Source: Oceanispirochaeta crateris
Lineage (GTDB): Bacteria; Spirochaetota; Spirochaetia; DSM-2461
NCBI RefSeq assembly: GCF_008329965.1
Contig: NZ_CP036150.1
Coordinates: 372,001-436,000 of the forward strand
Reading direction: 5' to 3'
DNA length: 64,000 bases
This document shows, piece after piece, positions 1 through 64,000 of the stretch. How positions within the stretch are numbered: the first letter of the stretch is position 1; each line of letters starts with the position of its first letter. The notes below the pieces were generated by a model. It saw nothing but the letters and a program-made list of their open reading frames with translations. It did no database searches and had not been told where the DNA came from. A program made the translations under genes and the position numbers.

Positions 1-414
1 CTTATAGATGCTCGAGTCGGTCTAGAATCAGGTGTTGCTAAAATGGCTGCAGAAAATGCACTTGAAAGCGATATAATAAAGATCAGTCAAAATAATGTAG
101 ATTTAAGATCTGAAATTCAGGATCATCATGTCCGCATAGGTTCGGAAATTGATTTTCATCTGGCCATAGCAACGGCCACCCACAATGATGTAATTATTCG
201 GGTTGTACCTATAATTCTGAATTCTATATTTGTAATATACAGAGAACGGGTACCAACTGAGTCAGATCATTGGTCCGCATTAGAAGAACATGAAGAAATT
301 TTAAATGCTATCAAAAAAAGAGATTCAGATAGAGCCTACACGGCGATGTATACACATCTGGTAAACAGTAAAATGAGGATTTTGAATCGAAATATTACTG
401 AGAATCAGGAGTGA
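1..414 (+). CDS. GntR-family (FadR/FCD) regulator, C-terminal part, cut by window edge
   Basis: The frame is open from base 1, so the start and the DNA-binding domain lie outside the window. What remains is an FCD ligand-binding domain: the typical EAR...AA helix region at the left edge, then a DFHLAIATATHNDV stretch with the conserved histidine that helps bind metal and ligand in FCD proteins, and a late HEEILNAIKKRD helix. Such regulators control sugar-acid or organic-acid genes. The target genes are not visible. Its 3' end overlaps the convergent MFS gene by 10 bp. Confidence 0.8.
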   Translation, partial: LIDARVGLESGVAKMAAENALESDIIKISQNNVDLRSEIQDHHVRIGSEIDFHLAIATATHNDVIIRVVPIILNSIFVIYRERVPTESDHWSALEEHEEILNAIKKRDSDRAYTAMYTHLVNSKMRILNRNITENQE

Positions 415-2621
415 ACTATAATCTGGTACGTGAAGTACACAGCTGCCAGAGCATCATCATATTCGGTTCCGTTGTATGCAGCCTTGGAGCTCTTCTCCGA
501 TCTCTCCACTAAAGCCTGTTGTAGGTTTTTCAAAGGATCAGATGAACTGGTATCTCCGGACTTGCAGTTTTCCAGTGACTGACGGCAGAACTCCCATATG
601 GAAACCCAATTGCCTTTGCGAAACCACGTTTCCAGGGCCTTGTGGTTTTCATAGAAAAAATGCAGGTCTCTCGTCTGTTCCAGAAAATCGCTCAGTCCTT
701 CACCTCTTTGAAGATTCTTTGAGCTGTAGATAGTTGAAAGAGGCGGTTTAAACTGGAGCAAGTCGGAGCTGAGGGAATAGTAGGTCTGTCTGAACTTCCC
801 TTGGATAAAGTGGTCTGCATCTATAAATAGCTCCCTGTAGACCTGTCCTTCGGGGTCCATATTATTCAAGGCAATAAGATAATTGATTTTATCCCATACC
901 TGATTCGCTTCTTTGGATAAGGTGCGAATCTTTTCGAGGGATTGGGTGTGTCCAATTCTGCTCAGCGATTTCGCGGCATTTGATTTTATAGAAGGTTCTG
1001 TATGATCAAGAAGATCCAACAGAAGATTCTCTACTTTCTTTCCAGAGTAGGCTCCGAGGGCAAAGATTGCATTAATCTGATGATATGAACCCGCATCAGA
1101 AGCCTCCTGTATCAATTCCGGCAAAAGTTCCCTACGAGGGTGATTAAAAAGTGACTTGATCACTTCTTCTTTTTCGGAGGAAAGGGGAGACGCAATGATG
1201 GCGCGCATTTCTTCTGTTGCTATGGATGCATCATTTTGACTGATAGATAAGAGAACAGTCCTTTTTTTGACAGGATCTTCAGTTGACTTTAATTTTCCTA
1301 TATCAATATAAGCCTTCATTCCATCTATGGAAAATAGTATGGCTGCTGTTTCTTTGGTCGAGAGGCTTCCCCTATCGATGAGTTTAAAACTGAGGAAAAT
1401 CAGGGTTAAGCTGAGCATGATAGCAAATATGAAGAGAAAACTGTATGAGTTGGATAGGATCATTTCTGTATTCTGGCCTGAATCAATTAAGACTCCACCA
1501 ATGATACCGCTGAAAAATGAAAAGAATGCTGTTACAAAGTTTGTCATGGCATTGTAGCCGAAAGATTCGTTTTCCGGCATGGTGTTGACCAGAACCCGGG
1601 TGCCGAGAACATGTGTTGAGAATAGAAAAAAGTTTGTAACAAAACCAAGAACATAATAAATGTAGGCAGGCAGTTCATTGCCTTGGGAGACGGGCAGGAG
1701 CATCCACAAAACGAAGGTTATTGCCAGTAAGACTGTGACCCCCATGAGCAGAGGTCTACTTCCCAAGCGATCTGAGAATGATCTTGCAAAGAACCCAGAA
1801 CAAATCTGGGCTAGGGTCATGAACATGGCATAGAGGAATACAAAATTGGATGTAAATCCTGCTTCCTTTCTCATGAAAACAATGATAAGACTGTTGATAA
1901 CTAAAATTGATACGGTAATCCACATTAAAATTAAGGGATATCGTCTATCCTTGTTGACCATGGACTCCTTGAGAATGATAAATATATTTCGTCCTTTTTC
2001 ATATTCTATGGTCTCTCGGCAGGGGATTTTTTTCAGTTGGGCAGATGCTGCCGAATTAAAAATCACACCGATGACCTGAAGCAGGAGAATCCCGATGATT
2101 CCTGAAAAATATTGAACTGATGTGACAAGAAAGCTTACAAGTTTAGACACCACCGAGGCGGTTTGGTTGGCGATATTTCCCTGGGCCAGAACGATTCCTC
2201 TGTTTTGAGATGAAGTCACCATTTTGACAAGGGGATTCCAGATTGAAACTCCGACCATTCGAAAAGAACAGAATAGGGTGTAGACAATAAGAATAAGCCA
2301 TACAGCCGGTTTTCCCTCGAGAAAGAACAGGGCCAGGTATAGGAGAACGATGAGCCCACGGTAGAACCAGGCCGTCGACTGGACTTTGACGAGGTTTTTC
2401 CCGGAGAGAAGGCGGGGGAGAGCCGCGAGGATAAATCCGGCTAGAAATATGACCGAAGAAATATACCCAAGTTCAATATTGGAGGCTCCAAAGTGTATGG
2501 CCATGAGGTACACAGGAGTATCTCCCATGAAATTGAATCCAAAGCCGTTTAATGCCTGAAATTTGTACAATTTTGTCTGGCTTGTCTGTCTTTCGGTTTC
2601 GGATAGATATTTGGTCAGCAT
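405..2621 (-). CDS. MFS transporter with C-terminal HEAT-like repeat domain
   Basis: This 738-residue protein is nearly twice the usual MFS length. Residues 1 to about 420 carry roughly twelve hydrophobic segments in the MFS arrangement, with a short basic loop (SDRLGSRPL) as in the MFS signature region. The rest is soluble and helical with repeats such as LLDLLDHTEPSIKSNAAKSL, which look like HEAT or PBS-lyase repeats. The start at 2621 has a GGAG about 8 bases upstream. The gene is transcribed alone; a sensor kinase on the same strand lies 126 bp upstream. The substrate is unknown. I infer that the HEAT tail is a cytoplasmic interaction module. Confidence 0.8.
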   Translation of the reverse strand: MLTKYLSETERQTSQTKLYKFQALNGFGFNFMGDTPVYLMAIHFGASNIELGYISSVIFLAGFILAALPRLLSGKNLVKVQSTAWFYRGLIVLLYLALFFLEGKPAVWLILIVYTLFCSFRMVGVSIWNPLVKMVTSSQNRGIVLAQGNIANQTASVVSKLVSFLVTSVQYFSGIIGILLLQVIGVIFNSAASAQLKKIPCRETIEYEKGRNIFIILKESMVNKDRRYPLILMWITVSILVINSLIIVFMRKEAGFTSNFVFLYAMFMTLAQICSGFFARSFSDRLGSRPLLMGVTVLLAITFVLWMLLPVSQGNELPAYIYYVLGFVTNFFLFSTHVLGTRVLVNTMPENESFGYNAMTNFVTAFFSFFSGIIGGVLIDSGQNTEMILSNSYSFLFIFAIMLSLTLIFLSFKLIDRGSLSTKETAAILFSIDGMKAYIDIGKLKSTEDPVKKRTVLLSISQNDASIATEEMRAIIASPLSSEKEEVIKSLFNHPRRELLPELIQEASDAGSYHQINAIFALGAYSGKKVENLLLDLLDHTEPSIKSNAAKSLSRIGHTQSLEKIRTLSKEANQVWDKINYLIALNNMDPEGQVYRELFIDADHFIQGKFRQTYYSLSSDLLQFKPPLSTIYSSKNLQRGEGLSDFLEQTRDLHFFYENHKALETWFRKGNWVSIWEFCRQSLENCKSGDTSSSDPLKNLQQALVERSEKSSKAAYNGTEYDDALAAVYFTYQIIVHS

Positions 2622-2747
2622 GTGTGCTCCAGCTTAGAAAACCATTTGCATTCTATCTTCATTTTACTCTTTAAATGATAGAATATTCAACTCAAATCCT
2701 TTTCCATATCTGGTTGCACTTCCTCTGAGAGAAGAGTTCACGACCAT

Positions 2748-3995
2748 TTATTCATCATAGCTCCAGGGGATGACCGCTCTTATGGAAAACCCCATGGAAG
2801 TATTTTCATAAGACAGGCTCCCGTCGACTTCTGCCAGCCGTTCTGTCATGCCCTTTAACCCGATTCCCTGCTCAATATCAAGACTGCCCTTTCCGTCATC
2901 TTCTATGCTGATCTGAATGAGGCCTTCGTTTCTCCAAAACTGGATGCTGATATTCTTGGCATCTCCATGAGTCAGGGCATTGGTCATGGCTTCCTGGAGG
3001 AAGCGGTAGATGATATGATCGATCTTTCTGTTTAAAACCCAGGGAAGGTTTCCGAACTCAACCCGCACATTCACACCTGTCGATTCCATGAAAATACCTG
3101 TTAGATTCTGGATAGACTCGATGCTGTTCTTTTCTTTGACCTTCGTATTGCGGAGAATCCTCAGAGACTGCCTGATTTCACTATGGCCTGTTTTAATTAT
3201 TTCCAGAGCCTGATTCAGGAGTTTTTCGAGCTTGACCGGATTTGTTTTTACAAGGTCTGTGCTGGCCTCCAGCATCATGAGGAGATTGGTCAGTGTGTAA
3301 CCCACAGTATCATGAATTTCTCTCGTCATTTTCAGTCGTTCATGGACCATGCTTTTTTCTTCTGCAATATTGGCATATTGCTGTAACTCAGAATTGGAGG
3401 TTGATAATTTCTGGATAATCAGTCTCTGATTGGTCTGTATTTCTCTGTATTGAAGCAGGAGGTTGTGGGCATATTTGATGATGATGCACAGGATGGAAAT
3501 CAGCAGTGTCAGAATGAGGAGAGACCCCTTTAAGTCCCATGTTCTGGTGCCCGCTTCAATACCCCAAAAAATTTCGTTATGGTCGGTAAAGAGGATGGAA
3601 GACATGATCACCGTGGTCAGAAGGAGCGTTTCTGCCGTAGTGAGGAGAATAATACTTTCTAACAGCATGATGATGATGAGGAAAAATTCAAACCAGATAT
3701 TGGTGCTAAAGGGTTTGGTCATGATGTATTTACAACCCAATTGAAGGATAAACAGAAAGGCCGTCAGAATGCCCCTGGAGGAGGATTCTTCTTCGGGTAT
3801 GAAGAAGATCAGGAGAGATGTGAAGAAGTTGAATACCAATATGGTCAGAAATTGGTAGGTCCAGCTGACGGGGAACAGGAAGCTCTTCTGATTGAAAATG
3901 AAAAGGGCCACAATGGCAAAGTTACAGAGTATAATCATTGGGAATACTATCCATTTCTGCAGTTGAATATTGAAGAAAATAGGGCTTCTTTTCAT
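2748..3995 (-). CDS. Membrane sensor histidine kinase (NarL-type, HisKA_3)
   Basis: The first about 180 residues form several transmembrane segments. A coiled linker (around 185-215) follows, then the phospho-acceptor helix REIHDTVGYTLTNLLMML with His228. The HATPase domain shows the N box (EAMTNALTHGDA) and the G boxes (DDGKGS and GIGLKGM). This order is typical of NarX/DesK-type kinases, which phosphorylate LuxR-type response regulators. No response regulator lies next to it, so it is an orphan in this window. Its signal cannot be told from the sequence. The ribosome binding site of the annotated start is weak, so the start is less certain than the rest. Confidence 0.9.
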   Translation of the reverse strand: MKRSPIFFNIQLQKWIVFPMIILCNFAIVALFIFNQKSFLFPVSWTYQFLTILVFNFFTSLLIFFIPEEESSSRGILTAFLFILQLGCKYIMTKPFSTNIWFEFFLIIIMLLESIILLTTAETLLLTTVIMSSILFTDHNEIFWGIEAGTRTWDLKGSLLILTLLISILCIIIKYAHNLLLQYREIQTNQRLIIQKLSTSNSELQQYANIAEEKSMVHERLKMTREIHDTVGYTLTNLLMMLEASTDLVKTNPVKLEKLLNQALEIIKTGHSEIRQSLRILRNTKVKEKNSIESIQNLTGIFMESTGVNVRVEFGNLPWVLNRKIDHIIYRFLQEAMTNALTHGDAKNISIQFWRNEGLIQISIEDDGKGSLDIEQGIGLKGMTERLAEVDGSLSYENTSMGFSIRAVIPWSYDE

Positions 3996-4199
3996 ATAAG
4001 GTCATTTAATACTTGTTTTGAGTTTTAGTCAAATTGAGGGAGAGAGGCTTGGATAGAAAATTCAATCTTCCTTCATGAAGGGTAGGACGCTGTTGAGATT
4101 TCGCGGTACAATGTTGTCATAGATGATCTGCTCCGCCGAGGGAAATCTGCAGAATATTCCGTATAGAAATGCGGATGAGAGTAAACAGGAGTGATACCA

Positions 4200-4655
4200 G
4201 TGCATAGTTTTCGAGAAATCATGGATTTCGCAATTGCCCGCGAAAAGGATGCTGTTCTGTTCTATCAGTATCTTCAAAAAAAGGTCCGCTTTGAGAGCCA
4301 GAAAGAGGTTCTTAGGGAGTTTGAATTGATAGAAATCGGGCATGTACAGCTGCTGGAAAGAGTTAAAACACAGCAATCTATGGATAAGCTCTCCCGTAAT
4401 CTGCCCGAGGATTTACAGCTGTCCAGTTACCTTCATGATGTCAAGCCCGATGAAAATATGACTTATCAGCAGATTCTTATAACGGCCATGAAGAAAGAAG
4501 AGAGATCTGCTGTTTTGTACTCATCATTGAGAGATCAATCGGAAGATCCGGATCTCCGAAAGATCTTTGATCAGCTAATGAAGGAAGAAGAAAATCATCG
4601 CCATCATTTTGAAACACTCTATGAAAAGGATATTCAGGAACAATCCAAAGACTAA
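4200..4655 (+). CDS. Ferritin-like (rubrerythrin-type) di-iron domain protein
   Basis: A four-helix protein of about 151 residues. Helix 1 has AIAREKDAVLFYQYL and helix 2 has EFELIEIGHVQLLE. The second half repeats the pattern with KKEERSAVLYSSL and EEENHRHHFETLYE. These ExxH and E residues are the usual di-iron ligands of erythrin-vacuolar/rubrerythrin-like domains. No rubredoxin (CxxC) tail is present. I chose the GTG at 4200 because AGGAG lies 8 bases upstream; a GTG at 4191 overlaps that ribosome binding site. It is divergent from the sensor kinase and convergent with the ABC exporter. A role in peroxide or iron handling is inferred from the family. Confidence 0.8.
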   Translation: MHSFREIMDFAIAREKDAVLFYQYLQKKVRFESQKEVLREFELIEIGHVQLLERVKTQQSMDKLSRNLPEDLQLSSYLHDVKPDENMTYQQILITAMKKEERSAVLYSSLRDQSEDPDLRKIFDQLMKEEENHRHHFETLYEKDIQEQSKD

Positions 4656-4696
4656 GCAGTCTTTAGGACCTCCCATGCCCTTAAAGAGTCTTAATC

Positions 4697-6427
4697 CTAG
4701 TTTTCTGCTGATACCAGGGTTCCCTTATCGGCCAGGGACTTATAGTACCCTTCCATTGCCAGCAATTCACTATGTGAACCCTGTTCGACAATTTCGCCCT
4801 GTTTCATGACATAGATTCTGTCAGCCTTCATGATGGTGGACAGCCTATGGGCGATGATGATGGTTGTTCTATTTCTGGATAGCTTCCACAGGGCCTCCTG
4901 AATCAAACTTTCCGATTCGTTGTCCAGAGCGCTGGTGGCTTCATCTAGGATCAGGAGTTCTGGATTCTTTAGGAAAACTCTGGCAATGGAAATCCGCTGT
5001 TTCTGACCACCTGATAGGAGTACTCCCCGTTCTCCCACTTGAGTATCCAACCCCTCGGGAAGAGTGCTCACAAATTCATCCAGGTTGGCCATTCTCAGGG
5101 CCTCTGAAATCTCAGATTCGCTGGCTCCCTCTTTCCCGTAACAGATATTTTCTGCAATGGTTCCATCAAAGAGAAATACATTCTGCTGAACAATTCCTAT
5201 GGCCTTCCTGAGGCTGTTTTGAGTAACCGAAGAGATATCCTGGCCGTCGATATGAATGGTTCCATTACTCAACTCATAAAATCGGGGAATAAGAGCCGCC
5301 AGTGTGCTTTTTCCGGCTCCTGACTCTCCCGCCAGGGCGATGGTTTCTCCCTTGCTGACATCCATATTTATATTTTTTAGTATCCAATCGGGCGATTTAT
5401 CGTATTTAAAGTTCACATCTTTTAGAACCAGAGAGGCGCCCTCAACCTGAAGATCTACCGCCGCGGGACTATCCTTGATATCGGGTTGTATTTCCATGAT
5501 CTCCTGAAAACGTTCAAAGGAGGACATGCCCTCCTGCAGTTGCTCTGTGAAATTGATTAATCTGTCTATGGGGGGAAGAATGACTCCTACGTAAAGGATG
5601 AATGCCAGAAGATCAACCAGGGGGAGTTTGTCCTGAAAAATCAGAATGGTACCACCGGCAATGATACAAAAATAGTAAATCTCTCTGAGAAAATCCATAA
5701 AGGAATGGAAACGGGCCATCCTCTGATACATCACCTCTTTGGCCATTCTAAAGGATTTATTGGTCCTGTGGAATTTATTATTTTCCAATGATTCATTGGC
5801 GAAGGATTTGACTTCCCGGATACCCTGGACAGAATTCTCCACAGTGCTGTTGATTTCGGCAATTTCCTTCCGGATGGCTCTGAACCCCTTTTTCAGCCTT
5901 TTTCCCATATAGAGTCCCCAAAATAGCATCAGCGGGATGGGGATCAGGGAGATCAGAGCCAGGGATGTATTAAAAACAAACATCATGATATAGGCCATGA
6001 CCAGGATGATGATGGAAATGAGGAGATCTTCCGGTGCATGATGGGCTACTTCGGCAATGACGCTCAAGTCGTTGGATATACGGCTCATGAGGTGTCCTGT
6101 TTTTACCCTGTCAAAGTAGCTGAAGGAGAGTTTTTGAATATGGGAAAACAGATCCTGTCTCATGTCTGCTTCCATCCGGACTCCCAAAATATGACCCCAC
6201 TTGATTCGGATGTAGGTCAATATTGATTTTATGATATAAATGGCCAGCATCAGGATCAGTATATTCCTGATAACGGCGATATTTTTTGAAGGAAGGTAGG
6301 TTCCCAATAGAGAACGTGTTAGGAACGGGAAAAAAATGGAGAGTATCGATGCGGCGATGGCACAGAACATATCCAGAATAAAAAGGGCTTTATGAGGTTT
6401 GTAATAGGCAATAAATTTCTTAATCAT
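4697..6427 (-). CDS. ABC exporter, fused membrane and ATPase domains (MsbA/MDR type)
   Basis: A half-transporter of 576 residues, the normal length for homodimeric type IV exporters. Residues 1-310 hold six transmembrane helices. The ATPase domain follows with Walker A GESGAGKST (about 365-373), signature LSGGQKQR, Walker B LLILDEATSALD and the switch histidine in IIIAHRLST. Substrates in this family range from lipids to drugs and peptides and cannot be assigned here. The gene stands alone between the ferritin-like gene and carbonic anhydrase. Confidence 0.93.
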   Translation of the reverse strand: MIKKFIAYYKPHKALFILDMFCAIAASILSIFFPFLTRSLLGTYLPSKNIAVIRNILILMLAIYIIKSILTYIRIKWGHILGVRMEADMRQDLFSHIQKLSFSYFDRVKTGHLMSRISNDLSVIAEVAHHAPEDLLISIIILVMAYIMMFVFNTSLALISLIPIPLMLFWGLYMGKRLKKGFRAIRKEIAEINSTVENSVQGIREVKSFANESLENNKFHRTNKSFRMAKEVMYQRMARFHSFMDFLREIYYFCIIAGGTILIFQDKLPLVDLLAFILYVGVILPPIDRLINFTEQLQEGMSSFERFQEIMEIQPDIKDSPAAVDLQVEGASLVLKDVNFKYDKSPDWILKNINMDVSKGETIALAGESGAGKSTLAALIPRFYELSNGTIHIDGQDISSVTQNSLRKAIGIVQQNVFLFDGTIAENICYGKEGASESEISEALRMANLDEFVSTLPEGLDTQVGERGVLLSGGQKQRISIARVFLKNPELLILDEATSALDNESESLIQEALWKLSRNRTTIIIAHRLSTIMKADRIYVMKQGEIVEQGSHSELLAMEGYYKSLADKGTLVSAEN

Positions 6428-6536
6428 GGCCCCATGATAAACAAAGATTTCTGCTCTGCCAATGATCCTGTCTGCAGATTCTCTTCAGTTTACGAAAAAT
6501 AAAACAGATGATCATTATATTCTAAAGAATCATGGA

Positions 6537-7157
6537 TCAGTTCATGAGGGTAAAACAATTTTCCTCTTTGTTGTAATTGAATACTTCTCCGGTTTCTATA
6601 ATGTAGTACCATCCCATGATTGTCAGCTTTCCGGCTTTAAATTTGTCTTTGATATAGGGATAGGTCAGTAGGTGCTTCATCTGTTCTACCACATTCGTCT
6701 GCTCTGTCAGCCATTCCCGGGCAAGAGTGTCATGTTCGGGCAGTTGTTGGTTTACTTTTTCCTTCACTGTTGCCGCCAGTTCCATCCATTTACTCGTATG
6801 GGGAAGGTTCTTCACCGAAGGCTGGTCATTCAGGGTCGCACATCCACCGCAGTTGCTGTGCCCGCACACGACGATCGTCTCCACTTCGAGAGCCTGTAAG
6901 GCATACTCAATGGCAGAGGTTGTTGACAGATATTCGTTGGCAAGGCGGTAGGGAGGCACCATATTCGCAATATTCCTTATGATGAACAATTCGCCCGGGA
7001 GTGTTTTCGTAATCAGGGCGGGTACAATCCTGGAATCACAGCAGCCAATAAACAGGGTGTGCGGTTTCTGCTCTCCTTTCAGGTTCTTAAAAAGAGTCTT
7101 GTGATCCTCAAAGTCCTGTTTTCTAAATTCGACAACGCCGTTCAAGAGTTTATCCAT
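6537..7157 (-). CDS. Beta-class carbonic anhydrase
   Basis: Catalyses reversible hydration of carbon dioxide. The zinc and catalytic residues are visible: CCDSR near the N-terminus and CGHSNCGGC later, giving the Cys-Asp/Arg-His-Cys set of beta enzymes. The chosen start, MDKLLNGVVEFR, fits the family N-terminus and gives 206 residues. A perfect TATAAT (minus strand, 7165-7170) ends only 7 bases before this ATG, so the transcript may be leaderless. A longer frame starts at 7208 but has only a weak AAAGAG upstream. Confidence 0.93.
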   Translation of the reverse strand: MDKLLNGVVEFRKQDFEDHKTLFKNLKGEQKPHTLFIGCCDSRIVPALITKTLPGELFIIRNIANMVPPYRLANEYLSTTSAIEYALQALEVETIVVCGHSNCGGCATLNDQPSVKNLPHTSKWMELAATVKEKVNQQLPEHDTLAREWLTEQTNVVEQMKHLLTYPYIKDKFKAGKLTIMGWYYIIETGEVFNYNKEENCFTLMN

Positions 7158-7281
7158 GATTTGAATTATACCGGATCGAACTCTTACATTTCCAGTCAAA
7201 ATGCTCATATTATGACTCTTTTGCTACTGGGAGATGCATGGTATTCTTTGATTTACCAATGAATGTGGAAGGAGATTGACT

Positions 7282-7575
7282 ATGAGAAAGACTGGAATCG
7301 TTGTCTTGTTGATATTAACACTGGTGATGCTGACAGGATGCCTCCCTGGAGATGGTCGAGCCAGTGAAGTTTCTCCTGCTAATTTTCTCTGGGGTATTTG
7401 GCATGGCTGGATGGCTCCTTTGTCTCTCATTGTCAGTATTTTTGCAAAAAATATAAGACTCTATGAAATCCACAACACAGGTATATGGTATGACTTTGGA
7501 TTTTATATGGCCATACTGGGAGGGTTCGGAGGTCTGTCTACGACAAGGAAAAAGAAAAAAAAGGATGTTAATTAA
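7282..7575 (+). CDS. Small lipoprotein/membrane protein of unknown function
   Basis: 97 residues. The N-terminus is a lipoprotein signal peptide with the lipobox LTGC. Two further hydrophobic stretches (WMAPLSLIVSIFAK and FYMAILGGFGG) follow, then a run of lysines at the end. An AAGGAG lies 7 bases before the ATG at 7282. The 3' end overlaps the next gene by 11 bp, so the two are probably co-translated. I do not recognise a named family; the short hydrophobic architecture is common in spirochaete and firmicute genomes. Confidence 0.75.
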   Translation: MRKTGIVVLLILTLVMLTGCLPGDGRASEVSPANFLWGIWHGWMAPLSLIVSIFAKNIRLYEIHNTGIWYDFGFYMAILGGFGGLSTTRKKKKKDVN

Positions 7576-8278
7576 AGAATCGGATCTTTATGATCCCCTA
7601 AAAACATATCTGGAACATCAGGGCTATACCATCGGAGCCGAAATTCAGGATTGTGATCTGATAGCCATCAAAGCAGATGAGATGATCATCATTGAATTGA
7701 AAACCAGGGTTTCGGTGGATCTCCTGATTCAGGCCGCACGGCGCAAGGATATCAGTGATGCCGTTTATATAGCCGTTCCCCTTCCTGTGGGGAAGAAAGA
7801 CCTCCCCAAGTCCAGAGGGCTCAAAAATTTACTGAGGAAGCTGGAAGTAGGGCTCATCCTCGTCCGGTTTATGAAAACAAAGACCCGGGTGGATGTGGTG
7901 CTCCATCCACGGCCCTATGAAAAGCGGATGAGGCCGGGAAAACAGGCCTCCATTCTAAGAGAAGTGGACGGGCGGTACGGTGAGTTCAACAAGGGAGGGA
8001 TTCCCAGCACTGAAGAAAGGATCACGGCTTATAAACAGGAAGCCATACGCATTGCCCTGTTGTTGAGAGAGAAGGGGGATTCTTCTCCAAAGGACCTTAG
8101 ATCGTGCAGTGCCCGACCGGACAAGATTCAAGCTATTCTCGCTCAAAACCATTACGGTTGGTTTGACCGAGTCAGCAGGGGGCTGTACAGAATTAACCCT
8201 GCCGGTTGTGAGGCTCTAGATCGATACGAGGATCTTCAACCCGATCTCATGGCAATATTCCGTGAGCATGTAAGCTAA
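7565..8278 (+). CDS. DUF2161-family protein, PD-(D/E)xK-like
   Basis: 237 residues. The N-terminal half reads like a small nuclease-fold domain: LYDPLKTYLEHQGY, then DCDLIAIKADEMIIIELKTR, which resembles a PD-(D/E)xK core (D...ExK). The C-terminal half is a winged-helix-like segment (SPKDLRSCSARPDKIQAIL...GWFDRVSRGLYRI). This two-part layout matches DUF2161. Biochemical activity is not established for the family as far as I know. It starts inside the end of the lipoprotein gene, with the ATG at 7565 preceded by a purine-rich run. Confidence 0.75.
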   Translation: MLIKESDLYDPLKTYLEHQGYTIGAEIQDCDLIAIKADEMIIIELKTRVSVDLLIQAARRKDISDAVYIAVPLPVGKKDLPKSRGLKNLLRKLEVGLILVRFMKTKTRVDVVLHPRPYEKRMRPGKQASILREVDGRYGEFNKGGIPSTEERITAYKQEAIRIALLLREKGDSSPKDLRSCSARPDKIQAILAQNHYGWFDRVSRGLYRINPAGCEALDRYEDLQPDLMAIFREHVS

Positions 8279-8358
8279 TGGCTTGTCTCCTCCTTGACCT
8301 TTTTCCCTTTCACTTTTTATGATGCTCCCGTAGGTTTTCGTATACTAAAGGGGATATT

Positions 8359-9633
8359 ATGAAGAAAGATCTCAAGATCCTGGATGGCAAACTCGATGTC
8401 ATCGGTCAGTTTATCTGGCGCTTTGGTTCTTTTGTCTGCCGGCTTCTCTATAATAAAAGGCTGAATATTCAGTTTGAGAATTGGGATCTACTGGATTCAC
8501 TGGAACCTCCGTATCTGATCGTTGGGAATCATGTTACCAATTTTGATCCGATTATCATTTCTGCCAACCAGAATCACTATCTCCACTGGGTTGCCAATGA
8601 TGCGGTCTTCAGACACCCCTTCCTCAGATGGGCCATGACTCATTTGCAGATTATTCCTAAGACGAAAGGCATGTCCGATTTGGAATCTGTCCGGATCATT
8701 CATAGGAAAATCAGAGAGGGCTGTATCGTTGCCTTATACCCCGAAGGGCAGACAAGCTGGGATGGACAGAATCAATCTCTCATGCCGGCAACTCCCAAGC
8801 TGCTAAAGCTCTTGAAGGTTCCAGTGGTTTCAGTGCTCATCAAGGGGGGATATCTGACACAACCCCGCTGGGTCTGGCCAAACAACCTGCGCAGGAGCCG
8901 TATCATACTGGAAGCCAAGCTGATTCTTAGTGCTTCCGAATTAAAAAAACTGTCCCTGGATGAGATAGATGAAAAATTGAAAAAGGGTATTTTTCATGAT
9001 GATTTTGAGTTTCAGAAACAACATCCAATAAAGCTCGAAAGCAATAAGAGGGCGGAAACCCTGGAGCTCTTCACGTATATCTGTCCCCGTTGTCACACAT
9101 TGGATGCCCTTGTTTCTCAAGGGAATACAGTAGAATGCCAAAACTGCCACTGGGAGTTTTTCATCAATGAATACGGAGAATTCCCCCATGATGAAAATTT
9201 TCCATTTGAGAATCTTTCTGTGTGGAATCACTGGCAAAAGGATCAGACGATCCGGATGGTTCGTGAATATAAGGCTCTTTCTGAGGTACATCGTCCCATA
9301 CTCTCCAATAAAAACCTCACAATCCTGACAGGCCTGGGCCTGGTTCCCTTGAAAAAACTGCTGAAGGGTGACTTGAACCTTTGGCAGGACAGACTGGAAT
9401 TTGTACCGGAAGAGGGCGATTCTATGATTTTTCCCCTTGATGAAATTGAAGCCATGAGTATCTTTAAACAGCAGAAACTCGAGTTTTATCATAAAAAGGT
9501 CTTGTATCGTTTCCATTTCGGGACCCCTCGGGATTCAGCCTACAAATGGCTCTGTTTTTTAAGTGAAATGTGCCGAGAAGAAGACGAAAGCTCGGTGAAA
9601 ACCGGTACAGACGGAGTCAAAAAAGCTCGCTGA
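8359..9633 (+). CDS. 1-acyl-glycerol-3-phosphate acyltransferase (PlsC-like) with zinc-ribbon tail
   Basis: 424 residues, long for a PlsC protein (usually 230-260). The acyltransferase motifs are NHVTNFDP (His58 and Asp63, the HX4D dyad) and YPEGQTSWDG. PlsC enzymes acylate lysophosphatidate in phospholipid synthesis at the membrane. After about residue 235 comes a zinc ribbon of two Cys pairs (CPRC...CQNC) and a C-terminal region with EFVPEEGDSMIFPLDEIEAM. The role of this extension is unknown. The frame has AGGGGAT before the ATG. Confidence 0.85.
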   Translation: MKKDLKILDGKLDVIGQFIWRFGSFVCRLLYNKRLNIQFENWDLLDSLEPPYLIVGNHVTNFDPIIISANQNHYLHWVANDAVFRHPFLRWAMTHLQIIPKTKGMSDLESVRIIHRKIREGCIVALYPEGQTSWDGQNQSLMPATPKLLKLLKVPVVSVLIKGGYLTQPRWVWPNNLRRSRIILEAKLILSASELKKLSLDEIDEKLKKGIFHDDFEFQKQHPIKLESNKRAETLELFTYICPRCHTLDALVSQGNTVECQNCHWEFFINEYGEFPHDENFPFENLSVWNHWQKDQTIRMVREYKALSEVHRPILSNKNLTILTGLGLVPLKKLLKGDLNLWQDRLEFVPEEGDSMIFPLDEIEAMSIFKQQKLEFYHKKVLYRFHFGTPRDSAYKWLCFLSEMCREEDESSVKTGTDGVKKAR

Positions 9634-9689
9634 GACCTCCCTAGAAGCAATAGTCTAAAACTTATCTATAAAAAAAAGCACAAAATATC

Positions 9690-9718
9690 TTGACTATTAT
9701 ATATATTGAAAATACTAT
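9690..9718 (+). promoter_or_regulatory. Sigma-70-type promoter for the CoA-disulfide reductase gene
   Basis: TTGACT (9690-9695), a 17-base AT-rich spacer, then TACTAT (9713-9718). The spacing is ideal and the site is 32 bases upstream of the start codon. Confidence 0.6.
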
Positions 9719-9750
9719 ATAGATATAATTTGAATATAGAAGAGGAACTT

Positions 9751-11775
9751 ATGGATAAATTACTAATCATAGGCGGTGTTGCCGCAGGAGCCACTGCAGC
9801 TGCCAGAGCCAGAAGAATGAATCAGGATATAGACATTACTATTTTGGAAGCGGGACCTGATGTCTCATTTGCCAACTGTGGTCTGCCTTACTATATAGGA
9901 GGCGATATAAAGAGCCGGAGCAAGCTGATACTCCAGAGTCCCGAGAGCTTCAAAGACCAGTATAATGTAACCGTGGAAACCATGACAGAGGCTCTCAGTA
10001 TTGATAAAAATAATAAAACTGTGAGCACCATCAATCATGAAACGGGTGAGAAAAAAGACTTTTCCTATGACAAATTGATCCTCTCCCAGGGGGGGAAACC
10101 CTTTATTCCAGGACTTGCCGGCGGAGATAAATCCCATGTTTTTTCCCTGTGGACCCTGGAAGATATGGATCATATTCATACATTCATCGAAGAGAAAAAG
10201 CCTGAAACAGCGGTTGTCGTAGGAGGGGGCTTCATCGGTCTTGAGATGGTGGAAGCCCTCAGAAAAAGAGATATCAAGGTTAGCGTTGTCGAAATGGCCC
10301 CCCATGTGATGGCCATGATGGAAGGAGAAACCGCTGGCTTCCTGCAAAAAGAGATGGAAGCCTGGAGGATTGGTGTTCATACGGGGCGATCAGTTACATC
10401 CATCGAGGATCATTCGGTAACCCTGGACAACAACGAGACCTTGAATGCCGATCTCGTACTTTTGTCAGTGGGGGTAAAACCGACCCTTCAATTAGCCGAG
10501 GCTGCAGGATTGACAATAGGGGAGGCCGGAGGTCTTGCGGTCAATGAATATCTGGAAACTTCAGATAAGAATATTCTGGCAGGGGGAGATATGGTCGAGG
10601 TGGTTCATACTGTTTCGGGCCATAAATTGAGAATCCCTCTGGCAGGTCCTGCCAACAGGCAAGGACGCATCGCGGCAAATAACGCCCTGGCAGTAGATCC
10701 GTCCGACAGGATGAAATATAAGGGGGCTCAGGGAACATCCATTGTCCGCATCTTTGATGCCGTAGCGGGAATCACGGGAATGAACCTGAAACAGGCTCTC
10801 CAGGCAGGTTTCAATGCCGAAGCCGTGGCGGTTCGGAAGGATCATCATGTTTCCTATTATCCCGGCGGGACTCCTGTGGCCATTCATCTTGTGTATGACA
10901 AAGATTCGGCACAGATCCTGGGAGCCCAGGTGTACGGTGAAAATGGAGTGGATAAGAGACTGGATGTCCTTTCTACGGCCATTACTGCGGGTATGAAGGT
11001 GCAGGATCTGGGAGAACTGGACCTCTCCTACGCTCCACCCTTTGGATCCGCCAATGATCCGGTCAATATGGCCGGGTTTGCCGCTGAAAACAGATTAACA
11101 GGCTACAGCCCATCCCTCACAGCTGCCGAACTGGAACCCTTTGTGGATGGAAAGAAACTGGCACTCATTGATATTCGAGACTATTTCACCTTTCAGAAAG
11201 GACATATTCAGGGAGCCGTCAATCTGGCTCCAGAAAAGGTTTTGGAAGAATTGGCCCAGGTTGCCAGGGGTGTCACCATTCTAATCGTTGATGAGGATGG
11301 CAAGACCGCTCACCGGGTGGTCCGGCAGTTGCGTCTGGCCGGGTATGAAGACTCTCTTTTTATCAGCGGCGGATATCCTGGATTGGAGTTCTTCGGCAGG
11401 TCTGGAGGATTCCAGTTTCTTCAGATTCCAATGAAGGCTCCCGACGAAAAGTCTCTTTTGAAAAATCAGGAAGATCCTTCATCCCTCGAGGCTGAGCATG
11501 ATTCAAAAGGAACTGCGCCCCTGGACAAAACAACGGCTCTGGTGGTGGATGTCAGAACTCCCATGGAATTTGCAGGTGGAGCCTATCCTGACGCCGTGAA
11601 TATTCCTCTGGATGAACTGCCCCGCCGTGTTTCAGAGTTGGGCCAAACAGACCGTGAAATTACAGTTTACTGCGCAACCGGGGCTAGGAGCGGGTATGCC
11701 GCCCGAATCCTGACACAACAGGGATTTAGCAATGTGACCAACGGCGGCGGACTGATGCAAATGATGGCCGGCTGA
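9751..11775 (+). CDS. CoA-disulfide reductase/NADH-oxidase-type flavoprotein fused to two rhodanese domains
   Basis: 674 residues from the ATG at 9751, which has GAGGAA upstream; an ATG at 9706 is in frame but overlaps the promoter. The N-terminal FAD site is LLIIGGVAAGATAAARARR and the single redox cysteine is Cys43 in FANCGLPYY, as in CoA-disulfide reductases. The NAD site is VVVGGGFIGLEM. After the dimerisation domain (to about 455) come two rhodanese folds. The first has no active-site Cys (VDEDGKTAH occupies the loop). The second has YCATGARSGYA with Cys641. These proteins reduce CoA disulfides, persulfides or polysulfides, so a role in thiol redox or sulfur metabolism is likely. The gene is monocistronic, with a promoter in front and a terminator behind. 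Confidence 0.9.
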   Translation: MDKLLIIGGVAAGATAAARARRMNQDIDITILEAGPDVSFANCGLPYYIGGDIKSRSKLILQSPESFKDQYNVTVETMTEALSIDKNNKTVSTINHETGEKKDFSYDKLILSQGGKPFIPGLAGGDKSHVFSLWTLEDMDHIHTFIEEKKPETAVVVGGGFIGLEMVEALRKRDIKVSVVEMAPHVMAMMEGETAGFLQKEMEAWRIGVHTGRSVTSIEDHSVTLDNNETLNADLVLLSVGVKPTLQLAEAAGLTIGEAGGLAVNEYLETSDKNILAGGDMVEVVHTVSGHKLRIPLAGPANRQGRIAANNALAVDPSDRMKYKGAQGTSIVRIFDAVAGITGMNLKQALQAGFNAEAVAVRKDHHVSYYPGGTPVAIHLVYDKDSAQILGAQVYGENGVDKRLDVLSTAITAGMKVQDLGELDLSYAPPFGSANDPVNMAGFAAENRLTGYSPSLTAAELEPFVDGKKLALIDIRDYFTFQKGHIQGAVNLAPEKVLEELAQVARGVTILIVDEDGKTAHRVVRQLRLAGYEDSLFISGGYPGLEFFGRSGGFQFLQIPMKAPDEKSLLKNQEDPSSLEAEHDSKGTAPLDKTTALVVDVRTPMEFAGGAYPDAVNIPLDELPRRVSELGQTDREITVYCATGARSGYAARILTQQGFSNVTNGGGLMQMMAG

Positions 11776-11796
11776 TTGTATCCTCTTTTTGCATAA

Positions 11797-11830
11797 AAAA
11801 GCCTCGGGGCATTTAATCTCCGGGGCTTTT
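11797..11830. terminator. Rho-independent terminator
   Basis: AAAAGCCTCGG pairs with CCGGGGCTTTT (11 bp, one G-T wobble) around a 12-base loop, with T and A runs on the two sides. It sits between convergent genes and can serve both strands. Confidence 0.8.
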
Positions 11831-11880
11831 GTTCGGGCGTGATGGGAATTTTAAGAGGAGGATTAAAATATCAAAAAAGA

Positions 11881-12426
11881 TTATCGAGCTAGATATTCCT
11901 CTTTGAGGAGACCATAGATGACGTGATCAACAACACGACCGTACAGGTTTTCCGCTCTTCTAATACATCCTTCTTCCTTATACCCCAACCTCTGAGGAAT
12001 CTTGCGGCTGGGAGTGTTTTCCAGGGCACAATGGATTTCTACCTTGTGCATATTCATTTCCATAAAGGCGATTAGCTCTAATTCCTGAACGGCTCTGGTC
12101 ATGATGCCTCTGCCCATCTTGTCTTCAGAGAGCCAGTATCCTATGTAAGCGGTTCCCGTGCTGTAATTGTATTTGTTGAAACCGGCCACACCCACCAGTT
12201 GATTTTGAAATAGGATACCGCAGGTCAGCTGTTCGCCCGTTGCAAAACGCTTGAGACAGGCTCCAATAAAGTAATCCGTATCGCCGGGTTTCTGAATCCC
12301 GTCTAACCAGGGCAGCCATCTTCTGAGGTAGGCTCTGTTCCTGGCAGTCAGATTGTACAGAGCCAGGGATTTTTCCTTTGTCAGAAGGCAGAGCTGCATC
12401 TCGATGTCAATGTACCTGAAGAACAT
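11881..12426 (-). CDS. GNAT acetyltransferase (RimJ/RimL type)
   Basis: 181 residues, the usual RimJ/RimL size. It has the N-terminal segment NLTARNRAYLRRWLPWLD, the beta-strand region VGVAGFNKYNY, the acetyl-CoA loop WLSEDKMGRGIMTRAV and the late NMHKVEIHCALENTPSRKI...LGYKEEG. The family acetylates N-termini of ribosomal proteins or small molecules; the substrate here is unknown. An AGGAGT motif lies just upstream of the ATG. Confidence 0.85.
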   Translation of the reverse strand: MFFRYIDIEMQLCLLTKEKSLALYNLTARNRAYLRRWLPWLDGIQKPGDTDYFIGACLKRFATGEQLTCGILFQNQLVGVAGFNKYNYSTGTAYIGYWLSEDKMGRGIMTRAVQELELIAFMEMNMHKVEIHCALENTPSRKIPQRLGYKEEGCIRRAENLYGRVVDHVIYGLLKEEYLAR

Positions 12427-12527
12427 AAAAAGACTCCTCAGCTGATTTTAACATGGTTCCCTGGAAATAATTCAAATAGAAAACTGTTTTTCTGGAATTA
12501 CTCCCTGCCTTCTCTTAGATTTAAGAC

Positions 12528-12845
12528 ATGGAACACACATCCCCTTTAACGGTTCAGGTCGAAGAAAAACGAGTGGATCTGAATATTGCTATTCATCCCA
12601 ATGAAGGGAGCGACTTGAAGTTGTTTACACTGGAACATCATTTTACGTTTTACGCAGGCAGCTCTCTGGACAATTTCAAATCCGGTTCCGGGCAATTAGG
12701 AAAAGGTACTTTGTCTCTTCTCAATGACTGTCCCCCGGGGGTACTGCAGGTTTCCGAGGCGATGGCCTCTAAGCTGGCATGGTCGGAAAAAGTGATGCTC
12801 ATATTGGAGGATGACAAAATATTTCTGACCTACACAGAAATATAA
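12528..12845 (+). CDS. Hypothetical protein, 105 residues
   Basis: A soluble, beta-rich small protein that I do not recognise. It contains a central HFTFYAGSSLDNF segment and a late VSEAMASKLAWSEKVMLILEDD stretch. There is no signal peptide, membrane segment or cysteine pair. The ribosome binding site is weak. It is convergent with the next gene (4 bp apart). Confidence 0.6.
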   Translation: MEHTSPLTVQVEEKRVDLNIAIHPNEGSDLKLFTLEHHFTFYAGSSLDNFKSGSGQLGKGTLSLLNDCPPGVLQVSEAMASKLAWSEKVMLILEDDKIFLTYTEI

Positions 12846-12849
12846 AAAA

Positions 12850-13662
12850 TCAAAGCTCTTCTAAATGTTCATCATCCTGTTCTTCGGCTCCGCTGATTTT
12901 CATTATGATGGCTCTATACCTGTTCTTAAGAGAAAAGTAGGACCTTTTGTACAGGTCATTTTGAAATCTGATAAGGTGTATCTGATCCATCAGTTTCGTA
13001 TTCTGTTCCTCTAGATCCCGGGCTCTCTCCTGAGCCAGTTCCAGGGCATATTTCATTTCAATCTGTTTTTTATGATCTTTGATTCTCTGATTCAATTCAT
13101 TAAATTGGCTGATAAAATTGGCTCTTATCTTACCATCTATTTTATTGAGGTCCGTAAAATCTATTTTGTCCACATAAGAGATGAGCCGGTTATAAATATA
13201 ACTGACAGGAATTTCAATATTGAGCCTGGAATTTCCATCTGAATTTCTTGAAAAACTGATATTGTTTTCGAGGCCGGCAATGTGGAGGACAAAGAGTTCA
13301 TCCTTGACTTTCGGGTTCAAAGTATTCAGCCGTCCCAGCTTCTTTTCTATAATTGCCGACGAGGAGGAGAACTTCTTTAGGAATAGAAGGGTCTTATTTC
13401 CCTCGTTTAGATTGAGATCTTCCAGACGGATTCTCTCAAAGATGCGGGTAATATAGTCAAAAAGAGTGGTCAATAACTGATATAGGAAGTCTCCGCCTAC
13501 CTGAAACTGTTTGTTCTCCCTCATAAGGTTCTGATAATTCTTAGATTTTACATACTCATCCATGATCAGGATGATGAGATGAGACTGTCCTTTATCGGGA
13601 TCATGTTTTAATTCCGCGTTGAAAATCTGAACTTGATTGCCCAGTACTGTATTATTATTCAT
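12850..13662 (-). CDS. Hypothetical protein with C-terminal coiled coil
   Basis: 270 residues, soluble. Residues 1-180 form a mixed domain without known motifs. Residues about 185-250 are strongly helical and charged (ELAQERARDLEEQNTKLMDQI), typical of a coiled coil. The tail is acidic. No family is recognised; it may be restricted to spirochaetes. The Nudix gene on the same strand lies just upstream. Confidence 0.7.
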   Translation of the reverse strand: MNNNTVLGNQVQIFNAELKHDPDKGQSHLIILIMDEYVKSKNYQNLMRENKQFQVGGDFLYQLLTTLFDYITRIFERIRLEDLNLNEGNKTLLFLKKFSSSSAIIEKKLGRLNTLNPKVKDELFVLHIAGLENNISFSRNSDGNSRLNIEIPVSYIYNRLISYVDKIDFTDLNKIDGKIRANFISQFNELNQRIKDHKKQIEMKYALELAQERARDLEEQNTKLMDQIHLIRFQNDLYKRSYFSLKNRYRAIIMKISGAEEQDDEHLEEL

Positions 13663-13725
13663 GTTTCTTTCTTGATATTATTAACGACCTACTGTGTGTA
13701 TAAGTGGACTAATATTTCTAATCTT

Positions 13726-14412
13726 TTATTCATTATTCAATAAAAGAGGCAGCGTGTCTCTAAGAATCTGTGCTGTGATTCCCCAAAGGACTCCATGAGT
13801 CGTGGAATATGCCCAAATTCTATGACGTGAATCACCTTCCCAGGGGTGGTGATATCTTTCGGGGAGTTTCATTACATCCGTGGGGAAATGGTATTCCACT
13901 TCTCCTGTCAGGGGATCCTCAGAGTAGGGATGAGCCCTGATGGGAACTTTAAACTGTGTTGGAGGATTCTCTGCAAACCAGCTTAATGGAATGGTGAACA
14001 GAGCTTCCACTTCTTCCCTATTGGCCTTCAGTTCGGATATATCCTGAATTTGTAAAACTCCCAGGTAGGGTTGAACTAAGATATTCATGGGGGTCACCAG
14101 AGTTCCTGTTGATCCCAACACATCAATGTGGCTGGTCTGAATTCCGATTTCCTCCGAAGTTTCCCTGAGAGCTGTCATCAAAAAGCTTTGATCCTTCTCT
14201 TTGTCAAAACGCCCCCCCGGAAAGCAGATCTCGCCTCCCTGACGAATATGGGGTGCTCTTTTTTGAAACAGTATGGAGGGACAGCCTTTGGGCTCTTTCT
14301 GATTGAGGATGAGGGGGATCAGAACGGCAGAGCTCAACATATATTCCCTTCCAATGATTCTGGGGCAGTGGTCATCCGGGATAAGTTGTTCCCTTATTTT
14401 CTGAAAATTCAT
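13726..14412 (-). CDS. Nudix hydrolase, CoA pyrophosphatase (NudL) type
   Basis: 228 residues. The Nudix box reads GGRFDKEKDQSFLMTALRE followed by TSEEIGI. The spacing and the preceding FPGG are typical of the NudL/CoA-diphosphatase group, which cleaves CoA to phosphopantetheine and ADP. The upstream ILFQKRAPHIRQGGEICFPG matches the usual KR...H.GEisFPGG of that group. The start has AGGGAGGAAAGG upstream. Confidence 0.85.
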   Translation of the reverse strand: MNFQKIREQLIPDDHCPRIIGREYMLSSAVLIPLILNQKEPKGCPSILFQKRAPHIRQGGEICFPGGRFDKEKDQSFLMTALRETSEEIGIQTSHIDVLGSTGTLVTPMNILVQPYLGVLQIQDISELKANREEVEALFTIPLSWFAENPPTQFKVPIRAHPYSEDPLTGEVEYHFPTDVMKLPERYHHPWEGDSRHRIWAYSTTHGVLWGITAQILRDTLPLLLNNE

Positions 14413-14645
14413 TCCTTTCCTCCCTCAGACCCCTGGCGGGACCTTTGATGCTGCCGGAACAGGCGGAAAAACGGCCGAGATAGATGCCCATTGTGTTCAA
14501 GTCCTCCACATAGAGATTCGCTCTTCCAGGGAGGGCAAGTCGCATTATTATCCCTGCACAGCGCGGAGTGTTCCTCCTAGGACAAGCGGAGGTCTAAGCG
14601 CCTTTGCAGATGCTATCAGGGGCAGCTCAAGGGTCAGCTCAAGGG
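14413..14645. other. Intergenic region with short tandem repeat
   Basis: This 233-bp spacer holds two adjacent copies of CAAGGGTCAGCT (14628-14651) plus a partial copy, running into the stop codon of the next gene; a further CAAGGGTCAG is at 14702. A 57-codon frame on the minus strand (14372-14545) is open but runs into the Nudix gene in another frame. I see no convincing gene or RNA. Confidence 0.4.
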
Positions 14646-15311
14646 TCAGCTGTCCATATCATCATAGTTGATATCAACGGTCTGGTCTCCCAGTTCAGGA
14701 TCAAGGGTCAGTGAAAAAGAGTAAGTATCTTCATCTTCATCAATACCCTGAATATCGTAATCGATGGTTGTGTCATCCTTGAAGAATAAAAGAGATATGG
14801 ATTCTTCATCGGGGAGGGTTGTTTCGCTGTCCATAAAATCAATGCCGTACATTGCCGAATCGCTGGGAGAGACAAACAGATAGTAGATTTCAAAACCTGT
14901 CAAATTCCTGATTTCAAGAGCAATCAGATCATCTTCCAGAGTATCAAGATCTACTGTATCGATTTTCAAATCTTCAGAAATCACAAATTTTGCTGGAGTT
15001 CCGTCGGTGATTTCTTTTTCATACAGTTCATAAGTATTCCCAAACTCATCTATGGCCATAAAGTCAAAAGTATTGGAGTTCTCAGGGTATGAAATATAGA
15101 ATTCCGCCATACCTCCCGCATCCAGGGTGTTATTGCCGCCTAAAACGTCGGGTCCCCAGAATTCACTGTCTCCGGGTGAACAGAAAAGGTAATAGATTTC
15201 ACCCTTGGTCTTATTATGAAACTCAACGGTATTAAAAAATTCTGACTGAGCCCACAAAGCCGTAGTCAGGGTCAAAAAGAGGCCCAGGGCCCAAGTTCTT
15301 TTATTCAACAT
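14646..15311 (-). CDS. Secreted protein with two tandem homologous domains
   Basis: 221 residues. A clear signal peptide (about 1-21, ending ALWAQ) directs export. The mature part contains two related units of about 95 residues. One begins EFHNKTKGEIYYLFCSPGDS and the other begins EIRNLTGFEIYYLFVSPSDS; each is followed by an aspartate-rich beta segment. This indicates an internal duplication. I do not recognise a named family; acidic surface repeats suggest a periplasmic or surface binding role. It appears monocistronic. Confidence 0.75.
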   Translation of the reverse strand: MLNKRTWALGLFLTLTTALWAQSEFFNTVEFHNKTKGEIYYLFCSPGDSEFWGPDVLGGNNTLDAGGMAEFYISYPENSNTFDFMAIDEFGNTYELYEKEITDGTPAKFVISEDLKIDTVDLDTLEDDLIALEIRNLTGFEIYYLFVSPSDSAMYGIDFMDSETTLPDEESISLLFFKDDTTIDYDIQGIDEDEDTYSFSLTLDPELGDQTVDINYDDMDS

Positions 15312-15520
15312 ACTACTCCTCGAACGGTTTGAAGCAAAGGAAAAAGATCTCTGCTCCCTTCTATTATCTTACAGAACTGTTGTTTTTGAGTACAGCCGCA
15401 TGACATTATATTTTCTATGGTCCCTCCATTTTGAGTTTTTCTGGAAAATGGGGAGAAAAATCACTTATTGTTTAATATAGTTAATGAATGTCATACTTTA
15501 TCACAAAGAGGAGTGCTTTC

Positions 15521-16321
15521 ATGTCATCTGGCGGATCCCCTAAGAAAAAGAAACTCAATAAAAAGCTCTATGAAGAAGAATTGCATCGCCTGCAGGAAGA
15601 GCTCGTTATGCTGCAGGACTGGATCAAACAGAAAGGTCTGAAAGTCTGCATCCTCTTTGAGGGGCGAGACGCCGCCGGAAAGGGAGGCGTTATAAAACGG
15701 ATCACCCAGTATATGAATCCAAGATTCTGCCATGTGGTTGCCCTGGGGAAACCGACGGATAAAGAGGAGTCCCAATGGTATTTCCAGCGTTATATTCCCC
15801 ACCTTCCTGCCAAGGGAGAAATGGTGATTTTTGATAGAAGCTGGTATAACTGCGTGGGAGTAGACCGGGTCATGAACTTTACGACAGCCGATCAGTGGGA
15901 GGAGTTTTTCCGCAGCTGCCCCGAGTTTGAGCGGATGCTGGTACGTTCCGGAATCATCTTGCTCAAATACTGGTTTTCCGTCTCTCCCGAACAGCAACTC
16001 AAACGCTTCAAGGGGAGAATTGAAGACCCCATTAAACGATGGAAAATCAGCCCCATGGACCTGAAATCCATCGAGCGCTGGGATGACTATTCCCGGGCCA
16101 AAGATGAAATGTTCGAACACTGCCATACCGAGGAAGCCCCCTGGTATGAGGTCCCTGCGGACAATAAGAAGAAGGCGCGGCTGAACTGCATCCACCATAT
16201 CCTGAGCCAAATCCCCTACAAAGAGGTCAAACCTGTTGTGATCAAACTGCCTGAAAGACCGGAAGAAAAGTATAAGCGGCCACCTCTGACAAAAGAAAAT
16301 TTTGTGCCGGAACTGTACTGA
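15521..16321 (+). CDS. ppk2: Polyphosphate kinase 2 family protein
   Basis: 266 residues from ATG 15521, which has AGAGGAG 8 bases upstream; an in-frame ATG at 15488 lacks one. The Walker A motif GRDAAGKGG is at residues 48-56, the lid and Walker B region includes FDRSWYNCVGVDRVM, and the arginine-rich RWKISPMDLKSIERW follows. These are single-domain PPK2 hallmarks. The enzyme uses polyphosphate to phosphorylate nucleotides. It is followed after 6 bp by a DNA methyltransferase, so the three genes from 15521 to 18201 may be co-transcribed. Confidence 0.93.
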   Translation: MSSGGSPKKKKLNKKLYEEELHRLQEELVMLQDWIKQKGLKVCILFEGRDAAGKGGVIKRITQYMNPRFCHVVALGKPTDKEESQWYFQRYIPHLPAKGEMVIFDRSWYNCVGVDRVMNFTTADQWEEFFRSCPEFERMLVRSGIILLKYWFSVSPEQQLKRFKGRIEDPIKRWKISPMDLKSIERWDDYSRAKDEMFEHCHTEEAPWYEVPADNKKKARLNCIHHILSQIPYKEVKPVVIKLPERPEEKYKRPPLTKENFVPELY

Positions 16322-16327
16322 ATCCTG

Positions 16328-17353
16328 ATGCATGAAGATTACAAACGACTCCCCCAGTTACGGTTTATGGGCAACAAATACCGCCTCTTACCCTGGATTC
16401 ATTCCGTTCTAAAACCCTTGGAATTTAATACTGTTCTGGATGCTTTTTCAGGGTCATCTTCCGTTTCCTACCTGTTTAAAACCATGGGGAAACGAGTCTT
16501 CAGTAATGATTTTCTCCATTTTCCCTATACAATTGCCCGGGGAGTCATAGAAAACTCATCCTCCCGCATCACGGGGGGGGACAGGCTGTTGCTGCTGAAG
16601 AATCCGGGGGATGACTTTATTGAGAGGACATTCACAGGCATATTCTATACCCCCGAAGACCTTCGTTTTCTGGACAGAATCTGTCACAATCTCAAGGCCT
16701 TGAACAATCCGTCTAAAGAAGCCCTTGTGATGAGCGCAGTTCTGCGCAGCTGCGTGAAAAAACAGCCACGGGGAGTCTTTACCATTTCCGGGGATCTCAG
16801 CCGTTATGATGATGGGAGGAGGGACCTCCGGCTCAGTTTAGAAGAGCATCTTTGGGAGCAGATCGACCTCTACAATGAGGCGGTTTTTTCAAACGGACGC
16901 CGGCATAAAGCCTTCCAGGGGACTGTCTTTGATTTTCCGAAGGATCGTTATAAAGCCGATCTGGTCTATCTGGATCCTCCCTATGTGCCGCGGTCTGATG
17001 ATAATTGTTATATCAAACGCTATCACTTTCTCGAAGGCCTTTCAAAATACTGGAAAGACGAAGAAATCCTCTACGAGACGAAGGTCAGAAAAATAGCCAA
17101 GAAATATACACCATTTTCCTACAGGAAAAGCGCGGTGGACTCCTTTGACAGGCTTTTTCGGCAATTTAGGAAGAGTACTCTAGTCCTGTCCTATTCCTCC
17201 AATGGATACCCCGATTTAGAGGTCCTCACGGAGTTGATGAGCCGGTATAAGAAGTCCATCCGGGTTGAACAGAAAGAACACCGTTATCATTTTGGAACAC
17301 ACAGCAGAGTTCAAAGATCAAAGGTCAATGAATTCCTAATCATTGGAGAGTAA
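16328..17353 (+). CDS. D12-class (Dam-like) adenine-specific DNA methyltransferase
   Basis: 341 residues. The SAM site is built from LRFMGNKYRLLPWI near the N-terminus and LDAFSGSSSVSYLFK. The catalytic motif is DPPY (around residue 216) in LVYLDPPYVPRSD. The C-terminus has VLSYSSNGYPDLEVL and HRYHFGTHS, typical of D12 enzymes. It methylates adenine N6 at an unknown site. The likely cognate nuclease begins 11 bp downstream. Confidence 0.9.
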   Translation: MHEDYKRLPQLRFMGNKYRLLPWIHSVLKPLEFNTVLDAFSGSSSVSYLFKTMGKRVFSNDFLHFPYTIARGVIENSSSRITGGDRLLLLKNPGDDFIERTFTGIFYTPEDLRFLDRICHNLKALNNPSKEALVMSAVLRSCVKKQPRGVFTISGDLSRYDDGRRDLRLSLEEHLWEQIDLYNEAVFSNGRRHKAFQGTVFDFPKDRYKADLVYLDPPYVPRSDDNCYIKRYHFLEGLSKYWKDEEILYETKVRKIAKKYTPFSYRKSAVDSFDRLFRQFRKSTLVLSYSSNGYPDLEVLTELMSRYKKSIRVEQKEHRYHFGTHSRVQRSKVNEFLIIGE

Positions 17354-17364
17354 AGAATTAAGTC

Positions 17365-18201
17365 ATGAAGAAAATTATACAGCAAACAGAAGACATCCTG
17401 GATTCCCTGAGTTCCCTTGAAACCGATTGGAAAGACGCCTTTTCCAACAGGGTTGTTGACTATCTGGATCGGTTTTCAGAACTGGATGCCGATCCCTGGA
17501 CTCTTGTACGTCTCTTAGATGAAGATTTTGAAGCTGCGACTACGGTGATCAGACTTTTTCTAGAACTGTCAAAGGATGAATACAACACAAGGTTGAGAGC
17601 TCTCTTCTCCAGCCCCCGGCTGGCCGGCAAAAGCGGATTCAAATCCAACCCTCTGGGCTATGTGGAAACCCTGGAACCTCTCTTGTTGAACAGCATCATG
17701 CAGGAGACCATGAGTCGGAGCTATACCTGGAAGGATATTCTAACCGAGCGGCTCAAAGGAGGCCGGGGGAGTGCCATCAAGGGGCAAAAACGCGGGCGTG
17801 AACTGGAAGATTTTGTGGAGGCCATTGTCTCCTCGGTCTTTACCGATTACGAGGCCAGGTGCAGCTTTGTCGGCATGGATGGAATCTCTACGGAAAAAGC
17901 AGATTTTGCCATTCCCAGCCGTGAGAAGCCTGAAATCCTGATTGAGGTCAAGGGCTATGGGGCCACAGGAAGTAAGCAGACAGATGTCATCGGGGATATT
18001 AACAGGATCATACAGGAAAAGAGGCACGATACGGTACTGCTGATTTTTACCGACGGGATAACCTGGAAATCCAGGGAAAGTGATTTCCGGAAGCTTGTAG
18101 ACTTTCAGAATTCCGGTTTCCTCTATAGAATTTACACCAAAAAAATGCACATTCAGTTCAAGGAAGACCTGGTGATGTTGAAGAATGAAAAAGGCTTATG
18201 A
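17365..18201 (+). CDS. Probable type II restriction endonuclease, PD-(D/E)xK fold
   Basis: 278 residues. The C-terminal half has a nuclease core, ADFAIPSREKPEILIEVKGY, where Asp (about 180) and the ExK of EVK (about 193-195) fit the PD-(D/E)xK active site. The following YGATGSKQTDVIGDI resembles the segment after the core in DpnII/MboI-like enzymes. The N-terminal half is helical. Position directly after a D12 methyltransferase supports a restriction-modification pair. The recognition site is unknown. Confidence 0.72.
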   Translation: MKKIIQQTEDILDSLSSLETDWKDAFSNRVVDYLDRFSELDADPWTLVRLLDEDFEAATTVIRLFLELSKDEYNTRLRALFSSPRLAGKSGFKSNPLGYVETLEPLLLNSIMQETMSRSYTWKDILTERLKGGRGSAIKGQKRGRELEDFVEAIVSSVFTDYEARCSFVGMDGISTEKADFAIPSREKPEILIEVKGYGATGSKQTDVIGDINRIIQEKRHDTVLLIFTDGITWKSRESDFRKLVDFQNSGFLYRIYTKKMHIQFKEDLVMLKNEKGL

Positions 18202-18245
18202 CTTCACAGAAATGGCCGGTACTTTATTTGAAAAATTATAAACAA

Positions 18246-18275
18246 TTGGATTTCAAGGGCAGGCATTAGTATACT
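18246..18275 (+). promoter_or_regulatory. Candidate promoter of the YnjBCD-like ABC operon
   Basis: TTGGAT (18246-18251), an 18-base spacer and TATACT (18270-18275). It lies 57 bases upstream of the GTG start of the substrate-binding protein. Confidence 0.5.
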
Positions 18276-18332
18276 CAAAGTGCAATAGAACATTCAGATT
18301 GGCATGTTTGTCCAATCCCGAAAGGAGATACA

Positions 18333-19571
18333 GTGAGAAAGGTTATTCTGGCGGTCTTAATATTGACATTTGTAAATATCAACTTGTTTTCTGCTGGAAG
18401 CGGAGATTCTCTGCCGCCCTTTGAAGAGCGGCTTGATCATCTGTCCTGGGAGGATATCCTAGACGAAGCAAAGGGTCAGAGTGTCTATTTCTTCATGTGG
18501 GGCGGAAGCGAAACTTATAACAGCTGGGTGAGCACATGGTTGGGCGACAGGTTGCGTTCAAAATATGATATCCGCCTTGTCATGGTTCCCATTGACGGAG
18601 CCGGTGTCTTTGTAAACAAGGTCCTGGGGGAAAAACAGGCTGGAAAAACCAAGGATGGGGCCGTCGATCTGATGTGGATCAACGGTGAAAACTTCAAGAC
18701 CATGAGGCAGGCCGACTTACTCTTCGGGCCCTATGCTCATAGGCTTCCCAATTTACAGTACATCGATCCTAAAATCATGAAGTTTGACTTTGGCTACCCC
18801 ATCGAGGGGTATGAATCTCCCTATGGAGCCGCCCAGAGTGTGATGGAGTATGATAGCGCCCGTGTATCAGATCCTCCCTCAGATATAGGAGCTCTGTTCC
18901 AATGGGCCAGGGAGAATCCCGGTAAGCTAAGCTATCCGGCGCCTCCGGATTTTACGGGCAGTGTCTTTGTCCGTCATGTGTTTTATTATGTTGCCGGGGA
19001 TTCGCAGCTCCTCATGGGACCATTCGATGAGGATATTTATGATGATATAGCGCCCAGGGTCTGGGACCTCCTTAATGGCATTGAGCCTTATCTCTGGAGA
19101 AAAGGAGAAACCTATCCCGAATCATTTGCCAGGGCACAACAGCTATTCGGGAATGGTGAAATTTATTTTAATTTGAATTACGGAGCCGACGGTGCGGCTG
19201 ATGCCATCAGCAAGGGGCAGTATCCGGATTCTGTGAAGACCTATATGTTTGAAACGGGGATGATTGGGAACACCAACTTTGTTGCCATCAGTTTTAATTC
19301 AGCTCACAAGGCGGCCGCCATGGTCATGGCCAATGAATTGCTGGACCCGGAGGTTCAGTACCATGCAGCCAGCCCCGAGGGGATGCGCTGGATGACCCCC
19401 CTGGATATGAATCTGATACCAGCTGCCATGAGGGAGCAATTTGAAGGACTGCCTCTTTCACCCTCCCGTCTTCCCACATCGGTTTTAAATGACCTGAGTC
19501 TTCCCGAAATGCAGTCAGACTGGTTGGTCCGCATAGAAGAAGACTGGCAGAAATACGTACTCAGGAAGTGA
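18333..19571 (+). CDS. ABC transporter substrate-binding protein, YnjB-like
   Basis: 412 residues with an N-terminal signal peptide (to about LFSAG). It has WEDILDEAKGQSVYFFMWGG near the start, DLMWINGENFKTMR in the middle and EGYESPYGAAQSVM later. These are hallmarks of the YnjB/COG4134 branch of the extracellular solute-binding proteins. GTG 18333 is preceded by AAAGGAG. It leads a four-gene operon with two permeases and an ATPase, all with overlapping ends. The substrate of this family is not firmly known. Confidence 0.88.
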   Translation: MRKVILAVLILTFVNINLFSAGSGDSLPPFEERLDHLSWEDILDEAKGQSVYFFMWGGSETYNSWVSTWLGDRLRSKYDIRLVMVPIDGAGVFVNKVLGEKQAGKTKDGAVDLMWINGENFKTMRQADLLFGPYAHRLPNLQYIDPKIMKFDFGYPIEGYESPYGAAQSVMEYDSARVSDPPSDIGALFQWARENPGKLSYPAPPDFTGSVFVRHVFYYVAGDSQLLMGPFDEDIYDDIAPRVWDLLNGIEPYLWRKGETYPESFARAQQLFGNGEIYFNLNYGADGAADAISKGQYPDSVKTYMFETGMIGNTNFVAISFNSAHKAAAMVMANELLDPEVQYHAASPEGMRWMTPLDMNLIPAAMREQFEGLPLSPSRLPTSVLNDLSLPEMQSDWLVRIEEDWQKYVLRK

Positions 19572-20434
19572 TGTTGAATTCGGAAACCCGTGCTTACACA
19601 CTCTTAGCTCCCTCTTTGTTGATCCTGATCTTACTCTTTTTTGGTGGGTTTATCCTGGGCATCTTTCAGAGCCTGAATTACTTCCCCCTCATCGGGCTTG
19701 AAAATCCCAATTTGGAGGCCTATGAGGGTGTTTTTCATACAGAAGAGCTTCTTTCCTCGGTTTTGCTCACCTTCTTTGTGTCTCTCACAGCCACGATATT
19801 GACAGTTGTTCTGGGAATTATGACCGCCTTGGCTTTGAGGGGCCGTTTTACCGGGAGCAAAGCCGTTTTGTTTCTCTATCAGTTCCCCGTTACCGTTCCC
19901 CACATTATCATTGCCCTGGGGATGCTCTTATTTTTGTCTCAAAGCGGAACTCTCTCCCGTTTCTTTTATTTAATTGGGGGAATTCAAGAGCCATCTGAAT
20001 TTCCTGTCTTAATCAATGACCGCTGGGGCTGGGGCATCATCCTTGTGTATCTCTGGAAGCAGGTGCCCTTTATCGGCATCATCGTTCTCTCCGTTTTGCA
20101 GTCCCTTGGTGACCATTATGAAGAACTGGCTGTGAGTCTGGGAGCCCGGAGGTTTCAAATCCTGCGGCATGTACTCCTTCCCCTCATCCTTCCTGGAATC
20201 CTACCGGGGAGCATCATCTGTTTTGCCTATGCCTTTGGGTCTTTTGAGGTGCCTTACCTCCTGGGCTTACCCTATCCATCTATGCTGTCCGTTCTGGTTT
20301 ACAGATATTTCAGTCATTCAGACCTAGGACAACGTCCCTCGGCTATGGCGCTTTCTGTCCTTATGACCGCCTTTTTACTGATCCTCGTTGTGGCTTATAA
20401 ACGGGTCTTGAGGAGGGGAGCCCATTATGAATAG
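19571..20434 (+). CDS. ABC transporter permease (YnjC N-half-like)
   Basis: 287 residues with six predicted membrane segments. The EAA loop that docks on the ATPase is EELAVSLGARRFQILRHVLL followed by PLILPG. The ATG at 19571 overlaps the TGA of the previous gene (TGATG); a GTG one codon earlier is also possible. In E. coli the YnjC permease is a single double-length protein, whereas here the two halves are separate genes. Confidence 0.88.
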   Translation: MLNSETRAYTLLAPSLLILILLFFGGFILGIFQSLNYFPLIGLENPNLEAYEGVFHTEELLSSVLLTFFVSLTATILTVVLGIMTALALRGRFTGSKAVLFLYQFPVTVPHIIIALGMLLFLSQSGTLSRFFYLIGGIQEPSEFPVLINDRWGWGIILVYLWKQVPFIGIIVLSVLQSLGDHYEELAVSLGARRFQILRHVLLPLILPGILPGSIICFAYAFGSFEVPYLLGLPYPSMLSVLVYRYFSHSDLGQRPSAMALSVLMTAFLLILVVAYKRVLRRGAHYE

Positions 20435-21248
20435 ACCCCTCTCGGGTTTTCTCTTTGTTAGAAGGCTTCTCCTTCTGGGAATCCTAATGGGGGTGATTCT
20501 GCCTTTGCTGCCCCTGCTCGTGTGGGCATTCAGTCATCGCTGGCTCTTTCCTGACATTGTTCCAGAGTCTCTGAGCCTGAGGAGCTGGACCTATATTGTT
20601 CATCCGGGGAGCCGGATTCTCTGGGCAATCGCTAATAGCCTTATCATTGCCTTGGCCGTGACATTCCTGGCTATGGTAGTAGGAGTTCCCGCGGGAAGAG
20701 CCCTCGGATTGTACCGCTTCAAGGGAAAAATGGTCGCAGAACTGATTCTTCTGTCTCCGGCCTTGATCCCTTCCATGACGGTCACCATGGGAATCCAGAT
20801 CCTTTTTATACGCTTTGGTATAACAGAGTCCCTCCTGGGTGTTATCCTGGTTCATTTGATTCCAACCATCCCTTATATGACCATCAGTATGAGCGGAGTC
20901 TTCTCTCATTATGATATTAGTTTTGAGGAGCAGGCGCGTTCTCTGGGAGCGGGAAATATACAGATTTTCACTCACATCACTCTTCCCGCAATTTTTCCGG
21001 GAATCGTCGTGGGATGCCTCTTCTCATTTCTGATCTCCTGGGGCCAGTATATACTGACCCTGATGATTGGCGGTGGTAGAATCATCACTCTGCCGCTCTT
21101 GCTTTTCAGTTTTGCATCCTCAGGAGACAACGCTTTGACAGCGTCCCTGGGGCTGCTCTTCCTCCTTCCTTCGGTTTTGATTCTAATTTTTACCAGCCGG
21201 TTCCTCACAGGAAAGTCTTCCGGTTTTGGCAGTTTTGGCGGCTTATGA
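20427..21248 (+). CDS. ABC transporter permease (YnjC C-half-like)
   Basis: 273 residues with six membrane segments and an EAA loop EEQARSLGAGNIQIFTHITL followed by PAIFPG. It overlaps the upstream permease by 8 bp and the ATPase gene by 4 bp (ATGA). It should form a heterodimer with the upstream permease. Confidence 0.88.
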   Translation: MNRPLSGFLFVRRLLLLGILMGVILPLLPLLVWAFSHRWLFPDIVPESLSLRSWTYIVHPGSRILWAIANSLIIALAVTFLAMVVGVPAGRALGLYRFKGKMVAELILLSPALIPSMTVTMGIQILFIRFGITESLLGVILVHLIPTIPYMTISMSGVFSHYDISFEEQARSLGAGNIQIFTHITLPAIFPGIVVGCLFSFLISWGQYILTLMIGGGRIITLPLLLFSFASSGDNALTASLGLLFLLPSVLILIFTSRFLTGKSSGFGSFGGL

Positions 21249-22282
21249 TTGATATAACACTAAACAATTTGACAAAACAGTATAATAAAAGTGAACCTGC
21301 GGTAGTCAAATCCCTGAATATGACCGTGTCCCGGGGAGATCTAGTGGCTCTACTGGGTCCTTCCGGCTGTGGGAAAACCACCATTTTAAAGATGATTGCC
21401 GGCCTTCACAGCGTCAGCGATGGAGAGGTCTTGTTTGACGGGAAGGTGGTCAATCATATTCCGGCCGAAGAGCGTGAAGTGGTCATGGTCTTCCAGAACT
21501 CTCTGCTATTTCCTTTTATGACAGTTGCAGAGAACATCGGGTTCGGATTGAAGATGCGTCATCTCGGCAAAGAAGAGATAGACCGCAGGGTTCATGAAAT
21601 GCTGGAACTCATACAGATGGATGGCATGGGAGAACGAAAGTCCCATCAGCTTTCGGGAGGACAGAAACAGAGGGTGGCCCTGGCTAGAGCCCTGGTTATC
21701 CGCCCTCAGGTCCTTCTTCTGGATGAACCCTTGTCAAACCTCGATGCCTATCTCAGAGATGAAATGAGAGATCTCATCCTCCAGGTTCATCGGGATTTTA
21801 AAGTCACGACTATTTTTGTCACCCATGATCAGGAAGAGGCCGTCTTACTGGCCGACAAAGTAGCCCTCATATTTGAAGGAAGGCTGCATCAATATGGGGC
21901 TGTGCGTGATTTCTATGAAAAACCCCAATCCGAAAGGGTCGCCTCTTTTTTCGGCAATAGAAACTTCATCCAGGGAATCTGCAGCAAACAGGGCATCGAA
22001 ACCGAGGTCGGTACGTTGCAGTCGGCATTGGCAAAGGACAGGCATGGAGAAAAGGTCTGCCTCATGATCCGTCCCGAACATATTTTGCCTGAAAAAGGGA
22101 AAGAGAATACCATCTTGTGCCTGATCAAAGAAAAAATTTACATGGGAACCTTTGTGAGGTACAGAATCGAATTTGCTGACAACCTCTGGGATGTACTGGA
22201 TTCACCGGAACAAAGGGCAGGATATGACGAGGGAAAGCGGGGCTGGTTTACTTTTCCATCCCATCGCATCTGGATCGTTTAA
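21245..22282 (+). CDS. ABC transporter ATP-binding protein, YnjD-like with C-terminal domain
   Basis: 345 residues. Walker A is GPSGCGKTT (38-46), the signature is LSGGQKQRVALARAL, Walker B is LLLDEPLSNLDAY and the switch is FVTHDQEEAVLL. Unlike short YnjD proteins, it has a C-terminal extension of about 110 residues with a TOBE-like domain (CLMIRPEHILPE). Such domains can sense substrate in CUT1/Fe3+-type importers. It is the last gene of the operon. Confidence 0.9.
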   Translation: MIDITLNNLTKQYNKSEPAVVKSLNMTVSRGDLVALLGPSGCGKTTILKMIAGLHSVSDGEVLFDGKVVNHIPAEEREVVMVFQNSLLFPFMTVAENIGFGLKMRHLGKEEIDRRVHEMLELIQMDGMGERKSHQLSGGQKQRVALARALVIRPQVLLLDEPLSNLDAYLRDEMRDLILQVHRDFKVTTIFVTHDQEEAVLLADKVALIFEGRLHQYGAVRDFYEKPQSERVASFFGNRNFIQGICSKQGIETEVGTLQSALAKDRHGEKVCLMIRPEHILPEKGKENTILCLIKEKIYMGTFVRYRIEFADNLWDVLDSPEQRAGYDEGKRGWFTFPSHRIWIV

Positions 22283-22325
22283 TCCCTTAAATATCTTAAT
22301 ATTTATTATTGAATTAGGGATGAAA

Positions 22326-22340
22326 TAGTAATGATTATCA
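22326..22340. promoter_or_regulatory. Fur-type box in the ferritin promoter
   Basis: TAGTAATGATTATCA matches 13 of 15 positions of the 7-1-7 Fur consensus TGATAATGATTATCA. It ends 2 bases before a TATAAT (22343-22348), so a bound repressor would cover the promoter. The start codon is 38 bases downstream of the box. Confidence 0.65.
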
Positions 22341-22378
22341 TCTATAATTAAGGAAAATACTTATTAAAGAGGAATATT

Positions 22379-22915
22379 ATGGGATTAAGTAAAGAAATGA
22401 CAGATGCTTTTAACGAGCAGATTAATGCGGAAATGTACTCGGCTTACCTGTACCTTTCCATGGGCAGTTGGTTTGAAGAACAGAATCTCATGGGTTTTGC
22501 TAGCTGGTTTCGCTGCCAGTACCTTGAAGAGAACATGCACGCCATGAAGATGTATAACTTTGTCAATGAGAGAGGCGGACGTGTTATTTTGAAAGCCATA
22601 GAAGCACCTGAAACAAATTGGGGTTCCTATGTAGAAGCTTTTCAGCAGGTTGCCGAACATGAAGCTTATGTGACTTCGCTGATCAATAAGCTGGTAGCCA
22701 AATCCAGAGCTGCCAATGATTACGCATCCGAAAGCTTTCTCATGTGGTATGTGGATGAACAGGTAGAAGAAGAGGCCACCGCGGATGAAATGCTCTCCAG
22801 GCTGAAACTGGTTGGAAGCAATCCTAATGGCATTCTTCATATGGATACCGAGTTGAAGAGCAGGGGACCATCTCCTGATGTACTTCCCATTCACCTTGGA
22901 CAGCCTGTTGCCTGA
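22379..22915 (+). CDS. ftnA: Bacterial non-haem ferritin (FtnA type)
   Basis: 178 residues, close to the 165-175 usual length. It has the helix A glutamate in NEQINAEMYSAYLYLSMGSW, the ExxH in EENMHAMKMYNF, and later EQVEEEATADEML. These residues build the ferroxidase centre of 24-meric ferritins that store iron. AAAGAGGA precedes the ATG. A Fur-type box lies in the promoter and a strong terminator follows, so it is a single iron-regulated unit. Confidence 0.94.
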   Translation: MGLSKEMTDAFNEQINAEMYSAYLYLSMGSWFEEQNLMGFASWFRCQYLEENMHAMKMYNFVNERGGRVILKAIEAPETNWGSYVEAFQQVAEHEAYVTSLINKLVAKSRAANDYASESFLMWYVDEQVEEEATADEMLSRLKLVGSNPNGILHMDTELKSRGPSPDVLPIHLGQPVA

Positions 22916-22936
22916 TTGGCACCGTAACTTATAAAT

Positions 22937-22964
22937 AAAAAATCCTCCAAAAGGAGGATTTTTT
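22937..22964. terminator. Rho-independent bidirectional terminator
   Basis: AAAAAATCCTCC and GGAGGATTTTTT form a perfect 12-bp stem with an AAAA loop. It lies between the convergent ferritin and RRM genes and can stop both transcripts. Confidence 0.9.
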
Positions 22965-23008
22965 ATTTGTCCAAAAGGACTAAAACTTTTTATATATGGG
23001 GTTTAAGC

Positions 23009-23284
23009 CTAGTAGCGATTGTCCCGGGGTCTTCTTTCGCGTTCGATCGCTTCGTTAACCCGCAGGTTTCTACTATCCAGCTCCTGATTGTTCAGTGCGG
23101 AGATAGCAGCTTCTGCTGCTTCGTCTTCTTCCATTTCTACAAAGCCAAAACCTTTGGATCGGTTTGTTTCTCTGTCAAAAATGATTCTTGCGCTGAGAAC
23201 AGTTCCAAACTGAGCAAAGTGGTCAGCAAGTCTATCCTCATCAGTGTTGTAGTTTAAGTTCCCTACATAAATTTTCTTGGGCAT
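23009..23284 (-). CDS. RNA-binding protein, single RRM domain
   Basis: 91 residues made of one RRM. RNP2 is KIYVGNLNY at the N-terminus and RNP1 is KGFGFVEM at 44-51. A short arginine-rich tail (ERERRPRDNRY) follows. Bacterial single-RRM proteins bind RNA and are often cold- or stress-regulated. The start has TAAGGATG upstream. Just above that sits a perfect hairpin (CCGGT, loop CAT, ACCGG; 23297-23309) that might affect translation. Confidence 0.93.
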   Translation of the reverse strand: MPKKIYVGNLNYNTDEDRLADHFAQFGTVLSARIIFDRETNRSKGFGFVEMEEDEAAEAAISALNNQELDSRNLRVNEAIERERRPRDNRY

Positions 23285-23593
23285 CGTGCATCCTTACCGG
23301 TCATACCGGAATTTAAAAATAAAAGTTCATTGAGAGTGCAACGATCTTAATACACAACGTCTAGTCATGTGATTCTAAATCAGTCGTTACTCTAAGTAAG
23401 GATGTACTAAAAGGAAAACGAAGACGGAAATCAGAACAGAAAAGAATATGCGTAATTAAAAAGAACATTGCGGTTTCCCAACCTATTTATATACATAACA
23501 GGAAATCTTCTATCGGTCAAGAATAAAAGTATGCAAACCCAGTGAAAAATGAATATTTGCTGTAATATTGGCTCAACTCCCTCGGAAAAACCC
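23285..23593. other. Leader and intergenic region
   Basis: Between the divergent RRM and GntR genes I see only the hairpin at 23297-23309 near the RRM ribosome binding site and, at the right end, the GntR promoter and operator listed separately. No frame here looks like a gene. Confidence 0.4.
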
Positions 23594-23640
23594 TTGATAG
23601 CTCCTGATTTCTGATGTATCATGTGATATATCACATGATA
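23594..23640 (+). promoter_or_regulatory. Promoter with perfect 24-bp palindromic operator for the GntR gene
   Basis: TTGATA (23594-23599), a 17-base spacer and TATCAT (23617-23622) make a good promoter. The -10 is the left end of a perfect 24-bp palindrome (23617-23640) with half-site TATCATGTGATA. A repressor bound there would block the promoter, as expected for autoregulation by the GntR protein encoded 18 bases downstream. Confidence 0.7.
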
Positions 23641-23657
23641 GCTTAAGGAATTCCACA

Positions 23658-24287
23658 GTGCTACTTTCCCGGGATGTATACAATAAAATCTTAGAACAGC
23701 TGCTGGCCGGTGAACTCTATCCGGGACAGATTATCAATAGGCGCCAGATTGCCAATGATTTTGGCGTGAGTGTGGCACCGGTGCTGGAAGCCATGCTCCT
23801 CCTCGAACATGAGGGCCTTTTGGAAACCATTCCCCGTAAGGGCACTCAGGTCCGGTTGATCCGCCAAGAGGATGTGCTCGGTCAATTCATGGTGCGGGAT
23901 GCCATTGAAAGCAAGGCGGCCCGGCTCTACTGGAATACAAAACTCCCCGATGCCTGTGAAGATATGATTGATTTTGCACGCCAGGTTGATACGGCCACAG
24001 AAGATTTGCTGGAAGACTGGCGTCTTGAGATCCTGTTTCATAAGGAATTGGTTTCCTTAGCGGGTATCCCGGCCCTTACAGCGGCCTTCGACAAGACCAT
24101 GAAGCTGAGCCTTTTTTTTACAATGGCCCGCACAGTGAGTCCTGAAAATAAGAGTAGTCGGGACAACCATGAAGTCCTTATCGAAAATCTGAATAATGCT
24201 GCTTCGGCAGATGAAGCAGAGGATATCATCCGGACCCATGTCTGGTATGCCAAAGAACACTTGATAGAAGGCTGCGGTCAAATTTAG
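23658..24287 (+). CDS. GntR-family regulator (FadR/FCD) of the glycerate locus
   Basis: 209 residues. The N-terminal winged helix is IINRRQIANDFGVSVAPVLE followed by LEHEGLLETIPRKGTQVR. The C-terminal FCD domain has LEILFHKELVSLAG and late DNHEVLIENLN and HVWYAKEHL, giving the metal/ligand histidines. The start is GTG with AAGGAA 7 bases upstream. It precedes glycerate kinase by 48 bp on the same strand, so it probably controls the kinase and phosphatase as well as itself. Confidence 0.88.
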   Translation: MLLSRDVYNKILEQLLAGELYPGQIINRRQIANDFGVSVAPVLEAMLLLEHEGLLETIPRKGTQVRLIRQEDVLGQFMVRDAIESKAARLYWNTKLPDACEDMIDFARQVDTATEDLLEDWRLEILFHKELVSLAGIPALTAAFDKTMKLSLFFTMARTVSPENKSSRDNHEVLIENLNNAASADEAEDIIRTHVWYAKEHLIEGCGQI

Positions 24288-24335
24288 ACGCAGAAAAAAT
24301 ATAAACATAGAAGACGTATCCATAAGGAGGAAGAA

Positions 24336-25475
24336 ATGAAAGTCGTTATTGCTTCGGATTCATACAAAGGGTCCAACACAAGTATCAAAGTTGCCGCTGC
24401 CATCGAAAGGGGAATCAAGAAGGTTGATCCTTCACTTGATGTGGTTAAACTGCCTGTGGCTGATGGAGGGGAAGGGCTTGTACAGGCTCTGGTTCCCGAA
24501 GAAGACAAATGGGTTTATGTGAATGTTACAGGTCCCATGGGCAAACAGGTGAAAGCCGAATACGCCCTTTACAATGAAGATACGGCTGTCATTGAGATGG
24601 CATCTGCCTCTGGTCTTCCTCTGGTGACAGATTCCGTGAAAGACCCCCGCAAGGCCACGACCTTCGGGACCGGAGAGCTTATCAAAGATGCCCTGGATAG
24701 AGGGTGTAAAACCATCCTGATCGGTATTGGAGGCAGCGCCACCAACGATGGGGGATGCGGAATGGCCCGTGCTCTGGGTGTTAAGTTTCTAGACGCCTCC
24801 GGTCAGGAAGTGGATGCCGTCGGTGGCAACCTGGACAGCATCAAGGATGTAGACCTGAGCGGACTTCTTCCCAGCGTTAAAAATGCCACAATTAAAGTGG
24901 CCTGTGATGTGGATAATCCCCTTTGTGGAGAGCAGGGGGCCAGTGCGATTTACGGACCTCAGAAGGGAGCTACTCCTGAAATGGTCAAGGTTCTGGATGC
25001 CAACTTAAAGTCACTGGCCGAGCTGATGAAGAGCAAAACCGGACAGGATATGGCCGAAGTTCCCGGAGCCGGCGCCGCCGGTGGATTGGGATTCGGTTTA
25101 ATGGCTTTCTGTGGCGGTGTCCTTGAGAAGGGAATCGATCTTGTTCTCGATTCTGTTGGATTCGATGCTTCCCTTGAAGGAGCCGATCTGGTCATCACCG
25201 GAGAAGGGCGTATTGACGGACAATCTGTTCGTGGAAAAGTGCCCGTGGGGATCGCAGCCAGAGCCAAGAAGAAAAATCTTCCCGTATTGGTCATTGCCGG
25301 AGACATCGGTCCTGGAATCAGCAACCTTTATGAATATGGAATTGATGCGGTAATGAGTACTGTCAACAAGGCCATGCCCCTCAAGGAAGCCCTTGAACGT
25401 TCCACAGAATTGTTGGAAGATGCAGCAGAAAGAGCCTTTAGAATGATTAAAATCGGGATGGATATCAAAGCTTGA
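24336..25475 (+). CDS. Glycerate kinase (GarK/GlxK family)
   Basis: 379 residues, the usual length. It begins MKVVIASDSYKGSNTSIKVA, followed by ADGGEGLVQAL, IGIGGSATNDGGCGMARALG and late ITGEGRIDGQS, all conserved in type I glycerate kinases. It phosphorylates D-glycerate, typically to 2-phosphoglycerate, at the end of glucarate, galactarate or glyoxylate breakdown. A strong AAGGAGGAAG ribosome binding site precedes the ATG. The HAD phosphatase overlaps its stop codon. Confidence 0.93.
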   Translation: MKVVIASDSYKGSNTSIKVAAAIERGIKKVDPSLDVVKLPVADGGEGLVQALVPEEDKWVYVNVTGPMGKQVKAEYALYNEDTAVIEMASASGLPLVTDSVKDPRKATTFGTGELIKDALDRGCKTILIGIGGSATNDGGCGMARALGVKFLDASGQEVDAVGGNLDSIKDVDLSGLLPSVKNATIKVACDVDNPLCGEQGASAIYGPQKGATPEMVKVLDANLKSLAELMKSKTGQDMAEVPGAGAAGGLGFGLMAFCGGVLEKGIDLVLDSVGFDASLEGADLVITGEGRIDGQSVRGKVPVGIAARAKKKNLPVLVIAGDIGPGISNLYEYGIDAVMSTVNKAMPLKEALERSTELLEDAAERAFRMIKIGMDIKA

Positions 25476-26134
25476 AAAAACAGGCCATCATATTTGATCA
25501 CGACGGCACATTGGTAGATTCCATTGATGCCGTCGTGTTCTGCACAAATCTCGTTATGAAAGAAGCCGGGTATGCCGAGGCAACACCGGCTGAGATAAAA
25601 CGTGGCATGGCCTATCCCACCCTGGCCCGGTTTTCCTATCATACAGGAAACCGGGATTCTGATTCACTGAATAAAATGAGCCGGCTTTTCTATGAGGCAA
25701 TGAACAGGAAGGCCGTGGAAATGGTCAAACTCTATCCAGGAATGAAAGAGGCTCTGGACCGCTTAGCCCGGGATGGATATTCCCTGGGACTTCTAACCAA
25801 CAATCAGGGCATTTTCACACGCCGTGTTGCAGCCTACCTCAAATACTCCTACGATATGGAAGTGATCCTGGGGGAGGACAATGTTCCGGCTCCCAAACCG
25901 GATCCCCAGGGGGTACTTCAGGCCTGTGCCGGTTTGGGAGCGCGGCCTGAGGACTGCTGGTATATCGGCGATGGCGTACCCGACTATGAAGTTGCCCGGA
26001 ATGCCGGACTGAAAAGCGGTCTTGTGACATGGGGTGCTCATCCAAAGGAAGAACTCCTGTCACTTCATGGGGATCAGTACTTTGATCACGCCCATGAGCT
26101 GGCCGACTTTTTCTGCGGTAAACAGGAGCGGTAA
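25472..26134 (+). CDS. HAD hydrolase, phosphoglycolate phosphatase-like
   Basis: 220 residues. Motif I is FDHDGTLVDS with Asp9 and Asp11. The helical cap follows, then motif II in LGLLTNNQGIF, and motifs III/IV in PKPDP and WYIGDGVPDYEVARNAG. The start is TTG overlapping the TGA of glycerate kinase, so translation is coupled. A phosphatase beside glycerate kinase suggests a substrate such as phosphoglycolate, but this is inference. Confidence 0.88.
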   Translation: MKKQAIIFDHDGTLVDSIDAVVFCTNLVMKEAGYAEATPAEIKRGMAYPTLARFSYHTGNRDSDSLNKMSRLFYEAMNRKAVEMVKLYPGMKEALDRLARDGYSLGLLTNNQGIFTRRVAAYLKYSYDMEVILGEDNVPAPKPDPQGVLQACAGLGARPEDCWYIGDGVPDYEVARNAGLKSGLVTWGAHPKEELLSLHGDQYFDHAHELADFFCGKQER

Positions 26135-26147
26135 ACATTTTACCCAG

Positions 26148-27113
26148 TCAAAGTCCCATCATAAACTCATAGGTCTTATCGTCAAAATCGGGTATGTCTT
26201 CGTGTCCAAAATCGGGATACACGATCATCTCCTTGGTGGCTTTTATTCTGTTGTACATGGCAAACTGGGTAGAAGGAGGGCAGATTGTGTCCATCAGACC
26301 CGTGGCCAATAGGACTTTTGCCTTGATTCTGGGTGCCAGAAACTGTAGGTCTATATATCCCAAGGTGGTGAAAATTTCCTCTTCACGTTCATGGCAGGGG
26401 TCAAATTTCCTAAAAAAATACTGGAGTTCCTCATAGGCCTTCTCACCCAGATCCAGCTCCCAAACCCTCTTGTAATCACAGAGGAAGGGGAAACGGGGAG
26501 CGGCCCTCTTGATTCTGGGTTCAAGAGCGGCACAGGCCAGGGTCAGGGCTCCTCCCTGTGATCCTCCCAGGGCTCCCACTCTGTTTTCATCCACTTCGGG
26601 GCTGTCAAATGCAATCCTCGCCAGGGCCACCGTATCCAGGAAAATCTGCCGGAAAAGAAGCTTCTCCGGGCTGTCCGACAGGCCTCTGATGATTTGACCC
26701 CGCCAAGTTGTTCCGGATACACCGCCTCGGTCCTCTGATAAACCACCCTGACCCCGGCTGTCCAGGGCAAACACTGAATACCCTGCGGAGGTCCAGCTCA
26801 TCAGTTCCGACCAGGGAGGAGTTTCTCCTGTGTATCCATGAAAATGGAGGATCGCCGGGTGCTTTGTATCCGGAGAGGCATTTGCCGGCCGAGCATACCT
26901 TGCATGTATCCTGGAGCCTCCCACCCCAGTGAAGTAGAGGTCAAAACACTCCGCATGGGGAACCTTAAAATCAGCGGGTATGAGCTGGGGATTCAAGTCC
27001 TGGGATTCCAGCTCCTGCAAAGCGGCCTCCCAATACTTATCAAAGTCCGCTGGTTTGGGATTGATCCCCTTGTATTTCTTTAATTCTTTGAGAGGCATAT
27101 CAACGCTGGGCAT
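26148..27113 (-). CDS. CE7-family acetyl xylan esterase / cephalosporin-C deacetylase
   Basis: 321 residues. The nucleophile motif is GALGGSQGGAL. The catalytic Asp is in GLMDTICPPST and the His in DFGHEDIPDF near the end. CE7 enzymes are cytoplasmic and remove acetyl groups from short xylo-oligosaccharides. ATG 27113 has AAGGAG upstream; a longer frame from 27182 lacks one. It is divergent from the hexuronate operon, and the shared intergenic region holds the GntR operators. Confidence 0.92.
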   Translation of the reverse strand: MPSVDMPLKELKKYKGINPKPADFDKYWEAALQELESQDLNPQLIPADFKVPHAECFDLYFTGVGGSRIHARYARPANASPDTKHPAILHFHGYTGETPPWSELMSWTSAGYSVFALDSRGQGGLSEDRGGVSGTTWRGQIIRGLSDSPEKLLFRQIFLDTVALARIAFDSPEVDENRVGALGGSQGGALTLACAALEPRIKRAAPRFPFLCDYKRVWELDLGEKAYEELQYFFRKFDPCHEREEEIFTTLGYIDLQFLAPRIKAKVLLATGLMDTICPPSTQFAMYNRIKATKEMIVYPDFGHEDIPDFDDKTYEFMMGL

Positions 27114-27222
27114 AACGATCTCCTTATGTTTGCTGTAATTTAGAAGAGCTGTTCTTTGCAGTCCTATTATTTTATTTATCAAATCATATCCCTTATTTTC
27201 TCTCTTAGCCAGAAAAATTCTA

Positions 27223-27274
27223 TTGACCTATTGGTTAACCAGATGTATTAATGGGTTGTATTGGTTAACCAATA
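27223..27274 (+). promoter_or_regulatory. Hexuronate operon promoter with two palindromic operators
   Basis: TTGACC (27223-27228), 17 bases and TATTAA (27246-27251) form a promoter. Its spacer contains TATTGGTTAACCA (27229-27241). A second perfect palindrome, TATTGGTTAACCAATA (27259-27274), lies near the predicted transcript start. The centres are 30 bp apart, about three helical turns, so two regulator dimers could bind the same face. The divergent esterase gene may be controlled too. Confidence 0.72.
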
Positions 27275-27295
27275 ATGGCTCCGGGAGGGCTTTTT

Positions 27296-28027
27296 GTGGG
27301 GAAAAATGCAATAGTTGATATCGAATACTTCAAAGAAGGAGATACAGAACTCAATCCGGAAGAATTCATCCTGCAGAGAATCCGGGATCTGGTGCACAGT
27401 CATCAGCTTGAGCCCGGTGCCCGTCTTCCCTCGGAGAGAGTCCTGGCAGAAACTCTTCGTACCACAAGAGGCTCCATCCGTAAGGCCCTGCAGAAACTTG
27501 AGTTTTACGGTCTGGTGGAAATCTCTCCTCAGAGCGGGACCCGCATCAGCTCCATGAGGCAGGAGACCATTGAGGAACTGATGAGCTCCATCCCTGTCAG
27601 CCGGGATCAAAAAATGGCCGACCTCATGGAAGCCCGATTTATCCTGGATGTCCAGTGTGCCCGCCTGGCGGCAGAACGGAGAACAGAAACGGATTTAAAA
27701 TTCATAGACGAGAGACAACATCTCTTTTTGGAGAGTTTTTACACAAAGAGCAAAACCCGGAGCTATCTGGAAGAAGACTACCTTTTTCATCTGGCCATTG
27801 CCAATGCCACACAGAACCATGTCCTCGTCTCCCTCCTCAGCCAGCTGACCCCCCAAATTGTCACCAGAGATCAGCCCCACCTGAGCCAAAGGGATCAGGA
27901 CTTCTCCAGAATACCCCAGGAGCACCGGGAGATCATTGACGCCATAAAATCAGGCGATCCTTATCTGGCGGAGCAAGCCATGACCAGTCATCGGAACTGG
28001 GCCCTGAAAAGAATATTTAAGGAGTAA
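27296..28027 (+). CDS. GntR-family (FadR) regulator of the hexuronate operon
   Basis: 243 residues from GTG 27296. I chose this start because GGGAGGG lies 7 bases upstream; an ATG at 27275 abuts the operator and has no ribosome binding site. The winged helix is RLPSERVLAETLRTTRGSIR followed by LEFYGLVEISPQSGTRI. The FCD domain has DYLFHLAIANATQNHV and late EHREIIDAIKSGD, with the ligand histidines. It heads the operon with uxaB, uxaA and uxaC, and a uronate-type inducer is likely. Confidence 0.9.
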   Translation: MGKNAIVDIEYFKEGDTELNPEEFILQRIRDLVHSHQLEPGARLPSERVLAETLRTTRGSIRKALQKLEFYGLVEISPQSGTRISSMRQETIEELMSSIPVSRDQKMADLMEARFILDVQCARLAAERRTETDLKFIDERQHLFLESFYTKSKTRSYLEEDYLFHLAIANATQNHVLVSLLSQLTPQIVTRDQPHLSQRDQDFSRIPQEHREIIDAIKSGDPYLAEQAMTSHRNWALKRIFKE

Positions 28028-28031
28028 TCAG

Positions 28032-29549
28032 TTGAAACAATTGAACCGGAAAACAGCCCTTGAGGCTGGAATGAAGTTGAAGGATAGACCCGTTAGAATC
28101 CTGCAGTTCGGAGAAGGAAATTTCCTCCGGGCTTTCATGGACTGGATGGTGGATGACATGAATCACCAGGGGCTCTATGACGGGAATGTCGCTCTTGTGC
28201 AGCCTCTTCCCCAGGGTACGATCGGGCTCATGAAGGATCAGGATTATCTTTATACCCTCCTTCTGCGGGGGATACAAAAAGGGGAGGTCATTGTTCAAAA
28301 AAAGATCATACCTGTGATTGACCGGGCAGTGAACCCCTATGAGGACTTCAAGGATTATCTGGCTGAGGCAGAAAATCCAGACCTGAGGATTATTGTATCC
28401 AATACCACAGAGGCGGGTATTGCCTTAGCTGAGGAAGACCGCCCAGATGACGAGCCGCCCCAGTCCTTTCCAGGCAAGCTGCTTTTGCTCCTCAAAAAGC
28501 GGTATGAAATTTTCGAGGGATCTCCGGATAAGGGCTTTCTTTTCTTCCCCTGCGAGCTCATCGACCGCAATGGGGATACCCTCAAAAGCATCCTTTTAAC
28601 CCTGGCTTCTTCCTGGTTCCCCCAGGAGCCTGGATTCAGCAGCTGGATAAGCAAGGCGAATGTCTTTTTTAATACCCTGGTAGACAGGATTGTCAGCGGC
28701 TATCCGCGGGATGAAGCGGAAGAGCTCTGGGATGAGGCGGGATATAGGGATAATTTGATCGACACCGGTGAAATCTTCCATTTTCTGGTCATAGAGGGGC
28801 CTGTTGAATATGAAAAGGAGTTTCCCCTTCTGCAGGCCGGTTTCAATGTCAAATGGTGTGACAATATGACCCCTTATAGGACCCGCAAAGTGCGTATCCT
28901 CAATGGGGCACACACTATGACCGTCCTGGCTGCCTGGCTCTATGGGCTTGAAACCGTGCAGAACTGCATGGATGACATCATCGTTTCAGAATATATCCGC
29001 AAGGGCCTCTTTGAAGAGATAATTCCCACCCTGGACCTACCGGCAGAAGAGCTGGAAGAGTACGGGGCTGCCATACTGGAGCGTTTCAGTAATCCCTATA
29101 TCAAACACTTCCTCTTGAGCATCTCCCTGAATTCTGTCTCCAAATTCAAAACCCGGGTGCTTCCCTCTCTTTTGGAATACATAGAGCGGAAAAAAGAGCT
29201 GCCTGAGCTGTTGAGTTTTTCTTTGGCTGCCCTCGTCTTTTTTTACAAGGGACGCCGGAGCAATAAAAATGATACGACCCTGGAAGCCAAGAGGTCTGTG
29301 GATGATAAGGAGTACTCCATCAAGGATTCTCCCGAAGTTCTGGATTTCTTTTCATCCCTCTGGGAGGGAAAAAGCGCGGAAACTATGAAAGAAGCGGAGC
29401 AGATAATGAGCTCTGTTCTGTCAAAAGAAGCGTATTGGGACCTCGATCTTAGCTCATTGGTGGGACTCAATGAAAAAACCTCTACATTTCTAATGCGCAT
29501 GGTCAACGAGGGAGTACCCGCTGTCATGAAGGAGCTTGTCAATGAGTGA
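28032..29549 (+). CDS. uxaB: Tagaturonate reductase
   Basis: 505 residues, long-chain mannitol dehydrogenase family. The N-terminal NAD site is RPVRILQFGEGNFLRAFMDW and the substrate region includes CDNMTPYRTRKVRILNGAHT. It interconverts tagaturonate and altronate in galacturonate breakdown. The start is TTG with AAGGAG 8 bases upstream. It lies 4 bp after the regulator gene and overlaps uxaA by 8 bp. Confidence 0.92.
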   Translation: MKQLNRKTALEAGMKLKDRPVRILQFGEGNFLRAFMDWMVDDMNHQGLYDGNVALVQPLPQGTIGLMKDQDYLYTLLLRGIQKGEVIVQKKIIPVIDRAVNPYEDFKDYLAEAENPDLRIIVSNTTEAGIALAEEDRPDDEPPQSFPGKLLLLLKKRYEIFEGSPDKGFLFFPCELIDRNGDTLKSILLTLASSWFPQEPGFSSWISKANVFFNTLVDRIVSGYPRDEAEELWDEAGYRDNLIDTGEIFHFLVIEGPVEYEKEFPLLQAGFNVKWCDNMTPYRTRKVRILNGAHTMTVLAAWLYGLETVQNCMDDIIVSEYIRKGLFEEIIPTLDLPAEELEEYGAAILERFSNPYIKHFLLSISLNSVSKFKTRVLPSLLEYIERKKELPELLSFSLAALVFFYKGRRSNKNDTTLEAKRSVDDKEYSIKDSPEVLDFFSSLWEGKSAETMKEAEQIMSSVLSKEAYWDLDLSSLVGLNEKTSTFLMRMVNEGVPAVMKELVNE

Positions 29550-31020
29550 TCCCTGGATCAAAATATCTGACCTGGATAATGTTGCTGTTGCCTTGAAGAC
29601 AATCCCTAAAGGAACCAGGGTTCTGGGTGTAAGCGCTCAAGAAGAGATTCCCGCTGGTCATAAAATGGCCTTAAAAGACTTGCAAACAGCTGATTCTGTG
29701 ATTAAATACGGCTACCCCATCGGGCGGGTCGTTCGGGATGTGAAGAGGGGAGAACATCTTCATACTCATAATGTCAAAACCCTCCTGTCGGGGACTCTGG
29801 AATACAGCTATGACCCTGTCTCGCCTGCAGTTCTTCACAGCACTGCCCGGGGGAAAACCTTCCTGGGCTATCCCCGGGCTGACGGCCGGACGGGGACCAG
29901 AAATGAAATTTGGATCATCAATACCGTGGGCTGCGTGAACAAGACCGCTGAGATCCTCTGCCGCCTGGCGGAAAAAGAGAATGACCGCCGCTGTGACGGA
30001 ATCTTCAGTTTTGCCCACCCCTTCGGCTGCTCCCAGCTGGGAGAGGACCATGAAACCACCCGCACGATTCTGGCAGACCTGGTAAAACATCCCAATGCTG
30101 GTGCCGTATTGGTTTTGGGGCTGGGTTGTGAGAACAACAACATACCCTCCTTTAAAGAGGCTCTGGGACCCTACGATAAGTCCCGGGTTAAATTCCTCTC
30201 CACCCAGGATGTGGATGATGAACTGGAAGCCGGCATGGATCTGATCCGTCAGCTTTTAGAAGAAGTCAAACAGGACAAACGTGTGGAAACTCCCATATCC
30301 GAGCTAGTAGTGGGCCTTAAATGCGGAGGTTCCGACGGACTTTCAGGCATCACGGCCAATCCCCTGGTCGGACGCTTTTCAGACAGTATCGTGGGAGCTG
30401 GGGGCACCTCCATCCTCACCGAGGTCCCGGAGATGTTCGGAGCAGAGACCCTTTTAATGAACCGCTGTGCCGATAAGGTTGTGTTTGATAAAACCGTCCA
30501 TCTCATCAATGACTTCAAGGACTACTTTACTAGCCATAATCAGGGGATCTATGAAAATCCATCCCCTGGGAACAAGGACGGGGGCATCACCACCCTGGAG
30601 GATAAGTCCCTGGGTTGTATCCAAAAAGGGGGGAGGGCCGCCGTGAGGGATGTTATCCCCTATGGGGGACGGGTAAAAACCAAGGGGCTCATCCTCTTAA
30701 ACGGACCTGGAAATGACATCGTCTCCACCACAGCTATGACAGCCGCGGGAGCCACAATCATACTCTTTACAACCGGCCGGGGGACACCTCTGGGAGCCCC
30801 GGTCCCCACGGTGAAGATCGCCAGCAATACAGATCTGGCCACAAGGAAGAAAAGTTGGATCGATTTTAATGCCGGAGCCGCTGTGGAGGGGAAAAGCCCG
30901 GAGGATATCGACCGGGAATTGACAGATCTGGTTCTGGCAATTGCATCGGGAGATGAGGCAAAAAATGAGAAGAACGGGTATCGTGAAATATCTATTTTCA
31001 AAGACGGCGTCATCTTGTAG
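29542..31020 (+). CDS. uxaA: Altronate dehydratase
   Basis: 492 residues from ATG 29542 with AAGGAG upstream. The N-terminal SAF-like domain (about 1-95) ends in RGEHLHTHNVK. The catalytic domain begins FLGYPRADGRTGTRNEIWI, with FAHPFGCSQLGEDHE and GLKCGGSDGLSGITANP. These are UxaA/GarD hallmarks. It dehydrates altronate to 2-keto-3-deoxygluconate. The uxaB stop codon overlaps its start. Confidence 0.93.
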   Translation: MSDPWIKISDLDNVAVALKTIPKGTRVLGVSAQEEIPAGHKMALKDLQTADSVIKYGYPIGRVVRDVKRGEHLHTHNVKTLLSGTLEYSYDPVSPAVLHSTARGKTFLGYPRADGRTGTRNEIWIINTVGCVNKTAEILCRLAEKENDRRCDGIFSFAHPFGCSQLGEDHETTRTILADLVKHPNAGAVLVLGLGCENNNIPSFKEALGPYDKSRVKFLSTQDVDDELEAGMDLIRQLLEEVKQDKRVETPISELVVGLKCGGSDGLSGITANPLVGRFSDSIVGAGGTSILTEVPEMFGAETLLMNRCADKVVFDKTVHLINDFKDYFTSHNQGIYENPSPGNKDGGITTLEDKSLGCIQKGGRAAVRDVIPYGGRVKTKGLILLNGPGNDIVSTTAMTAAGATIILFTTGRGTPLGAPVPTVKIASNTDLATRKKSWIDFNAGAAVEGKSPEDIDRELTDLVLAIASGDEAKNEKNGYREISIFKDGVIL

Positions 31021-31079
31021 ACTAGTATGGTATAGAACAGTTTAGCAGATCCACATGGAATGAAAGAGGAGAATAGAAC

Positions 31080-32477
31080 ATGAAATTTATTAATGATGAT
31101 TTTTTATTGGAGAATGATGAGGCGAAAAAGCTGTATAATGAGTATGCCTCAAATCAGCCAATCATAGACTACCACTGCCATCTGAGCCCTCAGGAAATCG
31201 CAGAAGATAAAAAATGGGATAACATTGCCCAGATCTGGCTGGGAGGAGACCACTATAAATGGCGCTGCATGCGGACCAATGGAGTGGATGAAAAATACAT
31301 CACAGGGGACGGTTCAGACAGAGACAAATTTCAAAAATTTGCGGAGACCATGCCCTACCTGCTGCGCAATCCCATGTACCACTGGTGTCATCTTGAACTG
31401 GCCCGCTACTTCGGCATTGATGACCTTGTGCTCAACGGCGATACGGCCCAGGAAGTTTGGGACCGCTGCCAGAAGGTCATCGACAAGGGGGGAATCAGCG
31501 CCCGTCAGCTCATGATAGACAGCAATGTTAAAACAGTCTGTACAACAGACGACCCCATCGATACCCTGGAGTACCATAGCTCCCTGGCTGAAGAGGGATT
31601 TCAGGTCAAGGTCCTTCCTGCCTGGAGGCCCGACAAGGTCATGGCCATAGACAAATCCTTCTGGGGAGACTATATCCTCTCCCTGTCCAAAGCTGCGGGC
31701 ATTGATATCAGAGACTATGCCTCCCTGATCAAGGCTATTGAAATCAGGCACCAGTTCTTCCATAATGCCGGATGCCGCCTCTCCGATCATGGCCTTGAAA
31801 CCTGTTATGCCTCGGCCTACACGGAAGATGAAGTGGCTCTGATCTTCAACAAGGCCCTGGCAGGTGAGGGGCTCACAGACGATCAAATCGATCAGTTTAA
31901 GACCGCTCTCATGGTCCATTTTGGACGTCTGGATGCCGAAAAGGGATGGACAAAGCAGATTCACCTTGGTGCCCTGAGGAACAATAACAGCAAAATGTTT
32001 GAAAAGATCGGCCCCGACACGGGATTCGATTCCATTGATGATAAAAATATCGCAGGACCTCTGTCTGCCTACCTGAACATGTTAAACAGCCGGGATCAGC
32101 TTCCCAGAACCATCCTCTACAACCTCAATCCCAGAGACAATGAAGTCATCGCTACCATGCTGGGTAACTTCCAGGATGGGTCTGTTGCGGGAAAACTGCA
32201 AATGGGATCTGGCTGGTGGTTCCTAGACCAGAAGGATGGTATGGAAAGACAGATGGAAGCCCTCAGTCAGCTGGGGCTGCTCCGCCGCTTTGTGGGAATG
32301 CTCACAGACAGCCGCTCCTTCCTATCCTACACCAGACATGAGTATTTCCGCCGCATTCTATGCTCCATCCTTGGAAAGGACATGGAAAAAGGACTCATAC
32401 CCCATGATTACACCCTGGTTGGAGCCATGGTCCGTGAAATCTCTTATGAGAATGCAAGGGATTACTTCGGTTTCTAA
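31080..32477 (+). CDS. uxaC: Glucuronate/galacturonate isomerase
   Basis: 465 residues. The metal-binding start IDYHCHLSPQEIAEDK is diagnostic, followed by CTTDDPIDTLEYH and late GMLTDSRSFLSYTRHEYFRR. It isomerises glucuronate to fructuronate and galacturonate to tagaturonate, the first step of the pathway whose next two enzymes are encoded upstream. GAGGAG lies before the ATG. KDG kinase and aldolase genes are not in the window. Confidence 0.95.
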   Translation: MKFINDDFLLENDEAKKLYNEYASNQPIIDYHCHLSPQEIAEDKKWDNIAQIWLGGDHYKWRCMRTNGVDEKYITGDGSDRDKFQKFAETMPYLLRNPMYHWCHLELARYFGIDDLVLNGDTAQEVWDRCQKVIDKGGISARQLMIDSNVKTVCTTDDPIDTLEYHSSLAEEGFQVKVLPAWRPDKVMAIDKSFWGDYILSLSKAAGIDIRDYASLIKAIEIRHQFFHNAGCRLSDHGLETCYASAYTEDEVALIFNKALAGEGLTDDQIDQFKTALMVHFGRLDAEKGWTKQIHLGALRNNNSKMFEKIGPDTGFDSIDDKNIAGPLSAYLNMLNSRDQLPRTILYNLNPRDNEVIATMLGNFQDGSVAGKLQMGSGWWFLDQKDGMERQMEALSQLGLLRRFVGMLTDSRSFLSYTRHEYFRRILCSILGKDMEKGLIPHDYTLVGAMVREISYENARDYFGF

Positions 32478-32501
32478 TCTTGGCAAGATATCTGTGCATC
32501 T

Positions 32502-32567
32502 CCCCGGTATAGCCGGGGGCGTGCTCTTCGGGGGCCTCGTCCACATGTGTGGACCGCTCCGCGCCCC
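32502..32567. repeat. GC-rich multi-hairpin element between uxaC and the M48 gene
   Basis: CCCCGG/CCGGGG (32502-32518) forms one stem, and GTCCACA/TGTGGAC (32539-32554) another. A GGGGGCG run just after the first stem can pair with CGCCCC near 32562-32567 to enclose the second. The GC richness stands out against its flanks. It may be a REP-like element or a weak terminator; there is no T-tract. Confidence 0.4.
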
Positions 32568-32645
32568 TTCGATCACTGAAGCCTTCGGTCGAAAAATGAT
32601 TCTTTTTGCTGGCAAAAAATACAGGACTCAGGTTAGTATACACTC

Positions 32646-33473
32646 ATGAAAAAGTTTTTCCTTCCGCCATTCATTCTCCTCGCACTGATCCTCCTTACGG
32701 GCTGTGATGCCAATGGCAACCTCAACTTCTTTTCGATTCAGGATGATATAGAGTTCGGCCAGCAGCTGGATGCGGAAATCCTGGCAAATCCTAGCGAGTA
32801 CCCCCTCCTCAGCAGATCTGCTTATCCTGAAGTCTATGCCTATGTGGAAGGCATCATGGACCTCATACTCCAGTCAGATCTGATCCGCTACGAAGACAGC
32901 TTCCCATGGCAGGTGCGCATCATCGATCAGGATGTCCTGAACGCCTTTGCCGCTCCCGGAGGGTATCTGTACTTTTATACCGGCTTTTTATCATTTGCAG
33001 AATCTGAAGCCGAACTGGCGGGAGTCATGGCCCATGAAATTGCCCACTCCGACCGCAGGCACTCCACCGAAAACATGACCAAGGTCTATGGCCTACAGGT
33101 CCTTCTCTCCCTCCTCATAGGGGAAGAACCGGGATTGTTGAGCGAAATCCTTGCGGGTCTTACTGTGGGAGCCAGCAATCTGGCCTTCACCAGAGAGAAC
33201 GAATATGAGGCGGATGAGTACGCCCTCAGATATATGAACAGCGTCCGTTCTACCCGGGAGTATGAACTCCGGGCAATGCAGGAATTTTTCAACAGAGTAG
33301 AAGATGTTTATGATGAGGAAGGGGAAGGAAGCACCCTGGGTGCCTTCTTCAGAACCCATCCCTATAACGACGATCGAGAAGATGCCATGGACGAAATCTG
33401 GGAGGAACTGGGCGCTTATAACGGAGAGTATTACAGGGCCGCGCATGAGGCCGTCATCGCCCAGCTTCCCTGA
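32646..33473 (+). CDS. M48-family zinc metalloprotease, lipoprotein
   Basis: 275 residues. The signal peptide ends in the lipobox LTGC with Cys20, so it is an outer or inner membrane lipoprotein. The zinc motif is HEIAHSDRRH, with the third ligand in NEYEADEYALRYM. LNAFAAPGGYLYFYTGFL is conserved in BepA/LoiP-like M48 enzymes. They act in envelope protein quality control. It stands alone, convergent with an MFS gene (5 bp apart). Confidence 0.92.
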   Translation: MKKFFLPPFILLALILLTGCDANGNLNFFSIQDDIEFGQQLDAEILANPSEYPLLSRSAYPEVYAYVEGIMDLILQSDLIRYEDSFPWQVRIIDQDVLNAFAAPGGYLYFYTGFLSFAESEAELAGVMAHEIAHSDRRHSTENMTKVYGLQVLLSLLIGEEPGLLSEILAGLTVGASNLAFTRENEYEADEYALRYMNSVRSTREYELRAMQEFFNRVEDVYDEEGEGSTLGAFFRTHPYNDDREDAMDEIWEELGAYNGEYYRAAHEAVIAQLP

Positions 33474-33478
33474 TCCTG

Positions 33479-34714
33479 CTAAGAGTTCCTCCTCCTCATA
33501 TCCAGTTGATTCAAAAGCCTCAAGAGAAGAAATAAAACAAGGCCTAGGATCAGGCAGAGCCCCCACATCTGTGTTATGCCAAAAGAATCCAGCACAAACC
33601 CCGAAACCAGTGGAGCCAGAGTGCGGCCGCCTCCCTTGGAAATCAAGAAAAGACTGTTAAAACGTCCTCTATGATTCACAGGGCAGTGGTTGGCAATGAA
33701 AACACCTCCACTTATGGCATCCAAGACCTCGCCTGTGGTCCACAGCAGGGTGGTGAAGAAAAACCAACCGCCATAGGGCACCTTAAAAATCAAGAGTCCA
33801 AACCCCAGGCCGTAAAAAAGTTGTCCCATGGCGATCCGGATCAGGGGTTTTTTATGTACACACAGATAGTTCAGCAGGGGGGTGAGGACCAAAACCGCCA
33901 GGGCATTAAAAGACATGATGAAGCCAAAGAAACGGGGACCATCCTCTTTGAATAGATGCAAAATCTGGAGGGGAAGGGTAAACACGTGCTGAGAATAAAT
34001 AAAGGATGAAAAAACGCTTGCCAGGGCATACCAGGCTAGAACGGGACGCTTCAACAGCGCCTTCAAGGAAGAGCTGCTATCATGATTCTCATTGACCTCT
34101 AAAATCATTTCTCCTTTCACCGGTTCTTTGATAAAGACCAGAATCAAGACAATTGTAATCATCGTTGTCAGAGCATCTCCCCAGAAGATCCACTGTCTGT
34201 AATGGTTAAAAAGAAAACCAGCCAGTATGGGTCCTGCCGATACGCCAATATTGATCCCCAAATAGAGGAGAGAAAACGCGGAGTTCCGCTGATTTTGGTT
34301 TGTCAGATCTGCCAATAGGGCCGAGTTAATGGGTCTCACTGCTCCATTGAAAAAAGTAAAAATCAGAAGCAATAGGGCAACCAGGGGTTTATCGGGGATA
34401 AATCCACAGATCATGACAGAGAGAGCCGCCAGTCCCTGGAGGGTAAGCATGATTTTTTTGCGGCCTATCCAGTCGCTAAGTCTGCCTCCCAGCAGGGCTC
34501 CGGCCATCATGCTGATACCAACCAAAGAGAGGACAATACCCGTTTGTTTCTCACTGAATCCCAAAAATCTGGTGAGATAAAGGGTTAAAAAGAAATTTGC
34601 AAAGTCGCCCATCCGGTTGATTATCTGTGCCAGAAAGAGAATATACACTGAGCCGGGCAAGTCTTTGTATGGGGAAATGACTTTAGCTGCCTGGCGAGTT
34701 ATAAAGGAGATCAT
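33479..34714 (-). CDS. MFS transporter (MDR-type, DHA1-like)
   Basis: 411 residues with twelve hydrophobic segments. The loop 2-3 motif is GGRLSDWIGRKKIM, typical of MFS exporters. A central cytoplasmic loop (KEPVKGEMILEVNENHDS) divides two six-helix halves. The substrate is unknown. This is the last gene of the ordinary chromosomal part; the sequence upstream becomes AT-rich. Confidence 0.88.
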   Translation of the reverse strand: MISFITRQAAKVISPYKDLPGSVYILFLAQIINRMGDFANFFLTLYLTRFLGFSEKQTGIVLSLVGISMMAGALLGGRLSDWIGRKKIMLTLQGLAALSVMICGFIPDKPLVALLLLIFTFFNGAVRPINSALLADLTNQNQRNSAFSLLYLGINIGVSAGPILAGFLFNHYRQWIFWGDALTTMITIVLILVFIKEPVKGEMILEVNENHDSSSSLKALLKRPVLAWYALASVFSSFIYSQHVFTLPLQILHLFKEDGPRFFGFIMSFNALAVLVLTPLLNYLCVHKKPLIRIAMGQLFYGLGFGLLIFKVPYGGWFFFTTLLWTTGEVLDAISGGVFIANHCPVNHRGRFNSLFLISKGGGRTLAPLVSGFVLDSFGITQMWGLCLILGLVLFLLLRLLNQLDMRRRNS

Positions 34715-34871
34715 GAGTTATTAAAACAGAGTTTGAAAAAAGAGAGAAGGTCTGGTGCATAAATGAACGTAATTGAAACTAATTATGGAGGACAAGTTCT
34801 GAATATGGATTTATAAATTGACTGCTGCATATTCATATCCATGTTACAATTTCTGTAATTATCACGATTCA

Positions 34872-34999
34872 GTATAACTTAGGTATTTAAGGTGGAAAGC
34901 TGTCATTTTAAAGGAATTAGTGGTCGATTTAGTCAATATCTTTCGGCAATGAGGCTTTTAGTAATAAATTCATAGAACAGCTAAGAAATAATGTTATAG
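34872..34999 (+). repeat. Candidate degenerate attC site
   Basis: GTATAAC (34872-34878) and GTTATAG (34993-34999) are complementary outer core sites. An inner AGCTGT/ACAGCT pair supports folding. The arm match is poorer than in the other sites. It lies 37 bp upstream of the AbiH-like gene, where the attC of a preceding cassette would be expected. Confidence 0.35.
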
Positions 35000-35036
35000 A
35001 GATATATGATTGAAGGAAACTAATTAGGCAATATTT

Positions 35037-36032
35037 ATGGAAAAATATGATTCCTTGATATATGGGAATGGACTAAATCTCAATCTTTTTACTCGTATTT
35101 CAAATGAAATAAGTTTGAATAGTTATTCAAAGCAATATCTTGATTTTGGGATATTTCTAAAAAATTTGCTTACTAAGCCAACTCATAGTTCAATTTGGAG
35201 AGACTTTGAAAAAAAATTTGATAATCATAGTGAATCCGCAAAAAATACAAGGCTATCAACAAGGAATAAGCTCTATAATGAATTAGATGAAATTTTGGAA
35301 TTAGGTTTTGAGCAATGGGTTTCAAAGTATACATTTATTGAGCCGAGTAAAATAACATCGAATGAAAAAACATTTTTATATTTGGCTTTCAATCATTGGG
35401 CAAGTTTAATAGATACAAATATTTTTAATAGAAAGAATGTTGAATCTATTCTTCAAGAATACGCAGATAAAATAAATACTAAGGTCAATAATAATCAAAT
35501 TTATACCTTAAACTTTGATACATATTTTGATAATTTCCTTACAGCTAGACACTTACACGGACGATTTATCTCTCCACTACGTAAGTTTTCATCAGTTTTA
35601 TTAAGTATACCTGGTAATGAGACAAATCATGAATACACCTATCTATTTGGAGGGAATGGGTTAGAAAAAAAATCGAGAATAAACACTCTAACGAGCATTC
35701 AATGTGATACATATGATTTTAATTTTTTTAATGATAATTCAGATTTAGGAAATGTACTAATTTATGGAGTCGCATTCGGAAAAACTCAATTCATGACCGA
35801 TGATTTCTTGAATGAACATAACGTTCATTATGATAATTTCTTAGTTAGGTCAGTTGATGGTCATATTTTAGAACGGCTTTCAGAAAAACTCAAAGATAAT
35901 AAACTTTCTAGCGTAACCATCACTTATTATAATGAAAATGATTTTAAAAGAATTAGTGAATGGATAGACATCTCGGGCTTAAAAAATGTTACAAAATTGA
36001 AAAGTTTAAATGAGTATGACTTATTGGAATAA
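35037..36032 (+). CDS. AbiH/SIR2-like protein, possible phage-defence gene
   Basis: 331 residues, AT-rich codons. The N-terminal LIYGNGLNLNL resembles the nucleotide-binding start of AbiH and SIR2-like proteins. IYTLNFDTYFDNF followed by HLHGRF resembles the N-(Y/F)-T/D and H-x-HG elements of those families. VLIYGVAFGKTQFM and ITYYNENDFKRI near the end also fit the AbiH layout. AbiH causes abortive infection in lactococci. The assignment rests on motifs read by eye. It forms a cassette with the attC site that starts 6 bp after its stop codon. Confidence 0.6.
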   Translation: MEKYDSLIYGNGLNLNLFTRISNEISLNSYSKQYLDFGIFLKNLLTKPTHSSIWRDFEKKFDNHSESAKNTRLSTRNKLYNELDEILELGFEQWVSKYTFIEPSKITSNEKTFLYLAFNHWASLIDTNIFNRKNVESILQEYADKINTKVNNNQIYTLNFDTYFDNFLTARHLHGRFISPLRKFSSVLLSIPGNETNHEYTYLFGGNGLEKKSRINTLTSIQCDTYDFNFFNDNSDLGNVLIYGVAFGKTQFMTDDFLNEHNVHYDNFLVRSVDGHILERLSEKLKDNKLSSVTITYYNENDFKRISEWIDISGLKNVTKLKSLNEYDLLE

Positions 36033-36038
36033 AGTACT

Positions 36039-36161
36039 CTATAACAAGCTTTTGCAATTGACAGTCCTACTGTCACATTCATTGCTACGAGGAGCAGTAG
36101 AGCAAGTAGAATGCAATGAAAGCGCCAGCTTAACGGCCTGCAAATGAAAAGAATGTTACAC
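36039..36161 (+). repeat. Integron attC recombination site 1
   Basis: The left arm starts TATAACAAGCTTTTGCA and the right arm ends with GTTACAC. The reverse complement of the right end reads GTGTAACATTCTTTTCA, matching the left arm except for one extra G in CTTTTGCA. That unpaired base is the hallmark that lets the integrase choose the bottom strand. Internal pairs fill the 123-bp site. Confidence 0.75.
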
Positions 36162-36235
36162 AGAATTAAAGTTAAATTCATTTGCTCAGTATATTTATTA
36201 CCGCAAACTAAATCTTTTATTAGATTTCATTATTT

Positions 36236-36296
36236 AGATTATGCTTCGAAGATAAAATTTAATCTCCGATGGTAGATTAAGCTTCGAAGAGAAAAT
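36236..36296. repeat. Pair of 23-bp direct repeats upstream of the toxin-antitoxin genes
   Basis: Copies at 36236-36258 and 36274-36296 read AGATTAtGCTTCGAAGA and AGATTAaGCTTCGAAGA, each followed by a near-identical AAAAT end. TTCGAA within each is palindromic. The pair lies about 100 bp before the antitoxin start and may be its operator. The rest of 36162-36398 is AT-rich and holds nothing else I can name. Confidence 0.4.
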
Positions 36297-36398
36297 CCAG
36301 ACGCATGAAGAAAAATATAGGGAATATGTCTGGATTGAGTATAGAAACAATTGATTTACAATGCTGTTGATAGTACTATTGTTAGTGAGGTAATTGAT

Positions 36399-36656
36399 AT
36401 GTTAAATAGTATAACCGCCAATGATTTGAAAGTTAAGGGTGTCTCAATTCTTGATCAAGCTATTTCTGCTAGCAGCGAAGCAATTATAACTGTACGTGGT
36501 AAAAGTAAATATGTTGTCTTATCAATGGATGAATATAATCGCTTAAGAGAATGTGAGCTAGAAGCAGCATTAATGGAAGCTAGGAATGATTTTGAAGCAG
36601 GTAATTATCATGTTGGGACTGTTGAAGAACATATCAACAGAATAACTAATGCCTAA
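36399..36656 (+). CDS. Type II antitoxin, Phd/YefM family
   Basis: 85 residues from ATG 36399 with GTGAGGT upstream. It has the Phd/YefM pattern: an N-terminal DNA-binding domain with ISASSEAIITVRGKSKYVVL and SMDEYNRLRE, then an acidic C-terminal tail that would wrap the toxin. Its end overlaps the toxin gene by 8 bp. The complex usually represses its own operon. Confidence 0.82.
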   Translation: MLNSITANDLKVKGVSILDQAISASSEAIITVRGKSKYVVLSMDEYNRLRECELEAALMEARNDFEAGNYHVGTVEEHINRITNA

Positions 36657-36921
36657 AATCATATTTACTCACAGCTATGAGAAAAAAGCTGTAAAATTTA
36701 TAAAGAAACATCCAGAATTAAAAAACCAATATATGAAAACCCTTCAACTGATGGAAATTAATCCAAAACATCCGTCTCTACGCTTGCATCAATTAAAGGG
36801 TAAGCTCTCAGATCTACACAGTATTTCAATAAATATATCCTACAGAATTACAATTGAGTTCATTATTCAAGAAGATACAATTATCCCGATAAGTATTGGG
36901 ACTCATGACGAAATATACTGA
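36649..36921 (+). CDS. Type II toxin, RelE/YafQ-like mRNA interferase
   Basis: 90 residues, typical of RelE-fold toxins. The core includes HPSLRLHQLKGKLSDLHSI, SINISYRITIEF and the terminal GTHDEIY, matching the strand and late catalytic positions of YafQ/RelE proteins. Such toxins cut mRNA on the ribosome. With the overlapping antitoxin it makes a stability module, common in integron cassettes. attC site 2 begins 18 bp after the stop codon. Confidence 0.82.
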   Translation: MPKIIFTHSYEKKAVKFIKKHPELKNQYMKTLQLMEINPKHPSLRLHQLKGKLSDLHSISINISYRITIEFIIQEDTIIPISIGTHDEIY

Positions 36922-36938
36922 TTGAGTAAGAAGAATCT

Positions 36939-37119
36939 GTGTAACAAACAGTTGTACATTGACATTGGTTATTGTCATCAATGTTGCTGTTTTTACTCTT
37001 TTGATACAATATCAAAAAAACAATGATATACTTTTTACAAAGTATAGGTTCTGCAACATTGTTGCCAATGCCTGGTCTTTCAGCCCAGGCCACCAAGGCA
37101 AGTAAACTGGATGTTATAC
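36939..37119 (+). repeat. Integron attC recombination site 2
   Basis: The left arm GTGTAACAAACAGTTGTAC pairs with the right arm, whose reverse complement begins GTATAACATCCAGTTTAC. Core sites are GTGTAAC (36939-36945) and GTTATAC (37113-37119). The long middle (181 bp in total) contains further inverted pairs, for example TTGCCAATGCCTGG with CCAGGCC. Confidence 0.75.
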
Positions 37120-37136
37120 ATATTCAAGGAGTGAGA

Positions 37137-38189
37137 ATGATAAATGACGCGAAAATTGTACTTTTTGACACTTCAAATTGGATAAAAATATTAGATAATG
37201 ATAATGAAATACAAAATATTTTCAAAAAGTTGATTAAAAAAAATATTATTCCTTATATAACAATTGAAAACTTAATGGAAATATTTACTACAGAAAACCA
37301 TATCCATCCAGATTTTGAGATACGGTTAGAAAAATTGTATCAAGTGGAAATATTTGCTTCTATTTGTAGCGGAACAGAAATCCTATTCAGTGGGATTGAT
37401 GATCTTTTTTCAAAAGAAGTTGAAGCAATATCAAAAGGTTTACATAATTTTGTTGACATAAAAACTTATGTATTTGAAAATGTTGAATTTAAAAAGTTCC
37501 CTATACTTTCTAAAAAAGAAAAATCACTACTTAAACAAAGAGTTATTGATTTAAGAATGAAAACAAAGTTTGCATCAGCGTTGAATAGTTATGCGACAAA
37601 TCCATTATATAATAAAAAACTTAAAGATATAAAAAATACGAATTTAGACTTTGATCAAGAATTCAATCTAGAAAAAGTCCATAAGGGGAATAAGGTTTAT
37701 CTTAATAATAAAAAAGTTGCAAATAATTATATAGAAAATTTCAATAATGATTTTTCAGAAATAATAAAGGCTAACAAAATACATTATAATGGAAAAATCA
37801 ACATAATTGATTACATCAAAATAATGACGGGAAATAATAAAATTGATTTAAACAAAAAATATAAAGATTATATAATTAAAAAAGAATATAAAGATATTAT
37901 TGGGAAGTACTCAAGTAGTCCTTTGACAAATGAATATTACAAAAATACTTATAGCATAGATACTTATCTAAAAATCAAAGATAAGTATCAACAAGTACTA
38001 AACTCAGATAAACCAAGAAAGCTAGAATTAAGTAGTTTTACTGATTTTCTTTTCTGTTCATATTCAAACTATTTCAATGTGGTAGTTGATAAAAGAACTA
38101 AAGAATTATTAAAGCAAATAGAAAGGCATACTAAAATGGATTATTTGCTGCTTGATGAAAATGATATCAATGAAATTATATGTGAGTAA
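37137..38189 (+). CDS. Large PIN-like domain protein in a cassette
   Basis: About 350 residues. The N-terminus KIVLFDTSNWIKIL and the next IPYITIENLMEIF give an Asp and Glu pattern like PIN nucleases. Near the C-terminus, SFTDFLFCSYSNYFNVVVDK supplies further acidic positions like the late PIN motifs. The lysine-rich middle is unusual. I infer a PIN-fold RNase-like protein, perhaps a toxin or defence effector. ATG 37137 has AAGGAGTGAG in front and begins 17 bp after attC site 2, so the cassette is tightly packed. Confidence 0.55.
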   Translation: MINDAKIVLFDTSNWIKILDNDNEIQNIFKKLIKKNIIPYITIENLMEIFTTENHIHPDFEIRLEKLYQVEIFASICSGTEILFSGIDDLFSKEVEAISKGLHNFVDIKTYVFENVEFKKFPILSKKEKSLLKQRVIDLRMKTKFASALNSYATNPLYNKKLKDIKNTNLDFDQEFNLEKVHKGNKVYLNNKKVANNYIENFNNDFSEIIKANKIHYNGKINIIDYIKIMTGNNKIDLNKKYKDYIIKKEYKDIIGKYSSSPLTNEYYKNTYSIDTYLKIKDKYQQVLNSDKPRKLELSSFTDFLFCSYSNYFNVVVDKRTKELLKQIERHTKMDYLLLDENDINEIICE

Positions 38190-38193
38190 AAAT

Positions 38194-38362
38194 GTATAAC
38201 AAACAATTGAACTTGTCATTGCTATTGTCAAGTTTCTTGCTGATATCTGAACCTGATTAAAATAATTTTTTCCATTTAGAAGGATAGGGGATAAACTGAA
38301 AGCAAGAAAATCGCCAATGCCTGGCAAGCCAGGCCGCAACGCAAGTTAATTGGATGTTATAT
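38194..38362 (+). repeat. Integron attC recombination site 3
   Basis: The left arm GTATAACAAACAATTGAAC and the right arm, reverse complement ATATAACATCCAATTAAC, match except for two central bases and one extra G on the left (CAATTGAAC against CAATTAAC). Core sites are GTATAAC (38194-38200) and GTTATAT (38356-38362). A further inner stem is GCCTGGC/GCCAGGC. Confidence 0.8.
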
Positions 38363-38731
38363 AGTTACGCATCCCTGTATTTCTCCGATTTCTTTATATT
38401 GCTATTATGTAAAGAATTAATCAATATTTAATTCTTCAAGATTCCAGTATTTCTTTTGATTTCTATCTATTTTGATTGACTTTTGCTGACACAACTGCAT
38501 ACAAGTATATATAGAGAAATTATCTTATCAATATTCAATCTTGTGCATAATCGTATTGTGGTTTATTTACTACAGATAACCACCCTTCTATCTACTTACT
38601 TATGGATATGTAGATAATACCCTAATTAAGAATAAATTTGGATTGCACCTAATGCACAAATTTCAGTCTACAAATCAGATACAATCATGATAATTTATCT
38701 AAATAGAATTGTTTATTAAGGATTATTAAAT
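38363..38731. other. AT-rich gap without gene
   Basis: 369 bp between attC site 3 and a GNAT gene. I see no open frame of substance, RNA gene or clear promoter here. It may be a cassette that has lost its gene or the long leader of the next gene. Confidence 0.3.
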
Positions 38732-39169
38732 ATGAAGATTGAAGTTGTTAATAAGACTGACTACCTGACACTTATTTGTATCTGGGAAAAGTCTGTGAGA
38801 AACACCCATGATTTTCTTGAAGAAGGGTATATTGAAGAATTAAAACCTCTCATACTTGAGCATTACTTCGATGCTGTAGATTTACGCTGTGCTAAAGATG
38901 ATGCTGGGATCATCAAGGGATTTTGCGGTGTACAAGAAGGTAATATAGAGATGCTTTTTATTACCCCAAAATATAGAGGGCAGGGTATCGGTCGGGCACT
39001 GGCTGATTATGCAGTTCATAATCAAGGAGCTTTTAAAGTTGATGTGAACGAACAGAATTATCAGGCTGTAGGCTTCTATAAACATTTCGGATTCAAAGTA
39101 ATCGGACGATCAGATCTTGATGGTCAAGGCAAACCTTATCCACTGCTCCATATGGAACTTGGACGCTGA
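38732..39169 (+). CDS. GNAT acetyltransferase (YjaB-like)
   Basis: 145 residues, one GNAT domain. It has IIKGFCGVQEGNIEMLFITP followed by the acetyl-CoA loop KYRGQGIGRALADYAV, and NEQNYQAVGFYKHFGFKVIG. GNAT genes are common integron cargo and can modify antibiotics or toxins; the substrate is unknown. It lies downstream of attC site 3 on the same strand but is followed by short hairpin repeats rather than a clear attC. Confidence 0.85.
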   Translation: MKIEVVNKTDYLTLICIWEKSVRNTHDFLEEGYIEELKPLILEHYFDAVDLRCAKDDAGIIKGFCGVQEGNIEMLFITPKYRGQGIGRALADYAVHNQGAFKVDVNEQNYQAVGFYKHFGFKVIGRSDLDGQGKPYPLLHMELGR

Positions 39170-39199
39170 AAATGATAATAATCACAATAGGAAATACCA

Positions 39200-39228
39200 C
39201 TGATAACTAGCGTTCTGTCTATTAAGCT
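39200..39228 (+). repeat. Short repeat copy R1 (partial)
   Basis: Contains ACTGATAACTAGCGTTCTG, the 3' half of a repeat seen in full at 39287, 39706 and 44945. It follows the GNAT gene by 30 bp. Confidence 0.4.
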
Positions 39229-39286
39229 ACCCTTTTTTAACTCTTATAGGGAAACTTATATTTACATTTGAAGAAATAGTAAACAT

Positions 39287-39340
39287 ACTTAACACGGTAG
39301 CGGGATACCGCTGCCGATAATGTGGCGTTCTGCCTACATA
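39287..39340 (+). repeat. Short hairpin repeat copy R2
   Basis: ACTTAACAC, then GGTAGCGG/CCGCTGCC as an 8-bp stem, then GATAATGTGGCGTTCTGCC. The same order occurs in R3 and R4. ACTTAAC fits the RYYYAAC core-site rule, so a degenerate short attC is one possibility. Confidence 0.5.
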
Positions 39341-39408
39341 CGTCTATTTATGATATTCTACTGATAATTGTACTTCTGCTGACTAATCTAAATTAAAAGG
39401 AGAGAAAT

Positions 39409-39699
39409 ATGAGTATCAGTGATAAACATAAAGTAATCTATGGCATTGCCAAGGGTTTAAGATATGGTGATGAAAAAGGTCACAAAGAGATGAAAGGTTC
39501 CGAGCTGGCCGAGATCCTTAATGACCTTGGATATCTAACAGATGATGGAGAGAAATATACTGTAGGTACCATAGGTATATTTAGCTGCATTAGCGCTGCA
39601 TATAAGAGTTTCAAGAAACATGATGGTGATGATCATAGAGCAGGTTGGATTGCTACTGCATTTGTAGATCGGAACGGAGAATATGCATGGCAGGAATAA
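39409..39699 (+). CDS. Small hypothetical protein between hairpin repeats
   Basis: 96 residues, soluble, with KHKVIYGIAKGLRYGDEKG, ELAEILNDLGYLTDDGEKY and a C-terminal AGWIATAFVDRNGEYAW. AAAAGGAGAG precedes the ATG. I do not recognise the family. Repeat copies R2 and R3 flank it in direct orientation, as a cassette would be flanked. Confidence 0.65.
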   Translation: MSISDKHKVIYGIAKGLRYGDEKGHKEMKGSELAEILNDLGYLTDDGEKYTVGTIGIFSCISAAYKSFKKHDGDDHRAGWIATAFVDRNGEYAWQE

Positions 39700-39705
39700 A
39701 TTAAA

Positions 39706-39757
39706 AAACACGGTAGCGTTAAACAACTGCCGATAACCGGCCTTCTGTCGACTTAAT
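39706..39757 (+). repeat. Short hairpin repeat copy R3
   Basis: AAACACGGTAGCGTT, a short GGTAG/CTGCC stem, then GATAACCGGCCTTCTGTCG. It begins 6 bp after the stop codon of the small gene. Confidence 0.5.
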
Positions 39758-39826
39758 ATGAAATTCAAACTAAGAAGCTACAGATTTTTTAGTCTGATTA
39801 CGTTTCACCAATATATAATTATAATA

Positions 39827-40351
39827 TTATTTATTTCTTTCGTTATCTTCATATGCTGTCATAATATCAATAAGATTAAAGACACTTGAAATGTTTTCCT
39901 TTGTTATCGAGAGAATATCCCTCTTTCGAGTCTTGGTCATTTCATCGTTATCACTGATTACCAAGCTGATACCTGTATGAATACTATTAAGTGTTGGCCA
40001 AATCTGTTTAATAAATATTGTTAAATTTTCAGAATCTTTATCAATTATATTTAGAATATTTTTACTTCTATCATCCATCTGTATATTTAAATCGGTGAAT
40101 TCTGTGTACACTTTGTTTTCCAAATTGTAGTAGAGCACAAAAAGCAAACCGATAATTCCGCCTAATAACATAAAATAGAATGCCATTGTCAAATGTGTGA
40201 ATGCAAATGACTTCTTTAAAATCTCGAGAAAACCAAAGGATTCTCCTTTTGAAAAATCAATAATGAGATATGAGACGGGATGCAGAATAAAATAACCTAA
40301 AATAATCCCTGATAGTATGTAAACACAAGTTCTAATGAATGTTTTGTTCAT
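39827..40351 (-). CDS. Membrane protein, two transmembrane segments
   Basis: 174 residues. Hydrophobic segments lie at about 10-30 and 55-80, with a soluble helical C-terminal half (NILNIIDKDSENLTIFIKQI). I do not recognise a family. It is the last gene of a minus-strand run that starts with the LDCC peptide, so a link to metal handling is possible. Confidence 0.6.
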   Translation of the reverse strand: MNKTFIRTCVYILSGIILGYFILHPVSYLIIDFSKGESFGFLEILKKSFAFTHLTMAFYFMLLGGIIGLLFVLYYNLENKVYTEFTDLNIQMDDRSKNILNIIDKDSENLTIFIKQIWPTLNSIHTGISLVISDNDEMTKTRKRDILSITKENISSVFNLIDIMTAYEDNERNK

Positions 40352-40427
40352 GATTTTCCCTCTAATAAAGAATTAAAATTAAAATGCCAGATGATCGATA
40401 AAGAACATAAGAATATGAATTATGAGA

Positions 40428-40862
40428 TCACCCTTCAGTGTGAATGAACCTGCTGATAATATATAAAATTAAGGGAGGGAGTAATATCCATTGAAATATA
40501 GGGACTAGTCCTATACCAAAGATTTCAGGCATTAAGGCTGAATAATCCCAGCTCTGAAGCTTATGAACATTCCTGTATTCGCTTATGAGGGTATAACAAG
40601 ATCCTAGAAACAACACTGTAATGTAATGCTTCTTTTCCGGTTTATAAATCCATGATATTTTTCGATATATTAAAATTGTACCCATCATTGAAAAGAAGAG
40701 AATCATTATATCACCAATCGTGCAGTGAATTCTGTACCAGACTATTGTATTCAAATCATTTGTGATATCAACAAAAAAAGGTGTTTGTACCCACTCCCAG
40801 GTTGCAAAGATTACAAATGAAAATAAGGAATACCAAATAAGGTATTCCCCCAGTCGTTTCAT
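40428..40862 (-). CDS. Four-helix membrane protein
   Basis: 144 residues from ATG 40862, which reads MKRLGEYLIWYSLFSF. About four hydrophobic segments span the length, with an HCTIGDIMILFFSMMGT region. The frame follows the SHOCT gene after 6 bp. Function is unknown; context suggests a membrane part of the copper/metal island. Confidence 0.65.
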   Translation of the reverse strand: MKRLGEYLIWYSLFSFVIFATWEWVQTPFFVDITNDLNTIVWYRIHCTIGDIMILFFSMMGTILIYRKISWIYKPEKKHYITVLFLGSCYTLISEYRNVHKLQSWDYSALMPEIFGIGLVPIFQWILLPPLILYIISRFIHTEG

Positions 40863-40868
40863 GTTCAA

Positions 40869-41123
40869 CTATTTCTTCTTCCCAAGAACTTCTTTCTTGC
40901 TCAAATACTCAACCTCATTGATTTCTCCATTCACATATCGTTTCTGAAGCAATTCTAGAGGGGATTCTGAACTATCTGATTTCAAAAAAGAATCTTTCTT
41001 GAAAATAAAATACGCAACAACCAGTATTACTACTAAACCAATTCCCATCATAATAAACCCTCCACTATGAAATTTGCCAAACGAAGAAAAACCATTACAA
41101 AATTGCCCAAAATTACCAAACAT
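40869..41123 (-). CDS. Small membrane protein with C-terminal SHOCT domain
   Basis: 84 residues. One membrane helix (IMMGIGLVVILVVAYFIF) is followed by a SHOCT motif, SPLELLQKRYVNGEINEVEY. AGGAG precedes the ATG. The protein at 44564 has the same layout, so the island carries two versions on opposite strands. Confidence 0.82.
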   Translation of the reverse strand: MFGNFGQFCNGFSSFGKFHSGGFIMMGIGLVVILVVAYFIFKKDSFLKSDSSESPLELLQKRYVNGEINEVEYLSKKEVLGKKK

Positions 41124-41142
41124 AAATTATCTCCTATTCATC

Positions 41143-41874
41143 TTAATTATCATGGGATACAGACTCATCCATACCCAGGAACCCACCATGCCAATCATGA
41201 TACCAAACATCACCTGATACTCCATTGACACTTAACATTCCAACGATTTGCCCCTCTTTCAAAGTGTGAAGAGTATAATAACCATCAAATGTTGAAACAT
41301 GGTCATCTGCTGTAAAACCTGACTTTTTATAATCAAGATAGTCTTGAGCTATTGTGACAGACTCTTCTGCTGATATTTTCACTTTTCCATTATTCCAGAA
41401 TCTTCGCCCCATATGACCATAACTCTGATTCCACATCATATTAGGACCTGGTTCAGGAAAAACCTGGCCGGTAAAAGGATCTATAAGGAGCTCTACGGCT
41501 AAATGATCCTCACCCTCTTTAACGACTTGAGCATAATAGTTCCTCTGGAATTCCATGATTTCTTCAATATGGAAATCCTTTCCAAAAGCATCATTGATGT
41601 ATTGTTTCAGATTTTCCTCAATCTCATCATGGGTCATTCTTTCCCCGGTATTTGAAAAGGAGTTGTTATAAAACCCATACCCCATCATACTATGTCCATT
41701 TCCATACTGACCTTGTCCCATATGCCCATAACCACCGCCGCCCATTCGGCCAAAACCTCTCGATCGATTGTAGTTATACTTGTCATCTTTATTGCCATTG
41801 GCAGATAAAAGACTTGTTATAGCCAATAAAAAGAAAATGAATACTGATAATTTTGTGACTCTACTTTGGTTCAT
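41143..41874 (-). CDS. Secreted His/Met/Gly-rich protein, probable metal binder
   Basis: 243 residues with a signal peptide ending near LLSANG. Residues 35-75 are rich in Gly, Met, His and Tyr (GGGGYGHMGQGQYGNGHSM). Two PepSY-like stretches follow (QYINDAFGKDFHIEEIMEFQ and AQDYLDYKKSGF). His/Met-rich periplasmic proteins often bind Cu(I) or Ag(I). A strong AAGGAGG ribosome binding site precedes it. It lies between the LDCC peptide and the SHOCT gene. Confidence 0.75.
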   Translation of the reverse strand: MNQSRVTKLSVFIFFLLAITSLLSANGNKDDKYNYNRSRGFGRMGGGGYGHMGQGQYGNGHSMMGYGFYNNSFSNTGERMTHDEIEENLKQYINDAFGKDFHIEEIMEFQRNYYAQVVKEGEDHLAVELLIDPFTGQVFPEPGPNMMWNQSYGHMGRRFWNNGKVKISAEESVTIAQDYLDYKKSGFTADDHVSTFDGYYTLHTLKEGQIVGMLSVNGVSGDVWYHDWHGGFLGMDESVSHDN

Positions 41875-41953
41875 AAGAACCTCCTTAACTGATATAAATA
41901 TATATTACTAATAAAGTATGAATAGAATATGTTCCTAAGATAAATAGAAGATG

Positions 41954-42082
41954 TTACTTCTTTTTTTTATCAAGATCGCAGCAATCCAGTCTTTGGGAGC
42001 CATATAAATCCTGATTGGCCTTAGCCAATTTGTTAAGATAATTCATCCATCTTTTCTTTAAGTTCACCTTGAAAAATTTCAT
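41954..42082 (-). CDS. LDCC-motif putative metal-binding peptide
   Basis: A 42-residue protein starting MKFFKVNLKKRWMNYLNKLA and ending with GSQRLDCCDLDKKKK. The LDCC pair of cysteines near the C-terminus is the mark of a small family found beside copper and heavy-metal transport genes. GGAGGG lies before the ATG. It is probably the first gene of the minus-strand metal operon. Confidence 0.75.
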   Translation of the reverse strand: MKFFKVNLKKRWMNYLNKLAKANQDLYGSQRLDCCDLDKKKK

Positions 42083-42159
42083 ATTTGCCCTCCTTGAGAG
42101 AAAAAATCATAATGGTGTATAAACTGCTTCTCGAATTGCATTCTTTACTCGTTATATAC

Positions 42160-42178
42160 TATACCCCCCTACCCTATA
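42160..42178. promoter_or_regulatory. Candidate CsoR-type operator
   Basis: TATACCCCCCTACCCTATA has a C/G tract flanked by TATA ends, like sites of the CsoR/RcnR repressor family. It lies 78 bp upstream of the LDCC peptide start. No CsoR gene is in the window, so this is tentative. The remaining part of the gap up to 42500 is AT-rich and shows nothing I can name. Confidence 0.4.
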
Positions 42179-42500
42179 TAAAAAATGATAGGCCACTCCT
42201 ACTCATCCGTCAATAGATGAAACCTTAATTCTTTGTAATATACTATTATATATTTGGAATGAGCCCTATTTGATGCTAAAGACAGTAGTTGTCTCCGCTG
42301 AAAATTTGATACTTTTCGTAACATATATTAGCTTTTATATATGTGTATAAGCCCCTGGAGTTAGAGGACAAAATAGAACCAAGGCTACCCTAAGGCCCAT
42401 AGCGGATGAAATTTGAGGCCGTTTATAACGGGTCATTGATGTGCTTTATCAGAAGTAGATTTCCAAATAAATATAGACTGAAAAGTCGGAGGATTAGATT

Positions 42501-44567
42501 TTGAAAAATAATGATATGAACCATGAACATATGAATCATCAAAAACATGACCAGCATTCCGGTCATCAACATCAGGGACATTCTGGTCATCATGACCACA
42601 ATGCCCATCACCGCATGATGATACAGGATTTTAAAAAACGATTCTATATAACACTGGTATTAACCTTGCCTGTCCTGGCCCTGTCACCCCTTATCCAGAA
42701 AATTCTGGGATTTTCCTTTGGATTTCCCGGCTCTGGATATGTGGTTTTTGCTCTGGCGTCGATTATCTTTTTATACGGAGGTTGGCCGTTTCTTTCAGGG
42801 CTCGTTAAAGAACTGAAGGACAAGAGTCCGGGAATGATGACCCTTATCGGTCTGGCCATAACGGTTGCCTACGTTTATAGCGCTGCCGTTACCTTCGGTT
42901 TAGACGGAACCCCTTTTTACTGGGAGCTGGCCACTCTGATTGCCATTATGCTCGCAGGGCACTGGATTGAAATGGCATCCATACTCGGTGCCTCATCGGC
43001 TCTGGAAAAACTGGCCAAGTTAATGCCCAGTGAAGCCCACCGAAAGAAGGATGATGAAGTAGAGGATATACCTCTTTCTGAGGTAAAGAAAGGGGATGTG
43101 CTAGTCATTAAGCCGGGGGAGAAGATTCCCTCCGACGGTGTCGTGCTAAAGGGTGAAAGCTATATTAACGAATCCATGCTCACCGGAGAATCAAAACCGG
43201 TCAGAAAGGGAAAAGATGACAGGCTTATAGGTGGTTCTCTGAACGGCGATGGCTCTCTGGAGCTCCGAGTTGAGGGGGCGGGTGATGAGTCCTACCTGAA
43301 TAAGGTGATTAAGATGGTAGGAGAAGCCCAGGCTTCAAAATCCAAGACTCAAGCCTTATCTGATCGTGCTGCATTCTGGCTGACCATTGTCTCTCTCTCC
43401 GTAGGTATCGCGACTCTTATAACCTGGCTTCTGGTGGGGCAGGACCTACAGTTCGCCATAGCAAGGATGGCAACGGTTATGATCATTACCTGTCCCCATG
43501 CCCTGGGACTGGCGATTCCCCTGGTGGTCGCAGTTTCTACAGCGAAGTCAGCCGAAAACGGTCTGCTCATTCAGAACCGTACGGCCTTTGAAAATGCCAG
43601 AAAGATCTCCACGGTCATCTTTGATAAGACAGGAACCTTGACTACGGGGACATTCGAAGTCACCAGTGTGGATATACACGACAAAAAATATGGGGATAAG
43701 GAACTTCTTACCTTTGCAGGTAGTGTGGAAGCCCTTTCAGAGCATCCCATTGGAAAGAGTATTGTTCTGCGTGCAAAGAAGGATGAAATTGACCTGCCTG
43801 CTGTTGATAATTTTCAGGCAGTCAAGGGGAAGGGAGTCAGCGGTACTGTGTCAGGTAAGAAGATACAGATAGTGAGTCCCGGATATCTTCAGGAGCAGAA
43901 TTTAGAGATTCCCGAAGGGGCGGAGGCTAAAGGCGGCGTCACACGGATCTTCATTCTTGTTCAGGGAAAGGTCGCCGGTTCTCTGGCCTTGTCGGACACT
44001 ATCCGGCCTGAATCCTATCAGGCAATAAAGGCTCTGCAGAAGCTGAATATAAAATGCTGGATGCTCACCGGCGATAATAAGGAAACAGCCAAGGCCGTAG
44101 CCGATGAATTGGGGATGGACGGTTTTTTTGCAGAAGTACTGCCTGATGAGAAACAGGCAAAGGTAAAAGAGCTGCAGGCACAAGGGGAATATGTGGCCAT
44201 GGCAGGAGATGGAGTAAACGATTCTCCCGCACTTGCTCAGGCACAGGTCGGTATAGCAGTGGGATCGGGAACGGATATAGCAGCGGCATCGGCGGATATA
44301 ATCCTGGTGAATTCCAACCCTCTGGATATCACGGCGCTCATACTCTTCGGCAAGGCCACCTATAATAAGATGGTTCAGAATCTGATTTGGGCCACTGGAT
44401 ATAACGTCATTGCCATCCCCCTGGCGGCGGGTGTTTTATATAATGTTGGTATTGTCATGCGTCCGGAAGTCGGAGCCATCCTGATGTCGGCTTCTACGGT
44501 CATTGTGGCAGTGAATGCACGTCTTCTAAGGGTTAAGAAAGAGGAATTAAAGGAGGCAGGGAAATGA
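42501..44567 (+). CDS. copB: Copper-translocating P-type ATPase, CopB type
   Basis: 688 residues. The N-terminus is His-rich (HEHMNHQKHDQHSGHQHQG). The membrane motif is CPHALG, typical of the P1B-3 CopB group rather than CPC copper pumps. The actuator loop has LTGES, the phosphorylation motif is DKTGTLT, HPIGKS follows in the nucleotide domain, and the hinge is MAGDGVNDSPALAQA. CopB exports Cu(II), Cu(I) or Ag(I). The start is TTG with GGAGG 8 bases upstream. It overlaps the SHOCT gene by 4 bp. Confidence 0.93.
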   Translation: MKNNDMNHEHMNHQKHDQHSGHQHQGHSGHHDHNAHHRMMIQDFKKRFYITLVLTLPVLALSPLIQKILGFSFGFPGSGYVVFALASIIFLYGGWPFLSGLVKELKDKSPGMMTLIGLAITVAYVYSAAVTFGLDGTPFYWELATLIAIMLAGHWIEMASILGASSALEKLAKLMPSEAHRKKDDEVEDIPLSEVKKGDVLVIKPGEKIPSDGVVLKGESYINESMLTGESKPVRKGKDDRLIGGSLNGDGSLELRVEGAGDESYLNKVIKMVGEAQASKSKTQALSDRAAFWLTIVSLSVGIATLITWLLVGQDLQFAIARMATVMIITCPHALGLAIPLVVAVSTAKSAENGLLIQNRTAFENARKISTVIFDKTGTLTTGTFEVTSVDIHDKKYGDKELLTFAGSVEALSEHPIGKSIVLRAKKDEIDLPAVDNFQAVKGKGVSGTVSGKKIQIVSPGYLQEQNLEIPEGAEAKGGVTRIFILVQGKVAGSLALSDTIRPESYQAIKALQKLNIKCWMLTGDNKETAKAVADELGMDGFFAEVLPDEKQAKVKELQAQGEYVAMAGDGVNDSPALAQAQVGIAVGSGTDIAAASADIILVNSNPLDITALILFGKATYNKMVQNLIWATGYNVIAIPLAAGVLYNVGIVMRPEVGAILMSASTVIVAVNARLLRVKKEELKEAGK

Positions 44568-44830
44568 TGAGTGGCTTTGGTTATGGCAGAGGTATGGGCT
44601 GGGGAACAGGAGGGGGAATAGCTTCCCTTCTGTTTATAGCAGTATTCATTGTCGGAGGCGTCTTTTTTGTCAGATGGATTATGAGAAAATCCGAAAAAAA
44701 CGGATTATTTGGAGAAGAGCCGAGTGCTCTGGAAGAGCTGAAAACACGATACGCAAAGGGAGAAATTACCAAAGAAGAGTACCTGGAAATAAAGTCTGTT
44801 ATTGCGGACGAAACAAACAAAATAGAATAA
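44564..44830 (+). CDS. Small membrane protein with SHOCT domain, copB partner
   Basis: 88 residues. A Gly/Met-rich start (SGFGYGRGMGWGTGGG) leads into one membrane helix, then the SHOCT segment ALEELKTRYAKGEITKEEY. ATGA overlap with copB indicates coupled translation, so it likely works with the pump. Confidence 0.85.
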   Translation: MMSGFGYGRGMGWGTGGGIASLLFIAVFIVGGVFFVRWIMRKSEKNGLFGEEPSALEELKTRYAKGEITKEEYLEIKSVIADETNKIE

Positions 44831-44944
44831 GAAGATAATCAGGAAGTAATTCTTCTAAGGAAGGATATGCGTATATTTTAAGCATTGTCGTAGCCACTAA
44901 AATAGCTAAAATCAAAAGACTTCATATTCTGACCATTAAGAACT

Positions 44945-45000
44945 ACTTAACAGAAGCGGAGGAATCCTCTACCGATAAAGTCCTATTCTGTCTATATTAG
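44945..45000 (+). repeat. Short hairpin repeat copy R4
   Basis: ACTTAACAG, a GGAGGA/TCCTC hairpin, then GATAAAGTCCTATTCTGTC. It is the downstream counterpart of R2 and R3, so direct copies bracket the copper island. Confidence 0.5.
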
Positions 45001-46200
45001 CTTTTCTGCTCATATAAACTTCTTTCTCTGAGGTATGTGAATTTTTGTTTTAAAAAGGGGAAGGTCTATGGTCACCCATAACACCCTGTAGCTTTAGACG
45101 TTTGCTCGCTTCACGCAGAGCCCCCAGAGAGCCTCCGGGCGTTTGAACCGAATACAGTTACCAATTTAGGGTGAATGAAAACTCCTGGCGCCTCCAGCAG
45201 TGATCTACAGATTATTTATAGAGGAGTCTACTTCCGGAATGTTGGATTTTTAATAATTACCCAAACTGAAAACCTCATACCAGGTGAACCCTTCCACCCA
45301 GATCCGTCATCAGAAGGCTTTGCCATCTTCTGCCGGCCCCGGCTTCCAGGGAATATATCCCTTATGGATTGATAAGCCCGTGAGAATTGAATTGGCAAAG
45401 AGGTGAGGGGAGCTGGTGAGGGAAATGATTCAGCCAGCCGCGCCGCAGAGGCTTAAGTCATCCAGGAATAAAAAGTCCCCACCTCAACGGACCGCCACTG
45501 CTCCGCTGAATTTTTTCCCCACTTACTGATTGTTCAAGAAATGAGTATTGTTTCTCCGTACCTTCCACTCCCGCTTTTCAAGCCGGAGCTCCAGGGCTGG
45601 TTCTCTATGGTGCTGCTCCGCAGCCGTCCTTCTGTCACGGCATACGCCGCTCCGGTTCCAGACGTCTGCTCCCGCATCACCATCGGTTTTCACGCCAACC
45701 CCCCGCAAACCGCCGTTCCGGCTTTCCTTTGCGGGCTTTTTCCCGATCGGGACTCGAGGAGCCCTCAGTGCAAACATCCCTGTTTGCCCGGTACTCCCTC
45801 TGGACTTCACGTGTGACATCCCCACTCATAAGGCCGGTCTGGTAATAATCAGTTTTATTTTCCCGGCTATAGGTGAAGAGCAAAGAGGAGCAGCCTCATT
45901 CGTAGGTCTGCTTTCAGCTCGGGCTCCCCCGGACGGCAGCGCTGCAAGGTAGGGTTCATTTATTGATGCCCCCCTCCCGTCCCCCGTTGGGGGAAGTGTC
46001 CGGGTCCGCCCGGCTGAAAGACCAAAGGCAGAACATCTAGGGCAAACGCATACAGCGTCAGAAGGCCAGAGCTTCGCTCCCGCCTCCTTCCTTGCCGCAG
46101 GGTGAGGGATAAAACAGACTCTAACAGAAAGGGACAAGCCCGGTAACCGGCTTCCGATACCGGCTTCGCCGGCCTCTCCAGCCGGAGGGCGTTCAATTTT
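45001..46200. other. Gene-poor, GC-rich stretch, candidate structured RNA
   Basis: No convincing gene is present although several frames stay open because of GC bias. From about 45540 it becomes GC-rich and full of short inverted repeats, such as GCTGC/GCAGC (45614-45626), a CCCGATCGGG palindrome near 45745, and repeated CCGGC/GCCGG stems at 46140-46190. A large structured RNA or a decayed element could explain this. I cannot fold the region exactly by eye. Confidence 0.35.
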
Positions 46201-46449
46201 TTAGATTTTTAAATAGACCTGTGTGGGCGTGTTTTTTTTCCTTTGTTGATATGGTCCTGGGAATTTAGTGCAGGGAAGGGAGAGTCAACTGTTTCAATTC
46301 TTTCATATCCTCTTTATAGACTCGTTTCATACGTTTTATAGTTCTTTATAATTCTATACCTTCTTGACTACATCCTTACATTAAATGAATTCAGAAGGAT
46401 TATAAAAGATTAATAGAGAATTCTGTAGAATTCTCTGGATAGCCATTGT

Positions 46450-47060
46450 TTGTACACCAACCGATGTACCGTCTGTAGCAACCTAACAGCGATAGGGGTT
46501 GGAGGGGAAAGTCCTATCGTTGTGGTGTACCTTCAAAGATGTAATGATAAGGTGATTATGAGAAAATACCGTTGGGGTGTATTATCACAGGACATAAAAG
46601 AGGCCGCATTATATTCCGAAATTTCTACTAAATCAGTTTGCGGTAAATAATCGTATACATGTTTTGAAAAAGACCAAAGAAGAATTAGATCTGTAAGCAC
46701 AAAGGATGCTGGTTTTATTCAGGATTACTATACGATCGATATTGACGGGCTGGCAAAAAATGATCTGGAAAATGCTATCTCTGAAGTCGAAACACCTGCA
46801 TCTCATATCATACGATAAATTGATTGATCCCATGAAATGCTTACCATGGATGAGGATATTTCATATCTTTTTTGATCTATAGCTTCCCTGGCGGCTCGAG
46901 AATCTGTCATAGGTGAGCATGCTGAAAGGGGATTACAAGGAATCATTAGAGCTTCAATTTCCCAAATCATTTCTAAAAAATATAATATGATTCGGAAATG
47001 TGTGCTTGAAAAGCATCCATATGCTCCGGATTTTTCTAGAGAAAAGATATAGATCGAAAA
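46450..47060 (+). pseudogene. Decayed coding remnants left of the prophage
   Basis: Several short open stretches in different plus-strand frames read like protein, for example DAGFIQDYYTIDIDGLAKND and later GEHAERGLQGIIRASISQI. They are broken by stop codons and frame changes. The original family is not recognisable by eye. Confidence 0.35.
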
Positions 47061-47071
47061 TAATTGTAATC

Positions 47072-48787
47072 TCAGTAATCCAACTCTTCCAAAACCCTCA
47101 CACCAATCCAGAATATTCCCGGGCTGAGCCGGACCTTATCCATGCCTGAGTCCGAGAGCATCATGCTGAAGTTGCGGTTGCTCTTGGCCCTCTCGTTATT
47201 CTTCTCGCACCAGGCAATATAGGTCGCGTAGAGCACGCTGGACTGAGTCATGGACTCCTCCTCAAAGACGCAGCAGTCAGTCAGGAACATCTGAATATCA
47301 CTCATCTGATTCCGATATTCTTCGGTGGCATCCTGGATGGCCTCCGGATTGCCCAAACCTTCTTTAAGCCATTTCAGGCAGCCTTCTACCATCCAGGTGA
47401 GAATACCAGGCAATTCCTTCTCCAGTTTCTCAGGCAGTTTCTTATCCTGCTTTTCCTCAGAGAAAGTCACCTCAAATGGTATGAGCTTTATTCGGCGCCA
47501 AATAGCAAAATCCATGCCGCTGATTCTGGGCTTGTGGTTGGTGGCCATCACGATCTTGAAGGTGGGAATAAATTGAAAATACTCCCCATAGAGAAAGCGG
47601 GCGCTGATTATATCATTTCCTGTCAGACGTTTGATCACCGACTCGGCCAGACGACCTCTCTCATCGCTCTCTGTGGCCGAGACAAAGCGAGCACCCTTAA
47701 GCCGGGCGATATCGTTGGTGGCCTGTTCTCCCTTTTTTTGCATAAAAGTCTCTGTCGGTGTGGTCATGGCGTAGTCTCCCATGATTTGAGTAATAACGTT
47801 AATAAAGGTGCTCTTCCCATTCGCTCCGGTTCCATAGAGGATAAACATAGCCTGACTAGACATGTCCCCTGTGAGACTGCAGCCTACAAACTTCTGGACA
47901 AATTTAATCAGTTCCCGTTTTCCATCGAATATGTCTTTCAGAAATTTCTTCCAAACGGGACAGGCTGACTCTGGATCATAGTTTACCGGTGATACTTTGC
48001 TAATGAGCTCCTCTCGATTATGAGCTCTCAGGCGTCCCGTATGGAGGTCAATAATCCCATTGTGGCAGTTGAACGAGTAGATATCTCTGTCAAAATCATC
48101 GGGGCCCAAACGAATGGATGGATCGGCGCGGACTAACTGCAGCATTGAGTCTATTTTCCGAGCGGTAGAACTCCTCCTACTATGGGCAATCATAGCCAGG
48201 GCCTCGTCGGTATTCCAGCAGTCAGCTGCCTTGTCCATCATTGCCTCGATGCTGAGCTTTCCCATCTCAAAGATGGCATTCCGATCATCCACCTTCCAGT
48301 GCCTGACATTCCATATCATCCACATCTTCCAGGGGGCGCAGTAACGGATATCTTCTCCCCAATCCTCAATCATCATACGGGCATTGAAGAAGTCCGAATA
48401 ATTCTCACCTCCCTCAATCCGGTTAGTAGCTAATATTCTTAGAGCCTCCCGCTCAATATGTTTGTTCGCTCCATTTGCAGGAATCTTTGGTTCTTTCCGG
48501 GTTTTCAAAGCTTTGGCATAACTGAGCCAGCGTAATTCAAAGAACCGAATGTCGTCTATTTCTTCGCCTCTTGTCTCATCCAAAAGTTCGGTATAACAGT
48601 TGAACATCAGAGATAAAAGACCATAACACTCATTGAGTCGTCCCTCGGCGGACAAAATCATTATTTCCTTCACATCTTCAGGAAAGGTTCTCTCCTCACT
48701 GAGGGCAATCGTAACGGCGTTACATTCCATCTCCTCATACCGCTTCAGTCGGATCATGAGTTTTTTCAGTTTCATTCTCTCAGCCAT
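47072..48787 (-). CDS. Phage/plasmid primase-helicase, P4/D5 type
   Basis: 571 residues from ATG 48787 with GGGAGGGA upstream; the ATG overlaps the previous stop codon. The SF3-type ATPase has Walker A GTGANGKST (around residue 320) and a long D5-like region before it (YSFNCHNGIIDLHTGRLRAH). The sensor part includes VMATNHKPRISGMDFAIWRR. These proteins start replication in P4-like phages and satellites. It is the last gene of the minus-strand phage run, an unusual place directly behind tail-type genes. Confidence 0.9.
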   Translation of the reverse strand: MAERMKLKKLMIRLKRYEEMECNAVTIALSEERTFPEDVKEIMILSAEGRLNECYGLLSLMFNCYTELLDETRGEEIDDIRFFELRWLSYAKALKTRKEPKIPANGANKHIEREALRILATNRIEGGENYSDFFNARMMIEDWGEDIRYCAPWKMWMIWNVRHWKVDDRNAIFEMGKLSIEAMMDKAADCWNTDEALAMIAHSRRSSTARKIDSMLQLVRADPSIRLGPDDFDRDIYSFNCHNGIIDLHTGRLRAHNREELISKVSPVNYDPESACPVWKKFLKDIFDGKRELIKFVQKFVGCSLTGDMSSQAMFILYGTGANGKSTFINVITQIMGDYAMTTPTETFMQKKGEQATNDIARLKGARFVSATESDERGRLAESVIKRLTGNDIISARFLYGEYFQFIPTFKIVMATNHKPRISGMDFAIWRRIKLIPFEVTFSEEKQDKKLPEKLEKELPGILTWMVEGCLKWLKEGLGNPEAIQDATEEYRNQMSDIQMFLTDCCVFEEESMTQSSVLYATYIAWCEKNNERAKSNRNFSMMLSDSGMDKVRLSPGIFWIGVRVLEELDY

Positions 48788-49077
48788 CAGCGTCCCTCCC
48801 GTCTGATAAAAACCTTCTGTACATCCCCGGGTGCACATTTGTCTCCTGTAAAACGGACCCAAGCCCAGAACCTCCAGTGCCCATACTGATCAATATCCCC
48901 TTCAGACACGGTATAACTGATAATCCCTTCAAGGGAATCTTCGATTAAAGCGGGAAAAGCGCCGTCCGTCCCATCGGGTTTTCTATAACGGATTTGGCAC
49001 TCTACTGCTTCCGACAGGGAACAGCTTGTATGGGTGCGGATAACCAGACTCGATTGCCCGGCGTAGATTCTATTCAT
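48787..49077 (-). CDS. Small phage protein of unknown function
   Basis: 96 residues, beta-rich, with QSSLVIRTHTSCSLSEAVEC and HWRFWAWVRFTGD. It lies between a large tail-type gene and the primase and overlaps the primase start. No family is recognised; the fold may be immunoglobulin-like. Confidence 0.65.
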   Translation of the reverse strand: MNRIYAGQSSLVIRTHTSCSLSEAVECQIRYRKPDGTDGAFPALIEDSLEGIISYTVSEGDIDQYGHWRFWAWVRFTGDKCAPGDVQKVFIRREGR

Positions 49078-49088
49078 ATAAGACTCCT

Positions 49089-50564
49089 TTAAATAGGGGA
49101 TTTAAGATCGATACTGCGGGTGATTCGGCTGTAAATTGTCAGCTCTTCAGAGATATGGGAGGGATAGGGATTAAAAAAGTCCCAAACCGCCCAGCTTTCC
49201 ATGATGGTGATAAAGGAAGAGAGTCGACGGCTAAAGGCGTCTTTCAAATCAAGAATCTCCGCACTCAGCCTCTTGTAAACGGTACTGAGACTCAAAATAT
49301 CCGTAGAGCCAGCTAGGGTCTCGATCAGTCGTATAAGTCCTCTTGAGGCGTTGATCTCCTCAGTCTCCCCCTCATTGTCACTGGATTGTCTCAGATATTC
49401 AGCCTGTTTAAAGAGCACTTCATCAGGCTTGATCCTTCCACTAATCTCCACATTCCAGGTGGTCACCGAGATAAAGTCGAAGTACTGGGAAAGGAGGATA
49501 TCGGGATAGCTGTAAGTGCTGCCGCAAACCTCGGGTGGAGCATCAAAGCTTGAAGGGTAGTGAACCCTCAATTGAGCACCGTCCACCTCATCGAAGTAGG
49601 GATAGTAGTAGTACTTGGCCATCAGTCCAAACCAGAGCTGGTCTCCCGCCGATTGCTGTATATTGACGTTAAAACTTCCGCTCTTCCAGGAGGGGGAGTC
49701 TCCTGTAGGAACATAGAGATTTATAAAAGGAGCGTTGTTGCTCACAAGGTTTACAGGCAGGTTTCCATCATAGAGAACGGGAAAACCACCGGCTTCCCAT
49801 TCGTTCTTATAGGAGTAGTAATAGGGAGTACAGGCTCCGGCTACTGGCAGATCGGGATTCAGTTTCTGAATAGCCATTCCAAGATCAATGGTGGGCATTC
49901 CAGGCTCATCATCAAAGAAGTCATAGTTTCCGGCTCCCACCGAATCAGAACCCAATCGGGGATCGACGGTCACGGGATAGCGTGCCTTCTTCAGCCAGTC
50001 TTCGTCCACCCTAATCATTAGAGCCTTACCGTCGTATTCCAAGTCCCCCCATATCCATCTTCCGGCAGCATCGATGATCTTAGGACGGTAAATATGACAG
50101 AATTTTCCGGTCCTGTACTTCCCATTGTTCCTCTTCCAGTAAAGAGCATAGCTACCTTTTACTTCTCCCATCATACGGGAACCCTTTCTGATCCCCTGCT
50201 TATGAAAGGAAAGCCCCCGGGGTACCTCCAGGGGGATGGGAAAGACTGGCTTTCGTGGAGGGGAGGCCAGCTGTATATCGTACTCTATGTTCCCCGTGTC
50301 CAGACGGCGGAATATATGTTTCCGGTCGAAGCAGATAAGTTCTGTTCGATCCGCTACGGTCTTCACACAGCGAACCTTTTCTCCAAAAATCCCCGTCTCC
50401 ATAATCAGGGTGACCTCTCCATCCCATTTCTCCAGGCTTAAAAGAGGGGTCCTGCTCACTCCCCAGGGACCTCCTCTTACACGGCAGGGCACATCATCAA
50501 AGCTTTGTGTATGAAAAAAACCTGTGGGACTGAAACCTAGACAATGTTTCTTATCAGGTCCCAT
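49089..50564 (-). CDS. Large phage structural protein, likely tail or fibre
   Basis: 491 residues, beta-rich, with YPVTVDPRLGSDSVGAGNYD, an aromatic-rich middle (MAKYYYYPYFDEVDG) and a helical C-terminus. The order in the cluster and the composition suggest a virion protein, perhaps receptor-binding. It overlaps the upstream gene by 11 bp. Confidence 0.6.
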   Translation of the reverse strand: MGPDKKHCLGFSPTGFFHTQSFDDVPCRVRGGPWGVSRTPLLSLEKWDGEVTLIMETGIFGEKVRCVKTVADRTELICFDRKHIFRRLDTGNIEYDIQLASPPRKPVFPIPLEVPRGLSFHKQGIRKGSRMMGEVKGSYALYWKRNNGKYRTGKFCHIYRPKIIDAAGRWIWGDLEYDGKALMIRVDEDWLKKARYPVTVDPRLGSDSVGAGNYDFFDDEPGMPTIDLGMAIQKLNPDLPVAGACTPYYYSYKNEWEAGGFPVLYDGNLPVNLVSNNAPFINLYVPTGDSPSWKSGSFNVNIQQSAGDQLWFGLMAKYYYYPYFDEVDGAQLRVHYPSSFDAPPEVCGSTYSYPDILLSQYFDFISVTTWNVEISGRIKPDEVLFKQAEYLRQSSDNEGETEEINASRGLIRLIETLAGSTDILSLSTVYKRLSAEILDLKDAFSRRLSSFITIMESWAVWDFFNPYPSHISEELTIYSRITRSIDLKSPI

Positions 50565-51102
50565 AAAAGGTGATCTCCCAGTCTATCTGCAGAATGTCGT
50601 TGGCCCCTATATTCACCTCAGGGGTGATCTGGGCATAGGCCAGACATATCCCGGAAGAGGATGCGTTCATAAGGGCGGCCTCATTGATACCTGTGGCATC
50701 CAGGCTGCCTGCGGGGAAGGTGGCCCGATAACAAGCCTTATCATCCGCCGATTCTCCTAAGGTTCCCTTTGTCGCAGGATAATCGTTGTCCATCCCTTGG
50801 CGGGTACCTGTAGGTGTATTGCAGCCTCCCGTATTATCCTTGGGGCTTAGCCCTGTCCAACCGGTTCCCACCTCTATATGGCCGTTTGCACTGTCTACGG
50901 CGGTCATTCCGCCGCCCACCGCCAGGTTAGCCAAGAGGGCATCGCCATAGGTCGTCACCACATTGTGGAAGGTAAAATCATTCAGCTTTCCAGGGAATCC
51001 CAGAATTCTTCGGAAGAGTCCTGGCTTACTCCGTTTGATTCTACCATCAGGGCTCAACACTCTCACTCTAACCCGTCCCTTAGTTCCTAGTCTTTCTTTC
51101 AT
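50554..51102 (-). CDS. Phage protein, probable tail/minor structural
   Basis: 182 residues from ATG 51102, which overlaps the previous stop codon (TGATG). It is Gly/Thr/Ala-rich with HIEVGTGWTGLSPKDNTGGC and a late NDILQIDWEITFYG. It resembles small phage tail-associated proteins but I cannot name the family. Confidence 0.6.
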   Translation of the reverse strand: MKERLGTKGRVRVRVLSPDGRIKRSKPGLFRRILGFPGKLNDFTFHNVVTTYGDALLANLAVGGGMTAVDSANGHIEVGTGWTGLSPKDNTGGCNTPTGTRQGMDNDYPATKGTLGESADDKACYRATFPAGSLDATGINEAALMNASSSGICLAYAQITPEVNIGANDILQIDWEITFYGT

Positions 51103-51563
51103 CAGAACAACCCTATCCTGTCGGCAGTCCATCCCCCTCCCAAAAGAAGAGCCGATCCAATATTCGTAAATCCAAGAACAAGACAGCGACGCTGCAGTCT
51201 TTGTATTTCATACTCTTTTTGTTTTAGGGTTTGCCGTTCCCGTTCTGCCAGAGCCTTGTAATAAGCGGTCTTCCCCGCTTCCTCGGCTACTGCTTCCCTG
51301 GCAGCCTCCCGGCTGGTTGTCTCAATCTCCTCCAGGGCTATTTCCATGATCCCCAGAACTATCTGGGCCACTTCGTCGCGACTGTAGGTATCTTCGGCAC
51401 CGATCCACAAAGCGACCTCCTCCATCGAGAGCATGTCGGGATACAGAGGGATAACGCTCATCGAAATCAGCATCAGGGAGAGAACGAATCTCCTCCCGTT
51501 TCCGGCGGCTGATCTCCTCCAGCTCTTCAAACCTGTTCTGCTCATTCTCATAATCTTCAGCAC
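51102..51563 (-). CDS. Embedded lysis-region protein with signal anchor, coiled coil and C-terminal membrane segment
   Basis: 153 residues from GTG 51563, chosen because AGGAGGAG lies 7 bases before it. The N-terminus has a basic stretch and hydrophobic run (RRFVLSLMLISMSVIPLYP) like a signal peptide. A long helical part (AREAVAEEAGKTAYYKALAE) and a hydrophobic C-terminus (LGFTNIGSALLLGGG) follow. It is read in a different frame inside the 3' part of the next gene upstream, an arrangement known for spanin pairs. Confidence 0.6.
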   Translation of the reverse strand: MLKIMRMSRTGLKSWRRSAAGNGRRFVLSLMLISMSVIPLYPDMLSMEEVALWIGAEDTYSRDEVAQIVLGIMEIALEEIETTSREAAREAVAEEAGKTAYYKALAERERQTLKQKEYEIQRLQRRCLVLGFTNIGSALLLGGGWTADRIGLF

Positions 51564-51702
51564 TGTGACTCTCCTCCTTTTCATTCTCTTGTTCCTCATT
51601 CCAACGGGACCACAGCGCAGTCCCGAGGACGCCTCCCAGAATCCCGGCCAGCACAAAGGCTCCCCGGGTCAGCCATCGTTTAACCTTTATCAGGAAACTC
51701 AT
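51322..51702 (-). CDS. Single-pass membrane protein, lysis-region partner
   Basis: 126 residues from ATG 51702 with GAGGAGGGAG just upstream. One membrane helix (GAFVLAGILGGVLGTALW) is followed by a highly charged coiled region (EEQENEKEESHSAEDYENEQ). The layout is like an inner-membrane spanin. The 3' two-thirds overlaps the embedded frame starting at 51563. Confidence 0.6.
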   Translation of the reverse strand: MSFLIKVKRWLTRGAFVLAGILGGVLGTALWSRWNEEQENEKEESHSAEDYENEQNRFEELEEISRRKREEIRSLPDADFDERYPSVSRHALDGGGRFVDRCRRYLQSRRSGPDSSGDHGNSPGGD

Positions 51703-51712
51703 AACTCCCTCC

Positions 51713-51982
51713 TCATCCACTGCTCCGGCGAGTCAGTATGCTTCCGGCTACCTTTAATCCGACAATGCCAAAGAGCACCATCATCAGCACTGCCAGCCAG
51801 ACCCACTGGCCAATATGTTTATTCACAAGCAACCAGGTCGCTAGGTAAAGACAGAAGGGTTTAAAGCCGAGCATCTTGGAGGGCAAGGCAATCATGCGCT
51901 TCAACAGGATGATAAAGTGATAGCCAAAGCTCATCTCCCATACAGCCTTATCCGACAGTATTATTCCGTCTCTTTCTTTCAT
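51713..51982 (-). CDS. Small membrane protein, holin-like
   Basis: 89 residues with two hydrophobic helices (FCLYLATWLLVNKHIGQW and VWLAVLMMVLFGIVGLKVAG) and a basic tail. Position just before two overlapping lysis-like genes suggests a holin, but there is no sequence motif to prove it. Confidence 0.55.
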   Translation of the reverse strand: MKERDGIILSDKAVWEMSFGYHFIILLKRMIALPSKMLGFKPFCLYLATWLLVNKHIGQWVWLAVLMMVLFGIVGLKVAGSILTRRSSG

Positions 51983-51984
51983 AC

Positions 51985-53496
51985 TTACTCCTCCAAAAGA
52001 TGGACCTGACAGTCCAGGCCCCGGCTTTCGTGATAGTCCAGTACCAGCTTTTCAACCCGGCACAGAACATCTTCTTCCTCCCTTTCCAACAAACACAGAG
52101 AACCAGATCGGATATAAAACAATCCCAGTTCGCTCTTGCCTTTAAAGCGACGCCTCTTTCTGATGCCCTTGGCTAATTGCCTATAGACCCAGTCCTCAGG
52201 ATGAGAGCGGTATACACCATCCACTCCCATGACCTGGTCGTCCGAAAAAAAACGACTGTCTCCGCTTTTGATCCGGATGCCGCAGGTAGCAATCTCATCC
52301 GGATCAGAGTGATAAAAGGCCGCCCCAGGTCGCATCACGATAGGGCGTCCCTTGATAGATAGTTTTTTCAGACTTCCTGCCAGATTACAGTTCAGGTTGA
52401 TCAATGCCTTTTGGCTCTCATAGTTGTAGTGGCTAATGGTCAGTCCCTCAGTGCCATCTGTACCGGATTGGTCATCAGCATCAAAGATTAGATCCGCTTC
52501 CAGCTCTGTTTGGTCTTGGATCTGATCGGCCCAGAGTACGGGGAGCCTCTGATACTCCTCCCTGACTTCATAGTTCGCGGTAAAGGGATAGCTCTCATCC
52601 TGTATGGGACGGCTTCCATCGGGCAGGAAAGGATAGCTGGGAGTCATGTCCGTGTCGTAGCTAACCGGCGGCTCTTCATAGCACCAGAGAAGCTGGAAGG
52701 CCAGTCTCTCGGGGCGGTTCCATTTCAGTCGGATTGAATTGGTATAGGCATCTCCTGCCTCCTCCTCGAGTAGCTCATGAAAGAGGCCGCTTTTCAAAAA
52801 TGAGGCTTCCTCTTCTGTTTCATCCTCCTGGTAGATAGAGCTAGAGAACAGGAGCTTCTTTTCCACCCCTCCTTCAAGCAGAGCCATACAGGATGAAGCT
52901 AAGGCGCATAGCTCGTCCCAGGGATTCCCTGATAAAGCGGCATAGACCAAAGACAGGGGAACAGAACAACTATCCAGATCCTCTGATGACAATCCAGCAC
53001 GGGAGGCGATAAGATGAAGTAGGCTTTTTTCCGGTAGTGCCTTATCGCTCATCACAAGATCGGTAACAACCAGCTTTTCTTCCCAGTTCCGAAGGGCTCC
53101 GAGTCGCTTGATTCGGGTTGGGGTATCTTCTAATACGATAGAGATACGAGTTCTCATGCCACTGACGGTTCTTATAAATCCAGAGTCGTTTACATACAGG
53201 GTAAAGCGGTGGAGAAAACGGCCGCAGTCTCCGGCTGAGAAGAGGATATGAACCTCCCTGTTACTTCCGCTGAGATCATTCAAGACGCCTGATTCATCCA
53301 CAAAGGTGACCCTGGCCGAGACACAGTAGCCGCCAAGAGAATCCCTGTAACTTGTTATGTAGGCCGACTCCACGGCGTCATCAGATAAACGGAGGATTTT
53401 CCCCTCATCATCGATCATTTCCAATACGATAAAGACCGATTCAGTCTTGCGATCCAGGCTCTCCTGTAAGGCGGGGTCCAGGGTAAAAAAAGCCAT
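51985..53496 (-). CDS. Large phage tail-type protein
   Basis: 503 residues, mostly beta with acidic segments. It starts AFFTLDPALQESLDRKTES and ends with ESRGLDCQVHLLEE. GGGAG precedes the ATG. The position after small tail genes suggests a baseplate, hub or distal tail protein. It overlaps the upstream stop by one base. Confidence 0.6.
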   Translation of the reverse strand: MAFFTLDPALQESLDRKTESVFIVLEMIDDEGKILRLSDDAVESAYITSYRDSLGGYCVSARVTFVDESGVLNDLSGSNREVHILFSAGDCGRFLHRFTLYVNDSGFIRTVSGMRTRISIVLEDTPTRIKRLGALRNWEEKLVVTDLVMSDKALPEKSLLHLIASRAGLSSEDLDSCSVPLSLVYAALSGNPWDELCALASSCMALLEGGVEKKLLFSSSIYQEDETEEEASFLKSGLFHELLEEEAGDAYTNSIRLKWNRPERLAFQLLWCYEEPPVSYDTDMTPSYPFLPDGSRPIQDESYPFTANYEVREEYQRLPVLWADQIQDQTELEADLIFDADDQSGTDGTEGLTISHYNYESQKALINLNCNLAGSLKKLSIKGRPIVMRPGAAFYHSDPDEIATCGIRIKSGDSRFFSDDQVMGVDGVYRSHPEDWVYRQLAKGIRKRRRFKGKSELGLFYIRSGSLCLLEREEEDVLCRVEKLVLDYHESRGLDCQVHLLEE

Positions 53497-54356
53497 TACA
53501 GACTCCCTCCTTTAGCTTTTAGGTGTGTAAAAACCCGGACCTTCAGAGGACCGATGATGGTATAGTTAAACTCCCGCCCCCAGATCCCTTTATTATCAGG
53601 AAAACTCTCTTCTCCCTGGTAGATGGCCTCGTTTATGCTAATCTCAAATCGTACTCGCTGACCCTTCTCATAGAACTCCCTGGATTGGATGATGAGGGAA
53701 GCTGAGATCCGCCGCCTCATCATTGAGTAATTTGTATCGACGCAGTCCTTTCGGCGGATCATAAGGGTATGAGTGATGACCTCATCGGAGAAACTACCCT
53801 CCAGGGAGAAGGCTGCTAGATCGGGAATGGTCTCTCCCTCCAGGGAAATCTCATCTCCAGACAGATAGAAAAAGGCCTGATCGGGAAGAGAGGGGGCTCC
53901 TTCCTTACCAAAGCTTCCAGATTGGATGTTCATCCCTTCCAGTACCAGCTTTAAAAGGACAGGCTCAGTCCGTCTGCCCGTAAGGGAGAATCCACGGAGG
54001 ATTAGATCTTCCAAAAGCTGGATAGTCTCATCATAGCTACGCATAAGTGTGAGAGTTGTTACTTCTCCGTCACAGGTCTCCAGTTCATGACAAAAAAGGC
54101 CTTCTGTCTGAGAGACAGGGCCGGATGATGTGATAGTACCGGTAATGAGAAGGAACAAATCAGGAATGATATCCCGGTTCAGCCGGAGGGAGATACTGCC
54201 AATTAACTCGTTACCTAAGTTGATCACCCCGGGGCTGTGGCGACTCTGCCCCAAGGGTTTTAAAGATTTAATCTTCTCCCTAAACTGCAGAGTTTCCCGC
54301 ACATGGGCCAGAGCGGCATAAACTCCATCTCTGCGGACAAGAGAATAGCGAATCAT
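53496..54356 (-). CDS. Phage protein, likely tail
   Basis: 286 residues, beta-rich, with LGQSRHSPGVINLGNELIG and RGFSLTGRRTEPVLLKLVLE. It overlaps the upstream gene by 4 bp. Not recognised further; part of the compact tail module. Confidence 0.6.
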   Translation of the reverse strand: MIRYSLVRRDGVYAALAHVRETLQFREKIKSLKPLGQSRHSPGVINLGNELIGSISLRLNRDIIPDLFLLITGTITSSGPVSQTEGLFCHELETCDGEVTTLTLMRSYDETIQLLEDLILRGFSLTGRRTEPVLLKLVLEGMNIQSGSFGKEGAPSLPDQAFFYLSGDEISLEGETIPDLAAFSLEGSFSDEVITHTLMIRRKDCVDTNYSMMRRRISASLIIQSREFYEKGQRVRFEISINEAIYQGEESFPDNKGIWGREFNYTIIGPLKVRVFTHLKAKGGSL

Positions 54357-54829
54357 TTGATGCGGTCCCTATAAAGGCGAATGGTATAGGTGGCCTCTGG
54401 ATAACCTGGTGCACCTGTCATAGAGAGGGGTGAGACCTGACACTCATCCAGGATAAAGCGGTCTATAAGGGATGATATTGTTTCATCGTTATCCAACCAT
54501 TTCTGGATCAAAGCTGCGTAACGGTAGGCTATAAAGTTCGGGGCGCACCTCTCAAAACGGCATTCCAAGATTAGAAAATACTCTCCCAGTTCAACAAAGG
54601 GATCGCTGCTCTTTTTTTTGACCTCATTCAAGTGAACTCTTACCAGGGGGAGAGGCTTTAACTCCTTTTCATCATAACTGTCTATTACAGAAGAAAAAGA
54701 TTTGATCCAATTCTCACCCTTTTGAGCATTACAAAGACTGACTAGTTCAGGGAAGAAGCCGTTTAAAGATTCAAAGACGGCAAGGTATATCTCTTCTTCT
54801 GGAACGATGATGATCTCTAAATCACTCAT
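54353..54829 (-). CDS. Phage tail-terminator/head-closure-like protein
   Basis: 158 residues. The size, acidic N-terminus and C-terminal beta hairpin GAPGYPEATYTIRLYRD fit tail completion proteins that follow the head-tail connector. It starts 1 bp after that gene. Confidence 0.55.
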   Translation of the reverse strand: MSDLEIIIVPEEEIYLAVFESLNGFFPELVSLCNAQKGENWIKSFSSVIDSYDEKELKPLPLVRVHLNEVKKKSSDPFVELGEYFLILECRFERCAPNFIAYRYAALIQKWLDNDETISSLIDRFILDECQVSPLSMTGAPGYPEATYTIRLYRDRIK

Positions 54830-54830
54830 A

Positions 54831-55424
54831 TCAATAGCTCTTTCTTCGGTAAGAATTGAGAATGGTTCTGGCGTGTTCGGGGATCTCTTTGGAGTACATC
54901 AAAGTCGAGTTTTGACTGGAACTGCTTTTAAGGAGGTCTATACCAATCTGCCGGGCCTTCAGACGTCCAAGCATCCATGTGATGATCTCGCAAAAGGCGG
55001 TTTTCAAATCTTCAGGCATGGTCTCATCCGTGTAACCCGCTGTATAGCTTATACGAATATTGTTGCTGCCTCTGGGAAAGGTATATCCAGGAAGGAGAGT
55101 GAGTTCTATAGGCTGATCGGATTCTCCTGGTAAAGGGGTGAGAGAATAGAGGGTAGGATCGATGCTGCGGTACTGGAGATCCCGACGGCTTCTAATCTGG
55201 AGAAGATTGAACTCGGATACTGGATAGTCTAACAGGTAAAGGGCATCAGAATTATGTCCATCCTGATACTCAGATTTGATGCGATTTATAAGTATACGAT
55301 GAGTGTATTTTTCAATTTCGATGCTGACAGATAAGGAGAGTAGTGTTACCATATTTTCATCTCTGTCATCTAGGTTCAGGAATTTCATGATCTCAGGAAC
55401 CGGAAGCAGCGTCAGTTTGGACAT
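54831..55424 (-). CDS. Phage head-tail connector (gp6-like)
   Basis: 197 residues. The N-terminal helices (MKFLNLDDRDENMVTLLSLS, then EIEKYTHRIL) and the later IRISYTAGYTDETMPEDLKT with AFCEIITWML are typical of gp6/HK97-type connectors. These proteins join the portal ring to the tail. No portal or capsid gene is found upstream. Confidence 0.75.
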   Translation of the reverse strand: MSKLTLLPVPEIMKFLNLDDRDENMVTLLSLSVSIEIEKYTHRILINRIKSEYQDGHNSDALYLLDYPVSEFNLLQIRSRRDLQYRSIDPTLYSLTPLPGESDQPIELTLLPGYTFPRGSNNIRISYTAGYTDETMPEDLKTAFCEIITWMLGRLKARQIGIDLLKSSSSQNSTLMYSKEIPEHARTILNSYRRKSY

Positions 55425-55540
55425 CGTTCATCCATGTCCTTGGTGATGATTTGACCTTTTTTCCTGTCACCGAAACGTCGCAGGAATTCCTTGCGGGTCA
55501 TCCTGACTTCCTTTCCTTTGATAATAACCTTGATGGTCAT
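55412..55540 (-). CDS. Very small phage protein, translationally coupled to the connector
   Basis: 42 residues: a basic peptide with KVIIKGKEVRMTRKEFLRRF and a C-terminal KDMDERCPN. GGAGGT lies directly before the ATG. Its stop overlaps the start of the connector gene in another frame, which signals coupling. It is the first gene left of the prophage run, and the sequence upstream switches to AT-rich cassette DNA. Confidence 0.65.
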   Translation of the reverse strand: MTIKVIIKGKEVRMTRKEFLRRFGDRKKGQIITKDMDERCPN

Positions 55541-55685
55541 ATAGACCTCCTATAAGTGTTCTGGGAATAGTGTGAAGTAGAAGTTCAGGTTTGGAGGGTA
55601 GGGTTTACCCTACTTTTGAGAGGTAATGATACTGAATCGGGATAAGAATATTGTTATGTTTAAAAAGGTATAAAAAAGAGAGAAT

Positions 55686-56816
55686 ATGGAAAGGCGAGTA
55701 CGAAAACTTGAAGCAAATCTTGATAAGAGTCAAAGCAATATTCTAAATCTTCAAAAAAAAGTATTTAGTAATAAATATAGAGAACAAATAAAATGGAGTA
55801 CAGATGAAATCAGATTAAGAAAATGTTTAGTAAAGCCTGATTTAAAAAAAGCAACAGTACTGACAGATTCTACATGGAGATATGTATGGATTTATTTAAA
55901 ACAAAATAGATGTGAATCAGCCCTATATTACTGGGAACAAGCGGAAAATTTCTACAAAGCTTCAATTTCACTTCCAATAGATGCAAGGCCATTAACCCTT
56001 TATTATTGTTATTTAAATGCAGTTAAAGCTTTGTTGAAATCGAAATCAATTTCATTTGACACTAAACATGGAGTCTCAGGTGAAAGAATCAAAGGTAGAA
56101 TAAATATTATAAATGAGAAAATTAAATTAAAAGAAAAGGGTGTTTTATCTGGACTTTCGAATTATTTGAAAGAACCAGTTCCTGAAGGTGGAGAAGACTA
56201 TGAGCTAAAAGATATTCTGTACAATTTAGCTTATATTCATAGATCATTTTGTTTAACATTTCCTCGTTCAACAGAACTCTATATCCCAATTAAAACACCA
56301 ACATTTGTTCAAGACAAATCAAGGAAAATAGGTTGGGTCGAATTTGAGTTATGTGACTATTTTAAATCTAATACAATTATTAATAACCTTGAAGGTTACT
56401 CTGAAGATAGGTTTTATAATGATAAAGGGAAGAGGGTTTTACGAAGGAATAAAACATTTAAATGGGAAGCTCCAAGAAATTCACCAACACAAAAGAGTAT
56501 CAATAATCTGTATTCTTACTATGAGAAAGTAAGACCAGATTTTCAGTATATTTATAGTCCAAATAGATTATGGTATTTAAAAAGAAAGAATATCAGACAT
56601 GAGATTAATAGAAATCCTTTGGTTTTAACATATGCTGCTATGCATAGGCTAAGTGAACTCGCGAGATATGAACCAAAAATCCTAAGTCAGCATTTGGAAA
56701 GACGGTCCAGTTGGTTGATTAGTGAATATATTGATCGCTCAGTTGATCAATTTATTGATGGTATTTCATCTGAGATCACTAAAGATGAGTTTAAAATTGC
56801 AGGAACAAGAAATTGA
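55686..56816 (+). CDS. YaaC-like protein in a cassette
   Basis: 376 residues. ALYYWEQAENFYKASISLPI, then ARPLTLYYCYLNAVKALL, followed by the GVSGERIKGR region, match the YaaC family pattern. A short coiled N-terminus precedes it. Function of YaaC proteins is unknown; members occur in mobile DNA. attC site 4 starts 4 bp after the stop codon. Confidence 0.65.
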   Translation: MERRVRKLEANLDKSQSNILNLQKKVFSNKYREQIKWSTDEIRLRKCLVKPDLKKATVLTDSTWRYVWIYLKQNRCESALYYWEQAENFYKASISLPIDARPLTLYYCYLNAVKALLKSKSISFDTKHGVSGERIKGRINIINEKIKLKEKGVLSGLSNYLKEPVPEGGEDYELKDILYNLAYIHRSFCLTFPRSTELYIPIKTPTFVQDKSRKIGWVEFELCDYFKSNTIINNLEGYSEDRFYNDKGKRVLRRNKTFKWEAPRNSPTQKSINNLYSYYEKVRPDFQYIYSPNRLWYLKRKNIRHEINRNPLVLTYAAMHRLSELARYEPKILSQHLERRSSWLISEYIDRSVDQFIDGISSEITKDEFKIAGTRN

Positions 56817-56819
56817 CTA

Positions 56820-56928
56820 TATAACGAGCTATTGAAGCAGTCATCTCTACGGTCATGAAATCAGCTATTCTGCTTCGCAGGCAGATTTCACGTCAGCTTA
56901 CGAGCTGCAGCATAAAAGATAGTTCGAT
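56820..56928 (+). repeat. Integron attC recombination site 4
   Basis: The left arm TATAACGAGCTATTGAAGC pairs imperfectly with the right end, reverse complement starting ATCGAACTATCTTTTATGC, with one extra G. Inner pairs include TCATGAAATC with GATTTCACG. Core sites are TATAAC (56820-56825) and GTTCGAT (56922-56928). Confidence 0.6.
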
Positions 56929-56956
56929 GGACGCCTTCGGTGCAGAGGAGTATTTT

Positions 56957-57481
56957 ATGGAACGAAATAATGGAACGAAAATGATAAAGATAGTTATTTT
57001 TTTTATTGTTTTCTTATGGGTTGGCTTGTTTTCTTTAAATGCAGAAGAGAACTTAATTGCAACAACATCAGAAGGTAAAAAGGTTATATTGAATACTGAC
57101 GGAACATGGTCTTATATAAATGAGACAGAACAAAAAATAACAATTGTAGATTTTGACATAATTCTAAGAGACAAGAATTATGATGAAAGTAGGTACAATA
57201 AAGATGCCATCTTGAATTTGAAAGTTAAAAATATATCAGGAAATAAAATAGGCGGCTATCGCATAACTGTCAAAATGGAGAATGGATTTGGCGATCTATT
57301 ACATACACTCAAATTAACATCTGGGAATTCTGTTCTTGATAATGATGAAATCGATAATGCAAACTTTGTGTTTAAAGATAATCAATTTATTGATGATGAA
57401 GTATATGATGATTTGTCAGCCTATAGTAAAAATAACTTGATAATAACAATTGTTGATTCACAGGTGCTACAATCACAATAA
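56957..57481 (+). CDS. Secreted protein with DUF3157-like start
   Basis: 174 residues. A hydrophobic signal (IVIFFIVFLWVGLFSLNA) is followed by IATTSEGKKVILNTDGTWSY, a motif seen in DUF3157-type periplasmic proteins, and then a beta-rich domain (KVKNISGNKIGGYRITVKME). GGAG lies 6 bases before the ATG. It begins 28 bp after attC site 4. Confidence 0.65.
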   Translation: MERNNGTKMIKIVIFFIVFLWVGLFSLNAEENLIATTSEGKKVILNTDGTWSYINETEQKITIVDFDIILRDKNYDESRYNKDAILNLKVKNISGNKIGGYRITVKMENGFGDLLHTLKLTSGNSVLDNDEIDNANFVFKDNQFIDDEVYDDLSAYSKNNLIITIVDSQVLQSQ

Positions 57482-57917
57482 AACAAAAGGAGTTAATGGT
57501 ATGACAAATTTACTCAATATGAGTTTAGTGGAACCGGTATTCAGTCATATTGCAGGTATTAAGAAACTAAATAGATTTACTCTGCATTGAAAGCAGAAGG
57601 TGAACACTCAATGGCGGCTGTATTGTATGGTGCATAATATTGGAAAAATTAAGATTGAATGAGTATAGAATGAGGGTTGATATGGGATTCTGGTTAGAAT
57701 GAGCCAGTGGCATATGAAATTAAATGTAGTGGGTTTCTGATTGATATCTCGATTGGATTCTTTATTTGATAATAAATATTGAGAACTGGTCAGTAATTAT
57801 CAGGAAACGGAATACTGAGAATCGAGAAGTAGTTTTTCTATAGTCTCGTTATGTTTATAAAGGCAAAAAAGCTTAGTAAAAAAATTGAATCTATTAAATT
57901 TACCTAGAGGTGATTAC
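57482..57917. other. Cassette spacer with a 29-codon frame
   Basis: A short frame (57501-57590, ATG with AAAGGAG upstream, 29 codons) might be a gene fragment. A GTTATGT at 57848 resembles an attC right core, but no matching left arm is seen. The rest shows nothing I can name. Confidence 0.3.
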
Positions 57918-58574
57918 ATGACTGATGAAACTCTACATAAAATACTAAAAAATGTTAAAGAATTATCTGAAAGTGATTTATTATTTTCAAAACCCATTTC
58001 AGATCATGTAGATGTAGCTAAATATTGGGAATCAAAACCAATAGAAAATGATGATATTATAGCAAATTTTAATTCAATTGACCTTTTCCTAATAAAAAAT
58101 GAAAAAAAAATATTTGTCGGAATTGTATATGATATGTTCAATGACATTCACGTCTTCATAAAGCCAGAACATAGAGGGAAAGAATATTTAGACAATGCAT
58201 TAAATAAGACAATATTTCCTTACCTTAAAACCGTAAAATTACGAAAAAAAATCTGTATTTCAGTTGAAGATGATAATGAGTTTGGAAAAAAAAGTGCATT
58301 TCGTAATGGATTCGTTCAAATAGAGAATGATAAATATGAAAAAGATATATCTTCTATTTCTGATTATCAAAAATATTCGTCTAAGACATCTACAGATACA
58401 ACTGAAATAGAAAGACTTAGGAAGAAAGCATACTTTATATATAAATTGCTTTATAGATTCGATGATGAACTAAAATATAGGCATGATATTGATTTAGGTA
58501 TCAAAGATATTAAAGAAGAAGTACAAAATATTTACTTAGATCTTAAATATAACATTGTAAATCAAAATCCTTAA
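57918..58574 (+). CDS. GNAT-like acetyltransferase in a cassette
   Basis: 218 residues from ATG 57918, with AGAGGTGAT upstream. The region FVGIVYDMFNDIHVFIKPEH followed by RGKEYLDNALN resembles the GNAT acetyl-CoA region, and KKICISVEDDNEFGKKSAFR followed by NGFVQ matches the late motif. A helical extension of about 70 residues follows. Substrate unknown. Confidence 0.6.
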   Translation: MTDETLHKILKNVKELSESDLLFSKPISDHVDVAKYWESKPIENDDIIANFNSIDLFLIKNEKKIFVGIVYDMFNDIHVFIKPEHRGKEYLDNALNKTIFPYLKTVKLRKKICISVEDDNEFGKKSAFRNGFVQIENDKYEKDISSISDYQKYSSKTSTDTTEIERLRKKAYFIYKLLYRFDDELKYRHDIDLGIKDIKEEVQNIYLDLKYNIVNQNP

Positions 58575-58640
58575 TTTAAGACAATTCACATATATAATGA
58601 TTTGAGAAATATTTATTGAAGATAATTTAGAGAGTAAAAA

Positions 58641-59381
58641 ATGCAAAAATACACTTTAAGTTTACAATTGTTTGATGCATCAATATTAGATTGGCAAACA
58701 CTTTCATATTTTGTGAGCCTAATATCAATTATTCTCTTGATTTTTACAATGATAGAAATGATTCGACAAAGACGCGAATCATATCGACCTAAATTATTAA
58801 TAAAAACTGAGTCTATTCAAATTGAAACGAATAATAAAAATATACCAACAGTTTGGAGAAACCCTACTAATAAAGATAAAAGAACAGAAGGATATTTTGA
58901 TCTTAGAGTATATAATATTGGATTAGGTCCCGCTACAGATATTCAAATAAAATGGGAAATACCAAAACAAAAAATAATAAAAAAGTTTAAAGATTATTCA
59001 CCGGTATTGAACAACAACAATAAACTTCGGTATGTAACAACTAAAGGCTCTTTGGAGTATGAATTATTTCAAGAAGATGATTTATCAATACGTAAAGAGT
59101 CATTTCTTATGAATAATGATTTTTTTTATATATCGTTACCAACAAGTATTTTTTACTATTTTTCTATTATAAGCCATTATATTAGTAAAAAAAGTAACTA
59201 TGGAGAAAGGATAGAACTCGATCCTATGAAATTAGAATTATCATATTTTGATATTGGTAAAAAAAAGATTCAGGAGAGAATGACATTAGATACAGAGTTT
59301 ATTTCTATGTACAATGACGATGGTCGTGAAAATGATCAGGTAATTGCTATTGGAGACATACATGTAATTAATGACACATAA
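58641..59381 (+). CDS. Membrane-anchored hypothetical protein
   Basis: 246 residues. One membrane segment (YFVSLISIILLIFTMIEMI) near the N-terminus leads into a cytoplasmic beta-rich domain (GYFDLRVYNIGLGPATDIQI) common to many small phage- and plasmid-linked proteins of unknown role. The stop codon lies inside the left core of attC site 5. Confidence 0.6.
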   Translation: MQKYTLSLQLFDASILDWQTLSYFVSLISIILLIFTMIEMIRQRRESYRPKLLIKTESIQIETNNKNIPTVWRNPTNKDKRTEGYFDLRVYNIGLGPATDIQIKWEIPKQKIIKKFKDYSPVLNNNNKLRYVTTKGSLEYELFQEDDLSIRKESFLMNNDFFYISLPTSIFYYFSIISHYISKKSNYGERIELDPMKLELSYFDIGKKKIQERMTLDTEFISMYNDDGRENDQVIAIGDIHVINDT

Positions 59382-59476
59382 CAAGCAAATGAACATTGTC
59401 AGCACTACTGATCACAGTTCTTGTATTCACAAGAACTGCGCCAGTTGACGGTCTGTAAGTTCTTTGCATGTTCTAT
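59376..59476 (+). repeat. Integron attC recombination site 5
   Basis: The left arm ACATAACAAGCAAATGAAC pairs with the right end, reverse complement ATAGAACATGCAAAGAAC. They match over AACA, CAAA and GAAC with one extra T on the left. The centre is a perfect 10-bp hairpin, CAGTTCTTGT/ACAAGAACTG. The site is 101 bp long. Confidence 0.78.
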
Positions 59477-59495
59477 AGAATCGGGGAACCAAATT

Positions 59496-60242
59496 ATGGT
59501 TATTGATAAAATTAATACTTGGCCAACAGATTTGATAAACTTTTTTGACAAAAATTACAAAAAATTTATTGGATGGGAATGTAAAGGAGAATACTGTTTA
59601 TCTCCAATGAAATATGATTTATTAGTCCATGATTTGATAAATATTTTAAAGAAATACTGCCTGACAGGTTATCACTGTACAAAATTACTTCAACAAGAGA
59701 TTGATAATATTTACAAAAAAGGTTTAACGCTTCAATGCAGATCATCTATGCAGAAAAGAATTGATTTAATTGAAATAGATCCTTCTAAACTCAGTATTCT
59801 TGAAAGATTAAAGCTAGAAAATCAATGTGATGAAATAAATCGTAAAGGAATGATTTGGTTTTGCTTTTTTTATCCTAAAATGGCTGATGATCATGGAATT
59901 ATGAGATTCTTTAGATCTTGGGGAGGGGAAGCTTTATATAACTCACATGAAAGAGATAAAGAAACAGGACAATTTCTAAGGGAAATAGGTATTCCTTGTA
60001 TAATTGAAGCTAATGTTCCAATGAAAATAATTCCAGATATTCGGCTTCCATATGGTCAAGTTACAAGAGTATATCTAGAGTATAAAGGTTATGAATTAGA
60101 AAATCTGTATGAATATGAAGGATATATTATCCATAACCTTCCATCTAAAAACATAATTGACATTCATAATTACCCAAGTAAAAGATTTATAGAATTAACA
60201 GGTTGTATGGATTGGGATTATAGATTTGAGAAGATAAAATAA
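59496..60242 (+). CDS. Cassette protein of unknown function with WGGEALYNSHE motif
   Basis: 248 residues from ATG 59496, with GGGGAA upstream. It shows LTGYHCTKLLQQEIDNIYKK, MIWFCFFYPKMADDHGIMRF, the motif SWGGEALYNSHE and GIPCIIEANVPM. I have seen this arrangement in unnamed proteins but know no function. It lies 19 bp after attC site 5; its own downstream attC is not seen because the IS element begins 30 bp later. Confidence 0.6.
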   Translation: MVIDKINTWPTDLINFFDKNYKKFIGWECKGEYCLSPMKYDLLVHDLINILKKYCLTGYHCTKLLQQEIDNIYKKGLTLQCRSSMQKRIDLIEIDPSKLSILERLKLENQCDEINRKGMIWFCFFYPKMADDHGIMRFFRSWGGEALYNSHERDKETGQFLREIGIPCIIEANVPMKIIPDIRLPYGQVTRVYLEYKGYELENLYEYEGYIIHNLPSKNIIDIHNYPSKRFIELTGCMDWDYRFEKIK

Positions 60243-61165
60243 GTAAATGATTGAGGTTATATGAAAGTATTATAGTGCTCCTAAGAAGCTGTACAGCTCC
60301 TAAATTAGAAATTACTGTATAATAAACAGCAGAAGGAGTACAAAAGATGCGCAAAAAGTGGAGCGATTCAGAAAAAGCAAGAATTGCGCTCATGGCGATT
60401 CGCGAAGAGAATACGATCAGTGAAATAGCTCAGGAAACAGGGGCACATCCGAACATGATTTCAAAGTGGAAATGAGAATTACTGGATAATGCCGATTCTG
60501 CTTTTCGTAATGGGAAATCAGAGAAAGAAAGGGATCTGGAAAAAGATAAAGAAGAGTTGTTCACGCAAATCGGGAAGCTGCATGCAGAGAACGATTTTCT
60601 AAAAAAACTTAAAGAAAATGGGACTCCTGTAAAATCCATGGTTGAACCGGATCGAGATGATGTAAGCATTTCCCGTCAGTGTCATTTGTTGGGCAAAAGC
60701 CGCAGCTGGTACTATTATCAAGAACAGAAAAATCCCGTGTTGGAATATAGAGATAATATTGAGAAGAGAAAGATTAAGAAGCTTTGGGAGTAGCATTCCT
60801 TTTATGGCTACAGACACATCTATAACCATCTCAACAAGAATATGGACCATAATACCTCTCTGAAGAGAGTTTACATACTTATGAGAGAACTGGGGATCAA
60901 GGCTATTATTCCGAAACGGTGTCTTTCCAAACCCGGCAAGAACCATAAGAAATATCCCTATCTGCTCCGGAATCTCGATATTACCCATCCTAAACACGTT
61001 TGGGCTTCGGATATCACCTATGTTGTTCTTCCCGGAGGAATTGTTTACGTAGTCGCAATAATCGATCTGTACAGCAGAAAAATCCTTTCCTGGAGTGTAA
61101 GTAACACGATGGACCCTATAGTTCAAGATAGTTGTCACAGTATTTAATATGGAGGACAACATCAA

Positions 61166-61654
61166 TTGAGTAAGTACAGTACAGGATTTCGAAACAGCAT
61201 TTTACGGAAAGTTCTGCCCCCTGAGAGTAGGTCTATTGCCCAGGTAAGCCGGGAAGAAGGAATCTCAAATCAAACAATTAGGAATTGGGTTGCCAAGGCT
61301 AAAGATGGTACACTGGATGCAGCTGCTGGAGAGTTATCACCAGATCGGAGGAGCATTTCAGAAAAGATGTCCCTTCTCTTAGAGAGCCGATCAATTTCAA
61401 AAGATGAGATAGGAAATTGGCTTAGAAAGAATGGTCTCCACAGTGAACATCTATCCCTCTGGGAGCAGGAGCTGCGGCAGTCTATGACAGAAAAAGAAAA
61501 GACCATCCAGGAACAAAATCATCAATTGAAGCTAAAGACTAAAAAGCTTGAGAAAGAGCTTGCTCGTAAAGATAAAGCCCTGGCTGAAATGGCAGCCCTA
61601 CTAACTCTTAAAAAAAAAGTGGATGCTCTATTGGGGGACGACGAGGACGATTAA
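61166..61654 (+). CDS. Transposase OrfA of element B
   Basis: 162 residues. A helix-turn-helix (SIAQVSREEGISNQTIRNWV) is followed by a long coiled coil (EKTIQEQNHQLKLKTKKLEK). Near the end, a run of nine A residues (61610-61618) gives a -1 slippage site that would fuse it to OrfB, which is open in the -1 frame. Confidence 0.9.
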   Translation: MSKYSTGFRNSILRKVLPPESRSIAQVSREEGISNQTIRNWVAKAKDGTLDAAAGELSPDRRSISEKMSLLLESRSISKDEIGNWLRKNGLHSEHLSLWEQELRQSMTEKEKTIQEQNHQLKLKTKKLEKELARKDKALAEMAALLTLKKKVDALLGDDEDD

Positions 61655-61686
61655 TTACTCAGGATCTCAGAGATCTAGCAGTTTCA

Positions 61687-62688
61687 TTGTTAGATGAAGC
61701 AATATCAGATGGAGCCAGAAGATCAGAAGCCTGTAATGTAATGGATATATCTGTCCGGACATATCATAGATGGAGTGATTCTTCTTGTGGTGACAAAAGA
61801 AAAGGAGCAGTGAAAAAGGTTAAAAGAAAGCTTGCAGAGTATGAACGTCAAGAGATTCTCAGGATTGCCTGTGAAGATAGATTTGTGGACTGTAATCCAT
61901 ATCAGATTGTTGTAACTCTTTTGGATGAAGGAGTATATATAGCATCTGTAAGTACTTTCTACAGAGTGCTGAGAGATGCAGACATGATTCACCACAGAAA
62001 AAGAAGTTACCCTGCAAGAAAGCAGAATAAACCTCCTGAGTTGGCAGCTACAGGCCCCAATCAGGTTTGGAGTTGGGATATTACTTTTCTCAAAACAGAT
62101 GTGAATGGAATCTTCCTTTACTGCTATATGATCGTTGATGTCTGGAGTCGTAAAATTGTTGGTTGGGAGATACACGAATCTGAATCATCGGAGCTAGCCG
62201 AGCAAATGTTTAGAAGGTTAAAAATCATTCATAAACTGGAAGGAATCAGGCTGCATTCTGATAATGGGAATCCCATGAAAGGTGGTACCATGATTATGAC
62301 ATTGTATGCATTAGGAGTGATCCCATCTTTTTCAAGACCCAGAGTCAGTGATGATAATCCCTATTCTGAATCTTTGTTCAAAACTTTAAAATATACGGCC
62401 GGATACCCAAAGTATTTTAAGGATATACATCAAGCTCGTGTATGGATGGCAGATTTTGTGAATTGGTATAACAATGAGCATAAACATTCAGGAATCTCAT
62501 ATATTTCTCCAGCCCAAAGACACTGTGGCGATGGTTCAGAAATAATGGAGAAAAGGAATAAGGTCATAAGAAAAGCAATTAGCAAAACTCCTGAAAGGTG
62601 GAGTTCTGATCAAAAGATATGGGAGGATCAGAAACATGTGTATCTGAACCCATCTTTAGAGACTAAGAAGCAACTGATTTCAGCATAA
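61687..62688 (+). CDS. Transposase OrfB of element B (rve integrase domain)
   Basis: 333 residues counted from the TTG at 61687, though the -1 frame is open back through the slippage site, so the active form is probably an OrfAB fusion. The catalytic triad is visible: Asp in WSWDITFLK, Asp in LHSDNGNPM and Glu in PYSESLFKTLKY. No nonsense codons interrupt it. The element may still be active. Confidence 0.92.
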   Translation: MLDEAISDGARRSEACNVMDISVRTYHRWSDSSCGDKRKGAVKKVKRKLAEYERQEILRIACEDRFVDCNPYQIVVTLLDEGVYIASVSTFYRVLRDADMIHHRKRSYPARKQNKPPELAATGPNQVWSWDITFLKTDVNGIFLYCYMIVDVWSRKIVGWEIHESESSELAEQMFRRLKIIHKLEGIRLHSDNGNPMKGGTMIMTLYALGVIPSFSRPRVSDDNPYSESLFKTLKYTAGYPKYFKDIHQARVWMADFVNWYNNEHKHSGISYISPAQRHCGDGSEIMEKRNKVIRKAISKTPERWSSDQKIWEDQKHVYLNPSLETKKQLISA

Positions 62689-63252
62689 AAAAATCAAAAG
62701 TTGTGACAACTATGTTGAAACATTCCGATGGATACGGCTTTTGTTATGGAAGCTCTGATGCAGGCCATGGTGAGGTACGGTTTACCGGAAATCTTCAATA
62801 CCGATCAGGGCAGTCTGTTTACCAGCAACGAGTTCTCATCTCTTCTTAAAGGAGAAATGGTGCGGTTCAGCATGGACGGGAAAGGCCGCGTTCTGGACAA
62901 TATTTACATTGAAAGATTCTGGAAAACTCTGAAGTCTGAAGACATTTATCTCTACCGGTATGATACTCTAAACACTCTCCGAAAGGGAATGATGAAATAC
63001 TTCAGATTTTACAATTCAGTCAGGCCTCACCAGAGTCTGAATGGGAACTCTCCGGATGAGATATATTTCCGGGAGTCTAACTTAAAAGTGGCATAAAGCT
63101 GTTTGACTTGAAGGTGCACTATGTTAAATAACATAAAATTATAATAATTTTTGAAACAGTTAGATTTTTGTATTCACAAATAGGACTCCAATCATACGGA
63201 ATTAGTCCTGTATTTTTTTAGTAGCGTATTATTACACAGATTTTTAATTGTC

Positions 63253-63400
63253 TTCTCCTTTTTTCCAACGTCTAATGAAGATCCTTATCAGACCATCAGG
63301 AACCCGTAAAGGCCTGTGCCCCTTAGGGGTGCCTTCGGCAGCCTTTACTGAACCCTGTTGGCCTGATGAAGGTGGGGTAAGCCGTTGGCAAAAGGGGAGA
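63253..63400 (+). ncRNA. Candidate highly structured RNA, HEARO/omega-RNA-like
   Basis: Nested stems are visible. An outer stem pairs TCCTTTTTTCCAACG (63256-63270) with CGTTGGCAAAAGGGG (63383-63397). Next, CATCAGG (63294-63300) pairs with CCTGATG (63362-63368). Inside, GTAAAGGC (63306-63313) pairs with GCCTTTAC (63341-63348). That last stem encloses two small hairpins, CCCC/GGGG and TGCC/GGCA, so the centre is a three-way junction. From memory the layout and the GATGAAGGTGGGGTAAG segment resemble HEARO (IscB-associated) RNA, but no IscB-type ORF is here. A leader RNA for the next gene is the other option. Confidence 0.5.
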
Positions 63401-63447
63401 GATTCTCTCTCCGGATGATGTTATTTCTTTTTTTATTGGAGGGTTCT

Positions 63448-63681
63448 ATGGATAAGAAAGTGTATACGCCTCAGATTCATGTGGATTCTGCTTTTCTGCT
63501 ACGTCGTGTGGCTTGGGCAGCTGAGAAGCCTATGACATACACATTAGATGAGTGTATCAGGGGGTTGGTGAATCAGGTAGACAGGCAAAAGTTATGTGGA
63601 GCCTGCCGGGATCACCGCTGTTTGGAGTGTCCAGTTAGCCAGTATTATGGCAAATCTGGTCTAGATTCAATCCTACGTTGA
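63448..63681 (+). CDS. Small protein with four-cysteine zinc-binding motif
   Basis: 77 residues from ATG 63448, with TTGGAGGG upstream. The N-terminal half has HVDSAFLLRRVAWAAEKPMT then YTLDECIRGL, a helical pattern. The C-terminal half has CGACRDHRCLEC, a Cys-x2-Cys-x4-Cys-x2-Cys motif likely to bind zinc. I do not recognise the family. It begins 48 bp after the structured RNA. Confidence 0.7.
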   Translation: MDKKVYTPQIHVDSAFLLRRVAWAAEKPMTYTLDECIRGLVNQVDRQKLCGACRDHRCLECPVSQYYGKSGLDSILR

Positions 63682-63690
63682 TCCTGTATT

Positions 63691-63716
63691 CAGGGCTTAC
63701 CCTTTAGTAAGCCCTG
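63691..63716. terminator. Stem-loop between convergent genes
   Basis: CAGGGCTTAC and GTAAGCCCTG make a perfect 10-bp stem with a 6-base loop. No T-run follows, so termination strength is uncertain. Confidence 0.55.
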
Positions 63717-63723
63717 GCAATTC

Positions 63724-63837
63724 CTAGTCTTTCTGATGCTGATCGATTTGTTCATTCAAAATAGCGATATGATTCGTTAACTGATGAATGACATCTTCTA
63801 ATCTTTCAATTTCCTTTTGATAATCCTTCTCTGTCAT
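63724..63837 (-). CDS. 37-residue coiled-coil peptide
   Basis: The peptide begins MTEKDYQKEIERLEDVIHQL and continues with regular hydrophobic spacing, so it is probably a short coiled coil. AAAGGAG lies 8 bases before this ATG. A longer frame in the same register runs from 63951 but lacks a ribosome binding site. Confidence 0.5.
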   Translation of the reverse strand: MTEKDYQKEIERLEDVIHQLTNHIAILNEQIDQHQKD

Positions 63838-64000
63838 AACCTTGACTCCTTTAAAATTGATTCTGTAAGAATCACAGACAGAAAGAAGCTGGTGCTTCAA
63901 AGTATTGAAATGTTTTTGATTTTTTCTTCTCAGCCGACCAGATAAGCCCATTTCTCGTTGGAGTCTTTTGTGGGCTTGAAAATGGTCTTGGCTTTCTCAA

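Follow-up and report, generated by a model that had tools for sequence, protein, structure and literature searches.

Integron cassettes in the probable cargo slot of a prophage of the spirochaete Oceanispirochaeta crateris

The question raised by the locus

How did a group of integron cassettes come to lie among phage genes, 1.65 Mb from the sole integron integrase (IntI) that exceeds the family cut-off in its genome? Integron cassettes are thought to spread mainly via plasmids, transposons or transformation. The cassettes in question form a block, here called block 2, in a window of 64,000 nucleotides (genome positions 372001–436000) of O. crateris, whose genome is a single contig of 4,012,482 bp; positions given without a prefix are those of the window. 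We consider it highly probable that block 2 is a CALIN, a cluster of attC sites without an integrase, lodged in the cargo slot of a prophage, and that its cassettes derive from the integron system to which the array beside IntI at 2.08 Mb also belongs.

The attC sites and cassettes of block 2

Two attC sites, both on the + strand and 2.4 kb apart, lie in block 2 at 56819–56928 and 59376–59476. They were evaluated with a scanner that combines the attC motif with arm pairing rather than a covariance model, at a cut-off of 9.5, where shuffled sequence yields 0–2 chance matches per strand of 20–64 kb and shuffles of the window yield none. The site at 59376–59476 scores 11.6 and is well formed, with AAC and GTT boxes, paired arms and one extrahelical base; none of 200 shuffles folds as well as its bottom strand (z −4.3). 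The site at 56819–56928 has degenerate arms (fold z −1.9) and falls below the cut-off; because it shares 92.9% identity over 99 nt (E 5e-36) with an attC site adjoining IntI (L007:13435–13533), we regard it as genuine and partly decayed. The covariance model R1 gives the two sites 93.6 and 79.8 bits, scores that are partly circular and not independent, since both sites are among the 13 used for that model. Scanner, fold and identity to the IntI-adjacent attC thus bear out the first-pass annotation, which had placed attC sites at 56820–56928 and 59376–59476. With two attC sites close together and no integron integrase nearby, block 2 is, as judged from its sequence, a CALIN of three cassette units.

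All the cassette genes are on the + strand. The first cassette carries a gene of the YaaC family (55686–56816, 376 aa; PF14175, 178.7 bits), recognized as YaaC-like from the outset. The second holds three genes, at 56957–57481 (174 aa, no Pfam match over the cut-off), 57918–58574 and 58641–59381 (246 aa), the latter two without an assigned function. These had been described as three unknown or GNAT genes; the three + strand reading frames stand, whereas a GNAT identity for 57918–58574 finds no support in Pfam or NCBIfam. Between the first two lies a repeat of 332 bp (57519–57850, + strand), one of three dispersed genomic copies (block 2, the IntI array and 3.03 Mb; 92–93% identity). Its match to the IntI array was considered as a sign of cassette exchange and dropped in view of the third copy elsewhere. 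The gene of the third cassette (59496–60242, 248 aa) encodes the WGGEALYNSHE protein, just as first described, and lacks an attC of its own. The cassette is cut short by an IS3-like element interrupted by a second IS (60271–63128, + strand, ends set by eye), recognizable by split transposase ORFs and inverted repeats (61122–61148/62693–62719), which occupies the expected place of the missing site. Block 2 has a G+C content of 0.25–0.32, against about 0.50 in its flanks, and in this and in its + orientation it matches block 1, a likeness already pointed out in the first-pass annotation.

The functions of these genes are mostly unassigned. The five genes gave no PADLOC or NCBIfam matches in the annotation of defence systems, and a search for YaaC in named phages gave none. 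The WGGEALYNSHE protein has no relative among 296 genomes of the phylum; similar proteins (about 31% identity) occur on Sphingomonas plasmids, and its AlphaFold model, made without an alignment, is not usable (pLDDT 33).

The integron system of the genome

IntI, at 2.083 Mb, scores 373.5 bits against a cut-off of 265 and has an array adjoining it. A model search of the whole genome gave 25 attC matches. They comprise those of block 2, matches at 2070–2080 kb (the IntI array), a lone site at 1043 kb, matches at 408–410 kb in the array that we call block 1 (genome 407–411 kb, window 35.0–39.2 kb, + strand), and those of a third array. The sites of block 1 at 36039–36161, 36939–37119 and 38194–38362 (+ strand) were found by both the scanner and the covariance model and lie outside the prophage; between them is a Phd/YefM antitoxin and RelE/YafQ-like toxin pair (36399–36921). 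This third array, larger than block 2, starts about 11 kb past the end of the window (G000:C1:447067–464019, that is L010:11067 to L011:8119; attC matches at 448.9–464 kb). Comparison of the attC sites places those of block 2 in one family with the other integron sites of the genome. A near-identical Fic gene, with attC sites on its flanks, is present in both the IntI array and the third array, and these arrays therefore share cassettes. The third array contains defence-type genes (GmrSD/NsnA-like with HEPN, AbiH-like and Fic proteins), among them a gene for a 321-aa Fic protein of which there are two identical copies.

IntI exceeded the family cut-off in 18 of the 41 genomes searched, this one counted. 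Its relatives in a contig scan reach at most 53% identity, and several of the closest belong to metagenome-assembled genomes of Spirochaetaceae and Spirochaetales and to Ca. Marispirochaeta. Chromosomal integrons with IntI, attC sites and strain-specific cassettes are known from Treponema (Wu et al. 2013, PMC3607928). The system described here is likewise a spirochaete chromosomal integron with IntI and attC sites; it differs in having several arrays far from IntI, one of them within a prophage, and in its attC sites, mostly of about 100–180 nt against 63–68 in T. denticola (PMC3607928).

The prophage that carries block 2

Genes of a single prophage, on the − strand, lie to either side of block 2. 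To the right of the block (genome 436–447 kb) are genes for the capsid (genome 437155–438456), a protease, a LuxR-type regulator, the portal, TerL, TerS and an integrase; to its left are a head–tail connector gene (54831–55424; phrog_442, E 6e-15) and the remainder of the second half of the prophage (47072–54829), made up of virion-type genes lacking an assignment and a D5 primase gene and homologous to contig G004:C63 from another species of the genus. The order of integrase, terminase, portal, protease and HK97-fold capsid is that of an HK97-type element. No clear tail family was recognized with PHROGs, several virion-type genes being left without assignment, and the element has weak spanin- or holin-like matches and a C39 peptidase gene. 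The end of the latter and small ORFs mark the point at which the prophage resumes (63256–64000), with homology to G004:C56 from 63286. Near the D5 end lies a G+C-rich region, some 730 bp long and with no obvious genes (45290–46021), that is 70% identical to L209:1348–2069.

The interval between the capsid and connector genes is 9731 bp here, against 75–720 bp in the IMG/VR relatives in which it can be measured, where some gene ends were extrapolated from alignments and one case was negative (an overlap). In the other species of the genus (G004) the two halves of the element lie on separate contigs; the second half (L209) matches up to 55637 and the first (L215) from 63286, and each then gives way to cargo that is not related to block 2. 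A genome of another family (G367) has the entire element on one 44-kb contig, again with cargo at the seam occupied by block 2. Unrelated cargo at the same seam in both relatives indicates that this is a recurrent cargo slot, which in O. crateris spans approximately 55638–63255 and holds block 2 and the nested IS elements. Cargo seams in G367 lie between TerL and portal genes, between C39 peptidase and connector genes, between homologues of a 286-aa and a 503-aa protein, and before D5.

A pattern search of IMG/VR for relatives of the 503-aa virion gene, the connector and D5 gave none. Two IMG/VR relatives have cargo after the connector genes, namely a heavy-metal ATPase and an ArsR-like regulator in L119 and type I restriction-modification genes in L122. 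The TerL–portal seam holds a gene for an HD-domain protein in O. crateris (L010:5342–7150) and four different genes in G004 (L215:5434–8908). Directly after the connector genes of IMGVR_UViG_3300021431_003554, a distantly related element, there is a short attC-like site beside a MazEF-like pair (L148:9765–9828); this is possibly another instance of an attC in or close to the cargo region.

Palindromes at the seams

The palindrome GGGTAGGGTTTACCCTAC has three exact copies in the whole genome, all within the prophage: one precedes the connector operon, another the portal gene, and the third lies between the genes for integrase and terminase. The copy just upstream of the connector operon (55596–55613) is a candidate operator at the left edge of the cargo slot. 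In G367, similar palindromes are found just after the integrase gene and before the portal gene, the connector gene, the homologue of the 503-aa gene and the D5 operon. No palindrome precedes the 503-aa gene or D5 in O. crateris or G004, where these genes are not parted by cargo. A palindrome scan of control stretches and of three IMG/VR relatives gave none. We read the palindromes at the seams as putative operators that would let each operon work alone when cargo parts it, and the LuxR-type regulator of the element is a candidate for the protein that binds them. Seams marked in this way offer a simple handle for finding cargo in related elements.

The ends of the element and the split array

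The right end of the prophage, at the integrase, is joined to the right half of an attC in both O. crateris and G004, 17 nt from the R' GTT; the two may descend from one shared ancestral insertion. In a further genome, G334, a half-attC (19 nt, by eye) lies upstream of an integrase of 45% identity and is followed about 950 nt later by a whole attC. G367 has one complete attC at this end, with two others, all reading away from the integrase. The element thus adjoins cassette arrays in four genomes (O. crateris, G004, G334 and G367), from which we infer that attC arrays are preferred attachment sites of this integrase lineage. The stronger proposal that the clade always targets attC was rejected. 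The preference is not universal, since other members are found next to tRNAs (L229, L255) or at loci that have no attC; a tRNA also adjoins the L119 element, which is more distant.

The left end of the prophage could not be located. A search for direct repeats between L010:10700–11300 and window positions 38–48 kb found only a 12-mer at chance level, and the far end of the G367 element showed neither an attC nor a convincing repeat. The contig with the D5 half of the G004 element has at its start the right half of an attC, downstream of which the sequence is homologous to that following the window attC at 38194–38362; there is therefore an array on the D5 side as well.

Between block 1 and the third array lie the prophage and copper genes (41.1–44.8 kb). 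A repeated intergenic motif, CTGCCGATAA/CTACCGATAA, occurs beside the copper genes at 39291–39320, 39707–39736 and about 44947. Block 1 and the third array read in the same direction, and the third array starts at the half-attC fused to the integrase end; the position of block 1 beside an MFS gene is common to another species of the genus (G001). It is plausible that block 1 and the third array (447–464 kb) are halves of one split array, a common origin that we infer, no relative with an uninterrupted array having been found.

How the cassettes may have entered

The first-pass annotation had regarded blocks 1 and 2 as one larger host array split by the copper island and the prophage, with block 2 outside the latter. 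A larger array interrupted by these insertions does remain plausible, but block 2 is not one of its halves, since it sits inside the prophage. The two blocks are alike in orientation, low G+C content and attC family, and block 2 lies near other arrays, as would be expected of a divided host array; however, one ordered set of phage genes occupies both flanks of block 2, and in related elements these genes are adjacent or parted by other cargo, so that we give this origin very little credence. If the cassettes are phage cargo, they could also have entered the slot as any other cargo does, through recombination, whether homologous or mediated by IS elements, or through phage mosaicism, with no role for IntI. 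The unrelated cargo of the slot in relatives and the IS elements adjoining block 2 are in keeping with such an entry, and the 332-bp repeat common to the IntI array could have supported homologous exchange. The cassettes nevertheless retain the orientation and order of an array, and block 2 begins beside an R'-like box, GTTATGT (55653–55659, + strand), 33 bp before the start of the YaaC gene. The R' box of three attC sites of the genome consists of the 7-mer found at this candidate phage/cassette junction; the match is only suggestive and weakly significant, since 2.8% of shuffles of the stretch hold one or another of the observed R' 7-mers. The corresponding right junction has been destroyed by the IS elements. 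We consider entry as ordinary cargo possible rather than probable. On the reading that we prefer, a CALIN fed by the genome's integron system, IntI would pick up cassettes from another array and insert them at a secondary G/TT site within the cargo slot. The element would itself enter by its own tyrosine integrase with attC as attB, its entry dividing a larger array of which block 1 and the array at 447–464 kb would be the two parts, and the cassettes would travel with it if packaged.

A different question concerns the carrier, and either answer to it is compatible with a CALIN inside a prophage. Capsid-forming PICIs have an integrase, primase, TerS/TerL, portal, protease, capsid and connector, plus cargo. 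The element resembles them in its gene set (integrase, TerS, TerL, portal, protease, capsid, connector and D5 primase, with no tail gene recognized in PHROGs) and in carrying cargo; its gene order may differ from theirs. Its size of about 20 kb without cargo and its several cargo seams would also suit a capsid-encoding satellite that needs a helper for tails. On the other hand, several of the unassigned virion-type genes could encode a tail, and the weak spanin- or holin-like matches together with the C39 peptidase suggest lysis genes of its own. The satellite identity is accordingly a tentative one, towards which we do not lean.

Comparison with known systems and significance

Phages whose genomes contain integrons or CALINs have already been described (Qi et al. 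2023, PMC9892861). Shewanella prophage M16-3 has a CALIN among its structural genes, and the excision points of Vibrio anguillarum phage p16 are attC sites of a chromosomal integron (PMC9892861). Block 2 is similar to the former as an attC cluster inside a prophage with structural genes on its flanks; the O. crateris prophage is similar to p16 in ending at an attC of an integron, here at the integrase end only. Unlike the phages of that study, the element resides in a spirochaete, its CALIN slot holds other cargo in related elements, and its half-attC beside the integrase is seen again in related elements, with no direct repeat found. What is new with respect to known phage CALINs is therefore the host group, the recurrent cargo slot, the palindromic seams and the attC at the integrase end.

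These findings suggest that traffic between integrons and one lineage of phages runs both ways. By inserting next to cassette arrays and accommodating cassettes internally, such a lineage would offer them a direct path from one integron to another. More speculatively, and with less than even confidence, we envisage a spirochaete lineage of capsid-encoding elements that uses attC as its attachment site and takes cargo at the seams of its operons, several of which have a palindromic operator; having taken up cassettes at one seam, it would act as a shuttle between integron-bearing cells. Whereas the genes of block 2 mostly lack an assignment, families that act in phage defence are represented among the cassettes of the third array nearby.
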